From the NCBI RefSeq assembly GCF_025370875.1, contig NZ_JAMXFD010000025.1, forward strand, positions 1 to 64,000: 64,000 bases of DNA, given 5' to 3'. Position numbers and translations under genes: made by a program. The notes beneath the pieces were generated by a model. That model saw nothing but the letters and a program-made list of their open reading frames with translations, was not told the DNA's origin and made no database searches. Positions 1 to 64,000 of this stretch are shown here, piece after piece; positions within the stretch are counted from its first letter, which is position 1; every line of letters starts with the position of its first letter. The DNA comes from Laspinema palackyanum D2c. Its GTDB lineage: Bacteria; Cyanobacteriota; Cyanobacteriia; Cyanobacteriales; Laspinemataceae.

Positions 1-776
1 CGGCCTTTTTATCGAAGGGGCCTAAGAGCTATGTCCCTTATCCAGTCTAGTTTGTAGCCGGATTGTCACCCCTTCAGGGAACTATGGTCCTCACTGTAAC
101 CGGAGTTTTCCGGCTTATTGAGAATATTCTCAATAAAAACCGTACTTTTTGAGTGCTTACTCCGCTGGAGGGAGTAATAGAACCCCTTCTAGAGAAAATA
201 GCTGTAAATCTTAGAGTTCAAGGTTTGTAGCCATTTTAAGAAAATGCTTGCTTCAGCCAAAAAACGTGCGGAGACATTCCAGATAAGTATTTTTGCTTAT
301 GCGGAATGTGGGTTACATTTCTCCACGCATTAAGTTCGATTGCTTCCTGTAGTGACGAGGGCGATCACGGCATAATCTTTCGTCCGCAACGCTTTGAGCA
401 TTAGGCCGCCAACAGCCAATCAGCAGCAATTGGCGATAGCCTACGGCGAAGTAGGAAAACTCTGTTTTGTATTGGGGCCAGTTGTGTTGGCAATTCAGTC
501 AGGCGATCGGTCTTAGTGCCAGTTGGCCGGTAAGCGCAGCTATGCTGTAGGCAATCGCCTCGAATAGAGGGGCCATTCTTCTCAACCCGAAGTAGGAATA
601 CTCTGTTTTGGGTGGGAGCTAGTTCTGAGATTCAACGATTTGGTTAGGTTGCTAAAGATCCGTTCAGGCCCGAAGGATGCCCAAAGCAAAATGAGTAGTT
701 TTGCTCTCAGGCGCTCGGTTTACTGCTGATAGATCGCTCGCCTCAAAAACGTAAAAAATATAAACGGTGTGAACCC
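1..776. other. Intergenic left edge, no gene supported
   Basis: No convincing reading frame is visible. The stretch holds a 22-bp perfect palindrome (115-136), a short inverted repeat CCGGA-gttt-TCCGG just before it (100-113), and a 22-bp near-perfect direct repeat (448-469 and 589-610, one mismatch; both contain GAAGTAGGAA). The right end abuts the stop of the HlyD-like gene. Confidence 0.5.
115..136. promoter_or_regulatory. 22-bp perfect palindrome, possible operator
   Basis: The half-site TTATTGAGAAT is followed directly by its reverse complement. The core TGAGAAT/ATTCTCA resembles a Fur-family box, but no gene start lies beside it in the window, so a regulated gene would be off the left edge. 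It could also be a chance AT-rich palindrome. Confidence 0.35.
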
Positions 777-2360
777 TTAATTTTTGGAAAACCCCACAAA
801 ATATTTATCCAAATTAAAAACCTTGTTTAGTTCATGCTGAACTTTTTGGTAAACTCGCATTTCCCCGGTTTCTATATGAGCAAATCCTTTACTTCCGGGT
901 CGTAATCGCTTATCATGATTGTCAATCAAAATTGTGACGGTCAAAAAGCGTTTTGCTCCCGATATATCTGGGGTGATGAGGGGCGGAATGTCCTCAACTG
1001 TTGCTTGATAGGGAATGCTGTTAGGCTCGGCGAGTTTAAAAATGACGGTTTGACCCGGCTTGACTAATTTTTCATCTTCTTGAGGAATTTGTAACTGGGC
1101 TGTAAGTTGTGCTAAATCTACCACAGTCATTAACTCTTGACCCACGGATAAGGGGGTATTATGGCGCAGGTCTAAATCCGTATCCAAAATAATTCCTGAA
1201 GTCTTAGTCGTGACGATTAAATCACCTTGAATTGCCCGAACTCGTTGAAGTTCCAATTCAGCTTTAGCTACCCGTTTTGTTTCATTCTCGACTTCCGAAA
1301 AAGCCGCTGCCACTTTCGTTTCCGCCGAACGTTGAGCGGCTGTATATTGCTCAACATCATTATCTCGCTCATCGCGTAAGTCTTCCACTTGCTTTTCTAC
1401 GGCCTTGATTTGCTCAAGTTTAGCTGCAATGGAGCGGCTTTTTTGTTCAATGAAGTTGCCTCGCTCATGAATTGAACTCTGTAGTTGGTCAATCTGTAAC
1501 TGTTTCACCCCTATCTGAGAGGTTAATTGGTCAATTTGACTCCTCAGTCTAATTTCTTCCTTTTTAGCTTCTTCAAAGTGTTCAAGCGCTAAGGCTTTTT
1601 CTTCTAAAAGGGGTTGAAATCGTGCTATTTTTCCTTGTTGAAGTTCCAAAATTTCCTGAAAATTCAACCGACTTAGCTCTATTGCAGAAATTTCAGTTTT
1701 AACACCTCCAATTTGACTTTCCAGCCCTAGAATTACATTTCTGATTGCAGCTATTTCACTTTCAATGCTTCTTATTTCTTGTTCTATTTCCCGAATTTTT
1801 GGCTGTTTTTCTCCAGAAATAATTGCTTGTATTTCCTGCTGTTGTTTGTCAGCTCGCTTTTGAGCGAGGACCACCGCTAATTTAGCAGCATCCAGTTCCT
1901 TTTCAGCAACCTTTAACCCTTCTTCTGCCGTAGACTGACTGGCATTTGCTTGTTGCAAACTCCGTTCCGCCTCCGCAATTTGGCCTTCTATCTCTCGGCT
2001 AAAAACTTCTGCAACCACATCACCCGCTTTAACTGATTCATTGCTTCCCACTTTTAATTTTACAATACCCGACATAGGCATGAGGATACGATGCCGCTCA
2101 TCTGTGCGGGAAGTAACTTCTCCTTCCGCTCCGACATGATTGAGTATTGAGAGTCGGGAAACCGCCACCCCACCCGCCACCAAAATCAACATCATCAACC
2201 ATTTCCCGTAAGATTTAGATGCAGTCGGTGCTTTGGCAGGGGAATCCGCCGCAGATGTGGGCGTGGCTGCTGGTGCCACTACCGTTTGAGGTTGGGCAAT
2301 AGATTTTGGCGGGACGACTTTTAGAGGAGACTTTTGCGGTTGATTATTTGTGGTAGTCAT
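777..2360 (-). CDS. HlyD-family membrane-fusion (periplasmic adaptor) protein
   Basis: A 527-residue adaptor of the kind that bridges an inner-membrane exporter and an outer-membrane channel. Visible parts: a proline/alanine-rich cytoplasmic N-terminus, one membrane helix at about residues 53-73, the first half of a lipoyl/biotinyl-like domain (about 85-120, with PMSGIVKLKVGS), a very long coiled coil (about 120-375), the second lipoyl half (about 375-400), then a beta-barrel domain ending near residue 500. It starts 36 bp beyond the stop of the M50 gene on the same strand, so the two are probably co-transcribed. No ABC ATPase or TolC gene is nearby, so the rest of any exporter is elsewhere or the M50 protein substitutes. 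A role in exporting the giant proteins is inferred from position only. Confidence 0.85.
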   Translation of the reverse strand: MTTTNNQPQKSPLKVVPPKSIAQPQTVVAPAATPTSAADSPAKAPTASKSYGKWLMMLILVAGGVAVSRLSILNHVGAEGEVTSRTDERHRILMPMSGIVKLKVGSNESVKAGDVVAEVFSREIEGQIAEAERSLQQANASQSTAEEGLKVAEKELDAAKLAVVLAQKRADKQQQEIQAIISGEKQPKIREIEQEIRSIESEIAAIRNVILGLESQIGGVKTEISAIELSRLNFQEILELQQGKIARFQPLLEEKALALEHFEEAKKEEIRLRSQIDQLTSQIGVKQLQIDQLQSSIHERGNFIEQKSRSIAAKLEQIKAVEKQVEDLRDERDNDVEQYTAAQRSAETKVAAAFSEVENETKRVAKAELELQRVRAIQGDLIVTTKTSGIILDTDLDLRHNTPLSVGQELMTVVDLAQLTAQLQIPQEDEKLVKPGQTVIFKLAEPNSIPYQATVEDIPPLITPDISGAKRFLTVTILIDNHDKRLRPGSKGFAHIETGEMRVYQKVQHELNKVFNLDKYFVGFSKN

Positions 2361-2396
2361 GGTAGTAGATGTCCTAATTTTGAAACTATTAAAAAA

Positions 2397-4145
2397 TTAA
2401 ATTTTGTTGCGGGGAAATAAAAAATATACCAACCAAATTGTCAACATTAAAATGGCAGTTGTTGGGATATTACTTAAACTCCAATCAGCAATTCTGGCAA
2501 ATAAAAATCCGAAAACAAAATAGATATAAGCCAGACTCAGGGGAGCATAAACGGCTAATATTAAGATATCTCCAGCCTTTTCTGTTAAAGGTTTTCCTTG
2601 TAGCAGATTTGCATATAACGCAAATGAGCGCGTCCTGAGATTATTAATTCCTGTCAGGGCCACGGCTAGGTAATACCCATCAAACTTTGCCATTGGGTTG
2701 AGGTTAATTGCTACAGTCACTAAAGCTGCAACCATCAGTAAATAGCTGGCAGTATGGAGCCAACTACTGGGGTTGGTCCAATTCCAAAACCACAAGGCAG
2801 CAGCCCAAATAGCAAATTGCACTAACAACCCCGCCCCCACCACCAACACCCGTTTAAACCGAGGTAGGCAGTAAGAATCTGTTGTGTTGGTATAAGCGGC
2901 GGGCATGAACATCATCAGTAGCAATCCCATGTTGGGAACCACCCCGCCAAAATTTTTTAGAGTAAACGCATGACCCAATTCATGGAACGCCACCACCAGC
3001 ATTGATAGCAAAGCAAAGGGAATAATTAAAGCAGGACCATTCGCTTCCATAAGTTGCTGTCCCGTATAAATGATGACTTCTCGCTGACGAATTCCCAGGA
3101 CAGCAGAAGCAGCTAAACAGAGGAATAATATCACCGCAAACGGCTTAGTCCATATCCAGCGGAGACCATCAATATGTCGGTTCAGCCACGGGTCCGGATT
3201 GAATAAAGGAATGCGAAAATACAGCAACTGCATCGGGTTAAATTTGCCCCGAGGGGGAGTTGGCAGAGTCGTCCCTTCCAACATGGCGGAGGTTGTCAGC
3301 AATCGCAGCAAGTTTTTTAGGTCTTGTGGCGTAATGCAGAATTCCTCAATAATTGAGGAGGGAGAGCGCCGTCCGAGTTGGTCAATAATCACCTTATCTG
3401 AATCACTCATCTGCAAAAAGGTGAAATCCTCGGGATTGCGAAGAATCCAATGCCCATCGGCATGGTTAATCCAATGAACACAGGATTTGAGTTGATGAGA
3501 ATTTTGGGGGCGATCGCCTCCGGATTGTTCTGGATCCGATGAACCTCCTTCCGCGCCTGGACTCTCTTGGGCTAAAATATTGAGTTCAATCAATTTGTCT
3601 AGTAAAACTTCGATAAAATCAGCCGAAATCTCCCCAGGGAACTGTTGCTCACACCGGGTTTGAATGTCCAGGATGGTGTATTCTCCGGTAAAACAGGCTA
3701 AAGCATACCCTTCAGCAGCCGAAAAAATCACCCGCAGATTCCCCTCTATTGCTTTAAAAAGAATCTGGTCAGAATCAGGAATGGGGGCGAGAGTCCAGTA
3801 TGGGGTTAAATCTGGACAAATCCAATCCATCGGGGTTTCCTCCTCCGATGCTAAAATGCCGAATTCGATGAGTTTTTGCAGCAGTTCCCAGACGAAAGTC
3901 TCAGAAACCGACTCACCAAATTGCTGGTGACAACGCCGTTGAATTTGGGCGATCGCCAACTTCCCGGTGAAATGCTGTAACGCAAATCCTTCCACTGGGG
4001 AAAATGGAAATTGATCCTTCCCTTGGCGGGACTTCAACACCACCATATCCGAATCTCGGACCTTGGCCAGTTGCCAGTAAGTGCCCAGATCCGGACAAAT
4101 CCAGTGGTCATAGTGGTTTTGACGGTTTAGTGGCTGGGGGTTCAT
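2397..4145 (-). CDS. M50 (site-2-protease-like) membrane metallopeptidase with PqqD-like N-terminal repeats
   Basis: 582 residues. The N-terminal half has three related PqqD-like segments (about 13-100, 106-195, 225-290); the first two share the phrase WICPDL. PqqD folds bind peptide precursors in RiPP pathways, so substrate recognition is a reasonable guess. The C-terminal half is a polytopic M50 peptidase with the zinc motif HELGH (H388, E389, H392) and the distal ligand segment NPMAKFDGYY. M50 enzymes cut within or next to membranes. It precedes the HlyD gene by 36 bp and follows giant gene 1 on the same strand after a 506-bp gap. A variant of the shared sigma-type promoter lies about 80 bp upstream. 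The start is immediately preceded by a HIP1-like GCGATCGC, and the Shine-Dalgarno is weak. Loss of proteolysis and a pure transporter role cannot be excluded. Confidence 0.85.
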   Translation of the reverse strand: MNPQPLNRQNHYDHWICPDLGTYWQLAKVRDSDMVVLKSRQGKDQFPFSPVEGFALQHFTGKLAIAQIQRRCHQQFGESVSETFVWELLQKLIEFGILASEEETPMDWICPDLTPYWTLAPIPDSDQILFKAIEGNLRVIFSAAEGYALACFTGEYTILDIQTRCEQQFPGEISADFIEVLLDKLIELNILAQESPGAEGGSSDPEQSGGDRPQNSHQLKSCVHWINHADGHWILRNPEDFTFLQMSDSDKVIIDQLGRRSPSSIIEEFCITPQDLKNLLRLLTTSAMLEGTTLPTPPRGKFNPMQLLYFRIPLFNPDPWLNRHIDGLRWIWTKPFAVILFLCLAASAVLGIRQREVIIYTGQQLMEANGPALIIPFALLSMLVVAFHELGHAFTLKNFGGVVPNMGLLLMMFMPAAYTNTTDSYCLPRFKRVLVVGAGLLVQFAIWAAALWFWNWTNPSSWLHTASYLLMVAALVTVAINLNPMAKFDGYYLAVALTGINNLRTRSFALYANLLQGKPLTEKAGDILILAVYAPLSLAYIYFVFGFLFARIADWSLSNIPTTAILMLTIWLVYFLFPRNKI

Positions 4146-4651
4146 AGCGATCGCATCCGGGGTGAGAGGGTTTAGGGGTTCATCCAGTGGGTTACGGTTC
4201 TATTTCTTTATTAGGAGTAACCCCAGTAAATTATGCAGCCTGAACAATTTTGTTGCAAAACTTTACAAACACTGGGGGCGATCGGCAAGTTTTTGGGTCC
4301 AGGTAAAGAGCGATCGCGCCTGGGAGCCTAGGAAGCGGGTTTCTTTATCCCTGCCACAGTTAACTCTAATATTCACCGCAGAAAACCGGCTTGTTTTGTT
4401 CTCGCACAATTTACCTTTAACATTTGTGAAATTAAGGGGACAATTGAGAAACCGCCGCAACGCACCAAAGCTATAATCCGGCAATTGTGCATCATTTATT
4501 TTTCCGTTAGCCATGAACACTGGCTGTCGTTTTGTTCCCAAATCGTTACGTTCCGGCTAGCTTAATCTTGTTACCAACATCTAAGAATTGAACGAAGCCG
4601 GAACATACCCTAGTGACTTTGTTAAACCAGTTTTTCTGCAAGCTCTAGCTT
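4146..4651. other. Intergenic gap between giant gene 1 and the M50 gene
   Basis: No gene is supported here. It contains the minus-strand promoter candidate at 4226-4265 and a 9-bp inverted repeat (GTTCCGGCT at about 4549-4557 with AGCCGGAAC at about 4594-4602, long loop) downstream of giant gene 1. There is no T-run, so it is not a standard terminator. Confidence 0.5.
4226..4265 (-). promoter_or_regulatory. Variant ECF-like promoter of the M50-HlyD pair
   Basis: Read on the minus strand: TAAAGTTTTGCAAC-N16-CATAATTTAC. The 14-nt upstream element is identical to that of the site at 36614-36653 and the 16-nt spacing is the same. The downstream element has CATAAT in place of CGTAAA. It lies about 80 bp upstream of the M50 start codon. 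Confidence 0.55.
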
Positions 4652-7600
4652 TTAGATCAATGCTAATCCACGTGCAATGAGTTTTATAGCAGCAGATATC
4701 ATTGGTAAACTATTCCAAAGACCTACCCCAAATGTCATGATATCTTCGCCTAATGTATAGATAATCATACCTACACCAACAGCTATAGCGGCTGCACCAA
4801 TGTAGACTAAAACATCAGGATGCTTTTTTAAGAAATCGTCTACTGCTTGTTCTACATCTTGGCCGGAATCAATAACCCACTTAAGAAACTCTGCAATTTT
4901 TTGAGGAGCTGGGTTTTCTTTATAAATAGGTACTGGTTTTGGTGCTGATATCCATGGAACAAAACTCCAATTTCCATTGATTTCGTAAGAATGTGTGCCT
5001 CCTATCTGTAAAGATTTTCGCTTGAAAGGGAATCCCGATTCAAAGAGTAGCTTAAAACTTCCATCAGGAGACATTTTGACTTGAATATCACGAATTTTTG
5101 CGGTCAACCAAATCTTGCCATTTTCCACCTCCATGACAAACCCCCCCCATCGAGAAATTTCGGGTTCAATACTTGCATACACCCCTTCTAAGAGCTTTCC
5201 TCTTTGCTTAAGTTCATTGTCAAAATAGAAGTTTTCCACTCCTATTTGGACATCTCCTGCATCTTGGAACGTTGCATCTGCTTTAAGAGTTAGATCTTTC
5301 AAATTGAGAATATATACACCACCTGCAGTAGAAATCGTCCGGGTCACCCCTAAGTATTCTGGTCCGATGGTTAATAAATTTTGTTTCATCCCGAAAGGAG
5401 CAGATTTAAGTGGAGGTCGAAATAGCGTCCCTGAAATAGTCTGGTTAGTGCCACCGGGATTCCCACTGCCAGGATTCCCACTGCCAGGATTCCCAGAACT
5501 CAAACGACTCAACGCAGTTATAGGATGCTCGCGTGTTCCATTAGGTCGGGTAACATGGACATGGGTGTGACGACCACCAGGACCACTGGGGATCGTATAA
5601 CCAGTCCAACCTTCATTCCCTAAATAGTGACCAGCACTAATTTTTTGCCCTTCCCTTAAGTTAGGATTAATATCGTTAAAGTGAAGGTAGAGAAAAGTTC
5701 GCTGTAGTTCCTCATTCCACACAGTAACGTATTTTCCACCATTCTGATCAGTTCTAATTAACTTAACTTCCCCACCTGTTAGAGAATAGACTTTATGAGG
5801 GGCAGCCCCTTGATGAACAGTATCGAGTGCGAGATGATCTGGATGATAGTCTTGACTTCTGTAACCTGGGCTACCACCGTAAAGACGGTGGATATATTGC
5901 TGAAGATTAGTAATGGGACCACCATTATTGATATTTCCACCACCACCAGAACTCGGAGGCGGATACAACAGCGAACCATCAGGACGATATCCAATAGCAC
6001 TTTGCCCAGCCTTCCAGAGAATATAGCCACCAGCAAAATCCTGCCTTGTATGTCCATTCCAGTGGTACTCGGCACTCTTCGGTGCACCTAACGGCCCATT
6101 GAGTCCACCTGTGGTGTTCACATAATAACTGCGAATTCCACCATAGAGTGGGAATGTTCCATGTGAACTACTAACAATTGAAGACGTACCCAGACCGGGC
6201 TTGTCAAATATTTGAAACTTGGCACCACTTGAATGCGTTTGTACCCCAGAAGTGGGCGTACCCATGTTGTATTTCTTCCAAACTCGATAGAAATCTCCAG
6301 GGAGTAAATGCCCATTGACATAACCCCCTAAGAACGTTTCCCCATTCGGACGACGGGTAATGCGGTGATTTTCAAATTCTTGGGCAGTATTGCCATGTCC
6401 ATCATTAAAGGAGTCGCTGGTAGGATAGCCTAACTTTGCGGGGCCTCCTTCCTTGAAATAAGTATCCCAAATCTTGCCATGAACATAATAGAAAGTCGTC
6501 GTATTATGCCGCCGCATCAAAATTCCACGACCATTCTTGCCATGATTGAAATCTTGGACATAACCATGATGCCAGAGGTGAACATCATTAATCGGTAGCC
6601 CAACTCGGTCATAGCCACCATGCTTATTGAAAGCATCCACCAAAGTAGGACTGGCATTATTAGCCGGGTCTAAGCCCACCACATAACTGGAAGCCTTCTG
6701 CATTTCCAGATTGGCTCGTGCCGCACCCCCATACTCCCGATGTTTCACCTCAACCGGATACTGCCCGCCCTTCGTAAACGTGGCATATCCCGTAGTCTGG
6801 GTCGCCACCTCCATCATCTTGTCAATCGGCTTTTGAGCATTCACCGACACCATAAAGCCATCATCGTGAGCCGCTTTAAAGAGATACGTGCCCCGGTCAA
6901 ACGGTCGATTTGTTGTCCACCGCACCGAGAAATTATCCTTGGGCATTCCAGGGGCAGGACTTTGAGAAAAATTCCAGTATTTATCTAAATGGCCACGAGA
7001 AGCACTATCTTGGCGCACGACTAAAGGATTGCCCGCCCAATTTCGATTATCAAAATACTCACCCCGCCACGCATCTGCGGGAATCGTCAGGGTCTTCTGT
7101 GTGCCTTGGGCATATTCATAATAAGTCGGGTTCGTCATCCCCGGTGCCCAGAACAAGCGTCCATTCCGCAACTCTAATTCATAGGCTCCATTCCCTAAAT
7201 GCTTTTGAGGAGCCACAGGAGGACCAAAATGCTCGACACCCCCTCCATTCTGATACGATTCCCACAACTTCCCAAAGACATAGTGACCCGTACCCGCAAA
7301 AATCGCCCCACGTCCCTGAGTTCCTCGGAACTCCTGATAAAAAGCCGGTAACATCTGGGTTGGGCCATAGAAGCCGGGCGGAATAGGTGGCGAATAGTAT
7401 TGCTGTTGCAGGTTGTGAACAGGAACCCCAACTGCTCCCTTACCGAGTTGTTGCTCTAGCTGAGTGTGGATTGCAGTTAATTCCGGTGCAATCTTATGAA
7501 TTGAACCAGCCGATAGATAATCCCAATCTAAACCGACATAAGCCAGCCCAGTCTTTTCAGAATGCTCTACTTCAATTCGATGCATTCCTGAAGGCAGACT

Positions 7601-10600
7601 AATGACTTGTTGGTGCGGTGTACCAAAGGGCGGGTTATCCCAGCGGTCTATGACCTTCTCACCATTAATATAAACCCGGACTCCATCATCACCCTTCAAG
7701 TTGAACTTATAAACTCCACCGACCAAATCGCGATGAGTTATTAAACGAGACGAAAAATTATCGGTGGAAATTTTCGGATCGGGACTTCCGGTTCCCCAAC
7801 TGAGGTCAAAACCACGCAAGGACCCGGAAGCTCCTCCATCAACCATGCGCGTGGCTACGGGCGCACCTTCCAAATTAAGATTGTTGTAGTATTCAGCTAC
7901 CCAAGGTTGAGACCATCGCGAATCTAGAGGATTATGCGGCTCGTTCGGATTGGCCCAGGCTGGTTTAAAAATATTGGCTTTGCCCGCCACCTTCTTCCAA
8001 TCCAGCTTAATTGCCGAAGACCATTTATTTTCATAATGCTCGACTCGAATCCGGTGGAAACCCTTATCCAAAGCAATCAGAGCTTTATTGGTGACGAATC
8101 CTTGGTCGTGCCACTTATCAATCACCAATTGGTCATCAACCCAGATTCGGATGCCATCATCTGCCTGACTATTTAATTCATAGATTCCCGGTTCATCAAA
8201 ATACCGCGTTGTCGTCCAACGGTCTGAGAAATCATCGTTACCAATGGGAATTCCTGATTCCTTTCCCTCTCCCCAATTTTTATCAATGAAACCAGTCCCG
8301 CCTCCACGATGACCTGCGAGATTATTGGGATTGAGGTCTTGACCTCGGAAATATTCAACCGCCCACTCTTTTGGAGGATTGGCTTGTTCCCACCGAAGCA
8401 AATTGGCAGCACCGCCTTTATTTTCATGATACTCAACCATCACCTGATGGTAGCCCGGTTCAATGGCCGCAAAAGCCCGTCGTTCCTCAAAGGGTGAATC
8501 TTTCCACTTGTCGATAATTAACTTGCCATCCACATAAACTCGCACCCCATCATCAGCTTGATTAATGAAGTTATAGATTCCGCCATCAAAATAGCTGGTG
8601 GTAATCCAACGCGCCCCAAATTCATCTTCCTTAATCCCTTGGGTTCCCACAGGTGCGCCATTTCCTGCATGGAAGCGCAAATCGCTCATTTCTTCGTATT
8701 TCGACCATAGAGGGGAACTCGTCAGGTTTTTGTTATTCCAATATTGAGCGTGCCAATTGGATGTGCTGCTGTTGCCACTATCGGGGGGTAATGTATCGAT
8801 TGCTTTGGTATCGTAAGCGATCGTTCCATGCTGGGAATGCCACAGTATATATCCCCCTTCAAAGTCCTGCTTCACCCAACCATTGCCAATTCCTTGTTCT
8901 CGGTTGGTGGGGAAACCCAGCCAACTAGAGGGGCCACCTAACTGTTCATACTTACCCCCAATTGCACCCCAAGTGGGATGTGCGCCATGTTTCGACAGCC
9001 AAATATTAGTGGGAATCCCATCTGGTCCACCTCGGAAGCGCTGAACATGACCACCCGTTTTATCTAAGCCACCCGATACCCGGATTAAATCAGTTGAGGG
9101 ATATCCAGTTGTTCTTGCACCACCCAATTCCAGGAATTCCGTCCAAACCTTACCCCCAACCCAGTAGGAGTTATCGTTGGCGTTGGACTTCATAATAGCT
9201 CCTCGGCCTTGGGAACCCCCCTCAAAATCTTGAGTATGTCCTCGCTCCCATACATGAACATTATTAATGGGATAGCCTAACTTTGGAATTGCGCCATTGC
9301 GTTGATAAGTATTGACATAGGTGCTATGAACAGACTGTCCATCATAGCCTACCGGGCGAAAAGCTCCGGTCCATTCGTTTAATAAACCTGAAGGTTCCCA
9401 CTTGAAGGTTTGACCTGCAATCCCAGCTTCCTCAAAATATTCCACCATAATCTTATGTTCGCCTTTAGGAATGGCAATATAAGCATCCCGGCGCGACCAA
9501 GGTTCACCCGCGTTCCATTTGTCGATGACTTTCACGCCATTGACATAAACTCGCACTCCATCATCAGCTTTGCTAATAAAGTTATAGAAGCCCCCATCAA
9601 AATGACTGGTTGTTTCCCAACGGGCAGAGAAATTATCTTCCTTAACTCCTTGAGTTCCTACAGGCGCACCCGAACCCGCATTGAAGCGAATCTCTCCAGA
9701 CGGTTCGGTCATAGTCCACACAGGAGTACCAGAAAGATTGGTATTATTCCAGTATTTCACGGTCCATTCATGGGTACTCCCATTACCACTATCTGGGGGT
9801 AAAGAGTCAACAGATTTCGTGTTATAGACAGTCGTTCCATGTTGGGGATGCCATAGCATATATCCCCCTTCAAAGTCCTGCTTCACCCAACCATTGCCAA
9901 TTCCTTTTTCACCATTGCTGGGGAAACCCAGCCAACTAGAGGGGCCACCCATTTGGTCATAGCGATCGCCAATAGCACCCCAAGTGGGATGTGCGCCATG
10001 CTTAGAGGACCAAATTTTACTGGGAATTCCATTACCTCCTCGGAAGTGCTGAACCTTCCCACCACTATTATCTAAGCCACCTTTAACTGAAATTGCATCA
10101 GTTTTAGGATAGCCGATATATTCCGCACCGCCACGATTTAAAAATTCTTGCCAAATTGGGCCACCAACCCAGTAAGCTTTGGAGCTACCATCGGGTTTCA
10201 TGATTGCACCTTGTTTCTCTCGGCCCCCGGTAAAACGCTGGGTATGACCCCGTTCCCAACGCTCAACATAACCTGTAGGACGACCTACATTCCAAAAACC
10301 ACCATTCCGATTGAAGGCTTCAATAAAACCAGGATGAGTGGTTTTTCCATCAAATCCAATCTGACTCAAAACAGGCTGATTCCAAGGCAATTTTGTAGTA
10401 GGTAGACCCGTACCACTGAAGTAAGCAATTGCCTTTTGACCATTCCAGGTAATATGACCTTTTTCAAAATTTTGTTTGAGGAATCCATTGCCTAAATCAA
10501 CAGGCTTACCCGTGGGTTCTCCCAACTTAATCTTGTTGATTTTATAAATGCTGTCAATTGCTTTTTGAGCAAGAGAATTAATTGGAGGGAGTGTCTTCGG

Positions 10601-13600
10601 ATTCGGAAAGTCAGCCGACAAGATTTCGATAGGCTGTCCCCACATTTGATAAGTTGGGACATTTTTGGGAATGCCGGTAAGTTTAACTCGGCTCCCCTCT
10701 TTACCTTTAAATAGGTTTTGTGCATCTTGACCTAGCGGCAGATAACGGCTCATTGGATGGCCCACTGGGAATCCATCCCGAAGAACCCCATAAAATCCCC
10801 CTTCAAATGGGTTAAATACTACTGTTCCCATAAAACTAATAGACTGAGCCTCCTGGGGAGGTTCAGGAGTCGGAGGTTTAGGAGGCGGAGGGGGAATTAG
10901 TTGGGGAACTTGAATCCATTGTCCCGGTACAAGATAGTTCGGATTGGCCAAACCATTCTTCTGGGCAATCCACATATAGTAGTCATAGCCAGCATTCCCC
11001 AGATGACGTAATGCTAGATGGCTTAGTGTATCACCTGCTTTAATCTGATAGGGAACCCAATTGTAATACTTGCCATCTTTCCAAAACTCCTGATTGACAG
11101 CGCGATCGCCCGCCGTAAAGACTCCTTCACCACCCCAAGTTTCAGGAATCAGAGTAGGTAAGACATCATGCCCTTCCCCAGTTGTTGCTTTCGCCAACTG
11201 CACCGCTGCCACCATATTCAACAACCCGGCACCTGTTTCCAGGTCAAACCCAGTGGTACCCAAATCTGTGGCAGTATTCTTGATAATCTCAATCACTTGG
11301 CGATAAATGAGGCTGGGGTTGGCGGCCCACACTTGGGAAACAGCCCCCGTCACTTTAGCTGTAGCAACAGAGGTTCCCGCCATTGCTCCAACTCCCTCAC
11401 CAGTCAGGGATAATTTGGGATTGTCGATAGTCCCTCCGGGGGCAACAATATCTAACCCATAGCCATAACTGGAATATTCAGTCCGGTTATAGGCTTTGGA
11501 GAGGGCAATTTCGTTATTGAACCGTTCCGATGCACCAACGGTAATAATATTGTCAAACTCTTGAGAAGATTGGCCCAAAGCCGACATCACGCCGCCATCA
11601 TTTCCTGCGGCAACGACAATCATTACATTATGCTGACGTGCATACTCGATTGCCGCCCGTTCCATTGGGGTAAATTCATAGCGAGTCGTGACATTTCCCT
11701 CAGCATCAATTTGAGTTAGATCTAAACTCAAATTCACCACGGCGTTGGGTTGTCCTGACTCAACTGCCGCATCCACAAATTCAACCAAAGATTCTGCCCA
11801 TTTGCCGGAACCCACAGCTCGTCCAGCCCAAATCGGGGCCTGGGGATTAATGCCATCGATGCCAATGCCATTGTCTCGGTGGGCGGCAATAACCCCTAAA
11901 ATATGGGTACCATGTTCGTTGCCTTCTCCGGGGGCTAAGGTGGGATCATTATCGCCATCAATATGGTCCTGGCCCCAGGTGATTCGGGAGTAGTCAATAT
12001 CAGGATTATTGCCAGAGAATCCGGTGTCGATAATTCCGACTAAGGGCTGATTGGCAGCAGCAAAGCTAAAGGTTGGTGCCGCGACGGGTAGCGCTGGGGA
12101 GGACTGCCACACCATTTCTTCTAACCGAGAAACTAAAGCCAATGTGCTTTCACTAATCGGTCGCGAAGTGTTTTGATTTTGCAGGTTTTGAGTTAGGGTT
12201 TCTAACCGTTCTATCAGGGCAGTATTAACAGAAACACTAGAGGTCTGGCTGTTATTGGCTTGAATTTTTAAGGTTTGAGTGAGGTTGTCTAACCGAGAAG
12301 TTAGCTCAGTTTTAGCCAAATGGGTCGGGGATAAGGCTGGGGTGGAGATCGCATCGGGGTCAGAAATTTTCCGGGTCTCTATCGGACTGGTGGGACTGAC
12401 TGACTCGGTGTCATCTGCCTCTGAAATCGATGGAGTGTTCTGGGTTTCTGCCGCCTCTACCAGCGTCTGCGAAGAATTTTCAGATTCAGCAGCGATCGTC
12501 TCGAACTCAACGGGAGCCTCCTCTATGTCATGGGCTACCTGGGGTTCAGTCTCAGCAGCGATTAGTTCTTCCTCAACGAGAGGTTCAGTCACTTCGTCGG
12601 CTACTTCTGTTTCGCCCTCGGCTGCGATCGCCTCGAACTCACGAGGAATTTCTGCCACTTCGTCGGCTACCTGGGGTTCAGTCTCAGCAGTGATTGGTTC
12701 TTCCTCAACATCAGTTTCCTCTACCTCATCGGCTATTTTGGGTTCAGTCTCAGCAGTGATCGCCTCTTCTTCTACGTCATCAACTACTTCATTGGCTACC
12801 TCCGTTTCCCCCTCGACAGCGATCAACTCTTCCGGAACGGGAGTTTCTATCACTTCATCGACTACCTCAGTTTCGTCAGAAGTAGCGATCGCCTCGAACT
12901 CAACGGGAGCTTCCTCTACTTCGGCTTCACCCTCGGCAGCGATCGCCTCGAACCCTACCTCATTGGTTACTTCCGTTTCACTCTCGGCAGCAATCGGCTC
13001 GAACTCAACGAGAGGTTCAGTCACATCATCGGCTACCTCGGTTTCGTCAAGAGCAGCGATCGACTCGAACTCAACATCCGTTTCTGCTATGTCATCGGCT
13101 AAGGAACTGTCATCATCAAACTCTGTATCTATTCCAATCTCAAAGTTTTCATCGAAACTATCGGCTTCATCAAGCAGACTTTCTAAATCCGCCAATAAAT
13201 CCTCGAACGCTGCATCCAAGTTAGCCGGTTCTGGGGTGATATAAGTTTTGACATATTCAATCACGGCTTGCCCCAAGTCGCTGCCGCGCCAATCTTTGCC
13301 TTGGGCGACCACATCATCCATTAACGCAGCTTTACCTGTGGCCCCTCGGAATTGTAAAACGATGTCGTTGTAATCGCGGTCGCTGTTTCCATCGATGCGA
13401 ATATCTTCCCAGGCAAAGGCGCTGCCATCTCCGGTAATATCAGCAATTTGTCCGAAGTGATAGCCATCATGCGGGTTGGCAGTGGCGAGGGAAAATAGAG
13501 GGCGGAGTGCGCCACCCGCGTTGGGATTATTTAACACCTGCTGTACGGTCCCATTGGGAACTAACATCAGGAAAAATTCATCTCCCGGACGCATCAAGAA

Positions 13601-15286
13601 GGATTTTACTCCTTGATATTCCCCCGAATTATAATTCCCTTCCCCTAAGCGTCCCTCAAATCTTGCGCCTTCGATGTTATCGTCAATGACCATATAACCC
13701 AGTTCCGAATTACTGGCTGCGCGGGAAATAGCTTCTAAGAAAAATTCCCGGGAGTTGGGGTCAAGGCCTTCCATTCCAGACAGGCTGACAATGGCGACTT
13801 GTCCTTTATACGCACCGCCATCAAAGATGAAATCTACCTCAACTTGACCAGTCTCTCCGACTTTGAATGTACCGGACTCAAATTTGGGTTTGAGGTTGAC
13901 AAATTTGGTGTCGGCGACTAAACCACTCTTTTCTGCCTCACTTTCGGCGGTGGTTTCTTCGGCTTCGCTGGTGGCGGAATCTTCTGGTTCATCGTTACTG
14001 TTGGTCTCGCCTTCTTCATTGACGAGGGGTTCATTTTCTGAATTACCAACACTGGTATTGGCTTGGGGCTCTACTCCCTCATTGTCACTGTTAGCCTTGC
14101 CTTCTTCATTGCCGAGGGGTTCATTCTCTGAATCACCCCCACTGTTATCGACTTGTGGCTCTACTCCCTCATCAGTTCCTGCCGCATCACTATCACTGAG
14201 TTTAGCAAAACTGCTGTAGGATTCTGATGCCTCATCGTCACTGTGGGTCTCGATTTCTTCATTGTCGAGGGGTTCATTCTCTGAATCACCCCCATTGTTA
14301 TCGACTTGTGGCTCTATTCCCTCATCAGTTTCTGCCGTATCACTATCACTGAGTTTAGCAAAACTGCTGTAGGATTCTGACTCTCCCCCTTCGTCAGGTT
14401 CGGCCCCTAAACTACTATCTTCAGCTTCAATTTCGTCAGTAATGATGTAGTCCGATTCCGGCGTTAAAGTTTCGATTTCAGGGTTAGTTGTGTCTTCCGG
14501 GGTATCAGTTTCTGAAAGTTGGGCCAGGATATCCGGTTGGTCAACTTCCGGCTTGATCGCCTCAGTTGTTAAGGTTAGCGCCTTTTCTTCTACCGCTTCC
14601 TCAACGGTTTCGGTGTTCACTTCGTCATCAGGTTTGAGTTCACTTTCATCCCCCATGCTTTTCTCACTTAAACCGTCGGTCTCAATCGCTTCTTCCACGG
14701 TTTCGGTGTTCACTTCGTCGTCAGGGTTGAGTTCACTTTCATCCCCCATGCTTTCATCACTTGCACCGTCAGCCTCAATCCAGTCCAGTTCCTCAAATTC
14801 TGGGTCAGTGCTATTGGAACTGTCGGTACTGTCGCTGGCAATTTCAGCAGTTTCGTCGGAGGAACTCTCCTGGGGTTCGGCATCGGTACTCTCGGCAATA
14901 TCCGTTACAAGGTCCCCGTCGGATTCGCTGCTGGGTTCATCGTCGATATCCCCGTAGAAATAAGGTAAATTCTCAAGGTCTTCTTCCGCCAAATTCGTTT
15001 CGGTATTGCCATCTTCCGCGACGTCCAAACTCTCCGGGTCTAATTCCTCCCCAGGTAATTCCTCGCCCATGTCGCTCTCTTGTGAGGGGAACTCGAAATC
15101 CTCGAAACCTAAATCGCTATTTGCCACCGCTCCGGAGTCATCGGTTGTTTCGGTGTCATCCAAGACTATGCCACTGGGGGTTCTCATTTCTTCTAAGCGC
15201 ATTGCCGGTCCTTGATACCGTTTGGATTGAGGTTGGAATCCATTGGCTGGAGGACGCTTGTGAAACCCAAAAAACAACTTGAACAT
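4652..15286 (-). CDS. Giant exoprotein 1: DUF4114, subtilase, LysM, LGFP and PA14 repeats, M23 peptidase, hydrophobic tail
   Basis: 3544 residues, started at an ATG with AGGAG about 10 nt upstream. Order: acidic, repeat-rich arm (1-470); DUF4114 (about 473-650); a second acidic repeat region (about 700-1000); S8 subtilase with D1087, H1125 (in HGTH) and S1306 (in GTSVA); LysM (about 1411-1460); then alternating LGFP-type repeats and about five PA14-like domains carrying ADDGVR/SDDG loops (about 1836-1962, 2174-2302, 2306-2437, 2461-2586, 2738-2862). An M23 lysostaphin-type endopeptidase follows (about 3129-3256; ligands H3151, D3155, H3242-V-H3244), then an unknown domain and a C-terminus with two hydrophobic helices (about 3493-3544). 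No Sec signal or RTX repeats are seen. It probably binds and cuts cell-wall or sheath material. Its N-terminal half is a clear paralogue of giant 3. Self-processing by the subtilase is inferred. Confidence 0.85.
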
Positions 15287-15886
15287 GACTAGATGGCTCC
15301 TGGTTAGATAGATGTCGGGAGGATGCGTGTTCGCGAATCAGTGGCTTAAATAGAGAGTTGACTAGGCGAGGAGTGGTTTTATCCGTTGGATGCGATCGCG
15401 CCGGAATCACCGAGTTTTGTCTCCTATTTATTTACTGGGAAGGAGCCGGGAAAAGTATGCACGCATCATGCCTTGCCGGAAGAAAATTTCTCCCCGATTG
15501 GTATGATGGCACTCCCAAACCCTTAAACTGTGAGGCTTTTGATGATTCCCATCCGATTTGGAACTGATTCTATTTCCTAAGATGGGGTCCCGAGGTTCAC
15601 AGTCTTTCAGCGGCGATCGCTCATTGGCTCTTGTTTCTTCTCTCTGGACAAATCGTGAGCTTTTATGCCAAATGGATGAACTTGTAATATTTCGTTACAT
15701 TTGCCCACACACTAACTATAAAGACGTGGGCAATATATACGGGTATAGAACTTGGGTTGAATATGGATTTGGGCAGTATAAAGTGGAGTTGGGATGGGCA
15801 GATTTTCGGGTCCCTCATTATCCGGATATCGAAAAATAGGGCAACTCGTGATCGCCGCCCTCTTCAACCCATCAAGATCGTTACAG

Positions 15887-15926
15887 GGTGTATAGGGCTT
15901 ACTTGCGCTTGCTTTACAAAAGCTTT
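15887..15926 (-). promoter_or_regulatory. Weak match to the shared promoter motif, possible promoter of giant gene 1
   Basis: On the minus strand CTTTTGTAAA is followed after 16 nt by CCTATACACC. The upstream part resembles the shared element with one base inserted; the downstream part has only a TATACA-like core. It would leave a leader of about 600 nt before the start codon, so it is tentative. Confidence 0.25.
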
Positions 15927-16210
15927 ACGGAATTCGCCTTTTTTGTAAAGTGTCTGTAAAGTTAAGGGGAATTGTATCAAAGAAGAAAATACTATCAGGC
16001 ATTTTTATGCTTTTATAGAAAAATTAGAAATAATCATAAGCCAAACTACTTAGCAAGCATTGCCCGGTAGCTGCTTTTGATGAGACTGTGGCAACTAAGA
16101 GGAACAGAGATGATGGGTGGGTAGAGCAACTAAAAACCAAAACTGTTGATGGGAAAGGTACCTGCACAGGCGAGAGGGGCTTTCGTCGCTTTTAACGTTT
16201 GCGGCTGACG

Positions 16211-16250
16211 TAAAGTTTTGTAACAACTGCCAGCATTTCCCGTAAAAATC
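16211..16250 (+). promoter_or_regulatory. ECF-like promoter motif upstream of giant gene 2
   Basis: TAAAGTTTTGTAAC-N16-CGTAAAAATC, about 140 bp before the ATG. Spacing and both elements match the sites upstream of giant gene 3 and, in mirror orientation, the sigma gene. The TGTAAC / CGTAAA pairing at 16 nt fits known ECF-type promoters, which keep AAC at -35 and CGT at -10. Confidence 0.7.
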
Positions 16251-16389
16251 AGAACCTTCCTTAGAGAGCAAGATAGAGGCAACTGTCAAAATCCGTCTGA
16301 ATCTGTATTGCCTCTTGGCTCTGAAACAGAGCGCGAATCTATAGATGGAGTTCTCTTAGTGACTTGGATCCAGAATCAGAGGTGCTTAA

Positions 16390-19300
16390 ATGTCTGGAAG
16401 CAACGACAATGAGTTCAATCTTCTGGGGGGCCTGACTGATGGCTTCCCTGACGATCAACTCGTCTCTCCACTCTCATCAAGTCTTGCGGGTGGCGGGGAA
16501 CTCTCCCTGGATGCAGATCGCTCGGGAGAGGTGTTGACTCCAGAAACTTTTGTAGAGGGTAAAGATGAGTTTACCCAGATAGTTTTGGAAAAGGGTAACC
16601 TTTTAGATAAGGAAGTTATAGTTTCCTCCAGCCCGGAGAATTCCGACAGCGATTCACTGACGAATTATCGCCCAGACGATGAAGTTGTGGGTTTAAACAA
16701 TATCGATGAAGACGATCCCCTCATCAATGGTGGTGCTGTTTCCGAAGAGCAATCCCAGAGTGAAGAACCATCAAACAATAACACTGAGAAAATTGAGGGA
16801 TCGGACAATCCTTCTGAAACTTCAGAATCAGATAATAGCGATCGCGAGACTCTGACAGACGATCAGGATGAATCTTCAGAAGCAGAACCCCTTGCACTTG
16901 AGACGGATGACGGGGCGATCGCACTCGATAACGGTGGCGCTGTTTCCGAAGAGCAATCCCATAGTGAAAACCCATCAAACAGTAACACTGAGGAAATTGA
17001 GGGATCGAGCAATCCTTCTGAGAGTTCAGAATCGGACAACAGCGCGGGCGGGACCCTGAGCGATGATCGAGATGAATTCTTAGAAGCAGAACCCCCCACA
17101 CTTGAGATGAATGACCAGGCGATCGCACTCGATAACGGTGGCGCTGTTTCCGAAGAGGAATCCCATAGTGAAGAACCATCAAACAGTAACACTGAGGAAA
17201 TTGAGGGAGCAGACAATCCTTCTGAGAGTTCAGAATCAGATAACAGCGCGGGCGGGACCCTGACTGACGATCAGGAGGAATCCTCAGAAGCAGAACACCT
17301 CGAACTTGAGACGGATGACGAGGTGATCGCACTCGATAACTCACCTCAGCTTATCAGTGACGAAGAAACCCCAGCATCTCACACAGATTCTCTCAAACCA
17401 TCTCTTTCTGATGTTCCGAATGAGGAATCTGGCGAATCGGCATTATCTTCAGAAGTCGCCGCTAGTTCAGGGAAAACCGATATTGATGTCGAGGTAGAAC
17501 ATACCGAAGAAAACACAGAGGAAGACATCAAGGAAAACCCACAGAGCAAATCCCTACTTAATTCCGACCGAGAAACTGACAGTGACTCCGAAAATAACAA
17601 TGAAACTAGCATAACCGATGCCACAGCTTCATCGGATGGAGATGATTCAGGCCTTCAAAAAAATCTGGGGAATTTTGACAATGTTACCTTTGATTCTGGT
17701 GTTTTCGTCGTAGGGGAAAGCGGAAAAGTTCAGTTTGACTACCTATTTGATGGCGGAGGCTATCAAGGAGAACTGGCAGCTTTTAGCTTGACCGGAATGG
17801 AACCCTTTCAGCAGCAGGGTCTCGAAGCATTTATTCAAGAAGCATTGCGGCGTAGCTTGAGTCAATCTCTAGAAGGTCATGTCGTAATTTCCGATCGCAC
17901 TGAAGGGGCGAGATTTAGTGGTGAACTGGGAGAAGGCAATTTCAATCGCGGTGACTATCAGGGAATCAAAACCCGTGAGATGACGCCAGGGGATAAATTT
18001 GGAGTTCTGCTGGTGCCGCCGGGAACGGTACAAGAAATTTGGGCAAAAATAGAAGCCGGAAACTTTGATTCAGTTCCGGCGTCAAAACGTCCTCTTTTTT
18101 CGATGTCTACTGCTAATCCAGACGATGGATTTAACTTCGGTCAGATTGCTGATGTGTTTGGAGACGGCAGCACTTTCGTGTTTGAAGATTTGCGACTAGA
18201 TGGTACAACTGATCGCGATTATAACGATGTAATTTTTCAAGTTCGAGGTGCGATTGCAGAAGCAGCATTACTGAAAGATGTCATCAATCCGAATAAAAAA
18301 TGGGGGGACACTGAACTCGGGAAAGCGATCGAGAATTATGCCAAACGGGAAGTGGATGATGGCACCGAAGAGAAAACCCAACCGCCAACTCCGATCATCG
18401 AAACCTTACCGGATCCGGTGAAATATGCGCTTTTGCGATCGCAAGATTTGGAGAATTATGATCCAAAAGCATTAGAAACAACCAGTCAATGGGTGGTGGG
18501 AGTTACCCCGGGTTATTCTGCCTCAGAATTTGCCACTCTTTATGATGCCGAAGATATCGGTGCCACCGGACATATTCCCGACACTTACATCTGGAATTTT
18601 TCCGAACTTGGCAACGCACAACAAGTTGCCAAACGATTGAGCGATCTCAATGGTTTGGAATTTGCCTATCCCTTGACGCGAGTACAACTCGAACCCTTAT
18701 CGAATCCTAACGATCCGTTATTTAACCAACAGTGGCACTTGGAAAATAGGGGTCAAACGGGAGGAACTGCGGGAGTTGACGCCAATGTAATAACGGTGTG
18801 GGATGAGATAACTGGGGAAGGCGTAAAGATCGCCATTGTGGATGATGGAGTGCAACACACTCACCTCGATTTAAGCGATCGCTACCGTCCCGATTTGAGT
18901 CGCGACCTCAATGAAGGAGATATCTTACACCGCAACTACGATACCGATCCGGCACCCTTTTCCCACCAAACCATCGCCTCAAATTTTGCCAGTCCGCAAC
19001 CGTTAAGCGATAAAAATTGGACGTTCGAGATTCCGACCCTTGATGTGGGGTTAAAAGGAGAAATCGATAATGCAAAACTGAAATTCAATCTTGACCATCC
19101 CGCTCCCAACGAGTTAGATATTTATCTCTACAGTCCGAAAGGAACAAAAGTGCTGTTGCCCACGATGACCGCCAGTGGGGACATCGAAATCAACACCGAC
19201 TTATTTAACGGCGAAGAAGCAAATGGCGAGTGGTGGTTAATTTTTGAAGATCGGGTTGCGGGAAATAGCGGCACGCTCAACAATTGGTCGTTAGAGTTGC

Positions 19301-22300
19301 AAACCTCCAACAAACACGGCACCGCAGTGGCGGGAGTTGCTGTGGGAACCAGTAACAATAATATCGGGATTAGTGGAGTTGCCCCAAACGCAGAATGGGG
19401 AGGAATTCGTCTGATTGCGGATAAAGTAACCGACATTCAAATTGCCGATGCACTGTACTCGAATTTAAACCAAGCGATTCAGGTTTACAATAATAGCTGG
19501 AAACCACCGGCCTTCTGGTTTGGTGAACAAGGTCAAGGATTGATGGCGCTGCATCAAGGCGTAACCACAGGTCGAGGCGGTTTGGGGAATATCTACCTGT
19601 TTGGTGCGGGAAATGATGCGGAAAATGCCGAAAATATTAATTATAATGCTTATGCCAATTCTCGCTACACGATCGCAGTCGGTGCGGTAGATTCCCGAGG
19701 TCGCAAACCCTTGTACTCTCAAGAAGGGTCTGCCTTATTTATTTCTGCTCCTTCCAGTGGGACTACTGGAGGAATTACCTCCACCGATTTGCTCGGCAAT
19801 CGCGGTTGGAATACCGATGGCAGTGGCAAATTTGGTGCGAATTACACCAATTTAGATTATACGAATGACTTTGGCGGCACTTCTTCAGCGACGCCGGTGG
19901 TTTCCGGTGTGGTGGCGCTGATGTTGCAGGCGAATCCGAATCTGACGTGGCGAGAGGTGCAGCATATTTTAGCAGAAACGGCGAATCGAGATGCGATCGC
20001 CGATTCCAGTGCAAATTGGAGTGGCAATGATGGCGATCGCATTCGACACAGCGATCGCTATGGGTTCGGATTGGTAGATGCGGCCAGTGCAGTTGCAGCG
20101 GCGTCGAGTTGGACATCCGTTGCGCCAGAAGTTGCCATTACCTCCGGCACTTTAACCGTCAATCGCGCCATTCCTGACGGGACTTTTGGCGGCATCACTC
20201 AGGAATTTAGCCTTGATGGCAATATCACCCTGGAATCGGTGGAAGTGGTATTTGATGGCGATCATCCCTATCGCGGCGATTTATGGATAGAATTAACCGC
20301 GCCGGATGGCACTAAATCTCTCCTAGCAAATCCCAGCAATGATAATGGGGATGATTATCAAAATTGGGTGTTTAATACCGTGCGTCACTGGGGTGATTCT
20401 TCCCAAGGGACGTGGCAATTGCGGGTGCGAGATTTTTATAATAATGCGGAGCGAGGCACCTGGAATTCCTGGAAACTGAATTTTTACGGCACTCAACCCA
20501 CTGTGACTGTGGAAGCGAGTGATGCCGATGCGTCGGAAACCGGGGATGCGGGTGAATACACTTTTATTCGCACTGGCGATACCACGCATCCCCTACTGGT
20601 GAATTATGTGATCGCCGGTTCGGCAACTAATACTATCGATTACACTGAACTCACCGGCAACATTACCATTCCCGCAGGTAGCGATCGTATCACGCTTCCC
20701 CTGTCTGCGATCGATGATGAGGAAGTAGAAGGCACTGAGACGGTGGTGCTAACTTTGGCGGCAGGGAGTGCTTATAATGTAGGAACTAAAAACATGGGGA
20801 CGGTGGCGATCGCCGATAACGATTTACCGAATGTGCCTCCCACCCTAACCCCGCAAACTGCTACGCAAACTTACACCGAAGATATTCCACTGAATCTCAT
20901 CAATTTGGTCGTCAGTGACCCCGATTCTGGAGATACTATTACTGTAGAATTGCAACTCAATCCCACAGCCGGAACCTTGACAACCGGCACGGTTGATGGT
21001 ATTAGTTCATTCTATAATTCGGCAACGGGATTGTGGCAAGTAAGCGGTGATGTCACTACCGTCAATGCTGTATTAGCGGATGTGCGGTTTATTCCGACAG
21101 AAAATTATTACGGTGAGGTGACGATCGCCACGTCCGTGACGGATAATATTGCGCCTGCGGTGACGGGTGCGATCGCGCTGTCCGGTACGCCAGTTAACGA
21201 TGCTCCAACATTTAGCCAGATTACCACCCTCTCCGGTGCGACGCCAGGTTTACCGTTTACTATCAGTTATGAAGATTTGCTGATTGCGTCGGATGCGTCG
21301 GATGTTGAGGGAGATGCGATCGCATTTCGGATTGCCGGAATCACCTCTGGTACTCTCACGAAAAACGGTCAATCTGTGACGGTAGGTGAGACTGAATTGG
21401 CAGCGGGTGAGTCGCTGATTTGGTATCCCGACACGGTAGGTAATGCAGTGCCTGCGTTTGCAGTGACGGCGTTTGACGGGGTAGATGCGTCTGAGAATGC
21501 CGTGAATGTAGCGATCACAGTGGATGAGTTACCGTCAGTAATCATTAATGCCACTGATGCGATTGCTTCTGAAAGTGGCGATCGGGGTCAATTTACGATA
21601 CTGCGTACTGGCAATACCGATAATCCGCTAACGGTAAATTTAGCGACCAGCGGTAATGCAGTGAATGGCAGCGATTATAGCGCCATTTCCAATAGCATTA
21701 CCATTCCTGCGGGTCAATCTTCGATTGCGATCGATATTACTGCGATCGATGATAGCTTTGTAGAAGGGGATGAACCCGTTGTGCTGATGTTGAGTGCAGG
21801 CAGCGACTATCAAATCGGCGGTCAAAATAGCGCCACTGTCACGATTGTCGATAACGAACCCCTGCCGATGGTGATGCTAGCACCCGGTAATTTGAACGCT
21901 TCGGAATCCGGTGTAGCGGGGAATTTAATCTTGTTGCGTACCAGTGGGTTAGGACAGGAATTAACGGTAAATTATTCTGTGGGAGGTACAGCAGAAAACG
22001 GTGTAGACTATCAACCGCTTACCGGCAGCGTCACGATTGATCCGAACTCTTTCTTTGCCACAATTGCGATCACTCCCATTGACGATAGTGGATTTGAAGG
22101 CAATGAAACCGTAAGCGTGAATTTAGTGACAGGTGCGGGTTATCAGGTATCACCAACTGGGTATGAAGTGCAAATTGCCGATAACGATAGCGCTATTCCA
22201 ACAAGCAACTGGAACGCTCGATTTATCAATCGCACGCCTGAGAATTTAGCCGACAGAAATAACTACGATTTTAGCAATCCAGCAGCCATTCTTGATTTAG

Positions 22301-23421
22301 GCAATCAATCCGAAAATGGTAAGCTTAGCTTGTCCACATCCTGGGGTCTTGGCAGTCCCGATAGTGCAGTACAAAATGATTACTTTGCAATGGAAGCCTG
22401 GACACGCACCAATTTTGAAGCCGGTCAACTGTATAAGATTACTACCCAATCCGATGATGGCGTCTGGTTCCGGGTTAAAAACGTTGAAACAGGGGAATGG
22501 ATTGATGATAGTGTAGTGTTAGGGGATGATGGTGCTGATTGGCGTAGTCGGGGCACAGTAACCCCACCAAGGACAATCTTTTTTAAAGTGCCAGAAACTG
22601 GTGAATATGATTTCTATGTCGATTACTTTGAAAACTTAGGCAGTAGCAGTATCAACTTTACCCTCGAAGAAGCTCAATTTTTCCAAGATCCGGTGAATGA
22701 ATCGCGAGAGTGGCGCTCCACCTTTTTCTGGTGGGATCGCAAAGCAGGCAATCAACCTCCGAGTAATTTCTTTGCCAATGGGGGAGAGATGAATAATGCG
22801 ATCGGGGTAGTGAGCTTAGGTTCCAATCGCCGCAGCGATGGCAAGGATGGCATCAGTTTTGATTGGGGAACTGCTGCACCAAATCGCGATGAAAGATTGC
22901 CGGATAATAACTTTGCTATTCGGGCTTATACTCAGGACTATTTAGAAGCGGGTCGTTACTATCGTGCCAAGGTTCGCGGCGATGACGGATTCCAACTATC
23001 CGCTCGATTAGCAAACACCGATCGCTGGGTTTACATTACTCCAGAAAACCAGTGGGAACAAGGGTATGGAAACCACCGCACCTTCGATTTTACCGTCCCT
23101 TATGATGGATGGTACGATGTCCATTTCCATCACTATGAAGAACGAGGAAATGCCTATTTCGATCTATCTTGGGAACCACTCGATTTTACCGGCGTGACTC
23201 TTTCCACCATTGGTGCGTTCGTGCGATCGGGTCCCGGGACAAATTATTCGCGAGTCACCGAATATCCCTATGGCAGTCAACTGACATTTGACAAGTGGAC
23301 TGTAGGTGAGTGGATCGACTATGAAGCGGCACTTGGTATCCCTGCCACATCACTCTGGTATCGCATCAGTGGCACGAATCTGTGGATTTCTGGTGCGATC
23401 GTTGATGGCGGACCCAAATAG
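16390..23421 (+). CDS. Giant exoprotein 2: DUF4114, kexin-like subtilase with P domains, Calx-beta, PA14-like and SH3 domains
   Basis: 2343 residues. Order: acidic arm with three 68-residue repeats (about residues 114-317); DUF4114 (about 433-625); a short prodomain-like stretch; an S8 subtilase of the proprotein-convertase type, with D818 in IVDDG, H976 in KHGTA and S1165 in GGTSSA. A P/homoB-like domain (about 858-970) sits between the catalytic Asp and His, and a second P domain follows the protease (about 1248-1370). Then come a Calx-beta domain (1372-1478), a cadherin-like Ig segment (about 1482-1602), two more Calx-beta repeats (about 1715-1935), two PA14-like modules (about 1938-2270) and a C-terminal SH3-like domain. 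The C-terminal domains suggest calcium- and glycan-dependent surface binding. No signal peptide is visible. It is divergent from giant 1 and shares the promoter motif of giant 3. Confidence 0.85.
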   Translation: MSGSNDNEFNLLGGLTDGFPDDQLVSPLSSSLAGGGELSLDADRSGEVLTPETFVEGKDEFTQIVLEKGNLLDKEVIVSSSPENSDSDSLTNYRPDDEVVGLNNIDEDDPLINGGAVSEEQSQSEEPSNNNTEKIEGSDNPSETSESDNSDRETLTDDQDESSEAEPLALETDDGAIALDNGGAVSEEQSHSENPSNSNTEEIEGSSNPSESSESDNSAGGTLSDDRDEFLEAEPPTLEMNDQAIALDNGGAVSEEESHSEEPSNSNTEEIEGADNPSESSESDNSAGGTLTDDQEESSEAEHLELETDDEVIALDNSPQLISDEETPASHTDSLKPSLSDVPNEESGESALSSEVAASSGKTDIDVEVEHTEENTEEDIKENPQSKSLLNSDRETDSDSENNNETSITDATASSDGDDSGLQKNLGNFDNVTFDSGVFVVGESGKVQFDYLFDGGGYQGELAAFSLTGMEPFQQQGLEAFIQEALRRSLSQSLEGHVVISDRTEGARFSGELGEGNFNRGDYQGIKTREMTPGDKFGVLLVPPGTVQEIWAKIEAGNFDSVPASKRPLFSMSTANPDDGFNFGQIADVFGDGSTFVFEDLRLDGTTDRDYNDVIFQVRGAIAEAALLKDVINPNKKWGDTELGKAIENYAKREVDDGTEEKTQPPTPIIETLPDPVKYALLRSQDLENYDPKALETTSQWVVGVTPGYSASEFATLYDAEDIGATGHIPDTYIWNFSELGNAQQVAKRLSDLNGLEFAYPLTRVQLEPLSNPNDPLFNQQWHLENRGQTGGTAGVDANVITVWDEITGEGVKIAIVDDGVQHTHLDLSDRYRPDLSRDLNEGDILHRNYDTDPAPFSHQTIASNFASPQPLSDKNWTFEIPTLDVGLKGEIDNAKLKFNLDHPAPNELDIYLYSPKGTKVLLPTMTASGDIEINTDLFNGEEANGEWWLIFEDRVAGNSGTLNNWSLELQTSNKHGTAVAGVAVGTSNNNIGISGVAPNAEWGGIRLIADKVTDIQIADALYSNLNQAIQVYNNSWKPPAFWFGEQGQGLMALHQGVTTGRGGLGNIYLFGAGNDAENAENINYNAYANSRYTIAVGAVDSRGRKPLYSQEGSALFISAPSSGTTGGITSTDLLGNRGWNTDGSGKFGANYTNLDYTNDFGGTSSATPVVSGVVALMLQANPNLTWREVQHILAETANRDAIADSSANWSGNDGDRIRHSDRYGFGLVDAASAVAAASSWTSVAPEVAITSGTLTVNRAIPDGTFGGITQEFSLDGNITLESVEVVFDGDHPYRGDLWIELTAPDGTKSLLANPSNDNGDDYQNWVFNTVRHWGDSSQGTWQLRVRDFYNNAERGTWNSWKLNFYGTQPTVTVEASDADASETGDAGEYTFIRTGDTTHPLLVNYVIAGSATNTIDYTELTGNITIPAGSDRITLPLSAIDDEEVEGTETVVLTLAAGSAYNVGTKNMGTVAIADNDLPNVPPTLTPQTATQTYTEDIPLNLINLVVSDPDSGDTITVELQLNPTAGTLTTGTVDGISSFYNSATGLWQVSGDVTTVNAVLADVRFIPTENYYGEVTIATSVTDNIAPAVTGAIALSGTPVNDAPTFSQITTLSGATPGLPFTISYEDLLIASDASDVEGDAIAFRIAGITSGTLTKNGQSVTVGETELAAGESLIWYPDTVGNAVPAFAVTAFDGVDASENAVNVAITVDELPSVIINATDAIASESGDRGQFTILRTGNTDNPLTVNLATSGNAVNGSDYSAISNSITIPAGQSSIAIDITAIDDSFVEGDEPVVLMLSAGSDYQIGGQNSATVTIVDNEPLPMVMLAPGNLNASESGVAGNLILLRTSGLGQELTVNYSVGGTAENGVDYQPLTGSVTIDPNSFFATIAITPIDDSGFEGNETVSVNLVTGAGYQVSPTGYEVQIADNDSAIPTSNWNARFINRTPENLADRNNYDFSNPAAILDLGNQSENGKLSLSTSWGLGSPDSAVQNDYFAMEAWTRTNFEAGQLYKITTQSDDGVWFRVKNVETGEWIDDSVVLGDDGADWRSRGTVTPPRTIFFKVPETGEYDFYVDYFENLGSSSINFTLEEAQFFQDPVNESREWRSTFFWWDRKAGNQPPSNFFANGGEMNNAIGVVSLGSNRRSDGKDGISFDWGTAAPNRDERLPDNNFAIRAYTQDYLEAGRYYRAKVRGDDGFQLSARLANTDRWVYITPENQWEQGYGNHRTFDFTVPYDGWYDVHFHHYEERGNAYFDLSWEPLDFTGVTLSTIGAFVRSGPGTNYSRVTEYPYGSQLTFDKWTVGEWIDYEAALGIPATSLWYRISGTNLWISGAIVDGGPK
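16729..17340 (+). repeat. Three tandem 204-bp in-frame repeats encoding an acidic arm
   Basis: Copies begin at 16729, 16933 and 17137 with an exact 204-bp period (68 codons). Each starts GGTGGYGCTGTTTCCGAAGA and encodes GGAVSEE followed by Ser/Glu/Asp-rich sequence. The high identity points to recent expansion within giant gene 2. Confidence 0.85.
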
Positions 23422-23437
23422 GGTGAAGTGTCGTAGA

Positions 23438-23454
23438 GGTTTGGTTTCCAAACC
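23438..23454 (+). terminator. Short hairpin after giant gene 2
   Basis: GGTTTGG-ttt-CCAAACC forms a perfect 7-bp stem 17 nt after the stop codon. There is no U-tract after it, so it may be only an mRNA 3'-end stabiliser. Confidence 0.35.
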
Positions 23455-23497
23455 CTCATTCCTCTGTAAAATCTGTGAAATCTGGGGCTTTAAATTG

Positions 23498-23537
23498 TAA
23501 ACTTTTATGACAAATTTTGCCATTGGCCGTAAAAATG
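23498..23537 (+). promoter_or_regulatory. ECF-like promoter motif upstream of the PEP-CTERM gene
   Basis: TAAACTTTTATGAC-N16-CGTAAAAATG, 61 bp before the ATG at 23599. The downstream element matches the other sites over nine bases and spacing is again 16; the upstream element matches 11 of 14 positions. Confidence 0.55.
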
Positions 23538-23598
23538 CCTTGGCAGTGCAGAGAGAAAAACAGACAAACCGTGCTAAACGCAAAGGAGCAACTGAACC

Positions 23599-24249
23599 AT
23601 GAGTTATTTTTGGCATCTGGAACACCGCGAACCGCAAGACATTTACGGTCATAAAATCGAAAGTTTGAGTGGTGGGTTCCTCTCCATTCAATCGACGACG
23701 AATAGCAATGCTGAGGCGATTTCCCTTCCTTTTATCTGGGGACGGAGTTCCACTTTTACCCGTAGTCAGTGGTGGATCGACCCGGATGAAAATTTTACCA
23801 ATCTGTTCGGTCAACAACCGGATGATGTTTACTGGTGGCAACTGCGCTCTCTGGCTTCTAGCAGCAATAATACCGTTGGTGGCATTAATTTAACCTCGGT
23901 GAACCATCAGGAAGTCTCTTCGGAGGACGACATTTTTTTAGTTTTGGCACAAAATGATATTTTAGATCCGTTTATTAATACGGCCAATCCCATTCGATTT
24001 AGGAGTGAAAATCCGTTAACCGATGAAACTATTTTCAACCGCTTGTTTACGCAAGACTATCAAGTGGTTGAGGTGACGGAAATTTCATTTGAGGAAACCG
24101 AGACAAATTCCCCGGTGACTTCAGTTCCAGAACCTTCGTCTTATGTCGGGGTGCTGGTGTTGGGAATCCTGGGGGTCAGTTTAGCGCTCAAACGCCAACT
24201 GGGTCAGATGCGATCGCGCTCATCCCTTCTCATCCGTGAAAATCTGTGA
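23599..24249 (+). CDS. PEP-CTERM-tailed protein of unknown function
   Basis: 216 residues. The C-terminus has the PEP-CTERM sorting signal: VPEPSS, a hydrophobic helix (about 183-198) and a basic end (LKRQL). Such tails are recognised by exosortase in bacteria that make exopolysaccharide. The tail continues about 18 residues beyond the usual basic end, and no N-terminal signal peptide is seen, which is odd for this class. The body is rich in Trp, Asn and Ser and matches no family I recognise. It is preceded by the shared promoter motif and followed 86 bp later by the haemagglutinin/TpsB gene, which also has its own promoter. Confidence 0.65.
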   Translation: MSYFWHLEHREPQDIYGHKIESLSGGFLSIQSTTNSNAEAISLPFIWGRSSTFTRSQWWIDPDENFTNLFGQQPDDVYWWQLRSLASSSNNTVGGINLTSVNHQEVSSEDDIFLVLAQNDILDPFINTANPIRFRSENPLTDETIFNRLFTQDYQVVEVTEISFEETETNSPVTSVPEPSSYVGVLVLGILGVSLALKRQLGQMRSRSSLLIRENL

Positions 24250-24268
24250 AATCTGAGGTTCCTCTCGT

Positions 24269-24296
24269 TTGATTTTTCCCGCTTTTGGTCTATAAT
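24269..24296 (+). promoter_or_regulatory. Housekeeping sigma-70 promoter of the TpsA-TpsB gene
   Basis: TTGATT and TATAAT separated by 16 nt, ending 39 bp before the ATG at 24335. A GGAG Shine-Dalgarno lies 7-8 nt before that ATG. It lacks the CGTAAA element of its neighbours, so this gene may be expressed independently of them. Confidence 0.5.
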
Positions 24297-24334
24297 TCCT
24301 TTCCGGGCGGGAAAAACCACACGGAGCAATAATT

Positions 24335-27300
24335 ATGGGCCACAGGCAGCGATCGCAGATATCTGGATCCTCCCTTACCGGGAAATTGGCGATTTTGTCG
24401 ATCGCGCTTTGCTTGTTCCCCCCGATTGCCGTCGCACAAATTGTCCCGGATGCCACCTTACCTGTTAACTCTATTGTCACCCCGGATAGCGATGCTTTAA
24501 TTATCGACGGGGGCACCTCATCTGGCTCCAATTTATTCCACAGTTTCCAAGAATTTTCCATCCCAACCGACACGGCTGCTTTTTTTAATAACAATCCCAC
24601 GATTGAAAATATTTTTACTCGAATCACCGGGATTTCGATTTCTAATATTGATGGGGTTCTCGCGACAAATGGAACCGCCAATCTATTCCTATTAAATCCT
24701 AACGGTATCGTTTTTGGTCCTAACGCTCAACTCAATATCGGTGGATCGTTTTTGGCAACCACTGCCGATCGCTTCACGTTTGCTGATGGCACCCAGTTTG
24801 GCGCTGATGTACAAACTCCGCCTCAACTGACGATTAGCACTCCCATTGGATTGCAATATGGCAGCAATCCTGGGGATATTGCAGTGGGAGGCGCTGTATT
24901 GCAAGTCAGTCCCGGTGAAACTTTAACCCTGGCAGGGGGAAATGTTTTCCTAGAAGGCGCGGCATTATTGGCAGAGTCGGGACGCATCGAAGTCAGTTCG
25001 GCGATCGCCGGTGAATTGTCTCTGGTTCCCCTGGAAGAATTGTCACAAGCACCATCAACAGTGACTTATGGAGATATCCAACTGTCCCAAGGCAGTGCGA
25101 TCGATACCAGTGGAGACGCAGGTGGGGATATCCAGTTACAGGGTCGGCGCATCGAACTGCGTGACGGTTCCCTACTGCAAACCACCACCTTTGGCGAAGC
25201 GCCAGGAGGCAATCTCACCATTCGCGCCGCTGAATCTCTGGAACTCAGTGGCAACAATTTAGAAGGGTTTCCCAGTGGGTTGCTGGCAGAAACCGCAGGT
25301 GCAGGGGATGGCGGCAATATAGACATAACTGCGCGGCGGGTCATTTTCCAAGATGGGGGACAGGCATCGGCATCGGCATTGCAACCGAGTACCGGCAATG
25401 GCGGAAATGTCAGGGTGAATGCCTTAGAGTTTATTGAAATGAGCGGATCCACAGGCGCGATCGCTGACCCGACTACAGGGGAAGAATTATCCCCTCCTTT
25501 GGATAGCGGGATCTTTACCAACAGCGAAGGTGCTGGAAATGGCGGCAATATCGAGATCAACAGTTTCCGCATCGCCGTCAGAGATGGCGCTCAAGTCAGT
25601 GCTTCCACTTTTGGCGCGGGAGATGGGGGAAACATTGAGATCGCCGCTTCAACGGTAGAACTCGTCGGCACTTCCGGGATATTTTCCACTGCGGATATCG
25701 AATCAAGTGGGGATGGCGGAGATATTGCGATCGCAACAAATCGGGCGATCGTTCGCGATGGCGCTCAAATCAGTTCCACTACTTTCGGAGAGGGAGATGC
25801 CGGAGATATCCGGTTGAGTGCTTCGGAGTTGCTGGAAGTGAGGGGAACAACGGCGGATTTTCGTAGCGGGATCTTTGCTGACGTGGCACAGGAGTCAACC
25901 GGAAACGGGGGAAATATTATCTTAGATAGCGATCGCCTGTTGGTGGATAATGGCGGTAGCATCTCCACCAGTACCGCAGGTCAAGGTCAGGGAGGCCTTT
26001 TAACGATTAACTCGCAATCCTTGACGGTTCGTAATGGCGGACAAATCGCGGCGGGGACGGTTGGCACGTTTCCCGGTGGCAGTATTTCCATTGTGTCGGA
26101 CTCTGTAGAACTCAGTGGTACCAATCCGGATGGATTTCCCAGCGGTGCATTCACTCAAACTCAAGGATCTGGAAATGCGGGAGATTTAACAATATCCAGC
26201 AGTCAACTCACGATCCGAGATGGCGCAAAACTCTCGGTGAGTGGGGAAGCGACGGGTAATGCAGGCAGTCTCACGGTGAATAGCGATCGCCTAGAATTAC
26301 AAAATGCTGCAATTCTTACTGGTGAAACCGTTTCCGGACAAGGCGGTAACATTGGCATCAATGCCGAAACGATTATCTTACGCGGAAATAGCAATATTTC
26401 CACCACTGCAGGTACTCAGGATAATCCTGGCGATGGCGGTAATATTACCATCGATACTGAAGCGATCGCGGGGTTGGAAAATAGCAATATCTCCGCCAAC
26501 GCTTTCAACGGTTCTGGGGGTGCGATCGCGATTTCTACGGATGTCATCCTAGGACTGGAGGCGAAGACGCGGGAACAACTAGAAAGCGAACTCGGCGAAG
26601 ATTTAACTCAATTCAACCCCAATACCCTCTCCACCAATGACATCACCGCCATTTCCCGCACCGACCCCTCCCTGAGTGGAACCATCGGCATCAACACTCC
26701 CGATGTAGATCCCAGCAAAGGGTTTGTGGAATTGGAAGATGAAACGGTCGATGTTGCTCGTTTAATTGATGATACCGTCTGTCGTCTCGGTCAGGGAAGT
26801 GAGTTTGTGCAAACGGGACGCGGTGGGTTGCCTCCCTCGCCAACTGACCCTCTTACCAGCGATGAGGTGTGGGAAGATTGGCGCTTGAATGGGATTTCGG
26901 GAGAACGTCAAACTGAGGAACACAATCTAAATCGCACCTTACCCCAGCGCGATCGCATTATCGAGGCACGGGATTGGGAAATGAAAGAGAATGGTGACTG
27001 GGTACTGACAGCACCACAATTGGCAAGTGAGGTGGCGATTGGCGCAACGATCGCCACAGGTTGTGTGCCCCTACAAGCGAAAATGCGATCGCCATCTGGG
27101 GACATCCTGGCGATCGCCGCATTCCCGGACAAACCCAGTTCCCAAACTGTTCAAGTGCAACAGTTCGAGGCGATCGGTAGTACCGTCTTTACCGCTGAAC
27201 AACTCGCTGCCGCAACCCAACCGTTTCTCCAGCAACCCCTCACCTTTGATCGCCTCTTAGATGCGCGATCGGCGATCGCTCAACTTTATTTTGATGCCGG

Positions 27301-28660
27301 TTATCTCACCTCTGGCGCGTACATTCCCCCGCAAATCGTCCAAAATGGCGTTGTCACTATCCAAGTGGTCGAGGGTCAGTTAGAAGATATCGCCGTTCGC
27401 ACCAATGGCAGACTCAATAAAAGCTATATTCAACAACGGTTAGAACGGATTATTTCAGAACCCGTGCATCCCGAACGGGTACTCACCGCGCTGCAATTGC
27501 TCCAACTCGATGAAAATATCGAAACCATTTCGGCAGAACTCTCCCCAGGGGTGCGTCCCGGTACCAATTTACTAACCGTAACCGTCCAAGAAAAACCGTT
27601 GCTGGGAACGCAATTGAGTGTAGATAATAACCGCGCTCCCAGTGTCGGCAGTTTCCGGCAAACGGTGCAAACAAATTTTAGTAATCTTTTGGGATTGGGA
27701 GATGTGGCAACGGTTGCCTACACCCATACCGATGGTAGCAATACTTGGGATGCAATCTACGGCATTCCTCTCAACTCTCGTAATGGAACCCTCAGTTTTT
27801 ACTACGGCAGGGGGGATAGTAAGATTGTGGAAGAACCATTCGATGAATTGGAGATTGAAGCGGATTCTCAAGTGTATGAAATTGCTTATCGGCAACCCTT
27901 TCAATCCATTCAGACAAAAGCGCGAGAAAATAGCGAAGATGAATATGTTTTTCAAGAATTTGCCTTGGGTTTAACCGCTTCGAGACGCGATAGCCAAACT
28001 TCTTTATTAGGCGTGGATTTTCCCCTGTCTCCGGGTGCGAATGATGCGGGAGAAACGCGGATTTCAGCCTTACGATTTTTTCAGGAATGGACGCAGCGCG
28101 AAGATCGGCAAGTGTTTGCAGCGCGTTCCCAATTGAGTTTGGGAGTGGGGTGGTTTGATGCAACGGTTAATAATAGTGAACCGGATAGTCGCTTTTTGGC
28201 ATGGCGAGGTCAGGCGCAGTGGGTGCGAAGAGTGACCGATAATACTTTACTGTTAATGCGCGGGGATGTGCAACTTTCGGCAAATGCTTTATTGCCATTT
28301 GAACAGTTTGGTTTAGGGGGTCAAGATCGGATTCGGGGATATCGACAAGATGCTTTACTGACGGATAATGGTGCATTAGCTTCGGTGGAATTGCGGTTAC
28401 CAATTCCTTTAGTGTCTGGGGGGGGACGGTTGGTGCAAATTGCACCATTTTTGGATGCGGGGGTGGGTTGGAATAGCGATGATCGCCCCAATCCAGAACA
28501 GAATGCATTGTTGTCTGCGGGGGTGGGATTGCGAATGCAGTTTGGCAACCGCTTGACGGCGCGGGTAGATTGGGGTATTCCTTTAGTAAATCTCGATTCC
28601 AGAGAAAAAACATGGCAAGAAAACGGGGTATATTTTACCATAGTTTCCGATTTATTTTAA
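24335..28660 (+). CDS. Filamentous-haemagglutinin domain fused to a TpsB/ShlB-type POTRA-barrel transporter
   Basis: 1441 residues. A Sec signal peptide (hydrophobic stretch about 16-34, cut likely after AVA) precedes a TpsA-type haemagglutination-activity domain (about 35-170, with GVLATNGTANLFLLNPNGIVFG). A long right-handed beta-helix follows, with recurring GGN(I/L) turns (about 200-740), then a linker. Continuing in the same frame are POTRA-type sequence (about 930-1060) and a 16-strand barrel (about 1080-1441) with the conserved GGQDRIRGYR segment and a terminal aromatic residue. Normally the passenger and the TpsB pore are separate partners (type Vb secretion). Here both are one chain, like the type Vd (PlpD) layout but with an adhesin passenger. 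No stop or frameshift lies at the junction. It probably displays the helix on the outer membrane. Confidence 0.85.
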   Translation: MGHRQRSQISGSSLTGKLAILSIALCLFPPIAVAQIVPDATLPVNSIVTPDSDALIIDGGTSSGSNLFHSFQEFSIPTDTAAFFNNNPTIENIFTRITGISISNIDGVLATNGTANLFLLNPNGIVFGPNAQLNIGGSFLATTADRFTFADGTQFGADVQTPPQLTISTPIGLQYGSNPGDIAVGGAVLQVSPGETLTLAGGNVFLEGAALLAESGRIEVSSAIAGELSLVPLEELSQAPSTVTYGDIQLSQGSAIDTSGDAGGDIQLQGRRIELRDGSLLQTTTFGEAPGGNLTIRAAESLELSGNNLEGFPSGLLAETAGAGDGGNIDITARRVIFQDGGQASASALQPSTGNGGNVRVNALEFIEMSGSTGAIADPTTGEELSPPLDSGIFTNSEGAGNGGNIEINSFRIAVRDGAQVSASTFGAGDGGNIEIAASTVELVGTSGIFSTADIESSGDGGDIAIATNRAIVRDGAQISSTTFGEGDAGDIRLSASELLEVRGTTADFRSGIFADVAQESTGNGGNIILDSDRLLVDNGGSISTSTAGQGQGGLLTINSQSLTVRNGGQIAAGTVGTFPGGSISIVSDSVELSGTNPDGFPSGAFTQTQGSGNAGDLTISSSQLTIRDGAKLSVSGEATGNAGSLTVNSDRLELQNAAILTGETVSGQGGNIGINAETIILRGNSNISTTAGTQDNPGDGGNITIDTEAIAGLENSNISANAFNGSGGAIAISTDVILGLEAKTREQLESELGEDLTQFNPNTLSTNDITAISRTDPSLSGTIGINTPDVDPSKGFVELEDETVDVARLIDDTVCRLGQGSEFVQTGRGGLPPSPTDPLTSDEVWEDWRLNGISGERQTEEHNLNRTLPQRDRIIEARDWEMKENGDWVLTAPQLASEVAIGATIATGCVPLQAKMRSPSGDILAIAAFPDKPSSQTVQVQQFEAIGSTVFTAEQLAAATQPFLQQPLTFDRLLDARSAIAQLYFDAGYLTSGAYIPPQIVQNGVVTIQVVEGQLEDIAVRTNGRLNKSYIQQRLERIISEPVHPERVLTALQLLQLDENIETISAELSPGVRPGTNLLTVTVQEKPLLGTQLSVDNNRAPSVGSFRQTVQTNFSNLLGLGDVATVAYTHTDGSNTWDAIYGIPLNSRNGTLSFYYGRGDSKIVEEPFDELEIEADSQVYEIAYRQPFQSIQTKARENSEDEYVFQEFALGLTASRRDSQTSLLGVDFPLSPGANDAGETRISALRFFQEWTQREDRQVFAARSQLSLGVGWFDATVNNSEPDSRFLAWRGQAQWVRRVTDNTLLLMRGDVQLSANALLPFEQFGLGGQDRIRGYRQDALLTDNGALASVELRLPIPLVSGGGRLVQIAPFLDAGVGWNSDDRPNPEQNALLSAGVGLRMQFGNRLTARVDWGIPLVNLDSREKTWQENGVYFTIVSDLF

Positions 28661-31329
28661 CACTAAAATTTAAGTTGATGGTTTGGGCGATTTGCGGACT
28701 GATTCTCAGTCTGAATCTGCCAGTATTGTCAGCACAAATCGGACAGGGTTTATTGGGGTTTGAAGAAAATGCTCACCCGGCACTCGCTCAATCTATTGAG
28801 CCAGAATCGTTATTGGAACGCGCTCGTACTGCTTATCAGAATGGGGAATTTTTAGAAGCGGCACAACTGTTAAAACAGGCAGAAGCGATGTTTGGCGATC
28901 TCGAAGCAGTTGTCGAGCGCGCCGTCAGTTTAAGTTATCTGTCGTTAGTCTATCAAAAATTAGGACAATGGCCGGAAGCAACGGAGGCGATCGCCACCAG
29001 TCTAAGTTTATTAGAAAATACAGCTAATGTTCCCCTGTCTGTGCTGGCGCAAACCCTGAACGCGCAAGGAAATTTACAATTAGCGCAAGGACAAGCTGAA
29101 GCCGCTTTGGAAACCTGGAAACAGGCCGAAATGGCTTATCAAAAATCAGGCGATCGCGAAGGAGTTAGAGGTAGCTTGATGAATCAAGCAAAAGCCTTGG
29201 AATCGATGGGATTTTCACGAGCGGCTTGCAATACTATTTTTGAAGTTTTAGAGGTAGAGAGGTTGACTTGCGAATCCTTAGTTCAGTCGCCCGATCCAGA
29301 GTCAACGTCGAAAAAGTCAAATTTAGATGAATTTCTCCTCAGTTTACAGCAACAACCCAATTCCGCTATCAAAGCAATGGCACTCCGAAGTTTGGGAAAC
29401 CTGCTGCGATCCTTTGGTTACTTGGAGCGATCACAGCAAATTTTGGAACAGAGTTTGCAAGTGACTGAAACCCTACAATCACCTCAAGAGATAAGTTTAT
29501 CTTTACTGAATTTAGGGAATACTACTCGTGCCCAAGAAGATTTTACCCATGCTTTGGCATTCTACAACCAAGCGGCGATCGCCGCTAGTTCTCCAGCCAC
29601 TCGTCTGCAAGCGTACCTCAATCAACTGAGTCTGACTATTGAAGTAGATCAAATAGCAACAGCCTCACCGATTATCACACAAATTCAATCTGAACTCGAC
29701 GATCTACCCACCAGCGCGATCGCAGTTTACGCCCGCATTAATTTCGCCCGCAGTCTTTGGGACCTGAGAAATCAAAGCAATCGCTACGATTTGGCCCAAA
29801 TCGAGGAATTATTAAAAATTGCCGAACAACAAGCTCAAGAACTAGGCGATGACAGACTGCGCTCTCACGCCTTGGGAAATCGCGCTTGGTTGTCCGAACA
29901 AAAGGAAGATTGGTTACAGGCGCAACAACTCACCACGGATGCGATCGCTTTAGCTAAAGACGCTCCAGAAATTGCTTATCAGTGGCAATGGCAGATGGCA
30001 AGAATTCAACAGAAAACCCAGGAAAATTCCAGCGCTTTGCAATTTTATGATGCGGCCATTGCGAGTTTAAAATTAGTTCGCAAAGATTTAACGGGAATTA
30101 ATCCAGATATTCAGCTATCCTTTCAGAAACAAATCGACCCCCTGTATCGAGAATTTGTAGACTTGCTATTGCAAAAGGAAAATCCCAGCCCCGAAAACTT
30201 AGAAAAAGCCCGACAGGCGATCGCTGATTTGCAACTGGCAGAATTAGAGAACTTTTTGCGGTGCAGCTTGCAAACTGAAACCCCCGTCGAACTGGATCTC
30301 CTTGCAGAGGAACATCAGGCAGCCATTATTTATCCGATCATTTTACCCCAACGATTAGCCGTTATCGTTAAACGTCCCGGTGCCTCCGACTTGCTCTATT
30401 TCCAGACAGAGATTTCGCGGCAGGACGTCGATCAGAAACTAGATACCCTCAGAACAGAATTAGAAGAACGCTTTGTTTCTACTGAGGCGAAACAGCTATT
30501 GCCCGAGGTTTATAACTGGTTAATTCAACCGATTGAAACTGCATCTAATTCTGAGGTAAACCCCATTAAAACTTTGGTGTTTGTGCTAGAGGGTCGATTG
30601 CGGAATATTCCGATGGCAGCGCTATCTAACAGTAAGGGAGAATATGTCGTCCAGAAATATGCAGTCGCCCTCAATCTCGGTCTAGAATTAAAAGATCCCC
30701 AACCCCTCTCCCAGCAATCTTTAACCGCACTATTAGCTGGAATTACCGAACCCTTGCGCGGATTGCCAGCACTCGAATACGCAGATCGAGAACTCAACCT
30801 GGTTGAAAACTCTGTGAGTTCAAGTCGCCAACTGCGAAACCAAAAATTTAAAAAAGAAACCTTGGAAAATCAGATCAATTCGCGCTCGTTTGCGATCGTT
30901 CACCTTGCTACTCATGGCGAATTTAGTTCCCAACTCGAAAAAACGGGAATTGAAGCATGGGATGGACGGATCAATCTGGATGAATTAAGCACGATTTTCA
31001 CCCAACAAACGGAAAATCAACCCAGTCCCATCGAACTGTTAGTATTGAGTGCTTGTAAAACCGCAGATGGAGACGATCGCGCAGTGTTGGGACTAGCTGG
31101 AGTTGCCGTGCGATCGGGTGCCCGGAGTACCGTTGCCTCCCTGTGGTATATCGACGATGAAACTAGCGCCCTTTTAATGAATCGATTTTATTATTATTTG
31201 AATGACCCTCGCGCACTCAGCAAAGCAGAAGCGCTGCGTTTGGCACAAGATGATATCCGCAAGGAATTTATCAATAAAAGAGCGCCTTATTATTGGGGAT
31301 CGTTTGTGTTGGTTGGCAATTGGTTATAG
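28612..31329 (+). CDS. Secreted TPR-CHAT caspase-like protease
   Basis: About 905 residues from the ATG at 28612. The frame is open from 28570, but that start would overlap the previous gene by 91 bp; an ATG at 28678, 17 bp after the previous stop, is also possible. A hydrophobic segment ending LPVLSA looks like a signal peptide. Tetratricopeptide-like helices fill about residues 60-560. The C-terminal third is a CHAT domain with the Cys/His pair in LATHGEF (H768) and LSACKTADGD (C815), numbering from 28612. CHAT proteins are caspase-fold cysteine peptidases, often regulated by attached TPRs. It overlaps or abuts the haemagglutinin-TpsB gene and is convergent with the DUF928 operon. Substrate unknown; surface passengers next door are candidates. 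Confidence 0.85.
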   Translation: MARKRGIFYHSFRFILTLKFKLMVWAICGLILSLNLPVLSAQIGQGLLGFEENAHPALAQSIEPESLLERARTAYQNGEFLEAAQLLKQAEAMFGDLEAVVERAVSLSYLSLVYQKLGQWPEATEAIATSLSLLENTANVPLSVLAQTLNAQGNLQLAQGQAEAALETWKQAEMAYQKSGDREGVRGSLMNQAKALESMGFSRAACNTIFEVLEVERLTCESLVQSPDPESTSKKSNLDEFLLSLQQQPNSAIKAMALRSLGNLLRSFGYLERSQQILEQSLQVTETLQSPQEISLSLLNLGNTTRAQEDFTHALAFYNQAAIAASSPATRLQAYLNQLSLTIEVDQIATASPIITQIQSELDDLPTSAIAVYARINFARSLWDLRNQSNRYDLAQIEELLKIAEQQAQELGDDRLRSHALGNRAWLSEQKEDWLQAQQLTTDAIALAKDAPEIAYQWQWQMARIQQKTQENSSALQFYDAAIASLKLVRKDLTGINPDIQLSFQKQIDPLYREFVDLLLQKENPSPENLEKARQAIADLQLAELENFLRCSLQTETPVELDLLAEEHQAAIIYPIILPQRLAVIVKRPGASDLLYFQTEISRQDVDQKLDTLRTELEERFVSTEAKQLLPEVYNWLIQPIETASNSEVNPIKTLVFVLEGRLRNIPMAALSNSKGEYVVQKYAVALNLGLELKDPQPLSQQSLTALLAGITEPLRGLPALEYADRELNLVENSVSSSRQLRNQKFKKETLENQINSRSFAIVHLATHGEFSSQLEKTGIEAWDGRINLDELSTIFTQQTENQPSPIELLVLSACKTADGDDRAVLGLAGVAVRSGARSTVASLWYIDDETSALLMNRFYYYLNDPRALSKAEALRLAQDDIRKEFINKRAPYYWGSFVLVGNWL

Positions 31330-31384
31330 TCCCGATTGAGGAGGGAGTTAAAAGTCCCCCATTCCTGCCATCAGGCGGATGCGA

Positions 31385-32263
31385 TCAGGGTTCTATCACA
31401 TAACGCTCGACAATCGCTTCATCGGCAAAATCACCCAAGTTAACTGAGTTTAACAAACTTTGCCAATCTCCGGCGATCTCACTATTCGATGGATTTTGTA
31501 ACCGCCGATCGCCCAATAGCGTCAGCGCATCATACCAAATTCCCTCAGTGGCATACCCCGCAACTGCTTGGCGGAGTGTCTCATAGGGGATTTCTTGCCG
31601 ATTTATCCCCTGCCACTGACTGATTTGTTGTGAAGGCGTTACCTGTTGCACCCAACCCTGAACAAACAAATTGTTTAAAGAGGGGCGATCGGGATAGCAG
31701 ACAATTGTCAGTTGCCACCGATAATATTTCCCTAATTCTAGCAGTTTATCCGTAGCAACTGCGGGAATTCCAATCCCAATTATTCCCGGATTTTCCGGTA
31801 ACGTGATCGTGGTACTATAAAGTTCTTCTGCATTTTCATTGACTAAGGCAAATTCCGCCTGGAGTGGAGCGTGATAGGGCACGAAAAACCAGAATGTGGG
31901 AGAATCAGACACCGTATATTCTTCCACATATTCCACCCGGCGATCGCCACTTTCGGCCTGCTCCATCACGATTCGCGAAGGCACTAAAGCTTTTAATGGT
32001 TTTTTCACTTCCTCTGGACATAAACTGCCTTCGAGATTACTCGGACGAGTTCCCCCACCCGGTTCTGTATCTCCCGGTTTTCCCTCACCCGAACCATTGG
32101 AAGTATCTTCATTATATACCTCTCGCGGAATAAAGCGCAACGGATTAAAGGAGGGTGGGTTCTGTCCCTTTCCCGGCAGTACCCAATAGCTCAAAGCGGC
32201 CATTAAACAGGCCACCATCACCCAAATCTGAATGCTGTTATTTATTTCAAATTTTTGACTCAT
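31385..32263 (-). CDS. DUF928-family protein
   Basis: 292 residues: one N-terminal membrane or signal segment (about 10-30), a Pro/Gly-rich linker, then the DUF928 domain with characteristic phrases PTFWFFVPY, AEFALVNE and PGIIGIGIP (about 95-290). The function of DUF928 is unknown; in cyanobacteria it is commonly found beside CHAT, CHASE2 and DUF1822 genes, as here. It is the last gene of the operon, 25 bp after the CHAT-CHASE2 gene, and probably faces the periplasm. Confidence 0.8.
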   Translation of the reverse strand: MSQKFEINNSIQIWVMVACLMAALSYWVLPGKGQNPPSFNPLRFIPREVYNEDTSNGSGEGKPGDTEPGGGTRPSNLEGSLCPEEVKKPLKALVPSRIVMEQAESGDRRVEYVEEYTVSDSPTFWFFVPYHAPLQAEFALVNENAEELYSTTITLPENPGIIGIGIPAVATDKLLELGKYYRWQLTIVCYPDRPSLNNLFVQGWVQQVTPSQQISQWQGINRQEIPYETLRQAVAGYATEGIWYDALTLLGDRRLQNPSNSEIAGDWQSLLNSVNLGDFADEAIVERYVIEP

Positions 32264-32287
32264 AATTGGTTAGTTGGTTTGATTTTT

Positions 32288-34822
32288 TTAATACTTTTTA
32301 TTAAGAATAAATCGATGGTAAAATAAGACTATACCGCCGCTGGATATCAATGCTAACAACGATGGAACTAACGGCACCCAAGTACCCCCTATCAAAAGTA
32401 AAAAGGAAAGCCCTGATAAAGATGCGATCGCGATTCCTCCTTGGATTCCCAACCGTAGTAACACCGCCATGCTACCGCCCGAAGCGACAAATCCGAGCGC
32501 TGAAGGCACTAGAGGCACCCACCATCCCCCTTTTACTAAAAACACAAAGCTGATCGCCAATAAACTCCCGAGTCCAGCACCAAAAACTGTTCCCAAATGC
32601 CATCCGGAACGCAAGTAAAACGCCACCAAACCGCCTGCTATAGACCAGCCCCAAATCCACAGCATTTCTCCCCATTTCGGCCATACTCCCAATAGTGGAC
32701 GATTGTCTAAAACCGCACCCAGGATTTGGGCGATCGCGTGAGCTTGAAACACCACGGGCGGCATCTCTAATGTTTTCTCACGACGCGGATTGGCATCATA
32801 CAATCGCGAAATATCTTGAGCGTAAGCGATCGGTGTCGGTAGATTGGTAATGCGGCTGGCTGTAGTGCCGATTAATACAATGCGATCGCGAATTAAGTCG
32901 GGGTCTATTCTCCCTTGTAAAATATCCCATAGCTCTAATTCCTCTGCGACTTTTCCCCCGGCTCTATAATTCAGCAAAATTTGATGTCCGCGACTATCTA
33001 ACTCATGATAGCCTCCACTATCTTTTTCCAGGGTTTGAAAAACCACCCGTCCTAGTTGAAAATACTCCTGTTGCGTTAATTTTAGTTTGATACCTTCTGC
33101 TTGGAGGTAATGTCGTGCTACTTGAAGACTAAAGGATTTATCCGTTTGGCAAAGAGAATTGCTAGGAGACATGGCTAAAATATACCGACGTAGAACCCTA
33201 TCATCATCCGGTAAAATATCTCCAAATCCAAGACGTAGTTTTTCGGAAACTTCATTGGGTGGTGCGATGCTGGGTTTATCTGGCGTGTGGCTGCCCACCG
33301 CGCAAAGGGCAATAAAACTAGAATTTTGCTGTAGTTTGGCAGCTAATTCGGGATAATTGACATTCACCGGAAAATCACGATAGAGATTCAAGGCGATCGC
33401 ACGGGGTTGTAACGGTTCGAGAATTTTTAGCAGCCGATCTAGCTTGTCATCAGGTAGGGAAGTGAGGGGGGTTTGTTCCGGTGATGGCAAATCTTTATTG
33501 GTAATTTTGACAATCGTAATCCGTGAATCCAACCCTTCGGAGGGACGCAATTGCATCAAGCGATCAAACGCTTTTAATTCCAGTGGTTCTAATACCCCAA
33601 GCGATCGCATTCCCATCACTAAACTGGTCACCAGTACGCTCACAAATAATACCGTACTCACCATCTGCCAGGGCGAGCGTCCAATGGGTTGCGGTGCTGG
33701 CACAATCGGTTCCGGTGTGGGTTGAACGATTAAATCCGTCCAACTCAGAGGCTTCACCGCAGGATTTTGACAGATAACTGGCAACCAAGTTGCACAAGGA
33801 AATTCTTTTTCTAACCCTTGCAATTTTTCTCTCGCTTCTCGCACAGCCAGATAAAATGGTTTCCCCTGAGAAAATGCCTGGAGAAAATCCTTCAAAAATT
33901 CATGAGCGACGCGATCGGGGACGGGTTCGCGCATGACAATCGTTTGGGGAATCTGTAACTCCGCCAGTTCCTGGGCCAATCCCAATCCATCACAAGAGTT
34001 GAAAATCGCTAGTTGCAAGCCGCGATTCACCGCTTTCCTCAATCCATATTTCAACTCAGCAATAGATAACTTCTCCCGTTCATTGATATAAATGACCCCC
34101 CGTTCATTTTCGCTCTCGCTATGACCGGCAAAAAATAAAATATCCCAATTTTCCTCCCACAAAGAATCATTAATTTTTCGATACGGCGGTTGGACTAAAA
34201 AATTGACATCGGCCTGAGGCAAATTTTCCAAAATTTGGCGATCAACTGTTGTCTCAATTCCCTCATCATGTCCGAGAATAGCTAAAATTTTTACCTTCTG
34301 TTTCGGCACTTTTAATGAAGTGACACCTTGAACCGATGGGGGACTCAGAGCCAGTTCAGCTTTAACATAGCGGTCAAAAAAGTCCCATAAATGCCAGGGA
34401 AGTTTCTGTAGCTGCCGATCTGCGGTGCGAATCAGGACGCGAATTTCATCCTCCCGGCTTAATTCTTCGCGCAGTCGGCGATCGCAGTGGCGAAATTCTG
34501 GAGATTCTAGCCAATCATTGAAGCGATCGCTCAAGACTTCAGCGGCTTCGCAACATTCCTCGATCCGCTTCTCAATCCCCCCATCATAAATAATTTTTTT
34601 GGTTTTGATTCGTCGGGAAGGCTCGCCAATGTTGCGATATTTTTCCACCCAGTCATACAGTTGTGTACTCAACTCAGGTGACCGAGGGAGCTTCCCAGGT
34701 AACTCGATCCAAGGGCGATCGCCCTCCAATCCGATTTCCAGCATCACCCGAACCTCTTGACGCTGGAAATCGCCATCTAGTTTAATGACAACTAATTTTC
34801 CCACAATGGCCTCCCCTGACAA
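32288..34822 (-). CDS. CHAT protease fused to a CHASE2 sensor and membrane segments
   Basis: 844 residues. The N-terminal part ends in a cytoplasmic CHAT domain (about 150-370) with the catalytic pair in FFAGHSE (H234) and FNSCDG (C277). A membrane helix (about 385-405) leads to a CHASE2 extracytoplasmic sensor domain (about 410-690; LKAFDRLMQLRP at its start, IVLIGTTA near its end). Four to five hydrophobic segments (about 715-840) close the protein. CHASE2 usually feeds histidine kinases or cyclases; here the output is a protease, so an external signal could directly control proteolysis in the cytoplasm. It lies 16 bp after DUF1822 and 25 bp before DUF928, in the sigma-factor operon. The CHAT substrate is not known; DUF1822 or the sigma factor are my guesses. 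Confidence 0.85.
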   Translation of the reverse strand: MSGEAIVGKLVVIKLDGDFQRQEVRVMLEIGLEGDRPWIELPGKLPRSPELSTQLYDWVEKYRNIGEPSRRIKTKKIIYDGGIEKRIEECCEAAEVLSDRFNDWLESPEFRHCDRRLREELSREDEIRVLIRTADRQLQKLPWHLWDFFDRYVKAELALSPPSVQGVTSLKVPKQKVKILAILGHDEGIETTVDRQILENLPQADVNFLVQPPYRKINDSLWEENWDILFFAGHSESENERGVIYINEREKLSIAELKYGLRKAVNRGLQLAIFNSCDGLGLAQELAELQIPQTIVMREPVPDRVAHEFLKDFLQAFSQGKPFYLAVREAREKLQGLEKEFPCATWLPVICQNPAVKPLSWTDLIVQPTPEPIVPAPQPIGRSPWQMVSTVLFVSVLVTSLVMGMRSLGVLEPLELKAFDRLMQLRPSEGLDSRITIVKITNKDLPSPEQTPLTSLPDDKLDRLLKILEPLQPRAIALNLYRDFPVNVNYPELAAKLQQNSSFIALCAVGSHTPDKPSIAPPNEVSEKLRLGFGDILPDDDRVLRRYILAMSPSNSLCQTDKSFSLQVARHYLQAEGIKLKLTQQEYFQLGRVVFQTLEKDSGGYHELDSRGHQILLNYRAGGKVAEELELWDILQGRIDPDLIRDRIVLIGTTASRITNLPTPIAYAQDISRLYDANPRREKTLEMPPVVFQAHAIAQILGAVLDNRPLLGVWPKWGEMLWIWGWSIAGGLVAFYLRSGWHLGTVFGAGLGSLLAISFVFLVKGGWWVPLVPSALGFVASGGSMAVLLRLGIQGGIAIASLSGLSFLLLIGGTWVPLVPSLLALISSGGIVLFYHRFILNKKY

Positions 34823-34837
34823 TCACAGCGGTTTGAC

Positions 34838-35746
34838 TCAGATTATAAAAGCTTCCGTTACGCTCACGTCGTCCAACGTGACTTTAACGCTAAATTGTTC
34901 CCCGGGTTCCCCACTAAAATTGAGTTGAATGTTCTTCGTATTTCTGGCTTGCGCTTGCATGACTGCCACCCCTTCTGCATCCAGTATCATTAGGTTTAAA
35001 CTTGGGGGAAGATACACTCGTTCATCAGTGGGATAGACTTCAATCCAGATGTCCATTTCTGGCGGTTGTGCGGGCTTCATTCCCACCACCAACGCCACAG
35101 TTTCACCCCCCCGAGTTAATTCTATTACCTTACCTCGCTTAACACTGGGCCGTCTAACGTTAAAAACCAATTCAGTTTTTTGTTGCCCTAAAATTGCTTC
35201 CACTGTATCCCAACCGGCCTCAAAAATATGATGTAGCCATTGGGTTAACTGAATGGCGGGTTTCGGTTGCAGTTGATGGATATAATCTAGGAAATTTTCC
35301 AGGGTTTGAAATTGACTCAAAGGAATTTCCTCCATCTCTACGGTTTTGATAAATCCGTATAATGTCGCTTCTCTGGCCGATTCGCTAAACTGCACTGCCA
35401 CATAACCAATGCGATCGCCCCAAACCTCCGCCGGAATCTCTACAATTTCCGAGCCGAGCGACAGGGGACGGCACTCGATTTTTCCGATATTTTTAAGTTG
35501 TAAATCGGCCACATCCGATAGAGTTTGCATCACCGGATCCCAACTGTCACTTTCTTCTAGATCCGTTGTAATTCCCATGCACTTGCAGTAGAAGTTTACC
35601 GCTAACACAGCTAAAGTATTGTGATAAACCCGTTCTGCCTTTGCTGGATTGGATTGCTGGCGACTAAATTTCCGGGCGATGTCCTGCCAGGAGCGGGTGA
35701 GCGGTATGGTAAATGTTAATTGGTTTCGATGGATGCTAGTCATCAT
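34838..35746 (-). CDS. DUF1822-family protein, candidate sigma regulator
   Basis: 302 residues, no signal peptide or membrane helix. The N-terminal part carries the DUF1822 pattern (Q-x-x-A-x-x-F with AERVYHNTLAVLAVNFYC, about 20-60; WGDRIGYVAVQF at about 110-121) and the C-terminal part is beta-rich. Its function is unknown. It starts 22 bp after the sigma-factor stop codon, the usual place for an anti-sigma or accessory protein, and it is followed closely by the CHAT-CHASE2 protease. A regulatory role toward the sigma factor is inferred from this order only. Confidence 0.75.
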   Translation of the reverse strand: MMTSIHRNQLTFTIPLTRSWQDIARKFSRQQSNPAKAERVYHNTLAVLAVNFYCKCMGITTDLEESDSWDPVMQTLSDVADLQLKNIGKIECRPLSLGSEIVEIPAEVWGDRIGYVAVQFSESAREATLYGFIKTVEMEEIPLSQFQTLENFLDYIHQLQPKPAIQLTQWLHHIFEAGWDTVEAILGQQKTELVFNVRRPSVKRGKVIELTRGGETVALVVGMKPAQPPEMDIWIEVYPTDERVYLPPSLNLMILDAEGVAVMQAQARNTKNIQLNFSGEPGEQFSVKVTLDDVSVTEAFII

Positions 35747-35767
35747 GTTTAATTTCCTGGATAAATT

Positions 35768-36379
35768 TTAGCTATTCAAGTAATCTTTTAAAAGGGAATT
35801 AACTTGCTTCAATTCCCGTTGGTAAAAATCGCTAAGAGTCGCTATTTTTACCCCAGTTTGCGCTGATATGTCTTTCCACTTTCTCCCTTCCATTCGCCAT
35901 TTGAGCAAGGTTTGAAATGTGAAAGTTGCATGATTTTTGAGGCGCTTCTGTTTTAATCGGTTTTCTGGATCCTCGAAGATATATTGCCGTAGGAGATCCG
36001 AGGTGAAAGGCTCCGCTTCGTCTTGGGGAATCTGCTCGATCTCATCAGAAGAAGTAATCATTATATCCTGGTTCCCAACTACGGTTTTGATTGCTTCCAC
36101 GATAAATCGCTTTTTCAGTAGGTAATTGAGCCAATGGATAAACGAGGCTTTGTCCGGATCGTAGCGCTCGATCTGTTCGCAGACAAAAAGCCACAGTTGG
36201 GATAGCGCCTCGGCATAAATATCTTCATAGACATGGGAAAATTGCCCTTGGCGCGGACGGCACAGTTTCCCCGAGTGTGCGATCGCCTCAATCAGCTTCG
36301 TTAAAGCTAACTGTCGCTCTTTACTCCGGGGAGGATGCCGCTTCGCCTCCATCGCCAAATTTTGGATTGCCTCGTCCAT
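35768..36379 (-). CDS. Sigma-70-family (ECF-like) RNA polymerase sigma factor
   Basis: 203 residues, matching a two-domain sigma factor. A region-2-like segment (about 50-95) contains YAEALSQLWLFVCEQIERYDPDKASFI-type sequence and is followed by LLKKRF. A region-4 helix-turn-helix lies near the C-terminus (about 150-190, WKDISAQTGVKIATLSDFYQREL). It heads a four-gene operon with DUF1822, CHAT-CHASE2 and DUF928. A mirror-image copy of the shared promoter motif lies 60 bp upstream, so autoregulation is likely. It is the only sigma factor in the window and the best candidate for reading that motif. Confidence 0.8.
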   Translation of the reverse strand: MDEAIQNLAMEAKRHPPRSKERQLALTKLIEAIAHSGKLCRPRQGQFSHVYEDIYAEALSQLWLFVCEQIERYDPDKASFIHWLNYLLKKRFIVEAIKTVVGNQDIMITSSDEIEQIPQDEAEPFTSDLLRQYIFEDPENRLKQKRLKNHATFTFQTLLKWRMEGRKWKDISAQTGVKIATLSDFYQRELKQVNSLLKDYLNS

Positions 36380-36438
36380 GACTCAATCTCAATGCACTCT
36401 ATTTGCCTTGCTTTACCTATTTCTCTGAACGAATTAAG

Positions 36439-36478
36439 GGTTTTTACGGATTATCTCGGATTTGTTTACAAAAATTTA
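36439..36478 (-). promoter_or_regulatory. Autoregulatory ECF-like promoter of the sigma gene
   Basis: On the minus strand TAAATTTTTGTAAA-N16-CGTAAAAACC, 60 bp before the sigma start codon. The upstream element is 13/14 identical to the plus-strand site at 36810 and the spacing is identical. Confidence 0.65.
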
Positions 36479-36613
36479 CATTTTAGCAATTCAGCCTCAA
36501 TCATCCCCCTTTGTTGTTGCGGATTGCCAAGAGAGTACAAATAAAAAAGCCGGGATTCAGTCGCCACAAAGCAAGAGGCTTCTCCACAACGGAAGAACTC
36601 AGGAAATTGAATG

Positions 36614-36653
36614 TAAAGTTTTGCAACAATCTTCAGAAGAACCCGTAAAAAAG
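36614..36653 (+). promoter_or_regulatory. First plus-strand ECF-like promoter motif upstream of giant gene 3
   Basis: TAAAGTTTTGCAAC-N16-CGTAAAAAAG. It lies 196 bp upstream of the second copy in the same orientation; no gene starts between them, so it is either a tandem promoter or drives a small RNA. Confidence 0.55.
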
Positions 36654-36809
36654 CCAAGTCAAGACCGAGAGCAAAGATTAAGGCAGAGGTGCTTATCCGC
36701 TCCTGCAATCGACTGTTAACCGCCAAAGAGGAAACAGGCGATCGCACCCTGACTCCAAACTGAACCCCGTACACCTCTGTTGTTTTGCAAGAGATGAAAA
36801 ACTTTATGT

Positions 36810-36849
36810 AAAGTTTTGTAAAAATCTCGGCACTGAACCGTAAAAATCC
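36810..36849 (+). promoter_or_regulatory. Second plus-strand ECF-like promoter motif, upstream of the NfeD-like gene
   Basis: TAAAGTTTTGTAAA-N16-CGTAAAAATC, 98 bp before the ATG at 36948. The downstream ten bases are identical to the site before giant gene 2. Confidence 0.7.
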
Positions 36850-36947
36850 CGGGATAGCTCAGAGAGATTTAGGTGAAGGCACCAAACAACTGCTTTTGAT
36901 TGCTCGCCAACTTTCAACAATTGCTGGTATTAGGGAGACCGAAGTTT

Positions 36948-37277
36948 ATGTCATCAGCTTCTGTGCACCGAAAAAATTGGTTGGTTGCCATTGTTAGGCT
37001 CTTGTTTTCCAAGAATCATTCGGAAACGGGTCGTTATTATGCAACGCCAAACCCTGAGTTTTTGACTTCAGTGGAGCGAGAAGCAATTGTTGATGAAGCA
37101 ATTCTCCCGCGAAAAGTTGGGCGAGTTTATTTTGGCGGTTCTTGGTGGCCTGCTCGTTGCGATCGCCCAATCACCCTGGCTCCCGGCGAAACGGTTTATG
37201 TAGTGGGTCGTCATAATATCACTTTATTAGTGGAACCGGAATCTTTTATAAAAACGATGGTCGAGTCTGTAAGTTGA
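36948..37277 (+). CDS. Small NfeD-like OB-fold protein
   Basis: 109 residues from the ATG at 36948, preceded by AGGGAG; an in-frame ATG at 36900 is less well placed. Residues about 45-100 match the C-terminal OB domain of NfeD ([37 protein letters not shown]). The serine-protease and membrane parts of full NfeD are absent. NfeD domains accompany membrane proteases and stomatin-like proteins; here the gene sits between the shared promoter and giant gene 3, 179 bp before it, so it may be co-expressed and assist membrane handling of that protein. That role is inferred. Confidence 0.6.
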
Positions 37278-37456
37278 AGGCTTATAGCGTTCGCCAGTAT
37301 CAACCCATGCAGCTTTTTTTGAGGCGATCGCCGTGCATAATTTACCGCAATCGCTCCTAATAAACCTATAGCCGGGAAAATTAGTCTTCCTGTTTTCTCA
37401 AAGCAACTGTTCACATACGTTTACCCATTCTCTCAACCCTAAAGAGGATAACCATC

Positions 37457-40400
37457 ATGCCTTTAGACGGTGCATATACCAACACCCAAGAAACTTTTGG
37501 AATCGATCCGCTGTTGAAAGGACTCGAAAAAGACCCGCTGTCCATGCCTCCAAGTAGCGGTGGGTATGAACCGGAAGACAAATTACCCCAAAATAGTGGT
37601 TTTGATAAGGACTTAGTTTCCAATCCAAACTTGTATTCAACGGGGATTAAATCGGATGAGCTTGGAACTTCTACGACTTCCATTTCGAGTGGAAAAGTAG
37701 AAGCATCAACCGTTGAGTCTGATGTAGATCCACTGACAAAAGAACCCCTTAAGGAAGAGGCAAATCCACTACCGGATGAAACAGATCCATTGGTTAATCC
37801 CCGTCCAAGTGCAGCAGTAGAGGAGGAAGTCCCATCAGAAACTACTGTGGATAGCGAGGGTGTGGATGAGGAGAATGATAGTAGCGTAGACGAACCCGTT
37901 GACGGTGATACTGATCGGGAAACCACTTCGTCGGTAGAATCCGATGATGAGAATGGGGTGACGGACGAGGGGGATGAGATTGCTGATAATGATTCCCTTT
38001 CCGTGACGAGTGAAACGGATGAGGCAACCGAGGAGGAGGCAGAAGTTACAACGGATGATACTGCCCATTCGACTGATGCCACAGTGACAGAAGAGACGGA
38101 TGAGATTCTCGGTGATGATTCCTTTTCCGAGACCACGGGTGAGTCAGATATAGAGGTGGGTGACAATACTGCCTCAGTAACGGGTGAAATGGACGAGGAT
38201 GCAGAAGTTGCAAGCGATGATGCTGGCGATTCCCAAACCGAGGCAGATGAAATAACGGCAACCGATGAAACAGTTTCTGATCGCGTGGGGGAAGAAGAAA
38301 CTACCGCTGAAGATGTGGATGACGAGGAAAGCGATCGCACGGAAAATGACATCACTCAAGACCCTGATGAAGAAACCTCTTCTGAGTTAACCTCTACCGA
38401 CGATACTGCCGGTGAAAATAATACTGTGGGAGAGACAGCAGAAATTGCTGACAGCGGCGATGAAGAAATTGAGACAGATGTAACCGGCGAAACGGAAGAC
38501 AACGCTGCTGACGATGCTACTGCCACAGATGATGCAGCGGAAGATAGCGCAGATGTCGTTCTGGATGAAGCGATCGCCACTCCTAAAATTAACTTCGACA
38601 TTGGTATCTTCAAAGTAGATGCAAGGGGTGAGGTTAGTATCGACTTCCTGTTTGATGGTGGTGCGTTTAGATCTCAAGTGGCGATCGTCAGTTTATCCGG
38701 AATGGAGGGATTAGATCCGAACTCCGTTGAATTTATCCGAGAAGCGGCAACTCGCGCTGCCAGCAAGAGCGAACTCGGACATATTGTTATTAATGATATC
38801 AGTGAAGGTGCCAAATTTACGGGTCGCTTGGGTGAAGGCAACTATAATTTCGGCACATACGAAGGCGTAAAAACCTTTATGATGCGTCCGGGGGATGAGT
38901 TTTTCCTGATGTTGGTGCCAAATGGGATGGTGCAGCAGGTGATAGATAATCCTACTGCTTCTGGTGGTATTCGTCCGTTATTTTCTGTTGCCACCGCTAA
39001 CCCGGATGATGCGTATCATGCGGGACAAATTGCCGATTTGACTGGGGATGGGAGTGCTTTTGCCTGGGAAGATTTGCGCTTTGATCGCGGTACGGATAAA
39101 GATTACAACGATATCGTTTTACAAATACGAGGTGCCAAAGGTAAAGCCGCATTAATGGATGACGTGGTTGCGGAGGGTAAAGACTGGCGCAACACCGACA
39201 TGGGACAGGCGTTGATCGAGTATGTGAAAGCGTACATCACGCCAGATGCACCAGATTTTGATAGTGCGATATCGGATTTGATTGGCGAACTGGAAGATTT
39301 GACTGCCGGTGAGGAAACGGATATCGAAACTGATTCTGGAGAAGAGGCGATCTCTAATGAGGAGATTGAAGATGCCATCGCTGACGGCAACAATCCTGAA
39401 ACAGAAGAAACCGTAGATGAGATTGCCGATTCTAAAGTAGAAGATGCGATCGCCTCCGATGAGATTGAAGATACGATCGCCTCTGATGTTGTTGGTGATG
39501 AAGTAGAAGACGCGATCGCCTCCAATGATACCGTTGCTGAGGAAATCAACAATTCCAGCGCCTCGGATGATACTGTTGCCGATGATACTTCCGACACCCA
39601 TCCTAATGAAACCGTAAATGAAGTTTCCGACACCGACACCGCGATCGCACCGGAAACCGAGGAAGTCGTTACCGATTCCCCTGAAGATTCATCCTCTGAA
39701 TTAGTCGAATCGTCAGTGGAGGAAACTGATGCCACAACCGAAGTACCATCAGTAACAGCAGACCTCATTATTGATGAATCTGAAAGCATTGAGGAGTCCA
39801 CAGAAAAAGACGATTCAGAAATCAACACTTTGGTTGAAGAAGTCGAAACCGAAGTCGAATCGTCAACCGAGACTAGCGAAACGACGGAATCCAGCCCTCA
39901 ACCTGTCGCTACCGACTCTGCCGATAATTCCGAAACTGAAATTTTACCTGCTACTCCCGAAGTAGTTTCTAGCGACAATTCTGCAACACATGACACAGAA
40001 GTTGTAGAAACTACTTCCGAAACTGCCAGCGAGACGCCGGTTGTTAAAATTACTCCTGCTGATGTGGAGTCACAGAGTGGTAATTCAGATTTTGTTGCTA
40101 CGAATGAGGAGGCGATCGCAACTGGTTCTCAAACAGCAGATAATTCTGCTGAAAATTCAGATAATACTGATGCAATTACTCCCATCACACAACTTGTTAA
40201 TCCTGTCAATAGTCAACTCATTTCTCGGTTAGAAACCCTAACCCAAACGCTGAAAAAACAAGGAACGGATGCATTGGTTTCGGGTGTAACTTCAGTAACT
40301 CCGGCGCTTGTGGAACGGCTGGAAACGCTCACGGAAAGCTTGAAAAACCAGAACAATTCTCAGTCAGTGAGTACCAATACGACTGCATTGGTGTCGCGAC

Positions 40401-43400
40401 TGGAAGAAATGGTCGTGCGATCGCTACCGCCTGCGATCGTTGCACCCGTGAAGGTACAGGTGGAACCTCCGAAAAAAAATCAACCCTTAGTCGGCGTTAT
40501 CGATACCGAATTTAGTCCCGATAATCCCGATATCGATTACTCGCGGATTACCTGGGGAGAAGATCACGTTGATGGCGATAGCGACCCAACCTTAAACGCG
40601 GATGAAGGTAACCAACACGGCACGCACACTTTAGGAATCATTGCTGCCACACAAAACAACGGAATTGGTATTGATGGCATCAATAATACTGCACCAATTT
40701 GGGCAGGACGGGCGATCGGTTCTGGGAAATGGGCAGAATCATTAGTTGAGTTTGTAAATGCAGCACGGGAGTCCGGACAACCCAACGCAGTCGTTAACCT
40801 CAGCTTAGATCTGACTCAAACTAACCCTGATGGTAGCGTCACCACTCGTTATGAATTCACGCCACAAGAACGGGCCGCGATCGAATATGCGCGTCAGCAT
40901 AACGTGATGATAGTTGTCGCGGCAGGAAATGATGGCGGAGTCATGTCGGCTTTGGGTCAATCTTCCCAGGAGTTTGACAATATTATTACCGTCGGTGCAG
41001 CAGAACGAATTAACGACGAAATTGCCTTATCCAAAGCCTATGATCGCAGTGGATATTCCAGCTACGGACGCGGTTTGGATATCATGGCTCCCGGCGGAAC
41101 CCCTGACTTTCCCCAACTTTCCACCAGTGGCGATGGCGTTGGCACGATGGCAGGAACATCCGTTGCCACCGCCAAAGTAACGGGGGCAATTTCTCAAGTT
41201 TGGGCAGCCAATCCCAGCCTCAGCTATCGGCAAGTCATTGAGATTATCAAGGATACTGCCACTGATTTGAAAGACCCGAATTGGGATAGCGAAACGGGTA
41301 CGGGGTTGCTGAATATGACAGCAGCAGTGATGTTAGCCAAAGCAACTACCGGAGAAGAATATGATGTATTACCGACACTAATTCCCGACAGTTGGAGTGG
41401 CGAAGGAAAGGTAACCCCTGGGGAACGTGCCAGCCAGACAATGGAAAACTTCCGATTGCGAGTTTGGCCCTCAGATGGCGTAAACCTGCGGAATAGTCCG
41501 AACTTCAGCGATCGGAGCCCCTATTCTCTTCCCCAGAATACTTGGCTTGACTTTGATGCTTGGACTTGGGGCAGTGTAAATATCGATCCAGTCAGCGGTG
41601 AACAGGATGCGTTGTACTACCGGACTTGGTACAACGGGAACACCTATTGGGTTCCCAGTATTTGGATTGATGGTTATCCGCCGAGTCGTCCCTCACTATT
41701 GCCACCCGCACAGCCACAGTCACAGCCAAACTTAAACAATACAGTGGGTTACGATGGCTCTTCAACCCATCAGACCTATATCAACACATTTAAGCGTAAC
41801 GGTGCTTCCTCAGCTTTAGGTTCGCCCACGAATAACGTCCACCCTTGGGGTAACGGCTACATTCAAGACTTTGCTGGTGGATCTGAAAGTCTTGGGGGGA
41901 TTATGAAATCGAACGCCAACGATAATTCCTACTGGGTTGGCAGCGATTTTTGGAATCAGTTCCTAGACGTAGCCGGTGCCGATGGAATTCTCGGTTATCC
42001 CACATCTGACCGTTATTCCACCAATGGCGGTGAGCGTCAAAACTTCCAAGGCGGTGCAATTATCAAGTCATCGAATGGGATTTTCCCATTATTTGGCGGG
42101 ATTGGTGGTTACTATCTTGGCACTGAAGGTGGGGAGAGCGGACGATTAGGTTTTCCTACCAGTGGCGAAATCGGCATTGGCAACGGAGTTATCGTTCAGA
42201 ACTTTGAAAATGGCCGCATTGTCTACGGGGATGGTCCAACTCGGACTGAGATTAATAGTCAACCACAACCCCAGCCACAACCCCAGCCACAACCACAACC
42301 TTCTGGTCGTCCTTATATTATTCAGTCTGAAGATACACTCTCAGCGATCGCCCTGCGAGAACTGGGCGATGCTAACCGTTGGCGGGAAATTAAAAAAGCT
42401 GATGGTAGCACCTTTACCGAAACCGAGGCGCTCTATCTCCAAATTGGGCAAGTCGTCTACCTTCCAGAAGGTAGCACGCAACCGCAACCGCAACCACAAC
42501 CGCAACCACAACCACAACCCCAGCCTCAACCCCAACCACAGCCTCAAGTTCCGATTAACTCCTCTTCCGATAACTATCGTGAGGGGTCAGTCAACCCCTT
42601 TGCCTACCATTACCAAGGTCAATGTACTTGGTTTGCCTATGGTCGGATGTTAGAAACTGGGTTGCTACCTGCTGGGGCTAAGACGAACGGCTTGTTCCTG
42701 GGTCATGCTTATGAGTGGGAGCAAGATGCGATCAATGTAGGTCTGCCCGTGACCTCCACGCCCACTGCTGGAGCGCGAGGGCTGGTGGTTTGGCCTCCTG
42801 GCGTTCAAGATGGTCATCCACAATACGGCCACGTCGCTTTCTTAGAAGAAGTTTACCCCGATGGTCGAATTCGGATTTCTGAGTCGAACTGGGCGGGTCA
42901 GGGTATTGGCGATCGTATTTTGACCCCCGCACAATACAATGGTTTGCGCTTTGTGCAACTGGAAAATGCCCTGGCTGATTTCAGTAATTATGCGCCTCCA
43001 GGACAACCGGGGCAAAGTCGGCAATATGTAGTCAAGTTAGATGACACCCTGTGGGAAATTGCCCAACGAGAACTCCGCGATGGCAATCGCTGGCGAGAGA
43101 TTATGAAAACTCCCACTGGCGGAACATTTAGCGAAGCTGAAGCCCAACAGATTTATCCCGGAATGTCGGTGTATCTGCCAGTGAGCTATGAACCTGGGAC
43201 GGGTAATCCGGTGACACCCACTCCAGCACCCGGAACACCTGCCAATACAGTGAGCGAAGCAGGTTTGAGGTTTATTGCCCAACATGAAGGACTCCGACTA
43301 AATCTGTACAACGACCCTGCCGGTCACTGCACGATTGGAGTTGGTCATTTGGTACACTACGGCAATTGTAATGGCAGCGAACCCGCAGAGTTTCGCGCTG

Positions 43401-45247
43401 GCCTCAGCGAAGAGCGTGCCTATGAATTGCTCCGCTCTGATGTGAATGTAGCGGTGCAGGCTGTGAAAAGCTTGGTTAAAGTACCGCTAAACCAGCAACA
43501 GTTTGACGCCCTGGTGAGTTTTACATTCAACCTGGGTGCAGGAAATCTCCAACAATCTGCGTTATTAGAACGACTCAATGCGGGCGAGTACAGTGCAGTG
43601 CCCTATGAACTGAGCCGGTGGGTGTATGGTGGCGGCGTTAAGTTGCCAGGTTTGGTGCGACGTCGGAATGAGGAGGGCATCCTCTTCCGAGATGGAATTT
43701 ATACGGGAGTTGCTAATCCGCCTGCAACTGTAACCCCTCCTCCGAGTTCCACACCAAGTTCAACTAGCAATATTAAGTGGGCGAATTTCGAGGGCACTGT
43801 AGGGCCATCTATCGGCGTGAATTTGCGGCATAGTCCTCGGTTTAGTGATCGCAGTCAGTGGAGTGAACCCAATGGCCAACTTTTAGAATTTGATGCTTGG
43901 ACATACGGCGAAGTTGACACCGATATGTGGACAGGACAAGCAGACAATCGCTGGTTCAAGATTAAGGGGAAAGACTTGTGGGTTCCGAGTGCTTATATTT
44001 GGGGTAATCCGCCGAATTCTGACATGAATACTGGAGATAATTCACATGGTGATATTGTTATTACCCCAGACCCTGATTATAATTCTCCAGAAGATCCCGT
44101 GATACCTGTTCCAACATTATCAATTTCCTATGTCGGTAATGCTGAAGATGGTTCTTCTGTCGTGTTTCGCAACCAATCTATTGAGGTATCTGGAACTTCT
44201 AGTACACCAAAACTAGAGTTTTATATCGGGAATCAGAAAATTGGTGGGACTTTAGATTACTTCACTGATGGTAGCTTTAAGGCAAAACTCAATCTTACTG
44301 ATAATATGCAGCTAGGTTACTATTCTGTTGATGTATCTGTCGAGCAATCATCTGGCGTGACCACTAAAGTTAATAGTGGCTTTTCTATCAACTTGGTTGA
44401 GAATGACTGGAATAAGCACTATATAGGCCAAACAACTGGAGGAGATAACCGCTATATCATTTTTGAGCGTACCAATAGCCCCGGCTACATTGAAAATCAG
44501 AACACTTGGGTTGTTATACATGGGTGGGATGGTGAAGCTGGACAGTTCAAAAACCTAGCCAGTGCTATTGAGGAATACGATGGATATCAGGTTGGAGATC
44601 AAGTTCTTACCCTAGACTGGGATGCAGCCAGGACGAGTGGTGACAATAAATTGAAGGGGTTTGTGGATAACCTCCATGATGCCTCAAGTTGGATTGAGAC
44701 AGTTGCTAAATTTACTGCGAACACTCTTAAATCTTGGGGAATCTCAGGGAGCAACTTAAATCTGGTGGGACACAGCCTTGGAGCCTATGTTTCTTATGAA
44801 ATTTCTGAGGAACTTGGAGGTATAAGTAAATTGGTTGCATTGGCTCCTGCTTCAACAACTACTGGAGGATATCCAAACCGCCCAAATGTGGATTTTAGTA
44901 AATATTCTCAGTGGTCTTGGGGATTTTATCACAATTCAACAACTGATAATGCAGAGCAGGCTAAGACAGCTCATGAGTCCTTTAAGGTAGATTTCGATTT
45001 TGCCAATGTCAATGAAGGACATGGAGCTATCAAAAATCTTTGGGAAAATATGCTGAAAAACAAGAATGGATCGGTAAGTCAATACTTTGGGCTTGACGAC
45101 ATAAATTCTAATGGTAAATTTTGGTATATAGATACTCCAGGTATGGGTTCTGACTGGGAAGCCAAAATTGAATCAATAGATACCAAGGGTTTGGGATCTA
45201 AAGATTCCCACTGGGTTCCGGCTGAAGGTGGATTAAAAGAAATGTAA
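37457..45247 (+). CDS. Giant exoprotein 3: DUF4114, subtilase, LGFP, LysM, CHAP, GH24 lysozyme and lipase-like domain
   Basis: 2596 residues; AGAGGA lies 9 nt before the ATG. Order: acidic Asp/Glu/Thr arm (1-370); DUF4114 (about 376-575); second acidic region; subtilase with D1016, H1054 (HGTH) and S1235 (GTSVA), though Asp sits in IDTEF rather than the usual IDTGF; SH3-like (about 1334-1405); LGFP repeats (about 1428-1588). Two Pro-Gln linkers flank a LysM (about 1618-1672). A CHAP amidase/endopeptidase (C1723, H1792) and a second LysM (about 1855-1910) follow. The T4-type GH24 lysozyme has E1944, D1953 and T1959, the exact spacing of E11/D20/T26 in T4 lysozyme. SH3, an Ig-like domain and an alpha/beta hydrolase (S2440 in GHSLGA, VIHGWDG before it) end the protein. 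It combines several peptidoglycan-cutting activities with a lipase-like tip. No Sec signal is visible. Confidence 0.88.
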   Translation: MPLDGAYTNTQETFGIDPLLKGLEKDPLSMPPSSGGYEPEDKLPQNSGFDKDLVSNPNLYSTGIKSDELGTSTTSISSGKVEASTVESDVDPLTKEPLKEEANPLPDETDPLVNPRPSAAVEEEVPSETTVDSEGVDEENDSSVDEPVDGDTDRETTSSVESDDENGVTDEGDEIADNDSLSVTSETDEATEEEAEVTTDDTAHSTDATVTEETDEILGDDSFSETTGESDIEVGDNTASVTGEMDEDAEVASDDAGDSQTEADEITATDETVSDRVGEEETTAEDVDDEESDRTENDITQDPDEETSSELTSTDDTAGENNTVGETAEIADSGDEEIETDVTGETEDNAADDATATDDAAEDSADVVLDEAIATPKINFDIGIFKVDARGEVSIDFLFDGGAFRSQVAIVSLSGMEGLDPNSVEFIREAATRAASKSELGHIVINDISEGAKFTGRLGEGNYNFGTYEGVKTFMMRPGDEFFLMLVPNGMVQQVIDNPTASGGIRPLFSVATANPDDAYHAGQIADLTGDGSAFAWEDLRFDRGTDKDYNDIVLQIRGAKGKAALMDDVVAEGKDWRNTDMGQALIEYVKAYITPDAPDFDSAISDLIGELEDLTAGEETDIETDSGEEAISNEEIEDAIADGNNPETEETVDEIADSKVEDAIASDEIEDTIASDVVGDEVEDAIASNDTVAEEINNSSASDDTVADDTSDTHPNETVNEVSDTDTAIAPETEEVVTDSPEDSSSELVESSVEETDATTEVPSVTADLIIDESESIEESTEKDDSEINTLVEEVETEVESSTETSETTESSPQPVATDSADNSETEILPATPEVVSSDNSATHDTEVVETTSETASETPVVKITPADVESQSGNSDFVATNEEAIATGSQTADNSAENSDNTDAITPITQLVNPVNSQLISRLETLTQTLKKQGTDALVSGVTSVTPALVERLETLTESLKNQNNSQSVSTNTTALVSRLEEMVVRSLPPAIVAPVKVQVEPPKKNQPLVGVIDTEFSPDNPDIDYSRITWGEDHVDGDSDPTLNADEGNQHGTHTLGIIAATQNNGIGIDGINNTAPIWAGRAIGSGKWAESLVEFVNAARESGQPNAVVNLSLDLTQTNPDGSVTTRYEFTPQERAAIEYARQHNVMIVVAAGNDGGVMSALGQSSQEFDNIITVGAAERINDEIALSKAYDRSGYSSYGRGLDIMAPGGTPDFPQLSTSGDGVGTMAGTSVATAKVTGAISQVWAANPSLSYRQVIEIIKDTATDLKDPNWDSETGTGLLNMTAAVMLAKATTGEEYDVLPTLIPDSWSGEGKVTPGERASQTMENFRLRVWPSDGVNLRNSPNFSDRSPYSLPQNTWLDFDAWTWGSVNIDPVSGEQDALYYRTWYNGNTYWVPSIWIDGYPPSRPSLLPPAQPQSQPNLNNTVGYDGSSTHQTYINTFKRNGASSALGSPTNNVHPWGNGYIQDFAGGSESLGGIMKSNANDNSYWVGSDFWNQFLDVAGADGILGYPTSDRYSTNGGERQNFQGGAIIKSSNGIFPLFGGIGGYYLGTEGGESGRLGFPTSGEIGIGNGVIVQNFENGRIVYGDGPTRTEINSQPQPQPQPQPQPQPSGRPYIIQSEDTLSAIALRELGDANRWREIKKADGSTFTETEALYLQIGQVVYLPEGSTQPQPQPQPQPQPQPQPQPQPQPQVPINSSSDNYREGSVNPFAYHYQGQCTWFAYGRMLETGLLPAGAKTNGLFLGHAYEWEQDAINVGLPVTSTPTAGARGLVVWPPGVQDGHPQYGHVAFLEEVYPDGRIRISESNWAGQGIGDRILTPAQYNGLRFVQLENALADFSNYAPPGQPGQSRQYVVKLDDTLWEIAQRELRDGNRWREIMKTPTGGTFSEAEAQQIYPGMSVYLPVSYEPGTGNPVTPTPAPGTPANTVSEAGLRFIAQHEGLRLNLYNDPAGHCTIGVGHLVHYGNCNGSEPAEFRAGLSEERAYELLRSDVNVAVQAVKSLVKVPLNQQQFDALVSFTFNLGAGNLQQSALLERLNAGEYSAVPYELSRWVYGGGVKLPGLVRRRNEEGILFRDGIYTGVANPPATVTPPPSSTPSSTSNIKWANFEGTVGPSIGVNLRHSPRFSDRSQWSEPNGQLLEFDAWTYGEVDTDMWTGQADNRWFKIKGKDLWVPSAYIWGNPPNSDMNTGDNSHGDIVITPDPDYNSPEDPVIPVPTLSISYVGNAEDGSSVVFRNQSIEVSGTSSTPKLEFYIGNQKIGGTLDYFTDGSFKAKLNLTDNMQLGYYSVDVSVEQSSGVTTKVNSGFSINLVENDWNKHYIGQTTGGDNRYIIFERTNSPGYIENQNTWVVIHGWDGEAGQFKNLASAIEEYDGYQVGDQVLTLDWDAARTSGDNKLKGFVDNLHDASSWIETVAKFTANTLKSWGISGSNLNLVGHSLGAYVSYEISEELGGISKLVALAPASTTTGGYPNRPNVDFSKYSQWSWGFYHNSTTDNAEQAKTAHESFKVDFDFANVNEGHGAIKNLWENMLKNKNGSVSQYFGLDDINSNGKFWYIDTPGMGSDWEAKIESIDTKGLGSKDSHWVPAEGGLKEM
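42256..42546 (+). repeat. Two Pro-Gln codon-repeat linkers flanking a LysM domain
   Basis: At about 42258-42303 and 42478-42546 the gene is a run of CCA/CAA-type codons giving (PQ)n. They separate the LGFP, LysM and CHAP domains as flexible linkers and are likely to vary in length between strains. Confidence 0.8.
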
Positions 45248-45263
45248 AAAGAGGAGATCCCCC

Positions 45264-45440
45264 TTTGATTTCTTGTTATACAATGAGCGCCTTTTTCCCC
45301 ATAGAGCAATCGCCTTTTTTCCCAGAAATGCGATTGCTTTTTTCCACAGAGGGACCGCTTTTTTATTACAGAAATGGGTTCGCTTTTTCCCAGAAAAAGA
45401 TCGCCTTTTTCCCCACAGAGCAATCTCCTCTCCCAAACCT
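45264..45440. repeat. Degenerate tandem repeats built on GCGATT / CTTTTTTCCC words
   Basis: Five or six imperfect units of about 30-36 bp with alternating GC(A/G)ATCGCC or GCGATTGC and TTTTTTCCC words. They occupy the place where the C-terminal half of the PIN toxin gene should be. Confidence 0.55.
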
Positions 45441-45642
45441 CATTAACCTCAAACATCAGACCAACTCCTTTTCCGCCCTCTGGCAATCGGTATAACCCAT
45501 ACAGAAGCTCATGCCATGTCACCGATGCAATCGCAGATTCTTCCAGGTTTTGTCGAAACCGCACCAAAAAAATATCGCTCGGCTGTAGTTTCATACTTTC
45601 CGAGATGATGTTGGTATCCAGGAGAAATTTCACACTCATCAC
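45430..45642 (-). pseudogene. Truncated VapC-like PIN toxin
   Basis: The first about 68 residues read as a PIN domain (FLLDTNIISE with the first acidic ligand; SVTWHELLYGLYRLP with the second). The frame then runs into the repeat tract and on across the antisense of giant gene 3, losing the C-terminal acidic residues needed for RNase activity. It overlaps the antitoxin stop by an ATGA-type junction, the normal layout for such pairs. Confidence 0.65.
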
Positions 45643-45899
45643 GAGCGAGGTTGTTCGGGAGTTGGGGTGCGATCGCGAACATCGGCAAAGATTTCGTCAC
45701 TATCTAAGTCAATTCCCTCTGAAAGGATTCTGGCACGAAAAGCATCAAAAGCTTCTATTGCTCCCTCAGATTTAGCCGAACTAATTTTGGCGAGCGGTTG
45801 GTCGGCTTGAAAAATCACAAAACTTTCTCCAGCTTGGGCGCGTTGAAGATAGTTCATCAAATTTTGATTAACTTCTTCTAAAGTAATTTTATTCATCAA
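45639..45899 (-). CDS. Phd/YefM-like antitoxin
   Basis: 86 residues with the Phd pattern at the N-terminus (ITLEEVNQNLMNYLQRAQAGESFVIFQADQPLAKI), which forms a DNA-binding dimer, and an acidic toxin-binding tail. It is the upstream gene of a type II toxin-antitoxin pair and overlaps the truncated PIN gene by 4 bp. With the toxin broken it is probably a remnant, although it may still repress its promoter. Confidence 0.75.
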   Translation of the reverse strand: MMNKITLEEVNQNLMNYLQRAQAGESFVIFQADQPLAKISSAKSEGAIEAFDAFRARILSEGIDLDSDEIFADVRDRTPTPEQPRS

Positions 45900-46539
45900 C
45901 TAACCTCCCGACAAAATTCTACGACTGCTTTAGTCCAGTTATATCCTAATTTCAGGCGAAACAACCGCTCGGCAAGACGTTTACCACCCAAAACACTCCA
46001 ACTGCAATTACTTCCTAATCTTTATTCCCCCTATTGTCTGAGAATGACTGCGTTGGTCCTGGGGCCGTAAGTAGGTCCGACAAGCTTTTCAGGCGATCGC
46101 TACAACTCTTTTACCTGACTGCCCTCGGTCCAAAAGTCTTACTCGCTCACCAATTTCAGACTTACTTATAGGCGATCGCGGGCGATGGCACTGAAGCTTG
46201 TTTTTCCGGGGTCAGATAAGGGAGGTTAATTGAGTGGTGATTGATTGAGTGGTGGTTGAGTGGCGATCGCTTTGACGGAGGGAACACCACCCCCAGCTAT
46301 AATAAGGTGCAATCCCTGGTTTAGATTTGCGTTTAAGCACTTTTATCTTGATTCTATAAGGGTTTCATGCGCAACGGGCTGATTTTATCGATTTGCTTTA
46401 AAGCACTACCGACAACTTCATCAAGCGCATCCAGTTCACGTTCAGTCCAGGCTCCAGCAATATTATCGGGTTAGAGCCACCAACTTCACCAACATGACAA
46501 TTTCTCCAGCCGAGCCCCATTCTGCGCGCATAAAAGCTC

Positions 46540-46573
46540 ATTGCTCATAACCGCTCATAACCGCTCATAACCA
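46540..46573 (+). repeat. Tandem decamer repeat GCTCATAACC
   Basis: About four head-to-tail copies of GCTCATAACC or a close variant. No coding context. Confidence 0.6.
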
Positions 46574-47089
46574 TAGAGCTGTCCCGGCTGTCCTGTCCTG
46601 GTGGCCCCCGCTACTCGTTCTGACATTGGCAACCCCTCCTGTCACTCAACCCCCAACCGTTTCATCCATAGTCACTGGTCCATGTTCACCCAATCCATAT
46701 CAGTCTGGAGCCAGTCCATACTCAGTGATGGCGGGTCCATCCACTGCATTCATGGGTCCATACACTGGTCCACTAAGATTCTGGTCCATTAAATCTCTAT
46801 AACAGTATCAAGGGTTTAGTGGACCGGCATAACAACTCCGACCACGGACAGTAAAAAGGTTGATTTCTGAAATGCTTACAGAATAAGGGTTCTGGGATTG
46901 TTTGACTCATAATAATCCCTCTGCCACGTTTAATTAATCCACTTATCACCTGTCCTTGCCGGTCCTGGACAATAGGTAGAGCAAGTCCCAGTCTGATAAT
47001 CAGTCTGAGTACCCTCCTCCCTCTCTATAATCTGAGTATGCCCCTTGTCTGACTCTCTTTTTCCACCAACCTAAACCTGAATCAAAACC

Positions 47090-47130
47090 AGAAACCAGAA
47101 ACAGAAACAGAAACAGAAACAGAAACAGGT
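47090..47130 (+). repeat. Hexanucleotide repeat AGAAAC
   Basis: About six tandem AGAAAC units preceded by one AGAACC-like variant. A simple-sequence tract in non-coding DNA. Confidence 0.65.
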
Positions 47131-47300
47131 TTTCTTGAACAGTTATAGTAGAGTTGGAAAAAGACGGAATGAACACGCACGCCCTCGGAGAAACAGATTA
47201 AACACGATTATGGGAATGTTGGGGAAAAGTAGTTCAAATTTAGTTCAAGATTTTTCAGGTAAGCTAAAAATGCTGATATATCAAGGGTTTAACGCTATGG

Positions 47301-47350
47301 AACCGCTGCTGAAAATCCTCGTGTCACGAGTTCAAGTCTCGTTCCTGGCA
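47301..47350 (+). other. 3' portion of a tRNA (Leu-like), possible attachment-site remnant
   Basis: ACGAG-TTCAAGT-CTCGT (47326-47342) is a perfect T-arm with a canonical loop, followed by TCCTGGCA (47343-47350), which would be the acceptor 3' strand. The matching 5' strand (TGCCAGG) is not found upstream at tRNA distance, so only the 3' end is present. Fragments like this are what integrating elements leave at tRNA genes. The Leu assignment rests on resemblance of the long variable arm and is uncertain. Confidence 0.45.
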
Positions 47351-47355
47351 TCTCA

Positions 47356-47397
47356 AAGCGCTGAAATCCTTACATTGTAAAGGGTTCAGCGCTTTTT
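47356..47397 (+). terminator. Rho-independent terminator after the tRNA-like fragment
   Basis: AAGCGCTGAA pairs with TTCAGCGCTT across a loop that can itself pair, followed directly by TTT. It sits 6 nt after the tRNA-like 3' end, as expected for a tRNA terminator. Confidence 0.7.
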
Positions 47398-47558
47398 ACT
47401 ATTGAGGGAAAGAACCCTACATAAAGTCCCTCGAATAGATGCCTCAGACCCTTCCCCGAAGGCTCCCTAATCACCACCCGAGAAGAACCTCACGCTAAAA
47501 TTCAAGCCATCACGCTGGAAATGATGCCAGAACGATTAAGCTAGAGGATGAACCGGAT

Positions 47559-48014
47559 ATGAGTGACAACTACAGAATTTATCTCGATGCTTGCTGTCTG
47601 AATCGTCCGTTTGACAACCAAACCCAGACTCGCATTGCTTTAGAAACCCAAGCTATCCTTGCTATCTTGATCCAATGCCAATCCGGACAATGGCAACTGA
47701 TCACCAGTGCTGCCTTAGATGGAGAACTCGAGCAAACTCCCGATTTGGAAAAACGCAAGAATGTCAAGGCAATCCTGAGACTTGCTAAAATTAAGGCGAT
47801 CGCCAGCCAATCCATAAACAACCGTTCGATAGAACTTGTCAAATTAGGCTTCTCCAGCTACGATGCCATCCACCTTGCCAGTGCCGAACAAAGTCGGGCT
47901 AATATATTTTTATCCACTGATGACCGGCTGCTCAAGAAAGCCAAAAGAAACATTCAGCTAATCCATGTACCCGTTGACAATCCCGTTCAATGGCTACTGA
48001 ACGTTACCTACTAA
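47559..48014 (+). CDS. PIN-domain ribonuclease (VapC-like)
   Basis: 151 residues covering a complete PIN fold: YLDACCLNRPF (first Asp, near residue 9), TSAALDGELEQ (second acidic pair, about 49-59), GFSSYDAIHLASAE (third Asp, about 103-116) and LSTDDRLLKKA (fourth, about 125-135). Such proteins are Mg-dependent RNases, usually toxins. No intact antitoxin precedes it; the small gene just downstream may be its partner, an order reversed from the usual. It starts ATGAGTGAC without a strong Shine-Dalgarno. Confidence 0.8.
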   Translation: MSDNYRIYLDACCLNRPFDNQTQTRIALETQAILAILIQCQSGQWQLITSAALDGELEQTPDLEKRKNVKAILRLAKIKAIASQSINNRSIELVKLGFSSYDAIHLASAEQSRANIFLSTDDRLLKKAKRNIQLIHVPVDNPVQWLLNVTY

Positions 48015-48028
48015 CCCTGAACAGAACA

Positions 48029-48265
48029 ATGACCAAAACTCAGCAAGAAATTATCCAAAAAGGATATCAAGCCTTAATCGATTCATTAGGAGTCGTCGAT
48101 ACCATTCGGTTCATTCAATACTTTAGCCCGGGTCATGGTGACTATACCCAAGAGCGCCATCAATGGCTGGAAAAAATGTCATTAAATGATATGTTCCTCG
48201 CCATGAAACAATCCGAACAAAACGATAATAATCAATATGATGAAATCATCGGAGATGAGGAGTAA
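48029..48265 (+). CDS. Small hypothetical protein, possible partner of the PIN protein
   Basis: 78 residues from the ATG at 48029, 14 bp after the PIN gene stop; an in-frame ATG at 47990 would overlap that gene by 25 bp. The protein is helical at the N-terminus, contains GVVDTIRFIQYFSPGHGDYTQERHQWLEKM, and has an acidic, Asn-rich tail. I do not recognise the family. Its position suggests an antitoxin or accessory function, but nothing in the sequence proves it. Confidence 0.55.
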   Translation: MTKTQQEIIQKGYQALIDSLGVVDTIRFIQYFSPGHGDYTQERHQWLEKMSLNDMFLAMKQSEQNDNNQYDEIIGDEE

Positions 48266-48372
48266 AGGATATTCAGAAAAAAATTGATGAATTTAGCACT
48301 GCCCTATCTCCCTCCACAGGAAGGGTGATGATTTCCGGGCTGAAAGTTCCCAGACGTCAGCACCCACCATGC

Positions 48373-49836
48373 CTACAGGAGGGAACCATAGAAAGAGAGT
48401 TCGCGGGTTGCCTCCTGTGCCATCTGATGACGCAGCGACAGGGGTAAAATCACCTCTCCATTCGGTCGCCAGGACCGTAAGCGCATTCGGACATTAATAT
48501 CCCCCTCGCGAATCCAGGCTTGATAATAGGCATCGGTCTCACTGCGGTTTGCTAAAACTTGCAAGGCTGCCTTGCGATCGCCCTCATCCTGCACCTGCCG
48601 CCTCACTAACTCCCCTAATGAGTCATACGCCACCGGCTCAAACGTCCCATGACGCACCGTCCCCTCCACATAACGACGGGCAAAATCCCCAGGAAAGCGC
48701 AACAACAGCAACTTCCGCGATAAATAAAAATTAAACCCCCAAGCCGACTCTAACTCCCCTTCCACCTCCTCGGAAGTGGGTAAATCCCCCTGCCGTCGCA
48801 TCTCCCGCAACACCTTCGGCACCTGGGGGTCACCCCAAGCTAACACCGTGAGTTTGGGGGAAGTGATTCGGTCTAAGCGATAATTGTGCCAACCCATCTC
48901 CCCTTCCGGTGTTTCTCCCCAAGCGCTGAGATACTTAGCGCGACGCACATAATGTAAGCAGACGGGATAAGTGCTGAACGGGACAATCCCCCCTTGGGCC
49001 AACTCATACTCAAACTGGACCACTCCCGAAGAGGAAGTGCGCCACAGTTGTTCCAGTTGGTCTTGATAGGTGTCTACCTGTTCTTGCACCTCGGGAGAGA
49101 GGATGTAATCCAGGTGGATGAAAATGCGCCGTTGTCCTCTGTTTTCCGTAGGTTCTGCCGGTTTTGCATCGGAGGCGACTTGTTCCCATAAGGATTGGAT
49201 TAGCACTTCTAAATTGGGCTGAATGAAGGCAATATCTTCCAGTAAGGGCAACAATTCCCGGACTTGGGAGAGGGGTAACAAAGCTGCATCCGCTTGAGGG
49301 GCGATCGCCCGTTGTAAAGCAGGCAGACTCGGCAATTCTTGCAGGGAGATACAGTGATATTTTCCTCGGGATACAGACTCCAACCAGCCGAGTTCCGCCA
49401 GTTGCTTCAAATCATCGCGAATCGAACGGTGCACCGTGGTAAATGGCGCTTGCTGCATCATGAATTCTAGTTCCTCCGATGCCAACCCACTCAAGTGGAT
49501 GACATCCGGCATCCAAGACTCCAGGGACTGTTCGGCAGTTAACAGCAATTCGGTGACGGTTCGGTGACAAATACAGCCGCCATCGGTGCATTGGTATTCC
49601 AATTGTTCTGCCGTCAATAGGTCACTTTTGCCGTGAGTCGGCGCAAACAGGCGATCGCGCAGGTGGGGATAACCAAAAGGCTGAGGCAAGTCCATCGCCC
49701 AAGGGGACCTCTCTCCATACAGCTTGGTCAATAAGACCCACAACCGCAGCGATCGCAACAACCGATTCCCAAGCTGACCCCCCGCCAACCACTGCAAAAT
49801 ATCCGGACTGGGTGGATAAGTAAAACGACTGCTCAT
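48373..49836 (-). CDS. WYL-domain CRISPR-associated regulator (TIGR03985-like)
   Basis: 487 residues. The N-terminal part contains a winged-helix-like segment (about 130-175, TTVHRSIRDDLKQLAELGWLE). The middle and C-terminal parts match the cyanobacterial TIGR03985 family of WYL regulators found beside CRISPR-Cas operons (VQFEYELAQGGIVPFSTYPVCLHYVRRAKYLSAWGE, then NYRLDRI). WYL domains sense nucleic acid or nucleotide ligands. It is divergent from the csm operon, and a second copy of its first 26 codons plus leader lies immediately upstream of that operon. A role as transcriptional repressor or activator of the locus is inferred. Confidence 0.8.
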   Translation of the reverse strand: MSSRFTYPPSPDILQWLAGGQLGNRLLRSLRLWVLLTKLYGERSPWAMDLPQPFGYPHLRDRLFAPTHGKSDLLTAEQLEYQCTDGGCICHRTVTELLLTAEQSLESWMPDVIHLSGLASEELEFMMQQAPFTTVHRSIRDDLKQLAELGWLESVSRGKYHCISLQELPSLPALQRAIAPQADAALLPLSQVRELLPLLEDIAFIQPNLEVLIQSLWEQVASDAKPAEPTENRGQRRIFIHLDYILSPEVQEQVDTYQDQLEQLWRTSSSGVVQFEYELAQGGIVPFSTYPVCLHYVRRAKYLSAWGETPEGEMGWHNYRLDRITSPKLTVLAWGDPQVPKVLREMRRQGDLPTSEEVEGELESAWGFNFYLSRKLLLLRFPGDFARRYVEGTVRHGTFEPVAYDSLGELVRRQVQDEGDRKAALQVLANRSETDAYYQAWIREGDINVRMRLRSWRPNGEVILPLSLRHQMAQEATRELSFYGSLL

Positions 49837-49849
49837 TTATGGAAGACCC
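49759..49849. repeat. 91-bp direct repeat, copy 1 (regulator 5' end)
   Basis: Covers the first 26 codons of the WYL regulator gene and 13 bp upstream. It is repeated at 51029-51119 with a single mismatch. Confidence 0.95.
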
Positions 49850-50298
49850 ATTACCCATACGGAGGCTACACTACCACAGCATTATTCAATATTTACGGGG
49901 GATGGGCGGGAGAAGGGGTGGCAGCATAGGTAAAAAAATTATTGTCAAATGGTTACTGGAGGTCCTAGTCATCCAATAAGCATTTGACTGCTTCAGTTTT
50001 GAGTCCCCTTGCGGGGAAGGTGTTGAAAGTTGAAACTGATTTAAGGATTCGGTTAACCGAAGAAAGCGAGTTTCAATCCCCTGTCGGGTGTAATATCCTA
50101 GCTTTATCCAATATTCCTACAAATTATAGAGCTTTTTCTTCCACAAGTCAAGGGGGATGGGCTAGAATATGAGAATCATTAATTATGAGGTATCTGATGA
50201 AAAGACGAGATAAGCCCCACCCCCCCCTAACTTGCCCAACTGATTTAAGTATTCCTGGTAACCGAAGATTAGCGAATTTACAAGAGAAGAACGACAAA
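49837..50298. other. Intergenic region with CRISPR-repeat-like remnants
   Basis: Upstream region of the WYL regulator. It contains a solitary sequence resembling a CRISPR repeat (49996-50032) and a second repeat-like phrase (50070-50088), and otherwise no supported gene before the small hypothetical gene. Confidence 0.45.
49996..50088 (-). CRISPR. Vestigial CRISPR-like repeat(s)
   Basis: GTCCCCTTGCGGGGAA at 50003-50018 is the exact reverse complement of the 16-nt stem core of the array repeats at 62597-63733. It is flanked by GTTTTGA on the left and a GTTGAAAG end on the right, as in related cyanobacterial repeats. After 37 nt there is GTTTCAATCCCCTGTCGGG (50070-50088), which resembles another repeat class. 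With one copy of each this is a remnant at most. Confidence 0.4.
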
Positions 50299-50637
50299 AT
50301 GACCTACATTGATTTTCACTTCACGACTTTAGATCAACAACCCAATAGCTTCAATAGCTTCATGCTGGGTTATGCCAGTACCGAACCTCCGCTTAACCCG
50401 CCCTATACCTTCTTAAGTGAGCCGGTTAAACAAATTGATACGGATTCGCTGATGAGCCTCTCTTCACCACAAGCAAAGGGATTCCCTGATACTCAGATCT
50501 CTGGTAGCACTGAACAGGTATCCCCCTTTGTCCAAATTTTGACTCGTCTAATCGATGCGTTGAGTCCCAAGCTCAACATTTTATTTGAATTGAAGCACAA
50601 AGATTTAGAGTTGCGCTTCCAGGCCACATCTAAATAG
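50299..50637 (+). CDS. Hypothetical protein between regulator and csm operon
   Basis: 112 residues from the ATG at 50299 (AAGAGAAGAA upstream); the same frame is open from an ATG at 50185, giving 150. It contains MTYIDFHFTTLDQQPNSFNSFMLGY and ends KLNILFELKHKDLELRFQATSK. No family recognised. It lies inside the segment bounded by the 91-bp repeats. Confidence 0.45.
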   Translation: MTYIDFHFTTLDQQPNSFNSFMLGYASTEPPLNPPYTFLSEPVKQIDTDSLMSLSSPQAKGFPDTQISGSTEQVSPFVQILTRLIDALSPKLNILFELKHKDLELRFQATSK

Positions 50638-50804
50638 ATCCCCTCTAAAAAGTTTTGGTTATACCTCTGGTGGGACTTCCCCCGGTGGCGTAGTCAAAAC
50701 TTTTCATGCTTCAGTTTTTAACTGAGTAATAGGGATGTACTGGCGCACTTACAATCACGATCTTACCCTCTATTCAGGATAAGCTGTATCAGTTTGTCCA
50801 AAAT

Positions 50805-50850
50805 GGGGAAAGCCTAATTTACGGCTTTCCCCTATACATATATATAGGGG
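50805..50850 (+). promoter_or_regulatory. Two overlapping, mutually exclusive hairpins
   Basis: GGGGAAAGCC pairs perfectly with GGCTTTCCCC (50805-50832, 8-nt loop). The last CCCC of that stem can instead begin CCCCTATA-n6-TATAGGGG (50829-50850). This is the geometry of an attenuator or two successive terminators. Confidence 0.45.
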
Positions 50851-51028
50851 ATCTAAAGGATTTGGATGATTTTTGGGCTAGTTATTGCCCCAAAACCACT
50901 AATTTTGACTAGCTATAACACTAACAATCAGTAGATATCGTAATATAGCTCAATTAATTGGTGGCCAGCACGTGACTCCCCTAACTCCTGCACCTATAAC
51001 TACCCTTAAACTATGTCAACAGAATCCA

Positions 51029-51119
51029 CAACCGATTCCCAAGCTGACCCCCCGCCAACCACTGCAAAATATCCGGACTGGGTGGATAAGTAAAACGACT
51101 GCTCATTTATAGAAGACCC
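51029..51119. repeat. 91-bp direct repeat, copy 2
   Basis: Same orientation as 49759-49849, 90 of 91 bases identical, offset 1270 bp. Here it is only a fragment of the regulator gene, ending 52 bp before the csx3-AAA start. Confidence 0.95.
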
Positions 51120-51171
51120 CTCTTCAATGCTCATGCTATAGTAACACAGAGTCCAAATTCAGCAAAACCCC

Positions 51172-52074
51172 ATGAAAGAAACCGGCATCCACCTGGAAAT
51201 CAGTCAGCAAAAAACTCCCAGTGGGTTGAAATATCAACAGTTAACCATAGAATTGACCCGCAGCGATCGCGTGATTTATCCCCCAGAACTCAGCAGATTA
51301 GAGTTACCCAACGGCATCGATACTACCCAAGGCATAGTCATTAACGGACGTGCTCCCATCTGGCTTTATGGCTACTTAATCCACGAACTCCACCCGACAG
51401 CATGGGTTGCCTGTAACGACCCCAGACTCGGTGCTGTCGTGGTTGCCACTCATTCTAAAACCGTCAAAATCGGTCAAGTGATTCCCTTAGAAGAACGGGG
51501 GGATGGGTTAAATCCAGCCTTACTAATCGTTGGACCACCGGACAGTGGTAAAAGTGTTTTATCTCATGCTTTATTTCAATCTGTCATCGAAAGTGACCCG
51601 AATATCTATCTGCAACGGGCCAACTGGGATGGAGAAGGGAACTATGTTTTAGAACTGTCCGGAGATACTGACCCGGAGATATTTAAAGCGGCGAATAAGG
51701 GGGGATTAACTCCTGAGTTTTTTCCCTATCACGCTCAAGCAATTCTGGAACTTAGACGTAAGAAAAATTTAACAATTGTGGATGTCGGAGGTATGGTACA
51801 ACCAGAGAAGCAGCCGATATTAGAAGCTTGTACACATTATTTGATTATTAGTTCCAAACCCGAGGCAGTGGAACCGTGGCACGAATTTTGTCGCGATCGG
51901 GGAAATTTAATTCCGGTTGCCGTTATTCACAGCCGTTTAGAACCATGCGAAACTATTCATCAAGAGCAACCTTATTTAGAAATCACCTGCGGTCCCTGGG
52001 TACGGGGTGGTGCCACAGGAGTTCCGGAGGTGTTATTGGAACGGGTTAAGGCATTGCTTGGTTCTTCCCTATAG
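51172..52074 (+). CDS. csx3: Csx3 fused to a P-loop ATPase (Csx3-AAA)
   Basis: 300 residues. Residues 1-105 form a Csx3 domain; H74, D83 and R85 have the same spacing as the catalytic H60, D69 and R71 that I recall for the archaeal Csx3/Crn3 ring nuclease, which cleaves cyclic tetra-adenylate and so switches off type III signalling. Residues about 112-300 are a P-loop NTPase with Walker A GPPDSGKS (121-128) and a TIVDVGGM Walker-B-like strand. Csx3-AAA fusions are known in cyanobacteria; the ATPase's role is less clear to me. It is the first gene of the csm operon, 59 bp before cas10. Confidence 0.82.
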   Translation: MKETGIHLEISQQKTPSGLKYQQLTIELTRSDRVIYPPELSRLELPNGIDTTQGIVINGRAPIWLYGYLIHELHPTAWVACNDPRLGAVVVATHSKTVKIGQVIPLEERGDGLNPALLIVGPPDSGKSVLSHALFQSVIESDPNIYLQRANWDGEGNYVLELSGDTDPEIFKAANKGGLTPEFFPYHAQAILELRRKKNLTIVDVGGMVQPEKQPILEACTHYLIISSKPEAVEPWHEFCRDRGNLIPVAVIHSRLEPCETIHQEQPYLEITCGPWVRGGATGVPEVLLERVKALLGSSL

Positions 52075-52133
52075 GTGTTAGAGAGTTTTCTCTATGATTT
52101 TTGTTGACTGATATTCCTTAATATAGAGTAGTT

Positions 52134-54491
52134 ATGACCTCGCTTTCTCATGCACAAGCGTTATCCGTTGCCCAAGAAGCCGTTTTACTACTAGGACGCT
52201 GGGCCGGTGCTTCTCCGTCAATACCAACCGCAACTGCTGATTCTAAAGCGGTTACCCAAGCAAAAGATCTTTTAAAATGGCCCCAGGATAGTCGGTCCAA
52301 CCTAGAACAACAGGTTAAGCCTTTGCGTTTGCTGTTTGATGATGTTAATTTGTCAAATGGTCAAGGGTCAAAAAACCACTACTGGCCGGTTGGTTACATT
52401 AAAGATCATGACAGTTATCCCCCTATTCCCTATCCGCAGCCCAATGCTGACGACTTAGACCCAATTAAACCTCCTATTCAACAGGCGATCGCCAGTTTAC
52501 AGCCAGACGAGTGGAACAATCTCTCGTTATTGATGCTGATTTTAGAAAAATTTGGCTCTTATGTTAGTTTTGGAGAGCAAGATAATGTTTCGCTACTCGA
52601 TTTGACCCGAACTACGGCAGCGGTGGCGGCGGCACTGGCGAACCAACCGGATGCTAAATGTTTAACGTTGATTGCGGGCGATTTATCGGGGATTCAAAAA
52701 TTTATCTACACCATTTCTTCCGATGGAGCCTTAAAATCCCTCCGTGCTCGCAGTTTTTATCTGGAACTGGTGACGCAAGAGGTGGTAGAGCAACTGTTGT
52801 CAGCATTGGATCTGCCCCGGACTAATGTGATTTATGCGGGTGGCGGTAACTTGTATTTGCTTGCGCCGGGGGATGAGGGGACAATCGTTCAAAACAAGAT
52901 TGCCCAAGTCCGCGATCGCTTTAATGAATGGTTGCGAAAAACATTTCAAGGCAAAATCTTTTTAGCCCTGGATTGCTTGCCATTTGCCACCGAGGACGTG
53001 GGAACGCCAGAATTTGCCAAAGCATGGGAAAAGGCGACTAAAAAATTGGCCGGACAAAAGTCTCGGAAGTTTCAGAGTCAAATTTCTGAACTGGTTAAAC
53101 CGAAACCCGCTTACGAACCTTGTCGCGTATGCTATCGCGATGATCTTCCTCTTCCGAGTCTTGAACCGTTAAATAATCAGGAAGCAGATTCTTGTTTGGC
53201 CTGTTGGATGTGTCGGACCATGTTTGACCTGGGGGCCAAATTATTTAAAGTGGAGGCGATCGCCCGTTCCAAACAGTCCACCATTAAAGGAGCTCAAGAC
53301 CGATTGAGCATTGGGGGAACCTTTTATTACTTATTTGAAGAATGGAAAACCGCCAACGCTATAGCGAATGAGGATTCTACCTTATTTTTAGTCAATGACT
53401 GGACCCTTGAACCCTACCGCACTGGCAACGCAGTCCCCCTACTGCTGGGAAATTACGGACAGCGCTGTCCAGAATCCGGCCCTGATCATGCTCAACCCCA
53501 ATTTATGAATGCCCGCGAAATGGCGGCAGCAGCCCAGGGTATTAAAAGAGTGGCCTCTTTGCGAATGGATGTAGACAATTTAGGCAAGATATTTGCCAAA
53601 GGGTTGGGGTCAAATCAAACCTTACCCCCACTTGCCGGACTCTCCCGCCAAATGAGTTATTTCTTTAAAGTTTACTTAAACAGTTTGGCAAAGAATAGGC
53701 AGGATAATTTACCGGCTAAAGCTAAAACACTGTCTGATGATTCTCGTCAAAATCTACTCTTTATCTATGCAGGAGGTGATGATTTATTTGTGAGTGGTAC
53801 TTGGAATGAAGTCGTAGAATTTGCCTTTGATATTTACCAATCTTTCCGAGCCTATACGGGGTACAATACAGATATTACTTTATCAGGAGGCATCAGCATT
53901 GATGGGGCTAAATTCCCCCTGTATCAAGCGGCGGAGGCTTCCGGTGACTCCGAAAAGGCGGCTAAAAACAACGGTCGAGATAGCTTGGGTTTATTTGAGC
54001 AAGTGTTTAAATGGGATGAATGGCTAGGCTCTACTTCCCCATCGGTGGCTGACTCAGACGCTCGGGAATGTCTTAAATCTGCAGAATATCCGCCAATCCT
54101 GGGAATTTTCCCACTGATTGAACAACTGGAAAAGCAGCAGATTGAAACCAATTATGCTCGTAGTTTTGTTCGCAGTTTGCTGGCAACGGCTCAGATGCAA
54201 GACCAAATGATTAAGGAGATGGAAAATAAGCGGAAGACTCTAATACATGAGAAAGAACCCAAGCAGTATATTGATTACTATGAGAAAGAAATCAAGCATG
54301 ATATTCGCTACTACTTACACTTACCGCGCATGGCATATACCTTAGCTCGATTGCCTCAACGAGTCAGGGAGCATCCGGAATTTGCTCCGGTGCGGAAGTC
54401 TCTTAATAATCCTTATAATGCGCCTTATTTTCGGGCGATCGCAACTTGGCTAGAACTGTTAAACCGCTCTCAATCTCAATCTAATGACTAA
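52134..54491 (+). CDS. csm1: Cas10/Csm1, type III-A large subunit
   Basis: 785 residues. The second palm domain has the GGDD cyclase motif (547-550, IYAGGDDLF), so synthesis of cyclic oligoadenylates is expected on target RNA binding. A zinc-ribbon-like Cys cluster (CRVC, CLACWMC; about 330-360) separates the palms. The N-terminal region lacks a clear HD nuclease dyad: the helix that usually carries a conserved His reads SLLDLTRTTAA, so target-DNA cleavage by HD is probably lost. It starts 59 bp after csx3-AAA and overlaps csm2 by 8 bp. Confidence 0.92.
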   Translation: MTSLSHAQALSVAQEAVLLLGRWAGASPSIPTATADSKAVTQAKDLLKWPQDSRSNLEQQVKPLRLLFDDVNLSNGQGSKNHYWPVGYIKDHDSYPPIPYPQPNADDLDPIKPPIQQAIASLQPDEWNNLSLLMLILEKFGSYVSFGEQDNVSLLDLTRTTAAVAAALANQPDAKCLTLIAGDLSGIQKFIYTISSDGALKSLRARSFYLELVTQEVVEQLLSALDLPRTNVIYAGGGNLYLLAPGDEGTIVQNKIAQVRDRFNEWLRKTFQGKIFLALDCLPFATEDVGTPEFAKAWEKATKKLAGQKSRKFQSQISELVKPKPAYEPCRVCYRDDLPLPSLEPLNNQEADSCLACWMCRTMFDLGAKLFKVEAIARSKQSTIKGAQDRLSIGGTFYYLFEEWKTANAIANEDSTLFLVNDWTLEPYRTGNAVPLLLGNYGQRCPESGPDHAQPQFMNAREMAAAAQGIKRVASLRMDVDNLGKIFAKGLGSNQTLPPLAGLSRQMSYFFKVYLNSLAKNRQDNLPAKAKTLSDDSRQNLLFIYAGGDDLFVSGTWNEVVEFAFDIYQSFRAYTGYNTDITLSGGISIDGAKFPLYQAAEASGDSEKAAKNNGRDSLGLFEQVFKWDEWLGSTSPSVADSDARECLKSAEYPPILGIFPLIEQLEKQQIETNYARSFVRSLLATAQMQDQMIKEMENKRKTLIHEKEPKQYIDYYEKEIKHDIRYYLHLPRMAYTLARLPQRVREHPEFAPVRKSLNNPYNAPYFRAIATWLELLNRSQSQSND

Positions 54492-54915
54492 CTCTGGAAG
54501 ACCAACACCACGGCAATCAATGGACATTACCCAAGAGATTATCAAAAAAATTGATGGGTTACCAGGGACCTTAAAAACGTATCCTATTCGTGATCTGGTT
54601 AACCACGCTGAAAAATTTGGCCCTTATCTCAAGCAGCAGCGCTTGGAGACTAACCAAGTCCGGAAGTTTTTAGATGCAATCAACCGACTCAAATCTGTAC
54701 TCGCTCAGGAAAATGAATTTTCTAAAATCGAAACCGAAGTGGTGCTGCTTAAGCCAAAATTAGCCTATGCAGCAGCGCGAGAAAAAGCAGCCAAGCCCTT
54801 GAGTCAAGTGATGTCAAAAGCGATTGACAAAGTAAGGAGCAAAGAGGACTTTGAGCGCTTAGTTCAATTCATCGAATCGATTATTGCCTACCACAAAGCA
54901 GAAGGAGGAAGATAA
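54484..54915 (+). CDS. csm2: Csm2, small helical subunit
   Basis: 143 residues, all-helical, in the position of csm2 between cas10 and csm3. Csm2 subunits line the belly of the type III-A effector along the crRNA-target duplex. The pattern NQVRKFLDAINRLKSV and the C-terminal FERLVQFIESIIAYHKAEGG fit the family. It overlaps the cas10 stop by 8 bp. Confidence 0.88.
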   Translation: MTNSGRPTPRQSMDITQEIIKKIDGLPGTLKTYPIRDLVNHAEKFGPYLKQQRLETNQVRKFLDAINRLKSVLAQENEFSKIETEVVLLKPKLAYAAAREKAAKPLSQVMSKAIDKVRSKEDFERLVQFIESIIAYHKAEGGR

Positions 54916-54917
54916 AG

Positions 54918-55886
54918 ATGTCAGCCGCAACCGAACAAAAGCCATTACTGGGTAAATTTCGTCTCACTAGCACGCTCAAAGTTGAAACCGGACTGCATAT
55001 CGGTGGGGGTGGAGAAAACCTCGATATTGGTGGATTGGATAAACCCGTGATTCGTGACCCTCTGACTCAATATCCTTATCTACCCGGTTCTTCGATTAAA
55101 GGAAAATTGCGAGCTATCCTGGAACGCTTGCTCAACAAACCCCTTAACAGATTTGGAGGTAGCGGAGTTTATCGTTATGAGAGTGACGATTTAGAGGATG
55201 GCTATACGGAAATTGATGGACAGTTTATTCCCTATCAAGGTGCTCGGACTTGCCCAATTAGCCGCTTATTTGGTTCGACTGGCGGTTCCAACTGCTGGGT
55301 CAAAACTTCAATTGCAACAAGTCAGGGATTAGAGCGTAATGGTACGCGAACCATCGAGGGTGAGGAATACAGTAAAATTAAAGGGCGAAATGCTCCGGCT
55401 CGTTTGATTGTCCGAGATTGCCATTTACTGCCACAATCTGCTGATCTACTCCGCAAGGTAGACACGGGTCTATTTATGACGGAGTGGAAGTTTGAAAATA
55501 GTATTGATCGCATTACGTCAGCAGCAAATCCTCGTCAGTTTGAGCGAGTCCCTGCGGGGGCTGAGTTCAAGTTTGAACTCGTCTATACGGTAGAGGATGG
55601 AACACAAGCGGCAGAAGATTTGCAAAATCTGGCGATCGCCTTAGCCATTCTCGAAGATGACGCCCTCGGCGGACATGGTTCTCGCGGCTACGGCAAAATC
55701 AGTTTCCACAACTTTGATTTCTTCTATCGGAGTATGAAGCAATATCAACGGATTGCAGCCGGTGATGTCGAACCCCTGCAATCATTGGTTCAAAAAGTAG
55801 AAAATACTCCTAAACTTTTAGAAGGATTTGACAGCTTAAATCAGGAAATCAAAAAGTTGTTAGATGGAGATAATACGGAATCGTGA
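54918..55886 (+). CDS. csm3: Csm3, Cas7-family backbone and target-RNA nuclease
   Basis: 322 residues; an AAGGAGGAAG Shine-Dalgarno precedes the start, and it begins 2 bp after csm2. RAMP signatures are clear: GLHIGGGGENLDIGGLDKPVIRDP, then LPGSSIKGKLR and GGHGSRGYGKI. D41 in IGGLDKPV aligns with the catalytic Asp33 of Streptococcus thermophilus Csm3, so 6-nt-interval RNA cleavage should be intact. It overlaps csm4 by 4 bp. Confidence 0.93.
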   Translation: MSAATEQKPLLGKFRLTSTLKVETGLHIGGGGENLDIGGLDKPVIRDPLTQYPYLPGSSIKGKLRAILERLLNKPLNRFGGSGVYRYESDDLEDGYTEIDGQFIPYQGARTCPISRLFGSTGGSNCWVKTSIATSQGLERNGTRTIEGEEYSKIKGRNAPARLIVRDCHLLPQSADLLRKVDTGLFMTEWKFENSIDRITSAANPRQFERVPAGAEFKFELVYTVEDGTQAAEDLQNLAIALAILEDDALGGHGSRGYGKISFHNFDFFYRSMKQYQRIAAGDVEPLQSLVQKVENTPKLLEGFDSLNQEIKKLLDGDNTES

Positions 55887-56980
55887 GCATTTGGAAGTTA
55901 GTTAGGCTCAAATTTGGTAACAGTCCGGTTCACTTTGGAGAGGTGGGAATCGGACTGGAGCAAAGCAGCGAGCGGATTCGTTCTGATGCCCTATTTAGCG
56001 CATGGATCAGCACCTATGCTCGACTGTTTGGCAAAGCGGGGGTAGAGGAATTATTAGAACGGTTTTGTTCTGAGTCTCAACCGCCCGTGCGGATGAGTTC
56101 AACCTTTATCTATTCCCGCCCCGAGGAGAAAAACGCGATTTACTACCTCCCGCGTCCCCTCAAGTTTCCTATCAATTATCCGGATGAGGATTTGCCATTT
56201 TTCAAAGAGTACAAAAAACTGAATTACCTACCGATTCCGGTATGGCATCGATGGTATCAAGGGGAGGGATTTACCACCAACGATCAGCAGGAATTGAGTG
56301 ACAAAGCCCAAAATAAATCCCCAGCTAAGGGAGCATTGCATCAAGCGGCAACCTTTAATTATGGAGAGACCTTTAAAACAGAAAAACGTCCTAAAATTGC
56401 GGTTGATCGCGTCAACGCAGCAACCAACCTGTATCATACCGGCTTTGTCCAATTTAAGTGGGAGCAGCAGAATGACGAAATCCGCAGTTTAGCTGGATTG
56501 TACTTTCTGCTGGAGTTTCCCAAAGAAGATAAATCCTTGGAAACCAATCTTCATGCCGCCCTTTCTCTCCTCGGTGAGGAAGGATTGGGGGGAAGGCGAT
56601 CGAGTGGTGCAGGACGATTTGAAATTGAGTGGGAGTCTTCCTTACCCAAAGATTGGCAAAAAATCCTGACCCCCCCCAAGAATATAACTCATCACTGTGC
56701 AATTAGTTTATTTTGGGATGATAATTCATCCGTGTTAGAGCAATTGATAACCAATGAATGCAGTTATGAGATTCAAGAACGCCGGGGGTGGATTGCCGGT
56801 TCTCCATCCGGTCGCAATTTACGCCGAAAATCGGTGCAAATGTTTCTGGAAGGGTCGGTATTTCCTCATGCTCCCTTGGGGAAACTGGCGAATGTGACAC
56901 CGGGGGGTTTTACCGATCATAAAATTTATCGCAATGGCATAGCGTTGAGTATTCCCATTAAAGTTAAACGGGAGGAATGA
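55883..56980 (+). CDS. csm4: Csm4, Cas5-family subunit
   Basis: 365 residues from a GTG start overlapping the csm3 stop (GTGA). Begins IWKLVRLKFGNSPVHFGEVGIGLEQSSERIRSD, typical of Csm4, which caps the crRNA 5' tag; a glycine-rich loop GEEGLGGRRSSGAGRFEIEW follows mid-protein. It ends 4 bp before csm5. Confidence 0.92.
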   Translation: MSIWKLVRLKFGNSPVHFGEVGIGLEQSSERIRSDALFSAWISTYARLFGKAGVEELLERFCSESQPPVRMSSTFIYSRPEEKNAIYYLPRPLKFPINYPDEDLPFFKEYKKLNYLPIPVWHRWYQGEGFTTNDQQELSDKAQNKSPAKGALHQAATFNYGETFKTEKRPKIAVDRVNAATNLYHTGFVQFKWEQQNDEIRSLAGLYFLLEFPKEDKSLETNLHAALSLLGEEGLGGRRSSGAGRFEIEWESSLPKDWQKILTPPKNITHHCAISLFWDDNSSVLEQLITNECSYEIQERRGWIAGSPSGRNLRRKSVQMFLEGSVFPHAPLGKLANVTPGGFTDHKIYRNGIALSIPIKVKREE

Positions 56981-56984
56981 TTCA

Positions 56985-58280
56985 GTGACTGTCTCTAACC
57001 CTAAAACTACTCTCACCAAACCGGAGGTTTACGAGTCGAAGCGAATTCGTCTCACCAGTCAAATATTGCACATTGGTTCAGAAGTTCAAAAGTTAAATCC
57101 CTTTGAATATGTGCAAACCTCCAATCGCGTCTATCTTCCCCATTCGGATTCCCTGGCGAAAGCGCTCAAGCAGCGGGGGTATTTGGAGGATTACATTACG
57201 GCCATTGAAAATCGCCAAAGCATTGTTACATTACTGGAAAATGCGTTTGGCGACAACTGGCAAAATGCCAAAGACCCGAATAATGAGCCAATTTTTCCGG
57301 AACTTTTTAGCAGTCGGAAATGGCCGGAGGGACAGGTAACGGATCTGCGTCCGATGATTAGAAATGGCATGGGACAGTTTTATATTCCCGGTTCTTCGAT
57401 TAAAGGAGCGATCCGAACAGCGATCGCCTACCATCTTCTCAAACACGCAGACCAGTATCAAGTTCCTCAACAGCATCGCGTCAGTGCGATCGAGGAAAAA
57501 CTGCGGGAAACCCTTGGAGGCGGAGGTCTTTCAAAATTTAAGCAGAAATGGTTGGATGATGACTTGTTTGAAAGAAATTTATTCTCTAACTTTGATTTAT
57601 CCTATCAAGGACAACCCATCCGGGCAAAAATTGGGCCAAATACCGATTTTATGCGGGCGATTCAAGTCACCGATTCTCAGCCATTAGTGGAACATAAAGT
57701 CCCCAATAAGCAAGGGAAAGAACTTCCTTACAACATTCCCGTTGTTGCTGAGGTGATGGTCTCTAGTCACTATCAAAACGGGCAAGCTAAATATCGCGCA
57801 TCGATTTATGCCGAGATGGTCGTTAAAGTGCGGACAGAGTTTACCCTCTCGGTCAATCCGGAAATGCTGTCTTGGTTTTCCCACCAAGAAGGGATGCAAC
57901 TGCCATTTAAAACCGTTGACGATATTTTAAACATCTGCCAAGAATTTGCCCAACAGCAATGGGATTTTGAACATGATTACTGGGAGGATATTCAAAATAA
58001 GCAAAATGAGAATGGACGAAATTTAGACTTTAGCGAAATTCGTGACATTTACGAAGCTGAAAAATGTCCCCATAGTCTGAGATTGGGTTGGGGAAGCGGA
58101 ATGCGGGGGACTACGGTTAATTTACTGTTTCCCGATGACTTAGTGGCAGATATCCGCGATGCTTGTGGCATTAAAGCGCCTGGATTTAATGCCCCGAAAT
58201 CCAGACGCACAGTCATTAGTCACAAAGGAGAGATCAAATATGTTCCAGGATGGGTGAAGTTTCAGGAGTTGAAAAATTAA
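56985..58280 (+). CDS. csm5: Csm5, Cas7-like terminal subunit
   Basis: 431 residues from a GTG start. RAMP features: LTSQILHIGSEVQKLNPFEYV at the N-terminus, FYIPGSSIKGAIRTAIAYHLL (about 131-151) and LRLGWGSGMRGTTVNLL near the C-terminus. Csm5 sits at the 3' end of the crRNA and recruits host nucleases for trimming. Its stop overlaps the cas6 start (TAATG). Confidence 0.92.
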   Translation: MTVSNPKTTLTKPEVYESKRIRLTSQILHIGSEVQKLNPFEYVQTSNRVYLPHSDSLAKALKQRGYLEDYITAIENRQSIVTLLENAFGDNWQNAKDPNNEPIFPELFSSRKWPEGQVTDLRPMIRNGMGQFYIPGSSIKGAIRTAIAYHLLKHADQYQVPQQHRVSAIEEKLRETLGGGGLSKFKQKWLDDDLFERNLFSNFDLSYQGQPIRAKIGPNTDFMRAIQVTDSQPLVEHKVPNKQGKELPYNIPVVAEVMVSSHYQNGQAKYRASIYAEMVVKVRTEFTLSVNPEMLSWFSHQEGMQLPFKTVDDILNICQEFAQQQWDFEHDYWEDIQNKQNENGRNLDFSEIRDIYEAEKCPHSLRLGWGSGMRGTTVNLLFPDDLVADIRDACGIKAPGFNAPKSRRTVISHKGEIKYVPGWVKFQELKN

Positions 58281-59050
58281 TGCTAATCCGTTCAACTTGG
58301 ACCCTATCTGTCGCCAGTTCTATAGTTTTACCTCGGTCTTATCATTTGGAACTGGTGAAAGAACTGCATCGGCGCATGGGATTAGAAATAGGGGGAAATC
58401 AAACCCCTGCCTTGACTTTTTCTGCTCTACAGGGTTACTACAGCAGTTCCAAAGAATTTTGCACCTTTCACCCCGAGGAACTGTATCGTTTATACCTGTG
58501 CGGTTTACAGGAACCCACTTCCAAAGCGATCGCCAATCTCGACTTATCGGATACCCTGGAATTTTTGGGGGCTGAATTCGCAATCAGCGATCGCGAAGAC
58601 GAGATTACCAGTTATGAACAACTTTACACCACATTAGTCGCCAACGAACCCGAACCCGTTCGACACTTTAACCTGCAATTTACCACCCCGACTGCTTTTT
58701 CCCAACAACAGGTTTATTTACCATTACCCGTTCCTGCTTTGATGTTCCAAAGTTGGTTGACGCGGTGGAACGAATTTGGGCCAGTTTACCTGGGAAGTGA
58801 TGAACTGATTACTTATTTAAGTCAGGCGATGGCCCTTTCCAGACATAAACTTTCCACCCGCTCGTTTCAAGTTAATCGTAGTTCTATCAGCGGTTTTGTT
58901 GGCGATGTCACTCTAAAAACTCGCACCCGCGCCGATCCATTACTGGCAAATGTCGCTCACTTGCTCATTCGCTATGGCGAATTTGCCGGAACGGGTATCA
59001 AAACCCGCTTAGGCATGGGAAAAACTTACCTAAATTTAGACGATAGTTAG
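58280..59050 (+). CDS. cas6: Cas6 crRNA-processing endoribonuclease
   Basis: 256 residues when started at the ATG in TAATG (58280) with GGAG about 11 nt upstream; the frame is open from 58250 but that start lies inside csm5. It shows a Cas6 double ferredoxin-like fold with the glycine-rich C-terminal motif GEFAGTGIKTRLGMGKTYL. It should cut the array transcript at the 3' side of the CCCC-GCAA-GGGG hairpin, leaving an ACGGAAAC tag. Confidence 0.88.
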   Translation: MLIRSTWTLSVASSIVLPRSYHLELVKELHRRMGLEIGGNQTPALTFSALQGYYSSSKEFCTFHPEELYRLYLCGLQEPTSKAIANLDLSDTLEFLGAEFAISDREDEITSYEQLYTTLVANEPEPVRHFNLQFTTPTAFSQQQVYLPLPVPALMFQSWLTRWNEFGPVYLGSDELITYLSQAMALSRHKLSTRSFQVNRSSISGFVGDVTLKTRTRADPLLANVAHLLIRYGEFAGTGIKTRLGMGKTYLNLDDS

Positions 59051-59056
59051 GATAAA

Positions 59057-60169
59057 ATGATGAGAAACACCCTGATTTGTACCGTAGGCACCAGCTTGTT
59101 CAATAATCTCAAATATGCTGATGATTCCATTAAGCAAGTATGGGAGTCAAAAAACTGGAATCAACTGTCGTTGCTGCTGTTAGAACGAGCAAACACCGAG
59201 CGTTTATGTGGGGCGGAAATTAACTCAATCACGAGTATCTGTGCCAAAGGATTCTTGAATAACCGCCTTCGTTTGATTTTTTTAGTTTCTGATACCGAAG
59301 ATGGCAAAGCAACGGGAGAATTGCTCAAGCTCTATTATGATCGCGCTAAAAACCCATTGCAGTTTGAAGAGGTTGATGTTCGAGTCCTGAAAGGGTTGCG
59401 TGATGATAACATCAAAGCCTTTAAGCAAGAAGGATTAAAAAATCTCGTGCGCGAAATCAGCACAGAAGTGCGAAAATTTTCTCCCGAGGCGATCGCGATT
59501 AATGCAACTGGCGGTTATAAAGCCCAAATTTCCTTTGCCGGGATGATTGGACAAGCCCTGGAAATTCCAGTTTACTATCTCTTTGAAAAATTTTCAGAAG
59601 TCATCGAGTTACCACCGCAACCAGTTGCCCTGGATCTGGGGTTTTGGCTCAATCATTATCCCCTATTTGAACAGCTAGAAAGCGAGCAAGTCGTTGCTAA
59701 GGCTGAAATTGAAGGCATCCTAGATAATGAATTATTGCAGTCCCTCATTGATGAAGAAGATTTAGATGGGGAACTTCATGTCTCCCTATCGGCAATGGGG
59801 GTCCTGTTTAACGAGCGATCGCGTTTACAATTTGCCAAACAAGAATTTGCAATTCTAGCGCTCATTCCTCAAGATGATGCCGAACCGACCCGTAAACCTA
59901 TTAGCTTGAGAGACGATCATGGTAAAGATGTGTTAGATGCTTTCGCTAAAAAAATCCGCCGTTCTCCTTATGTTAAACAGATTATCAACTCTCTCCCCTT
60001 TAACTCAAGTCTTAAAACGCCGATTCGTCGGACATATTCCAATGGAATTGTTGAATTTGTCCTAACTTGGACAGACAAGGGATATGGGTTATGCATTCAA
60101 ACCACGGGACGGAATTTGGCTGAGACAAATACCATTGCTTTACATCTACAAAAAGAGTTTACCTCTTAA
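59057..60169 (+). CDS. CARF-domain effector with RelE-like C-terminal domain (Cami1-like)
   Basis: 370 residues. N-terminal CARF Rossmann fold (about 1-190): CTVGTSLFNNL near residue 8 and NATGGYKAQISFAGMIGQAL at about 159-178 are the ligand-binding loops of the TIGR02619-type subfamily. A wHTH-like linker follows (about 230-275, LHVSLSAMGVLFNERSRL). The last about 85 residues (DAFAKKIRRSPYVKQIINSLPF, then RRTYSNGIVEFVLTWTDKGYGLCIQTTGRN) follow the RelE/ParE mRNA-interferase pattern. No HEPN R-x4-6-H motif is visible, so this is not an ordinary Csm6. It is expected to be switched on by cyclic oligoadenylate from Cas10. It is the last gene of the operon, 6 bp after cas6. The RelE call is from pattern only. 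Confidence 0.75.
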   Translation: MMRNTLICTVGTSLFNNLKYADDSIKQVWESKNWNQLSLLLLERANTERLCGAEINSITSICAKGFLNNRLRLIFLVSDTEDGKATGELLKLYYDRAKNPLQFEEVDVRVLKGLRDDNIKAFKQEGLKNLVREISTEVRKFSPEAIAINATGGYKAQISFAGMIGQALEIPVYYLFEKFSEVIELPPQPVALDLGFWLNHYPLFEQLESEQVVAKAEIEGILDNELLQSLIDEEDLDGELHVSLSAMGVLFNERSRLQFAKQEFAILALIPQDDAEPTRKPISLRDDHGKDVLDAFAKKIRRSPYVKQIINSLPFNSSLKTPIRRTYSNGIVEFVLTWTDKGYGLCIQTTGRNLAETNTIALHLQKEFTS

Positions 60170-60232
60170 ATCAGAATAAGGTATTGCTGTCAGCTTAAAT
60201 GGGATATAAAAGTTATCCATTTTCGTTAACCC

Positions 60233-60289
60233 GGTGCGTCAGCAAACATCACTAACGATAAACCCGATCGCCTGTTTATCTGACGCACC
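60233..60289. terminator. Bidirectional hairpin between the csm operon and the truncated DUF4351 gene
   Basis: GGTGCGTCAG (60233-60242) pairs with CTGACGCACC (60280-60289). It lies 64 bp after the CARF gene and 7 bp after the minus-strand stop of the truncated gene, so it could end both transcripts. Its arms are related to the hairpin at 60886-60923. Confidence 0.5.
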
Positions 60290-60296
60290 CTACCCA

Positions 60297-60629
60297 TTAA
60301 ACCTCGGTTCTTTCGTTCAACCAGGCGACGAGATCCGCTTCACTGGTAAAATCCAGGAGGGCCTCGCTCAACTCCTCTAACTGGAGAATCGATAACTGTC
60401 GGACTGCCAAATCTAACTCGGGAGAAATGCCGCCGCAACAGCGGTTAAGTTGACGCTGAACCAGGGAAACCTCTGCTTGCCGTCTCCCCTGTTCGATTCC
60501 CTGTTCGATTCCCTGTTTGATTCCTTGTTTGATTCCTTGTTCCATCCAACTGGTGACGATTTCCATGAGTCCCTCCTGTTCTTCGGGTAAAATGGTACTC
60601 CATTCGGCTTGAAAGTAGAGAAAAGACAA
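60297..60629 (-). pseudogene. 3' fragment of an Rpn/DUF4351 gene
   Basis: 110 codons equal to the last third of the complete gene at 60927-61844: the shared part runs from FQAE-STILP through the DUF4351 tail ending LVAWLNERTE. The nuclease domain is missing, replaced upstream by toxin-antitoxin debris. The EQGIKQ tetrapeptide tract is longer than in the intact copy. Confidence 0.75.
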
Positions 60630-60657
60630 TTGAATTTCTACTCAAATCAAGAAACAA

Positions 60658-60877
60658 TGCCCACTCCAGAAGAGTTAGGGTATCCCGCTGATTTTTTTGA
60701 GAAAACGGCTGGAAAATGGCAAGGAGAGCCTTGGGTTAGAGAAGATTTAGGAGATTGCGATCGCAGAATTTGGAATATTGAACCCTGATTGATTTATTAG
60801 ACAGAAATACTGGGATTCAATATTTAACGGGCCCCAGTGAAAATGCAACCGATAAATTCAAAGTTACTTCTCGTTAA
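60658..60877 (+). pseudogene. Debris of a VapBC-type toxin-antitoxin pair
   Basis: 60658-60789 encodes MPTPEELGYPADFFEKTAGKW and a short tail, which looks like the C-terminal end of a cyanobacterial MazE/VapB-type antitoxin. A second frame then reads LIDLLDRNTGIQYLTGPSENATDKFK (to a stop at 60875), matching the first strand of PIN toxins (usually LLDTNTCI). Both are fragments. Confidence 0.5.
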
Positions 60878-60885
60878 ATTATTGG

Positions 60886-60923
60886 TTTAAATGCGTCAGC
60901 AAACATCTGCTGACGCATTTAAA
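60886..60923. terminator. Perfect 15-bp inverted repeat after the Rpn gene
   Basis: TTTAAATGCGTCAGC and its exact complement are separated by 8 nt, 3 bp beyond the minus-strand stop codon of the Rpn/DUF4351 gene. Confidence 0.6.
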
Positions 60924-60926
60924 CTA

Positions 60927-61844
60927 TTAACCCTCAGTTCTTTCGTTCAACCAGGCGACGAGATCCGCTTCACTGGTAAAATCCAATAGGGCCTCGCTCA
61001 ACTCCTCTAACCGGGGAGTCGATAACTGTTGTACTGCCAAATCTAACTCGGGAGAAATGCCCCCGCAACGGCGATTGAGTAAACGCTGAACCAGGGAAAC
61101 CGTTGCTTGCCGCATCCCTTGTTCGATTCCTTGTTCCATCCAACTGGTGACGATTTCCATAACTCCCTCCTGTTCTTGGGGTAAAATGGTACTCAATTCG
61201 GCTTGAAATAGGGCTTGTTCTTCTGGATTTAAACGGAGGTAAATATCGATAAATTCGGAAATTAACTGGGTTCGGGCTGGATTCAGTTGTAGGTGATGCA
61301 GCAGTCGCAAACATTCTAGCTTGACTCGGGGCCGATCGCCTATTTCCATTTGCATTTTTGCCATCAATGCACAGCCGATCGCATTGTTGCAGTCCCGAAA
61401 ATCTTGCCAATTTAGGCGATTTAACTGGACGACTTCATAGTTAAATCGGTTCACTTCTTTGCCGCAACATTCGACTTGATAGTAATTCGGATCCGGTCGT
61501 TGCGGTGTATCAAAGGATAGCACCGCAATCGGATAAATGCCGATCGCGTATTTTTCCCGCAACCGGCAGAAGCAAATAAACATCCGGCGTGGAAAGCTGG
61601 ACTCGCTGCGCCCTTGAGGTTCGAGATGAATCAGGATGGGGATTTTCCCATATTTCAGTTGGGCTCGGATGACGAGATCCGCTGCGTATTTCTCCCCAGA
61701 GGTGATGTCGGTAAAGAGTTCTTTATCTTGGAACGATAAAGAGTCCGGGTCTATGGCGTTCCAGAGTTCGGGGAAAAACAGTTCCAAGAATTCGGGGAAG
61801 AAGGTTTCTAGGAGTTCTTTGAATAGGCGATCGTGGTCTATCAT
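60927..61844 (-). CDS. Rpn-family PD-(D/E)XK nuclease / putative transposase with DUF4351 tail
   Basis: 305 residues. N-terminal domain (about 1-130) fits the Rpn (recombination-promoting nuclease, formerly transposase_31-like) family: DHDRLFKELLETFFPEFLELFFPE, then YAADLVIRAQLKYGKIPILIHLEPQG with candidate acidic catalytic residues. A helical middle leads to GIEQGMRQ repeats and a C-terminal DUF4351 (about 250-300). Such genes are numerous and variable in cyanobacteria; activity is DNA nicking that promotes recombination in the E. coli relatives. A truncated duplicate lies just downstream. Confidence 0.8.
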   Translation of the reverse strand: MIDHDRLFKELLETFFPEFLELFFPELWNAIDPDSLSFQDKELFTDITSGEKYAADLVIRAQLKYGKIPILIHLEPQGRSESSFPRRMFICFCRLREKYAIGIYPIAVLSFDTPQRPDPNYYQVECCGKEVNRFNYEVVQLNRLNWQDFRDCNNAIGCALMAKMQMEIGDRPRVKLECLRLLHHLQLNPARTQLISEFIDIYLRLNPEEQALFQAELSTILPQEQEGVMEIVTSWMEQGIEQGMRQATVSLVQRLLNRRCGGISPELDLAVQQLSTPRLEELSEALLDFTSEADLVAWLNERTEG

Positions 61845-62041
61845 CGAGATTCGATGGGGGTTGCTGTTCTGATATTGTATTCTATTTTAATATCAAATCC
61901 GCTTTTTTCTCATGATATATTTTGGACTCGATTTTATACAAGCCATCAATAACTATATGGGAAAAACCGTGCGTTGTCTCTATATATAGATGGTATTGCT
62001 GTTATAAAATTTGATAAAACAATTAGAAATTGGCTCTATTG

Positions 62042-62264
62042 ACCCGAAATTTATCAGCCTTTTTCGAGTCAGCAGTATTCGGTGTTTGAGTGTCCCCTGG
62101 ATGAGGAAACTCTCACGGGGTTGATGGAGAATCGCTGGGTGAAGGTGTTGAACCTGTCGGAAGACAGTCTGCGCGCCTATCCGTTGACTCGGACGGCGAA
62201 GAAGCAGGCGAAAATTTACGGCAGTCCTCCGCTGTATGAACCCCCGGATTATTTAATTTTTTGA
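62042..62264 (+). pseudogene. cas2: 3' remnant of cas2
   Basis: The open frame runs from an in-frame stop at 62039-62041. It reads QQYSVFECPLDEETLTGLMENRW, SEDSLRAYPLTRTAKKQ and YGSPPLYEPPDYLIF, which matches the C-terminal two thirds of Cas2 (QxSVFEC strand, EDSxRxYxL strand, terminal hydrophobic strand). The N-terminal strand with the catalytic Asp (YDI-type) is absent upstream in any frame. A GTG at 62082 could start a 60-residue peptide, but it would not be a working Cas2. It lies 332 bp before the array. Confidence 0.7.
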
Positions 62265-62275
62265 AGGGGTTATCC

Positions 62276-62315
62276 CGGGTCAAAGGGGGGGATTTTTTCC
62301 CCAACCTTTGACCCG
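62276..62315 (+). terminator. Strong hairpin after the cas2 remnant
   Basis: CGGGTCAAAGG pairs perfectly with CCTTTGACCCG (11 bp), with further G/C pairing around a T-rich loop. It starts 11 bp after the cas2-remnant stop. Confidence 0.6.
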
Positions 62316-62416
62316 ATGGGGGTTTTGGCTTCTGTAACGAAATGTAAATTTTTCCTGGGATTTGACGGAAAGAGCTAGAGGGAGGATTCGGGCGTAATTT
62401 TGAGCTAGGAGGAGAT

Positions 62417-62441
62417 AAAGCGGGTAATTTCCCGCTTTTTT
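62417..62441 (+). terminator. Rho-independent terminator upstream of the array leader
   Basis: AAAGCGGG-taattt-CCCGCTTT followed by TTT: an 8-bp stem, 6-nt loop and U-tract. It insulates the array from upstream transcription. Confidence 0.75.
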
Positions 62442-62596
62442 ATTCGCTCCTTTTGCGCTATTGTTCATTCATAGATTGATTTCCGTCAATCTTTCCCCGC
62501 TAAAGCAGCGCGTTAAGTTTTGTAACGTTGACCCTCTGTACTTTGGCGCAATCGCACCTTGAAAACTAGAGAGTGCAACGGTTTCAACAGGATAGG

Positions 62597-63733
62597 GTTA
62601 ATCCCTATCAATTCCCCGCAAGGGGACGGAAACTCTACATTCATGGCCATTCCCATCGCCATACAACCTAGCGTTAATCCCTATCAATTCCCCGCAAGGG
62701 GACGGAAACAGGTCCCATTCGATTTGGTTAGTGTAGTTTCCCCATGATTTGTTAATCCCTATCAATTCCCCCCAAGGGGACGGAAACATGAAAAGTTTGC
62801 CCGTCGGCTCTGACCTCCAGGAAATGTTAATCCCTATCAATTCCCCGCAAGGGGACGGAAACACTTGATTCACTTGAGATCCAGACGGTACTTCGTCCAG
62901 ATTGTTAATCCCTATCAATTCCCCGCAAGGGGACGGAAACTCTTCAATTGAAGCGAAAATCCCGGCTTCGTCGAATACCATTATCGAGTTAATTCCTATC
63001 AATTCCCCGCAAGGGGACGGAAACTGCCCGTTCACCACACCGGCACTGTACATGAAGAACGGTTAATCCCTATCAATTCCCCGCAAGGGGACGGAAACTT
63101 TAGACCTCCGAGTCCAAGTTCTTCATAGACTCACCAGATGGCAAGTTAATCCCTATCAATTCCCCGCAAGGGGACGGAAACTGCTGAAAGAATTTGCGGA
63201 TCCCAATAGCTGCAAATGCCCGATGTGAATTCCTATCAATTCCTCGCAAGGGGACGGAAACCCGAAGGGCCATTCTGGCCACTCCTCCAGTTTGCTTGTG
63301 TTATAGTGAATTCCTATCAATTCCCCGGAAGGGGATGGAAACTTGTTTGCTCGGAACTCTAGCCCGAGCCACTCCCAGAATAGTGAATCCCTATCAATTC
63401 CCCGCAAGGGGACGGAAACACATGAGGGAAAATCATCTTCCCACTGCCGTTGATGTTGGTTAATTCCTATCAATTCCCCGCAAGGGGACGGAAACACCAT
63501 ACCCAGCATCCGAATGGCGGTCATTGCCCCAAACGTTAATCCCTATCAATTCCCCGCAAGGGGACGGAAACTACCAATGGAGTATTAAGGGATTACTAAG
63601 GAGTAACCCCTGTATTAATTCCTATTAATTCCCCGCAAGGGGACGGAAACTCAAACGAGCGCTCAACGTGCCCGGCTGCTCCGTAAGCCTGTGAGGTTTA
63701 ATCCCTATCAATTCCCCGCAAGGGGACGGAAAC
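62597..63733 (+). CRISPR. CRISPR array, 15 repeats and 14 spacers
   Basis: The repeat is 37 bp, beginning GTTAATCCCTATCAA and ending GGGGACGGAAAC, with the hairpin core CCCC-GCAA-GGGG. Repeats start at 62597, 62673, 62751, 62826, 62904, 62988, 63062, 63145, 63225, 63306, 63383, 63459, 63535, 63614 and 63697. Spacers are 37-47 bp. The ACGGAAAC 3' end matches the 8-nt tags of cyanobacterial type III/I-D crRNAs, so transcription is in the + direction, like the csm operon, and the leader is on the left. Repeats 9 and 10 carry the most changes (GTGAATTCC start; TCCTCGC, CCCCGGAAGG or GGGGATGG cores), and 14 and 15 differ at their first base. In trans processing by the local Cas6 is likely. Confidence 0.97.
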
Positions 63734-64000
63734 TTCGGATTAGGGTAACCCTTGTGGATACTGGTGTCCGAGTCGGTGAATATACAACAAAACATCCCTC
63801 TTGCTGGTTCCGGTCCAATGCTGAGGTTCTCAACTTAGCGCTTCTCACTCCATACCCAAGCGCCTGACCCATTCAAACAACCGTTACTAACACTTAATAT
63901 AAACTTTAAATTATACGTTAACCCTCTCCCCTTCTCTTCCTCTGGTGTGTGGACAACCGGGGAGGGGGGGTCTATCCTCTAGGAAATATCAGCGCTGTAG
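63734..64000. other. Right edge of window beyond the array
   Basis: No gene or RNA supported. A short open stretch (63734-63866) reads through in one + frame but matches nothing I recognise. Confidence 0.4.

Follow-up and report, generated by a model that had tools for sequence, protein, structure and literature searches.

Related systems and gene content of the locus

Several described systems share features with the locus examined here. Similar in gene content are the neighbourhoods reported by Kaur et al. 2021, which comprise EACC2-caspase-CHASE2, DUF1822 and ECF sigma factor genes; neither a promoter nor its targets nor a regulator box upstream is described in the available portion of that report (PMC8195603). 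In type III-E CRISPR systems, the TPR-CHAT protease Csx29 is reported to cut a sigma inhibitor, and the CASP-sigma/Csx30/Csx29 arrangement sets a CHAT protease beside an RpoE-like sigma factor with motifs in its own locus (PMC10028731, from the accessible text). ECF (group 4) sigma factors had the AAC/CGT promoter pair as an early hallmark, whilst later definitions rest on domains (PMC8103513, in the part available). In the RpaB-activated low-light promoters of cyanobacteria, activating copies of the HLR1 element KTTACAWW-N2-KTTACAWW lie at -66 to -45, and the targets named in the accessible text are photosynthesis genes (PMC13421787). SigF, an alternative autoregulated cyanobacterial sigma factor tied to surface proteins, reads type 3 promoters with TAGGC/GGTAA boxes, as far as the available part of the source goes (PMC2758279).

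The window (the whole 64,000 nt stretch analysed here) carries the set of sigma factor, DUF1822, caspase/CHAT and CHASE2 genes, as identified with Pfam and sigma profiles (Table 1). By profile and fold comparison, the family of the 203 aa protein P0001 is a divergent ECF-like sigma family, containing sigma2 and sigma4 regions in the absence of sigma3, which is the ECF layout. P0001 itself had no Pfam match at a threshold of 0.001, Sigma70_r2 appearing only at 0.12, whilst amongst 18 family members searched at E<=0.1 Sigma70_r2 was matched by eight and r4_2 by four. A profile of 18 relatives matched SigK (E=8.4e-5) and RpoE/SigE (E=0.0014) in PDB. NCBIfam models matched at E<=0.1 were SigK in 9/18 members, sigma70-ECF in 7/18 (best 8e-6) and the type III-E CRISPR sigma in 4/18; P0001 alone gave weak sigma matches (best 0.0094), the type III-E model not being amongst them. 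An AF2 model of P0001 (mean pLDDT 82.5, pTM 0.52) had ECF and other sigma factors as its best Foldseek neighbours in PDB, with weak E values of 0.06 or above. The likeness to ECF factors comprises the sigma2/sigma4-like parts, the SigK and RpoE/SigE profile matches, a rigid spacer and a promoter before the factor's own gene. Unlike them, the promoter described below would have GCGTAAAA and CnGAnA in place of AAC/CGT, the Pfam sigma models match weakly, and the putative regulator (DUF1822/CHAT-CHASE2) belongs to no known anti-sigma class. A second sigma paralog, 33 % identical, is present in the same genome (G000:C52:9411-9998, locus L048).

A DUF1822 relative directly followed the sigma gene in 12/17 sigma loci, where three of the five misses had less than 130 bp left (L063, L071 and L077), two had more (L087 and L103), and L074, cut inside the gene, was excluded. 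As in type III-E systems, a CHAT protease lies beside an RpoE-like sigma factor with motifs in its own locus, but neither an RNA-guided effector nor Csx30 was recognized here, and sensing would instead fall to the membrane protein with CHASE2. PADLOC results for eight window proteins named none of Cas7-11, Csx29 and Csx30, comprising instead a TPR match and Csx3/Cas10/Csm genes 15-22 kb away. The latter form a type III-A-like CRISPR-Cas region at 51172-60169 (Csx3, Cas10/Csm1, Csm3, Csm4 and Csm5), with repeats seen by eye near 62600; these genes share the window with a sigma family that has type III-E-model matches in some members.

Table 1. Genes, predicted core promoters and upstream boxes of the window
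Feature	Position	Strand	Remarks
HlyD-family secretion protein	777..2360	-	Adjoins M50-like gene
M50-peptidase-like protein	2397..4145	-	HELGH by eye; no own Pfam match
Sixth site, degenerate, TAAAGTTTTGCAAC-N16-CATAATT	4265-4229	-	84 bp before M50-peptidase-like gene starting at 4145; missed in the original prediction
HLR1-type box of sixth site	4252-4269		1 mismatch
Box A of giant 2, HLR1-like, reverse orientation	16207..16224	+	2 mismatches to KTTACAWWNNKTTACAWW by eye; '-35' of the original prediction
Giant 2, predicted -35 CCCGTAAAA	16239..16247	+	Alignment on CGTAAAA, core scan
Giant 2, predicted -10 TAGAGAGC and start region AAGATAG	16262..16276	+	Predicted +1 16275; present too in orthologous locus L268
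Giant 2: DUF4114, subtilase S8, P-domain, Calx-beta	16390..23421	+	
Box A of PEP-CTERM gene, degenerate	23494..23511	+	2 mismatches to HLR1 by eye
PEP-CTERM gene, predicted -35 CGTAAAA, -10 CAGAGAGA, start region AAAACAG	23528..23563	+	Predicted +1 23562
PEP-CTERM protein	23599..24249	+	
Two-partner secretion protein (TPS, POTRA, ShlB-type)	24335..28660	+	No own motif found
TPR-CHAT protein	28570..31329	+	
DUF928 protein	31385..32263	-	Last gene of presumed sigma operon
CHAT (caspase-like) and CHASE2 membrane protein	32288..34822	-	Pfam; GHS, NSCDG by eye
DUF1822 protein, candidate anti-sigma	34838..35746	-	Pfam; directly after sigma
P0001, divergent ECF-like sigma factor, 203 aa	35768..36379	-	Family profile, fold model; proposed cognate sigma
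Sigma operon, predicted -35 TCCGTAAAA, N14, -10 CAGAGAAA	36418..36450	-	Predicted start 36418
HLR1-type box of sigma-operon promoter	36465..36482	+	Exact match; -64..-47 of predicted start
HLR1-type box of tandem distal promoter toward NfeD	36610..36627	-	1 mismatch
Distal NfeD core promoter, predicted: CGTAAAA-N14-CCGAGAGC-AAAGATT	36644..36679	+	No clear TAG
HLR1-type box of proximal NfeD/giant 3 promoter	36805..36822	-	Exact match; -66..-49 of predicted start 36871
Proximal NfeD/giant 3 core promoter, predicted: -35 CGTAAAA, N14, -10 CAGAGAGA, start region TTTAG	36839..36872	+	Predicted start 36871
NfeD-domain protein	36900..37277	+	
Giant 3: DUF4114, S8, CHAP, phage lysozyme, LGFP	37457..45247	+	Weak lipase-like matches

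Distribution of the sites in this genome and across cyanobacteria

The original prediction described five copies of a two-box motif with boxes exactly 16 nt apart. All five were found, with N16 in each. Four matched the predicted consensus at <=3 mismatches (16211-16250, 36614-36653 and 36809-36848 on the forward strand, 36439-36478 on the reverse strand), where 0.00 were expected from 100 shuffles; the fifth, at 23498 (TAAACTTTTATGAC-N16-CGTAAAAATG), has four mismatches by eye. Four of the five coordinates stood as given, whilst the site placed at 36810 starts at 36809. The genes behind the sites are those proposed as targets, namely giant 2, the PEP-CTERM gene, NfeD/giant 3 and the sigma operon. 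Nor is the motif scattered: when the whole genome (7,030,144 bases, 81 contigs) was scanned with the looser pattern TAAANTTTTNNNA-N17-CGTAAAAA, the only matches at 0-1 mismatch were the five window sites, all perfect, and at <=3 mismatches there was no excess, with 80 sites in all versus 101 for a reversed-pattern control. The five-site element is a real regulatory element and not a product of chance. The degenerate sixth site has a near-copy on another contig (L263). Rfam, applied to 35700-37500 at gathering thresholds, returned no structured RNA. Upstream of giant 1, at 15910-15965, several TGTAAAG/CTTTACA repeats were seen by eye, the full motif being absent.

Scanning the genome collection for AAGTTTTGTAAC-N13..19-CGTAAAA yielded 68 sites at 67 loci, which were divided into cyanobacterial and other by record title (that of L101 reads only 'uncultured bacterium'). 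The 53 cyanobacterial sites were concentrated at gaps of 16 nt (42 sites), 15 nt (nine) and 17 nt (two), whilst the 15 non-cyanobacterial sites were spread over gaps of 14-19. A sigma-family gene lay downstream on the same strand in 17/53, with 128-219 bp between motif and profile match in 16 cases and 1046 bp in one. A further 16 sites preceded exported, membrane or export-related genes, identified by BLAST to the window proteins and by Pfam, with start codons 51-770 nt past CGTAAAA. These included relatives of the giants (L067, L081, L086 and L113, the last two representing the window locus of a close relative), a DUF4114 gene (L092, 770 nt away), a two-partner secretion gene (L080), RTX genes (L061, L070 and L114), COP23 and/or trypsin-like genes (L069, L073 and L109), a short PEP-CTERM-like match (L106) and NfeD (L064). 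The last two of the 16 (L089 and L102) have the full motif before BLAST relatives of the M50-like protein, with a sub-threshold M50 match in L089. The remaining 20 of the 53 sites had no assignment or lay before other genes, for example Cas10-like L112 and KilA-N L091, the downstream genes having been searched in part. The gap-15 version occurred in records mostly titled Nostocales (L069, L073 and L109) before trypsin-like protease genes, accompanied in L073 by a COP23 gene, and L094 and L107 have similar gap-15 sites. In Geitlerinema sp. P-1104 (L112:4669-6545), the A-B motif lies 207 bp before the Cas10/Cmr2-like gene.

The motif also tracks the presence of the sigma factor. Within the family, perfect sites occurred in 5/7 genomes with a close sigma relative (E<=1e-40) versus 0/7 without; at <=1 mismatch all 14 family genomes matched, and the seven without a close sigma gave 14 matches versus 13 for the control. 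In the class sample, a sigma match was present in 11/12 genomes with a site at <=1 mismatch, a count that is modest taken alone because all 12 belong to the window's order, in which 31/62 genomes have a sigma match. The exception, G318, has a one-mismatch site and no sigma match, and G007 is likewise an orphan. On a quick sigma tree, promoter type was clustered (22 changes versus a shuffled mean of 37.1, with 0/200 shuffles as low), near-copies contributing to this figure. The carrier genomes are related to each other. From these comparisons, the link between motif and sigma factor appears well supported; the sequences themselves show conserved boxes at a conserved spacing, which in this genome are restricted to the locus and which co-vary with sigma clade.

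The predicted core promoter, its register and the upstream box

The original prediction took AAC as the -35 and CGT as the -10 element. AAC occupies the proposed -35 place in only 2/5 sites, GAC being present in one and AAA in two, and the resemblance to the AAC/CGT pairing, read there as the mark of an ECF promoter, is probably coincidental. Moreover, a third conserved block, missed in that prediction, stands exactly 14 nt past CGTAAAA at all five sites (TAGAGAGC, CAGAGAGA, CCGAGAGC, CAGAGAGA and CAGAGAAA), a conservation that 0/20,000 shuffles reached under either of two shuffling schemes. This block lay outside the genome-collection search pattern and, as [CA].GA.A at an offset of 13-16, follows 46/53 cyanobacterial sites versus 0/15 non-cyanobacterial ones. 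TAG usually lies ~5-6 nt beyond it, with T, A and G present in 79, 55 and 60 % of the 42 gap-16 sites.

A core matrix comprising CGTAAAA, the third block and the TAG region was run on the regions upstream of 121 sigma genes, which had been located through their proteins. In a first test, whose training sites overlapped in part with the genes tested, 40/121 passed the shuffled 99 % level, 16 of them without box A (the upstream box). The test was repeated at this level with relatives held out: 39/121 regions passed where ~1 was expected (27 without near-copies), and 82 did not. The spacer was 14 nt in 27/39 passing regions and 13-15 nt in 37/39, the shuffles having no preferred spacer. Box A was absent from 15/39 (11/27 after near-copy removal), and no A half-box of more than 7.5 bits was found anywhere in those 15 regions; amongst regions with a box A-CGTAAAA match, 23/47 failed the core matrix. 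In this genome, the only 0-1 mismatch matches to the core pattern with TAG were three sites, all at this locus; at <=3 mismatches the pattern was rarer than its control (88 versus 139), and 2/5 window sites match only at three mismatches. When motifs were sought de novo in five sigma clades, plausible blocks resembling the core emerged in some clades, whilst the blocks from others were inconsistent. Because of the third box at N14 and the held-out pairs that lack the upstream box, we read CGTAAAA as the -35 and CAGAGAGA as the -10 element; TAAAGTTTTGTAAC would then be an upstream activator box, and the register first proposed is probably wrong. The simplest reading has GCGTAAAA as -35, CnGAnAGA as -10 and a start at TAG, with an upstream box that some promoters lack.

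In a footprint comparison with orthologous promoters of two relatives, the boxes were 89-100 % identical, with identities in the surroundings of 90 % (16211), 59 % (23498), 88 and 73 % (36439), 73 and 58 % (36614) and 96 % (36809). With such identities, only some of these comparisons are distant enough to be informative. For the PEP-CTERM promoter, the comparison with L281 gave boxes 95 % identical and surroundings 59 %. These promoters had been selected partly on boxes A and B, but not on the third box. A shifted layout was apparent upstream of ten sigma genes (L045, L055, L194, L200, L205, L208, L209, L210, L216 and L228), eight of them in one 16-row clade, where a AAGTTTTGTAAC-like box lies ~5 nt (3-5), not 16, before a GCATAA-like box. 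Several of these genes have TTATGCAA further upstream, and in some, such as L045, a third-block-like sequence was seen by eye. This layout is suggestive only, because 0/10 of its genes pass the core matrix (the best being L045, at 15.2 versus 16.2). Paralogs of the L048 type form a 20-row clade without box A, in which L038 and L039 have a weak core match.

Read as its reverse complement, box A is close to HLR1, the element bound by the light/redox regulator RpaB. The five window boxes match the 18 bp HLR1 consensus exactly in two cases, with one mismatch in one and, by eye, with two mismatches in two, and they lie at about -68 to -47 from the predicted starts. HLR1 occurs in this genome 18 times exactly and 74 times at <=1 mismatch, versus 16 for the control, and the boxes at 36465 and 36805, in the same intergenic region, account for two of the 18 exact copies. 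The fit is not complete: amongst 41 gap-16 sites outside the window, HLR1 is followed at three out of four informative free positions, whilst the T at position -4 lacks conservation and the AA directly flanking HLR1 is conserved. The single half-site AAGTTTTGTAAM occurs at 18 places in the genome versus five for the control, three of them inside the window. When 20 regions representing the other 15 AAGTTTTGTAAM places and 8/74 HLR1 places were compared, none had CGTAAAA at N16, and the CATAATT variant was found only in L263; L266 had no box at <=2 mismatches. An explanation by a global RpaB regulon alone was rejected on the basis of these 20 regions. An NtcA site, GTAN8TAC, was also set aside by eye, since the last letters of the box are TAA and the spacing to the following box is unsuitable. 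Box A is likely a candidate RpaB activator site that the original prediction mistook for a -35 element. As in the low-light promoters, an HLR1-like box would lie at about the activating distance, but the genes served here are exoprotein genes and the core is not SigA-like.

Proposed regulation and alternatives

Taken together, we consider it reasonably likely that the sites are composite promoters of one divergent ECF-like sigma factor, consisting of a core plus an HLR1-like box and driving the sigma factor's own operon, exoproteins and export genes. The core would have -35 TGCGTAAAA/CCCGTAAAA and -10 CnGAnAGA (CAGAGAGA here) separated by 14 nt, with a start near TAG. At the activator box (TGTAAAGTTTTGTAAC), RpaB, an OmpR-type regulator, or a similar protein would aid polymerase carrying the sigma factor. 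The latter would drive its own operon (sigma, DUF1822, CHAT-CHASE2 and DUF928) by autoregulation, and beyond it giant 2, the PEP-CTERM gene, NfeD/giant 3 (from a pair of promoters in tandem) and, by way of the degenerate sixth copy, the M50/HlyD export pair; the two-partner secretion gene might be read from the 23498 promoter. DUF1822 and/or the CHAT-CHASE2 membrane protein would probably control sigma activity by proteolytic release, and CHAT cleavage of an inhibitor may be what frees the sigma factor, a step suggested by gene order and analogy. The claim that this sigma factor controls all the sites is well supported as a link, through confinement, co-variation with sigma clade and apparent autoregulation, and falls short of proof. 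The operon structure, the assignment of these promoters to the sigma factor, their start sites, the binding of RpaB and the release mechanism are inferred.

The register first proposed, in which TAAAGTTTTGTAAC would hold the -35 (AAC), CGTAAA would be the -10 (CGT) and the downstream CAGAGAGA/TAG a conserved transcribed leader, draws on the printed AAC/CGT hallmark (PMC8103513, part of the text) and on the rigid 15-17 nt spacer of the 53 cyanobacterial sites. We find it rather improbable given the 15/39 well-scoring cores without an upstream box or half-box, the presence of AAC in only 2/5 window sites and the resemblance of the upstream box to a genome-wide regulator site. In the ten shifted-layout genes, moreover, which fail the core matrix, this box lies too near the GCATAA-like box for a -35/-10 pair. 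Whichever protein binds the upstream box, it may be a different OmpR/PhoB-type regulator or a system-specific partner and not RpaB, as the deviation at position -4, the conserved flanking AA and a first repeat that is degenerate by eye in the shifted variant would allow. This is a real possibility that we lean against, since 2/18 exact HLR1 matches share this single intergenic region, where their distance from the predicted starts is the one published for activation.

Another sigma factor, such as SigF or a different group 3/4 member, could read the core promoter with the neighbouring sigma gene merely a target. TAAA-N15-CCGATA, which we take to approximate the sigma-28 consensus, was counted in favour of this idea, as were the orphan sites in two genomes without a sigma-family match. 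The motif is, however, confined to the sigma locus here and follows sigma clade and close-relative presence in the family, and the Synechocystis SigF boxes are given as TAGGC/GGTAA in the accessible text (PMC2758279). Inspection of the alignment of the five promoters by eye showed neither of these boxes, a SigF promoter was rejected, and the wider idea seems to us quite unlikely. Chance or an AT-rich low-complexity artefact can point to AT-rich half-sites and to single half-sites elsewhere (AAGTTTTGTAAM at 18 places, control 5), but is contradicted by the shuffled, reversed and non-cyanobacterial controls and has a negligible probability.

Returning to the composite promoter, a more specific version would relate the locus, as a form without CRISPR, to the protease-sigma switch of type III-E systems: the CHASE2-CHAT protein, a caspase-like membrane sensor, would cut an inhibitor, perhaps DUF1822, and free the sigma factor, whose promoters would also need RpaB. 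We hold this version to be speculative and on balance unlikely; if true, giant secreted lytic/adhesive proteins would be made only when an outside signal and photosynthetic redox state agree. A literature search confined to openly accessible journal papers, and judged by the entries listed, gave no account of this promoter. The results offer a testable promoter code for a sigma family matched in 155/388 sampled genomes of the class, and the lesson that what looks like the -35/-10 pair of an ECF promoter can consist of an activator box and a -35 element. They would also link the caspase/CHASE2 module, so far described as a gene neighbourhood in the available part of the source (PMC8195603), to outputs comprising giant exoproteins, two-partner secretion and M50/HlyD export, with a possible further connection to the light/redox network of RpaB.
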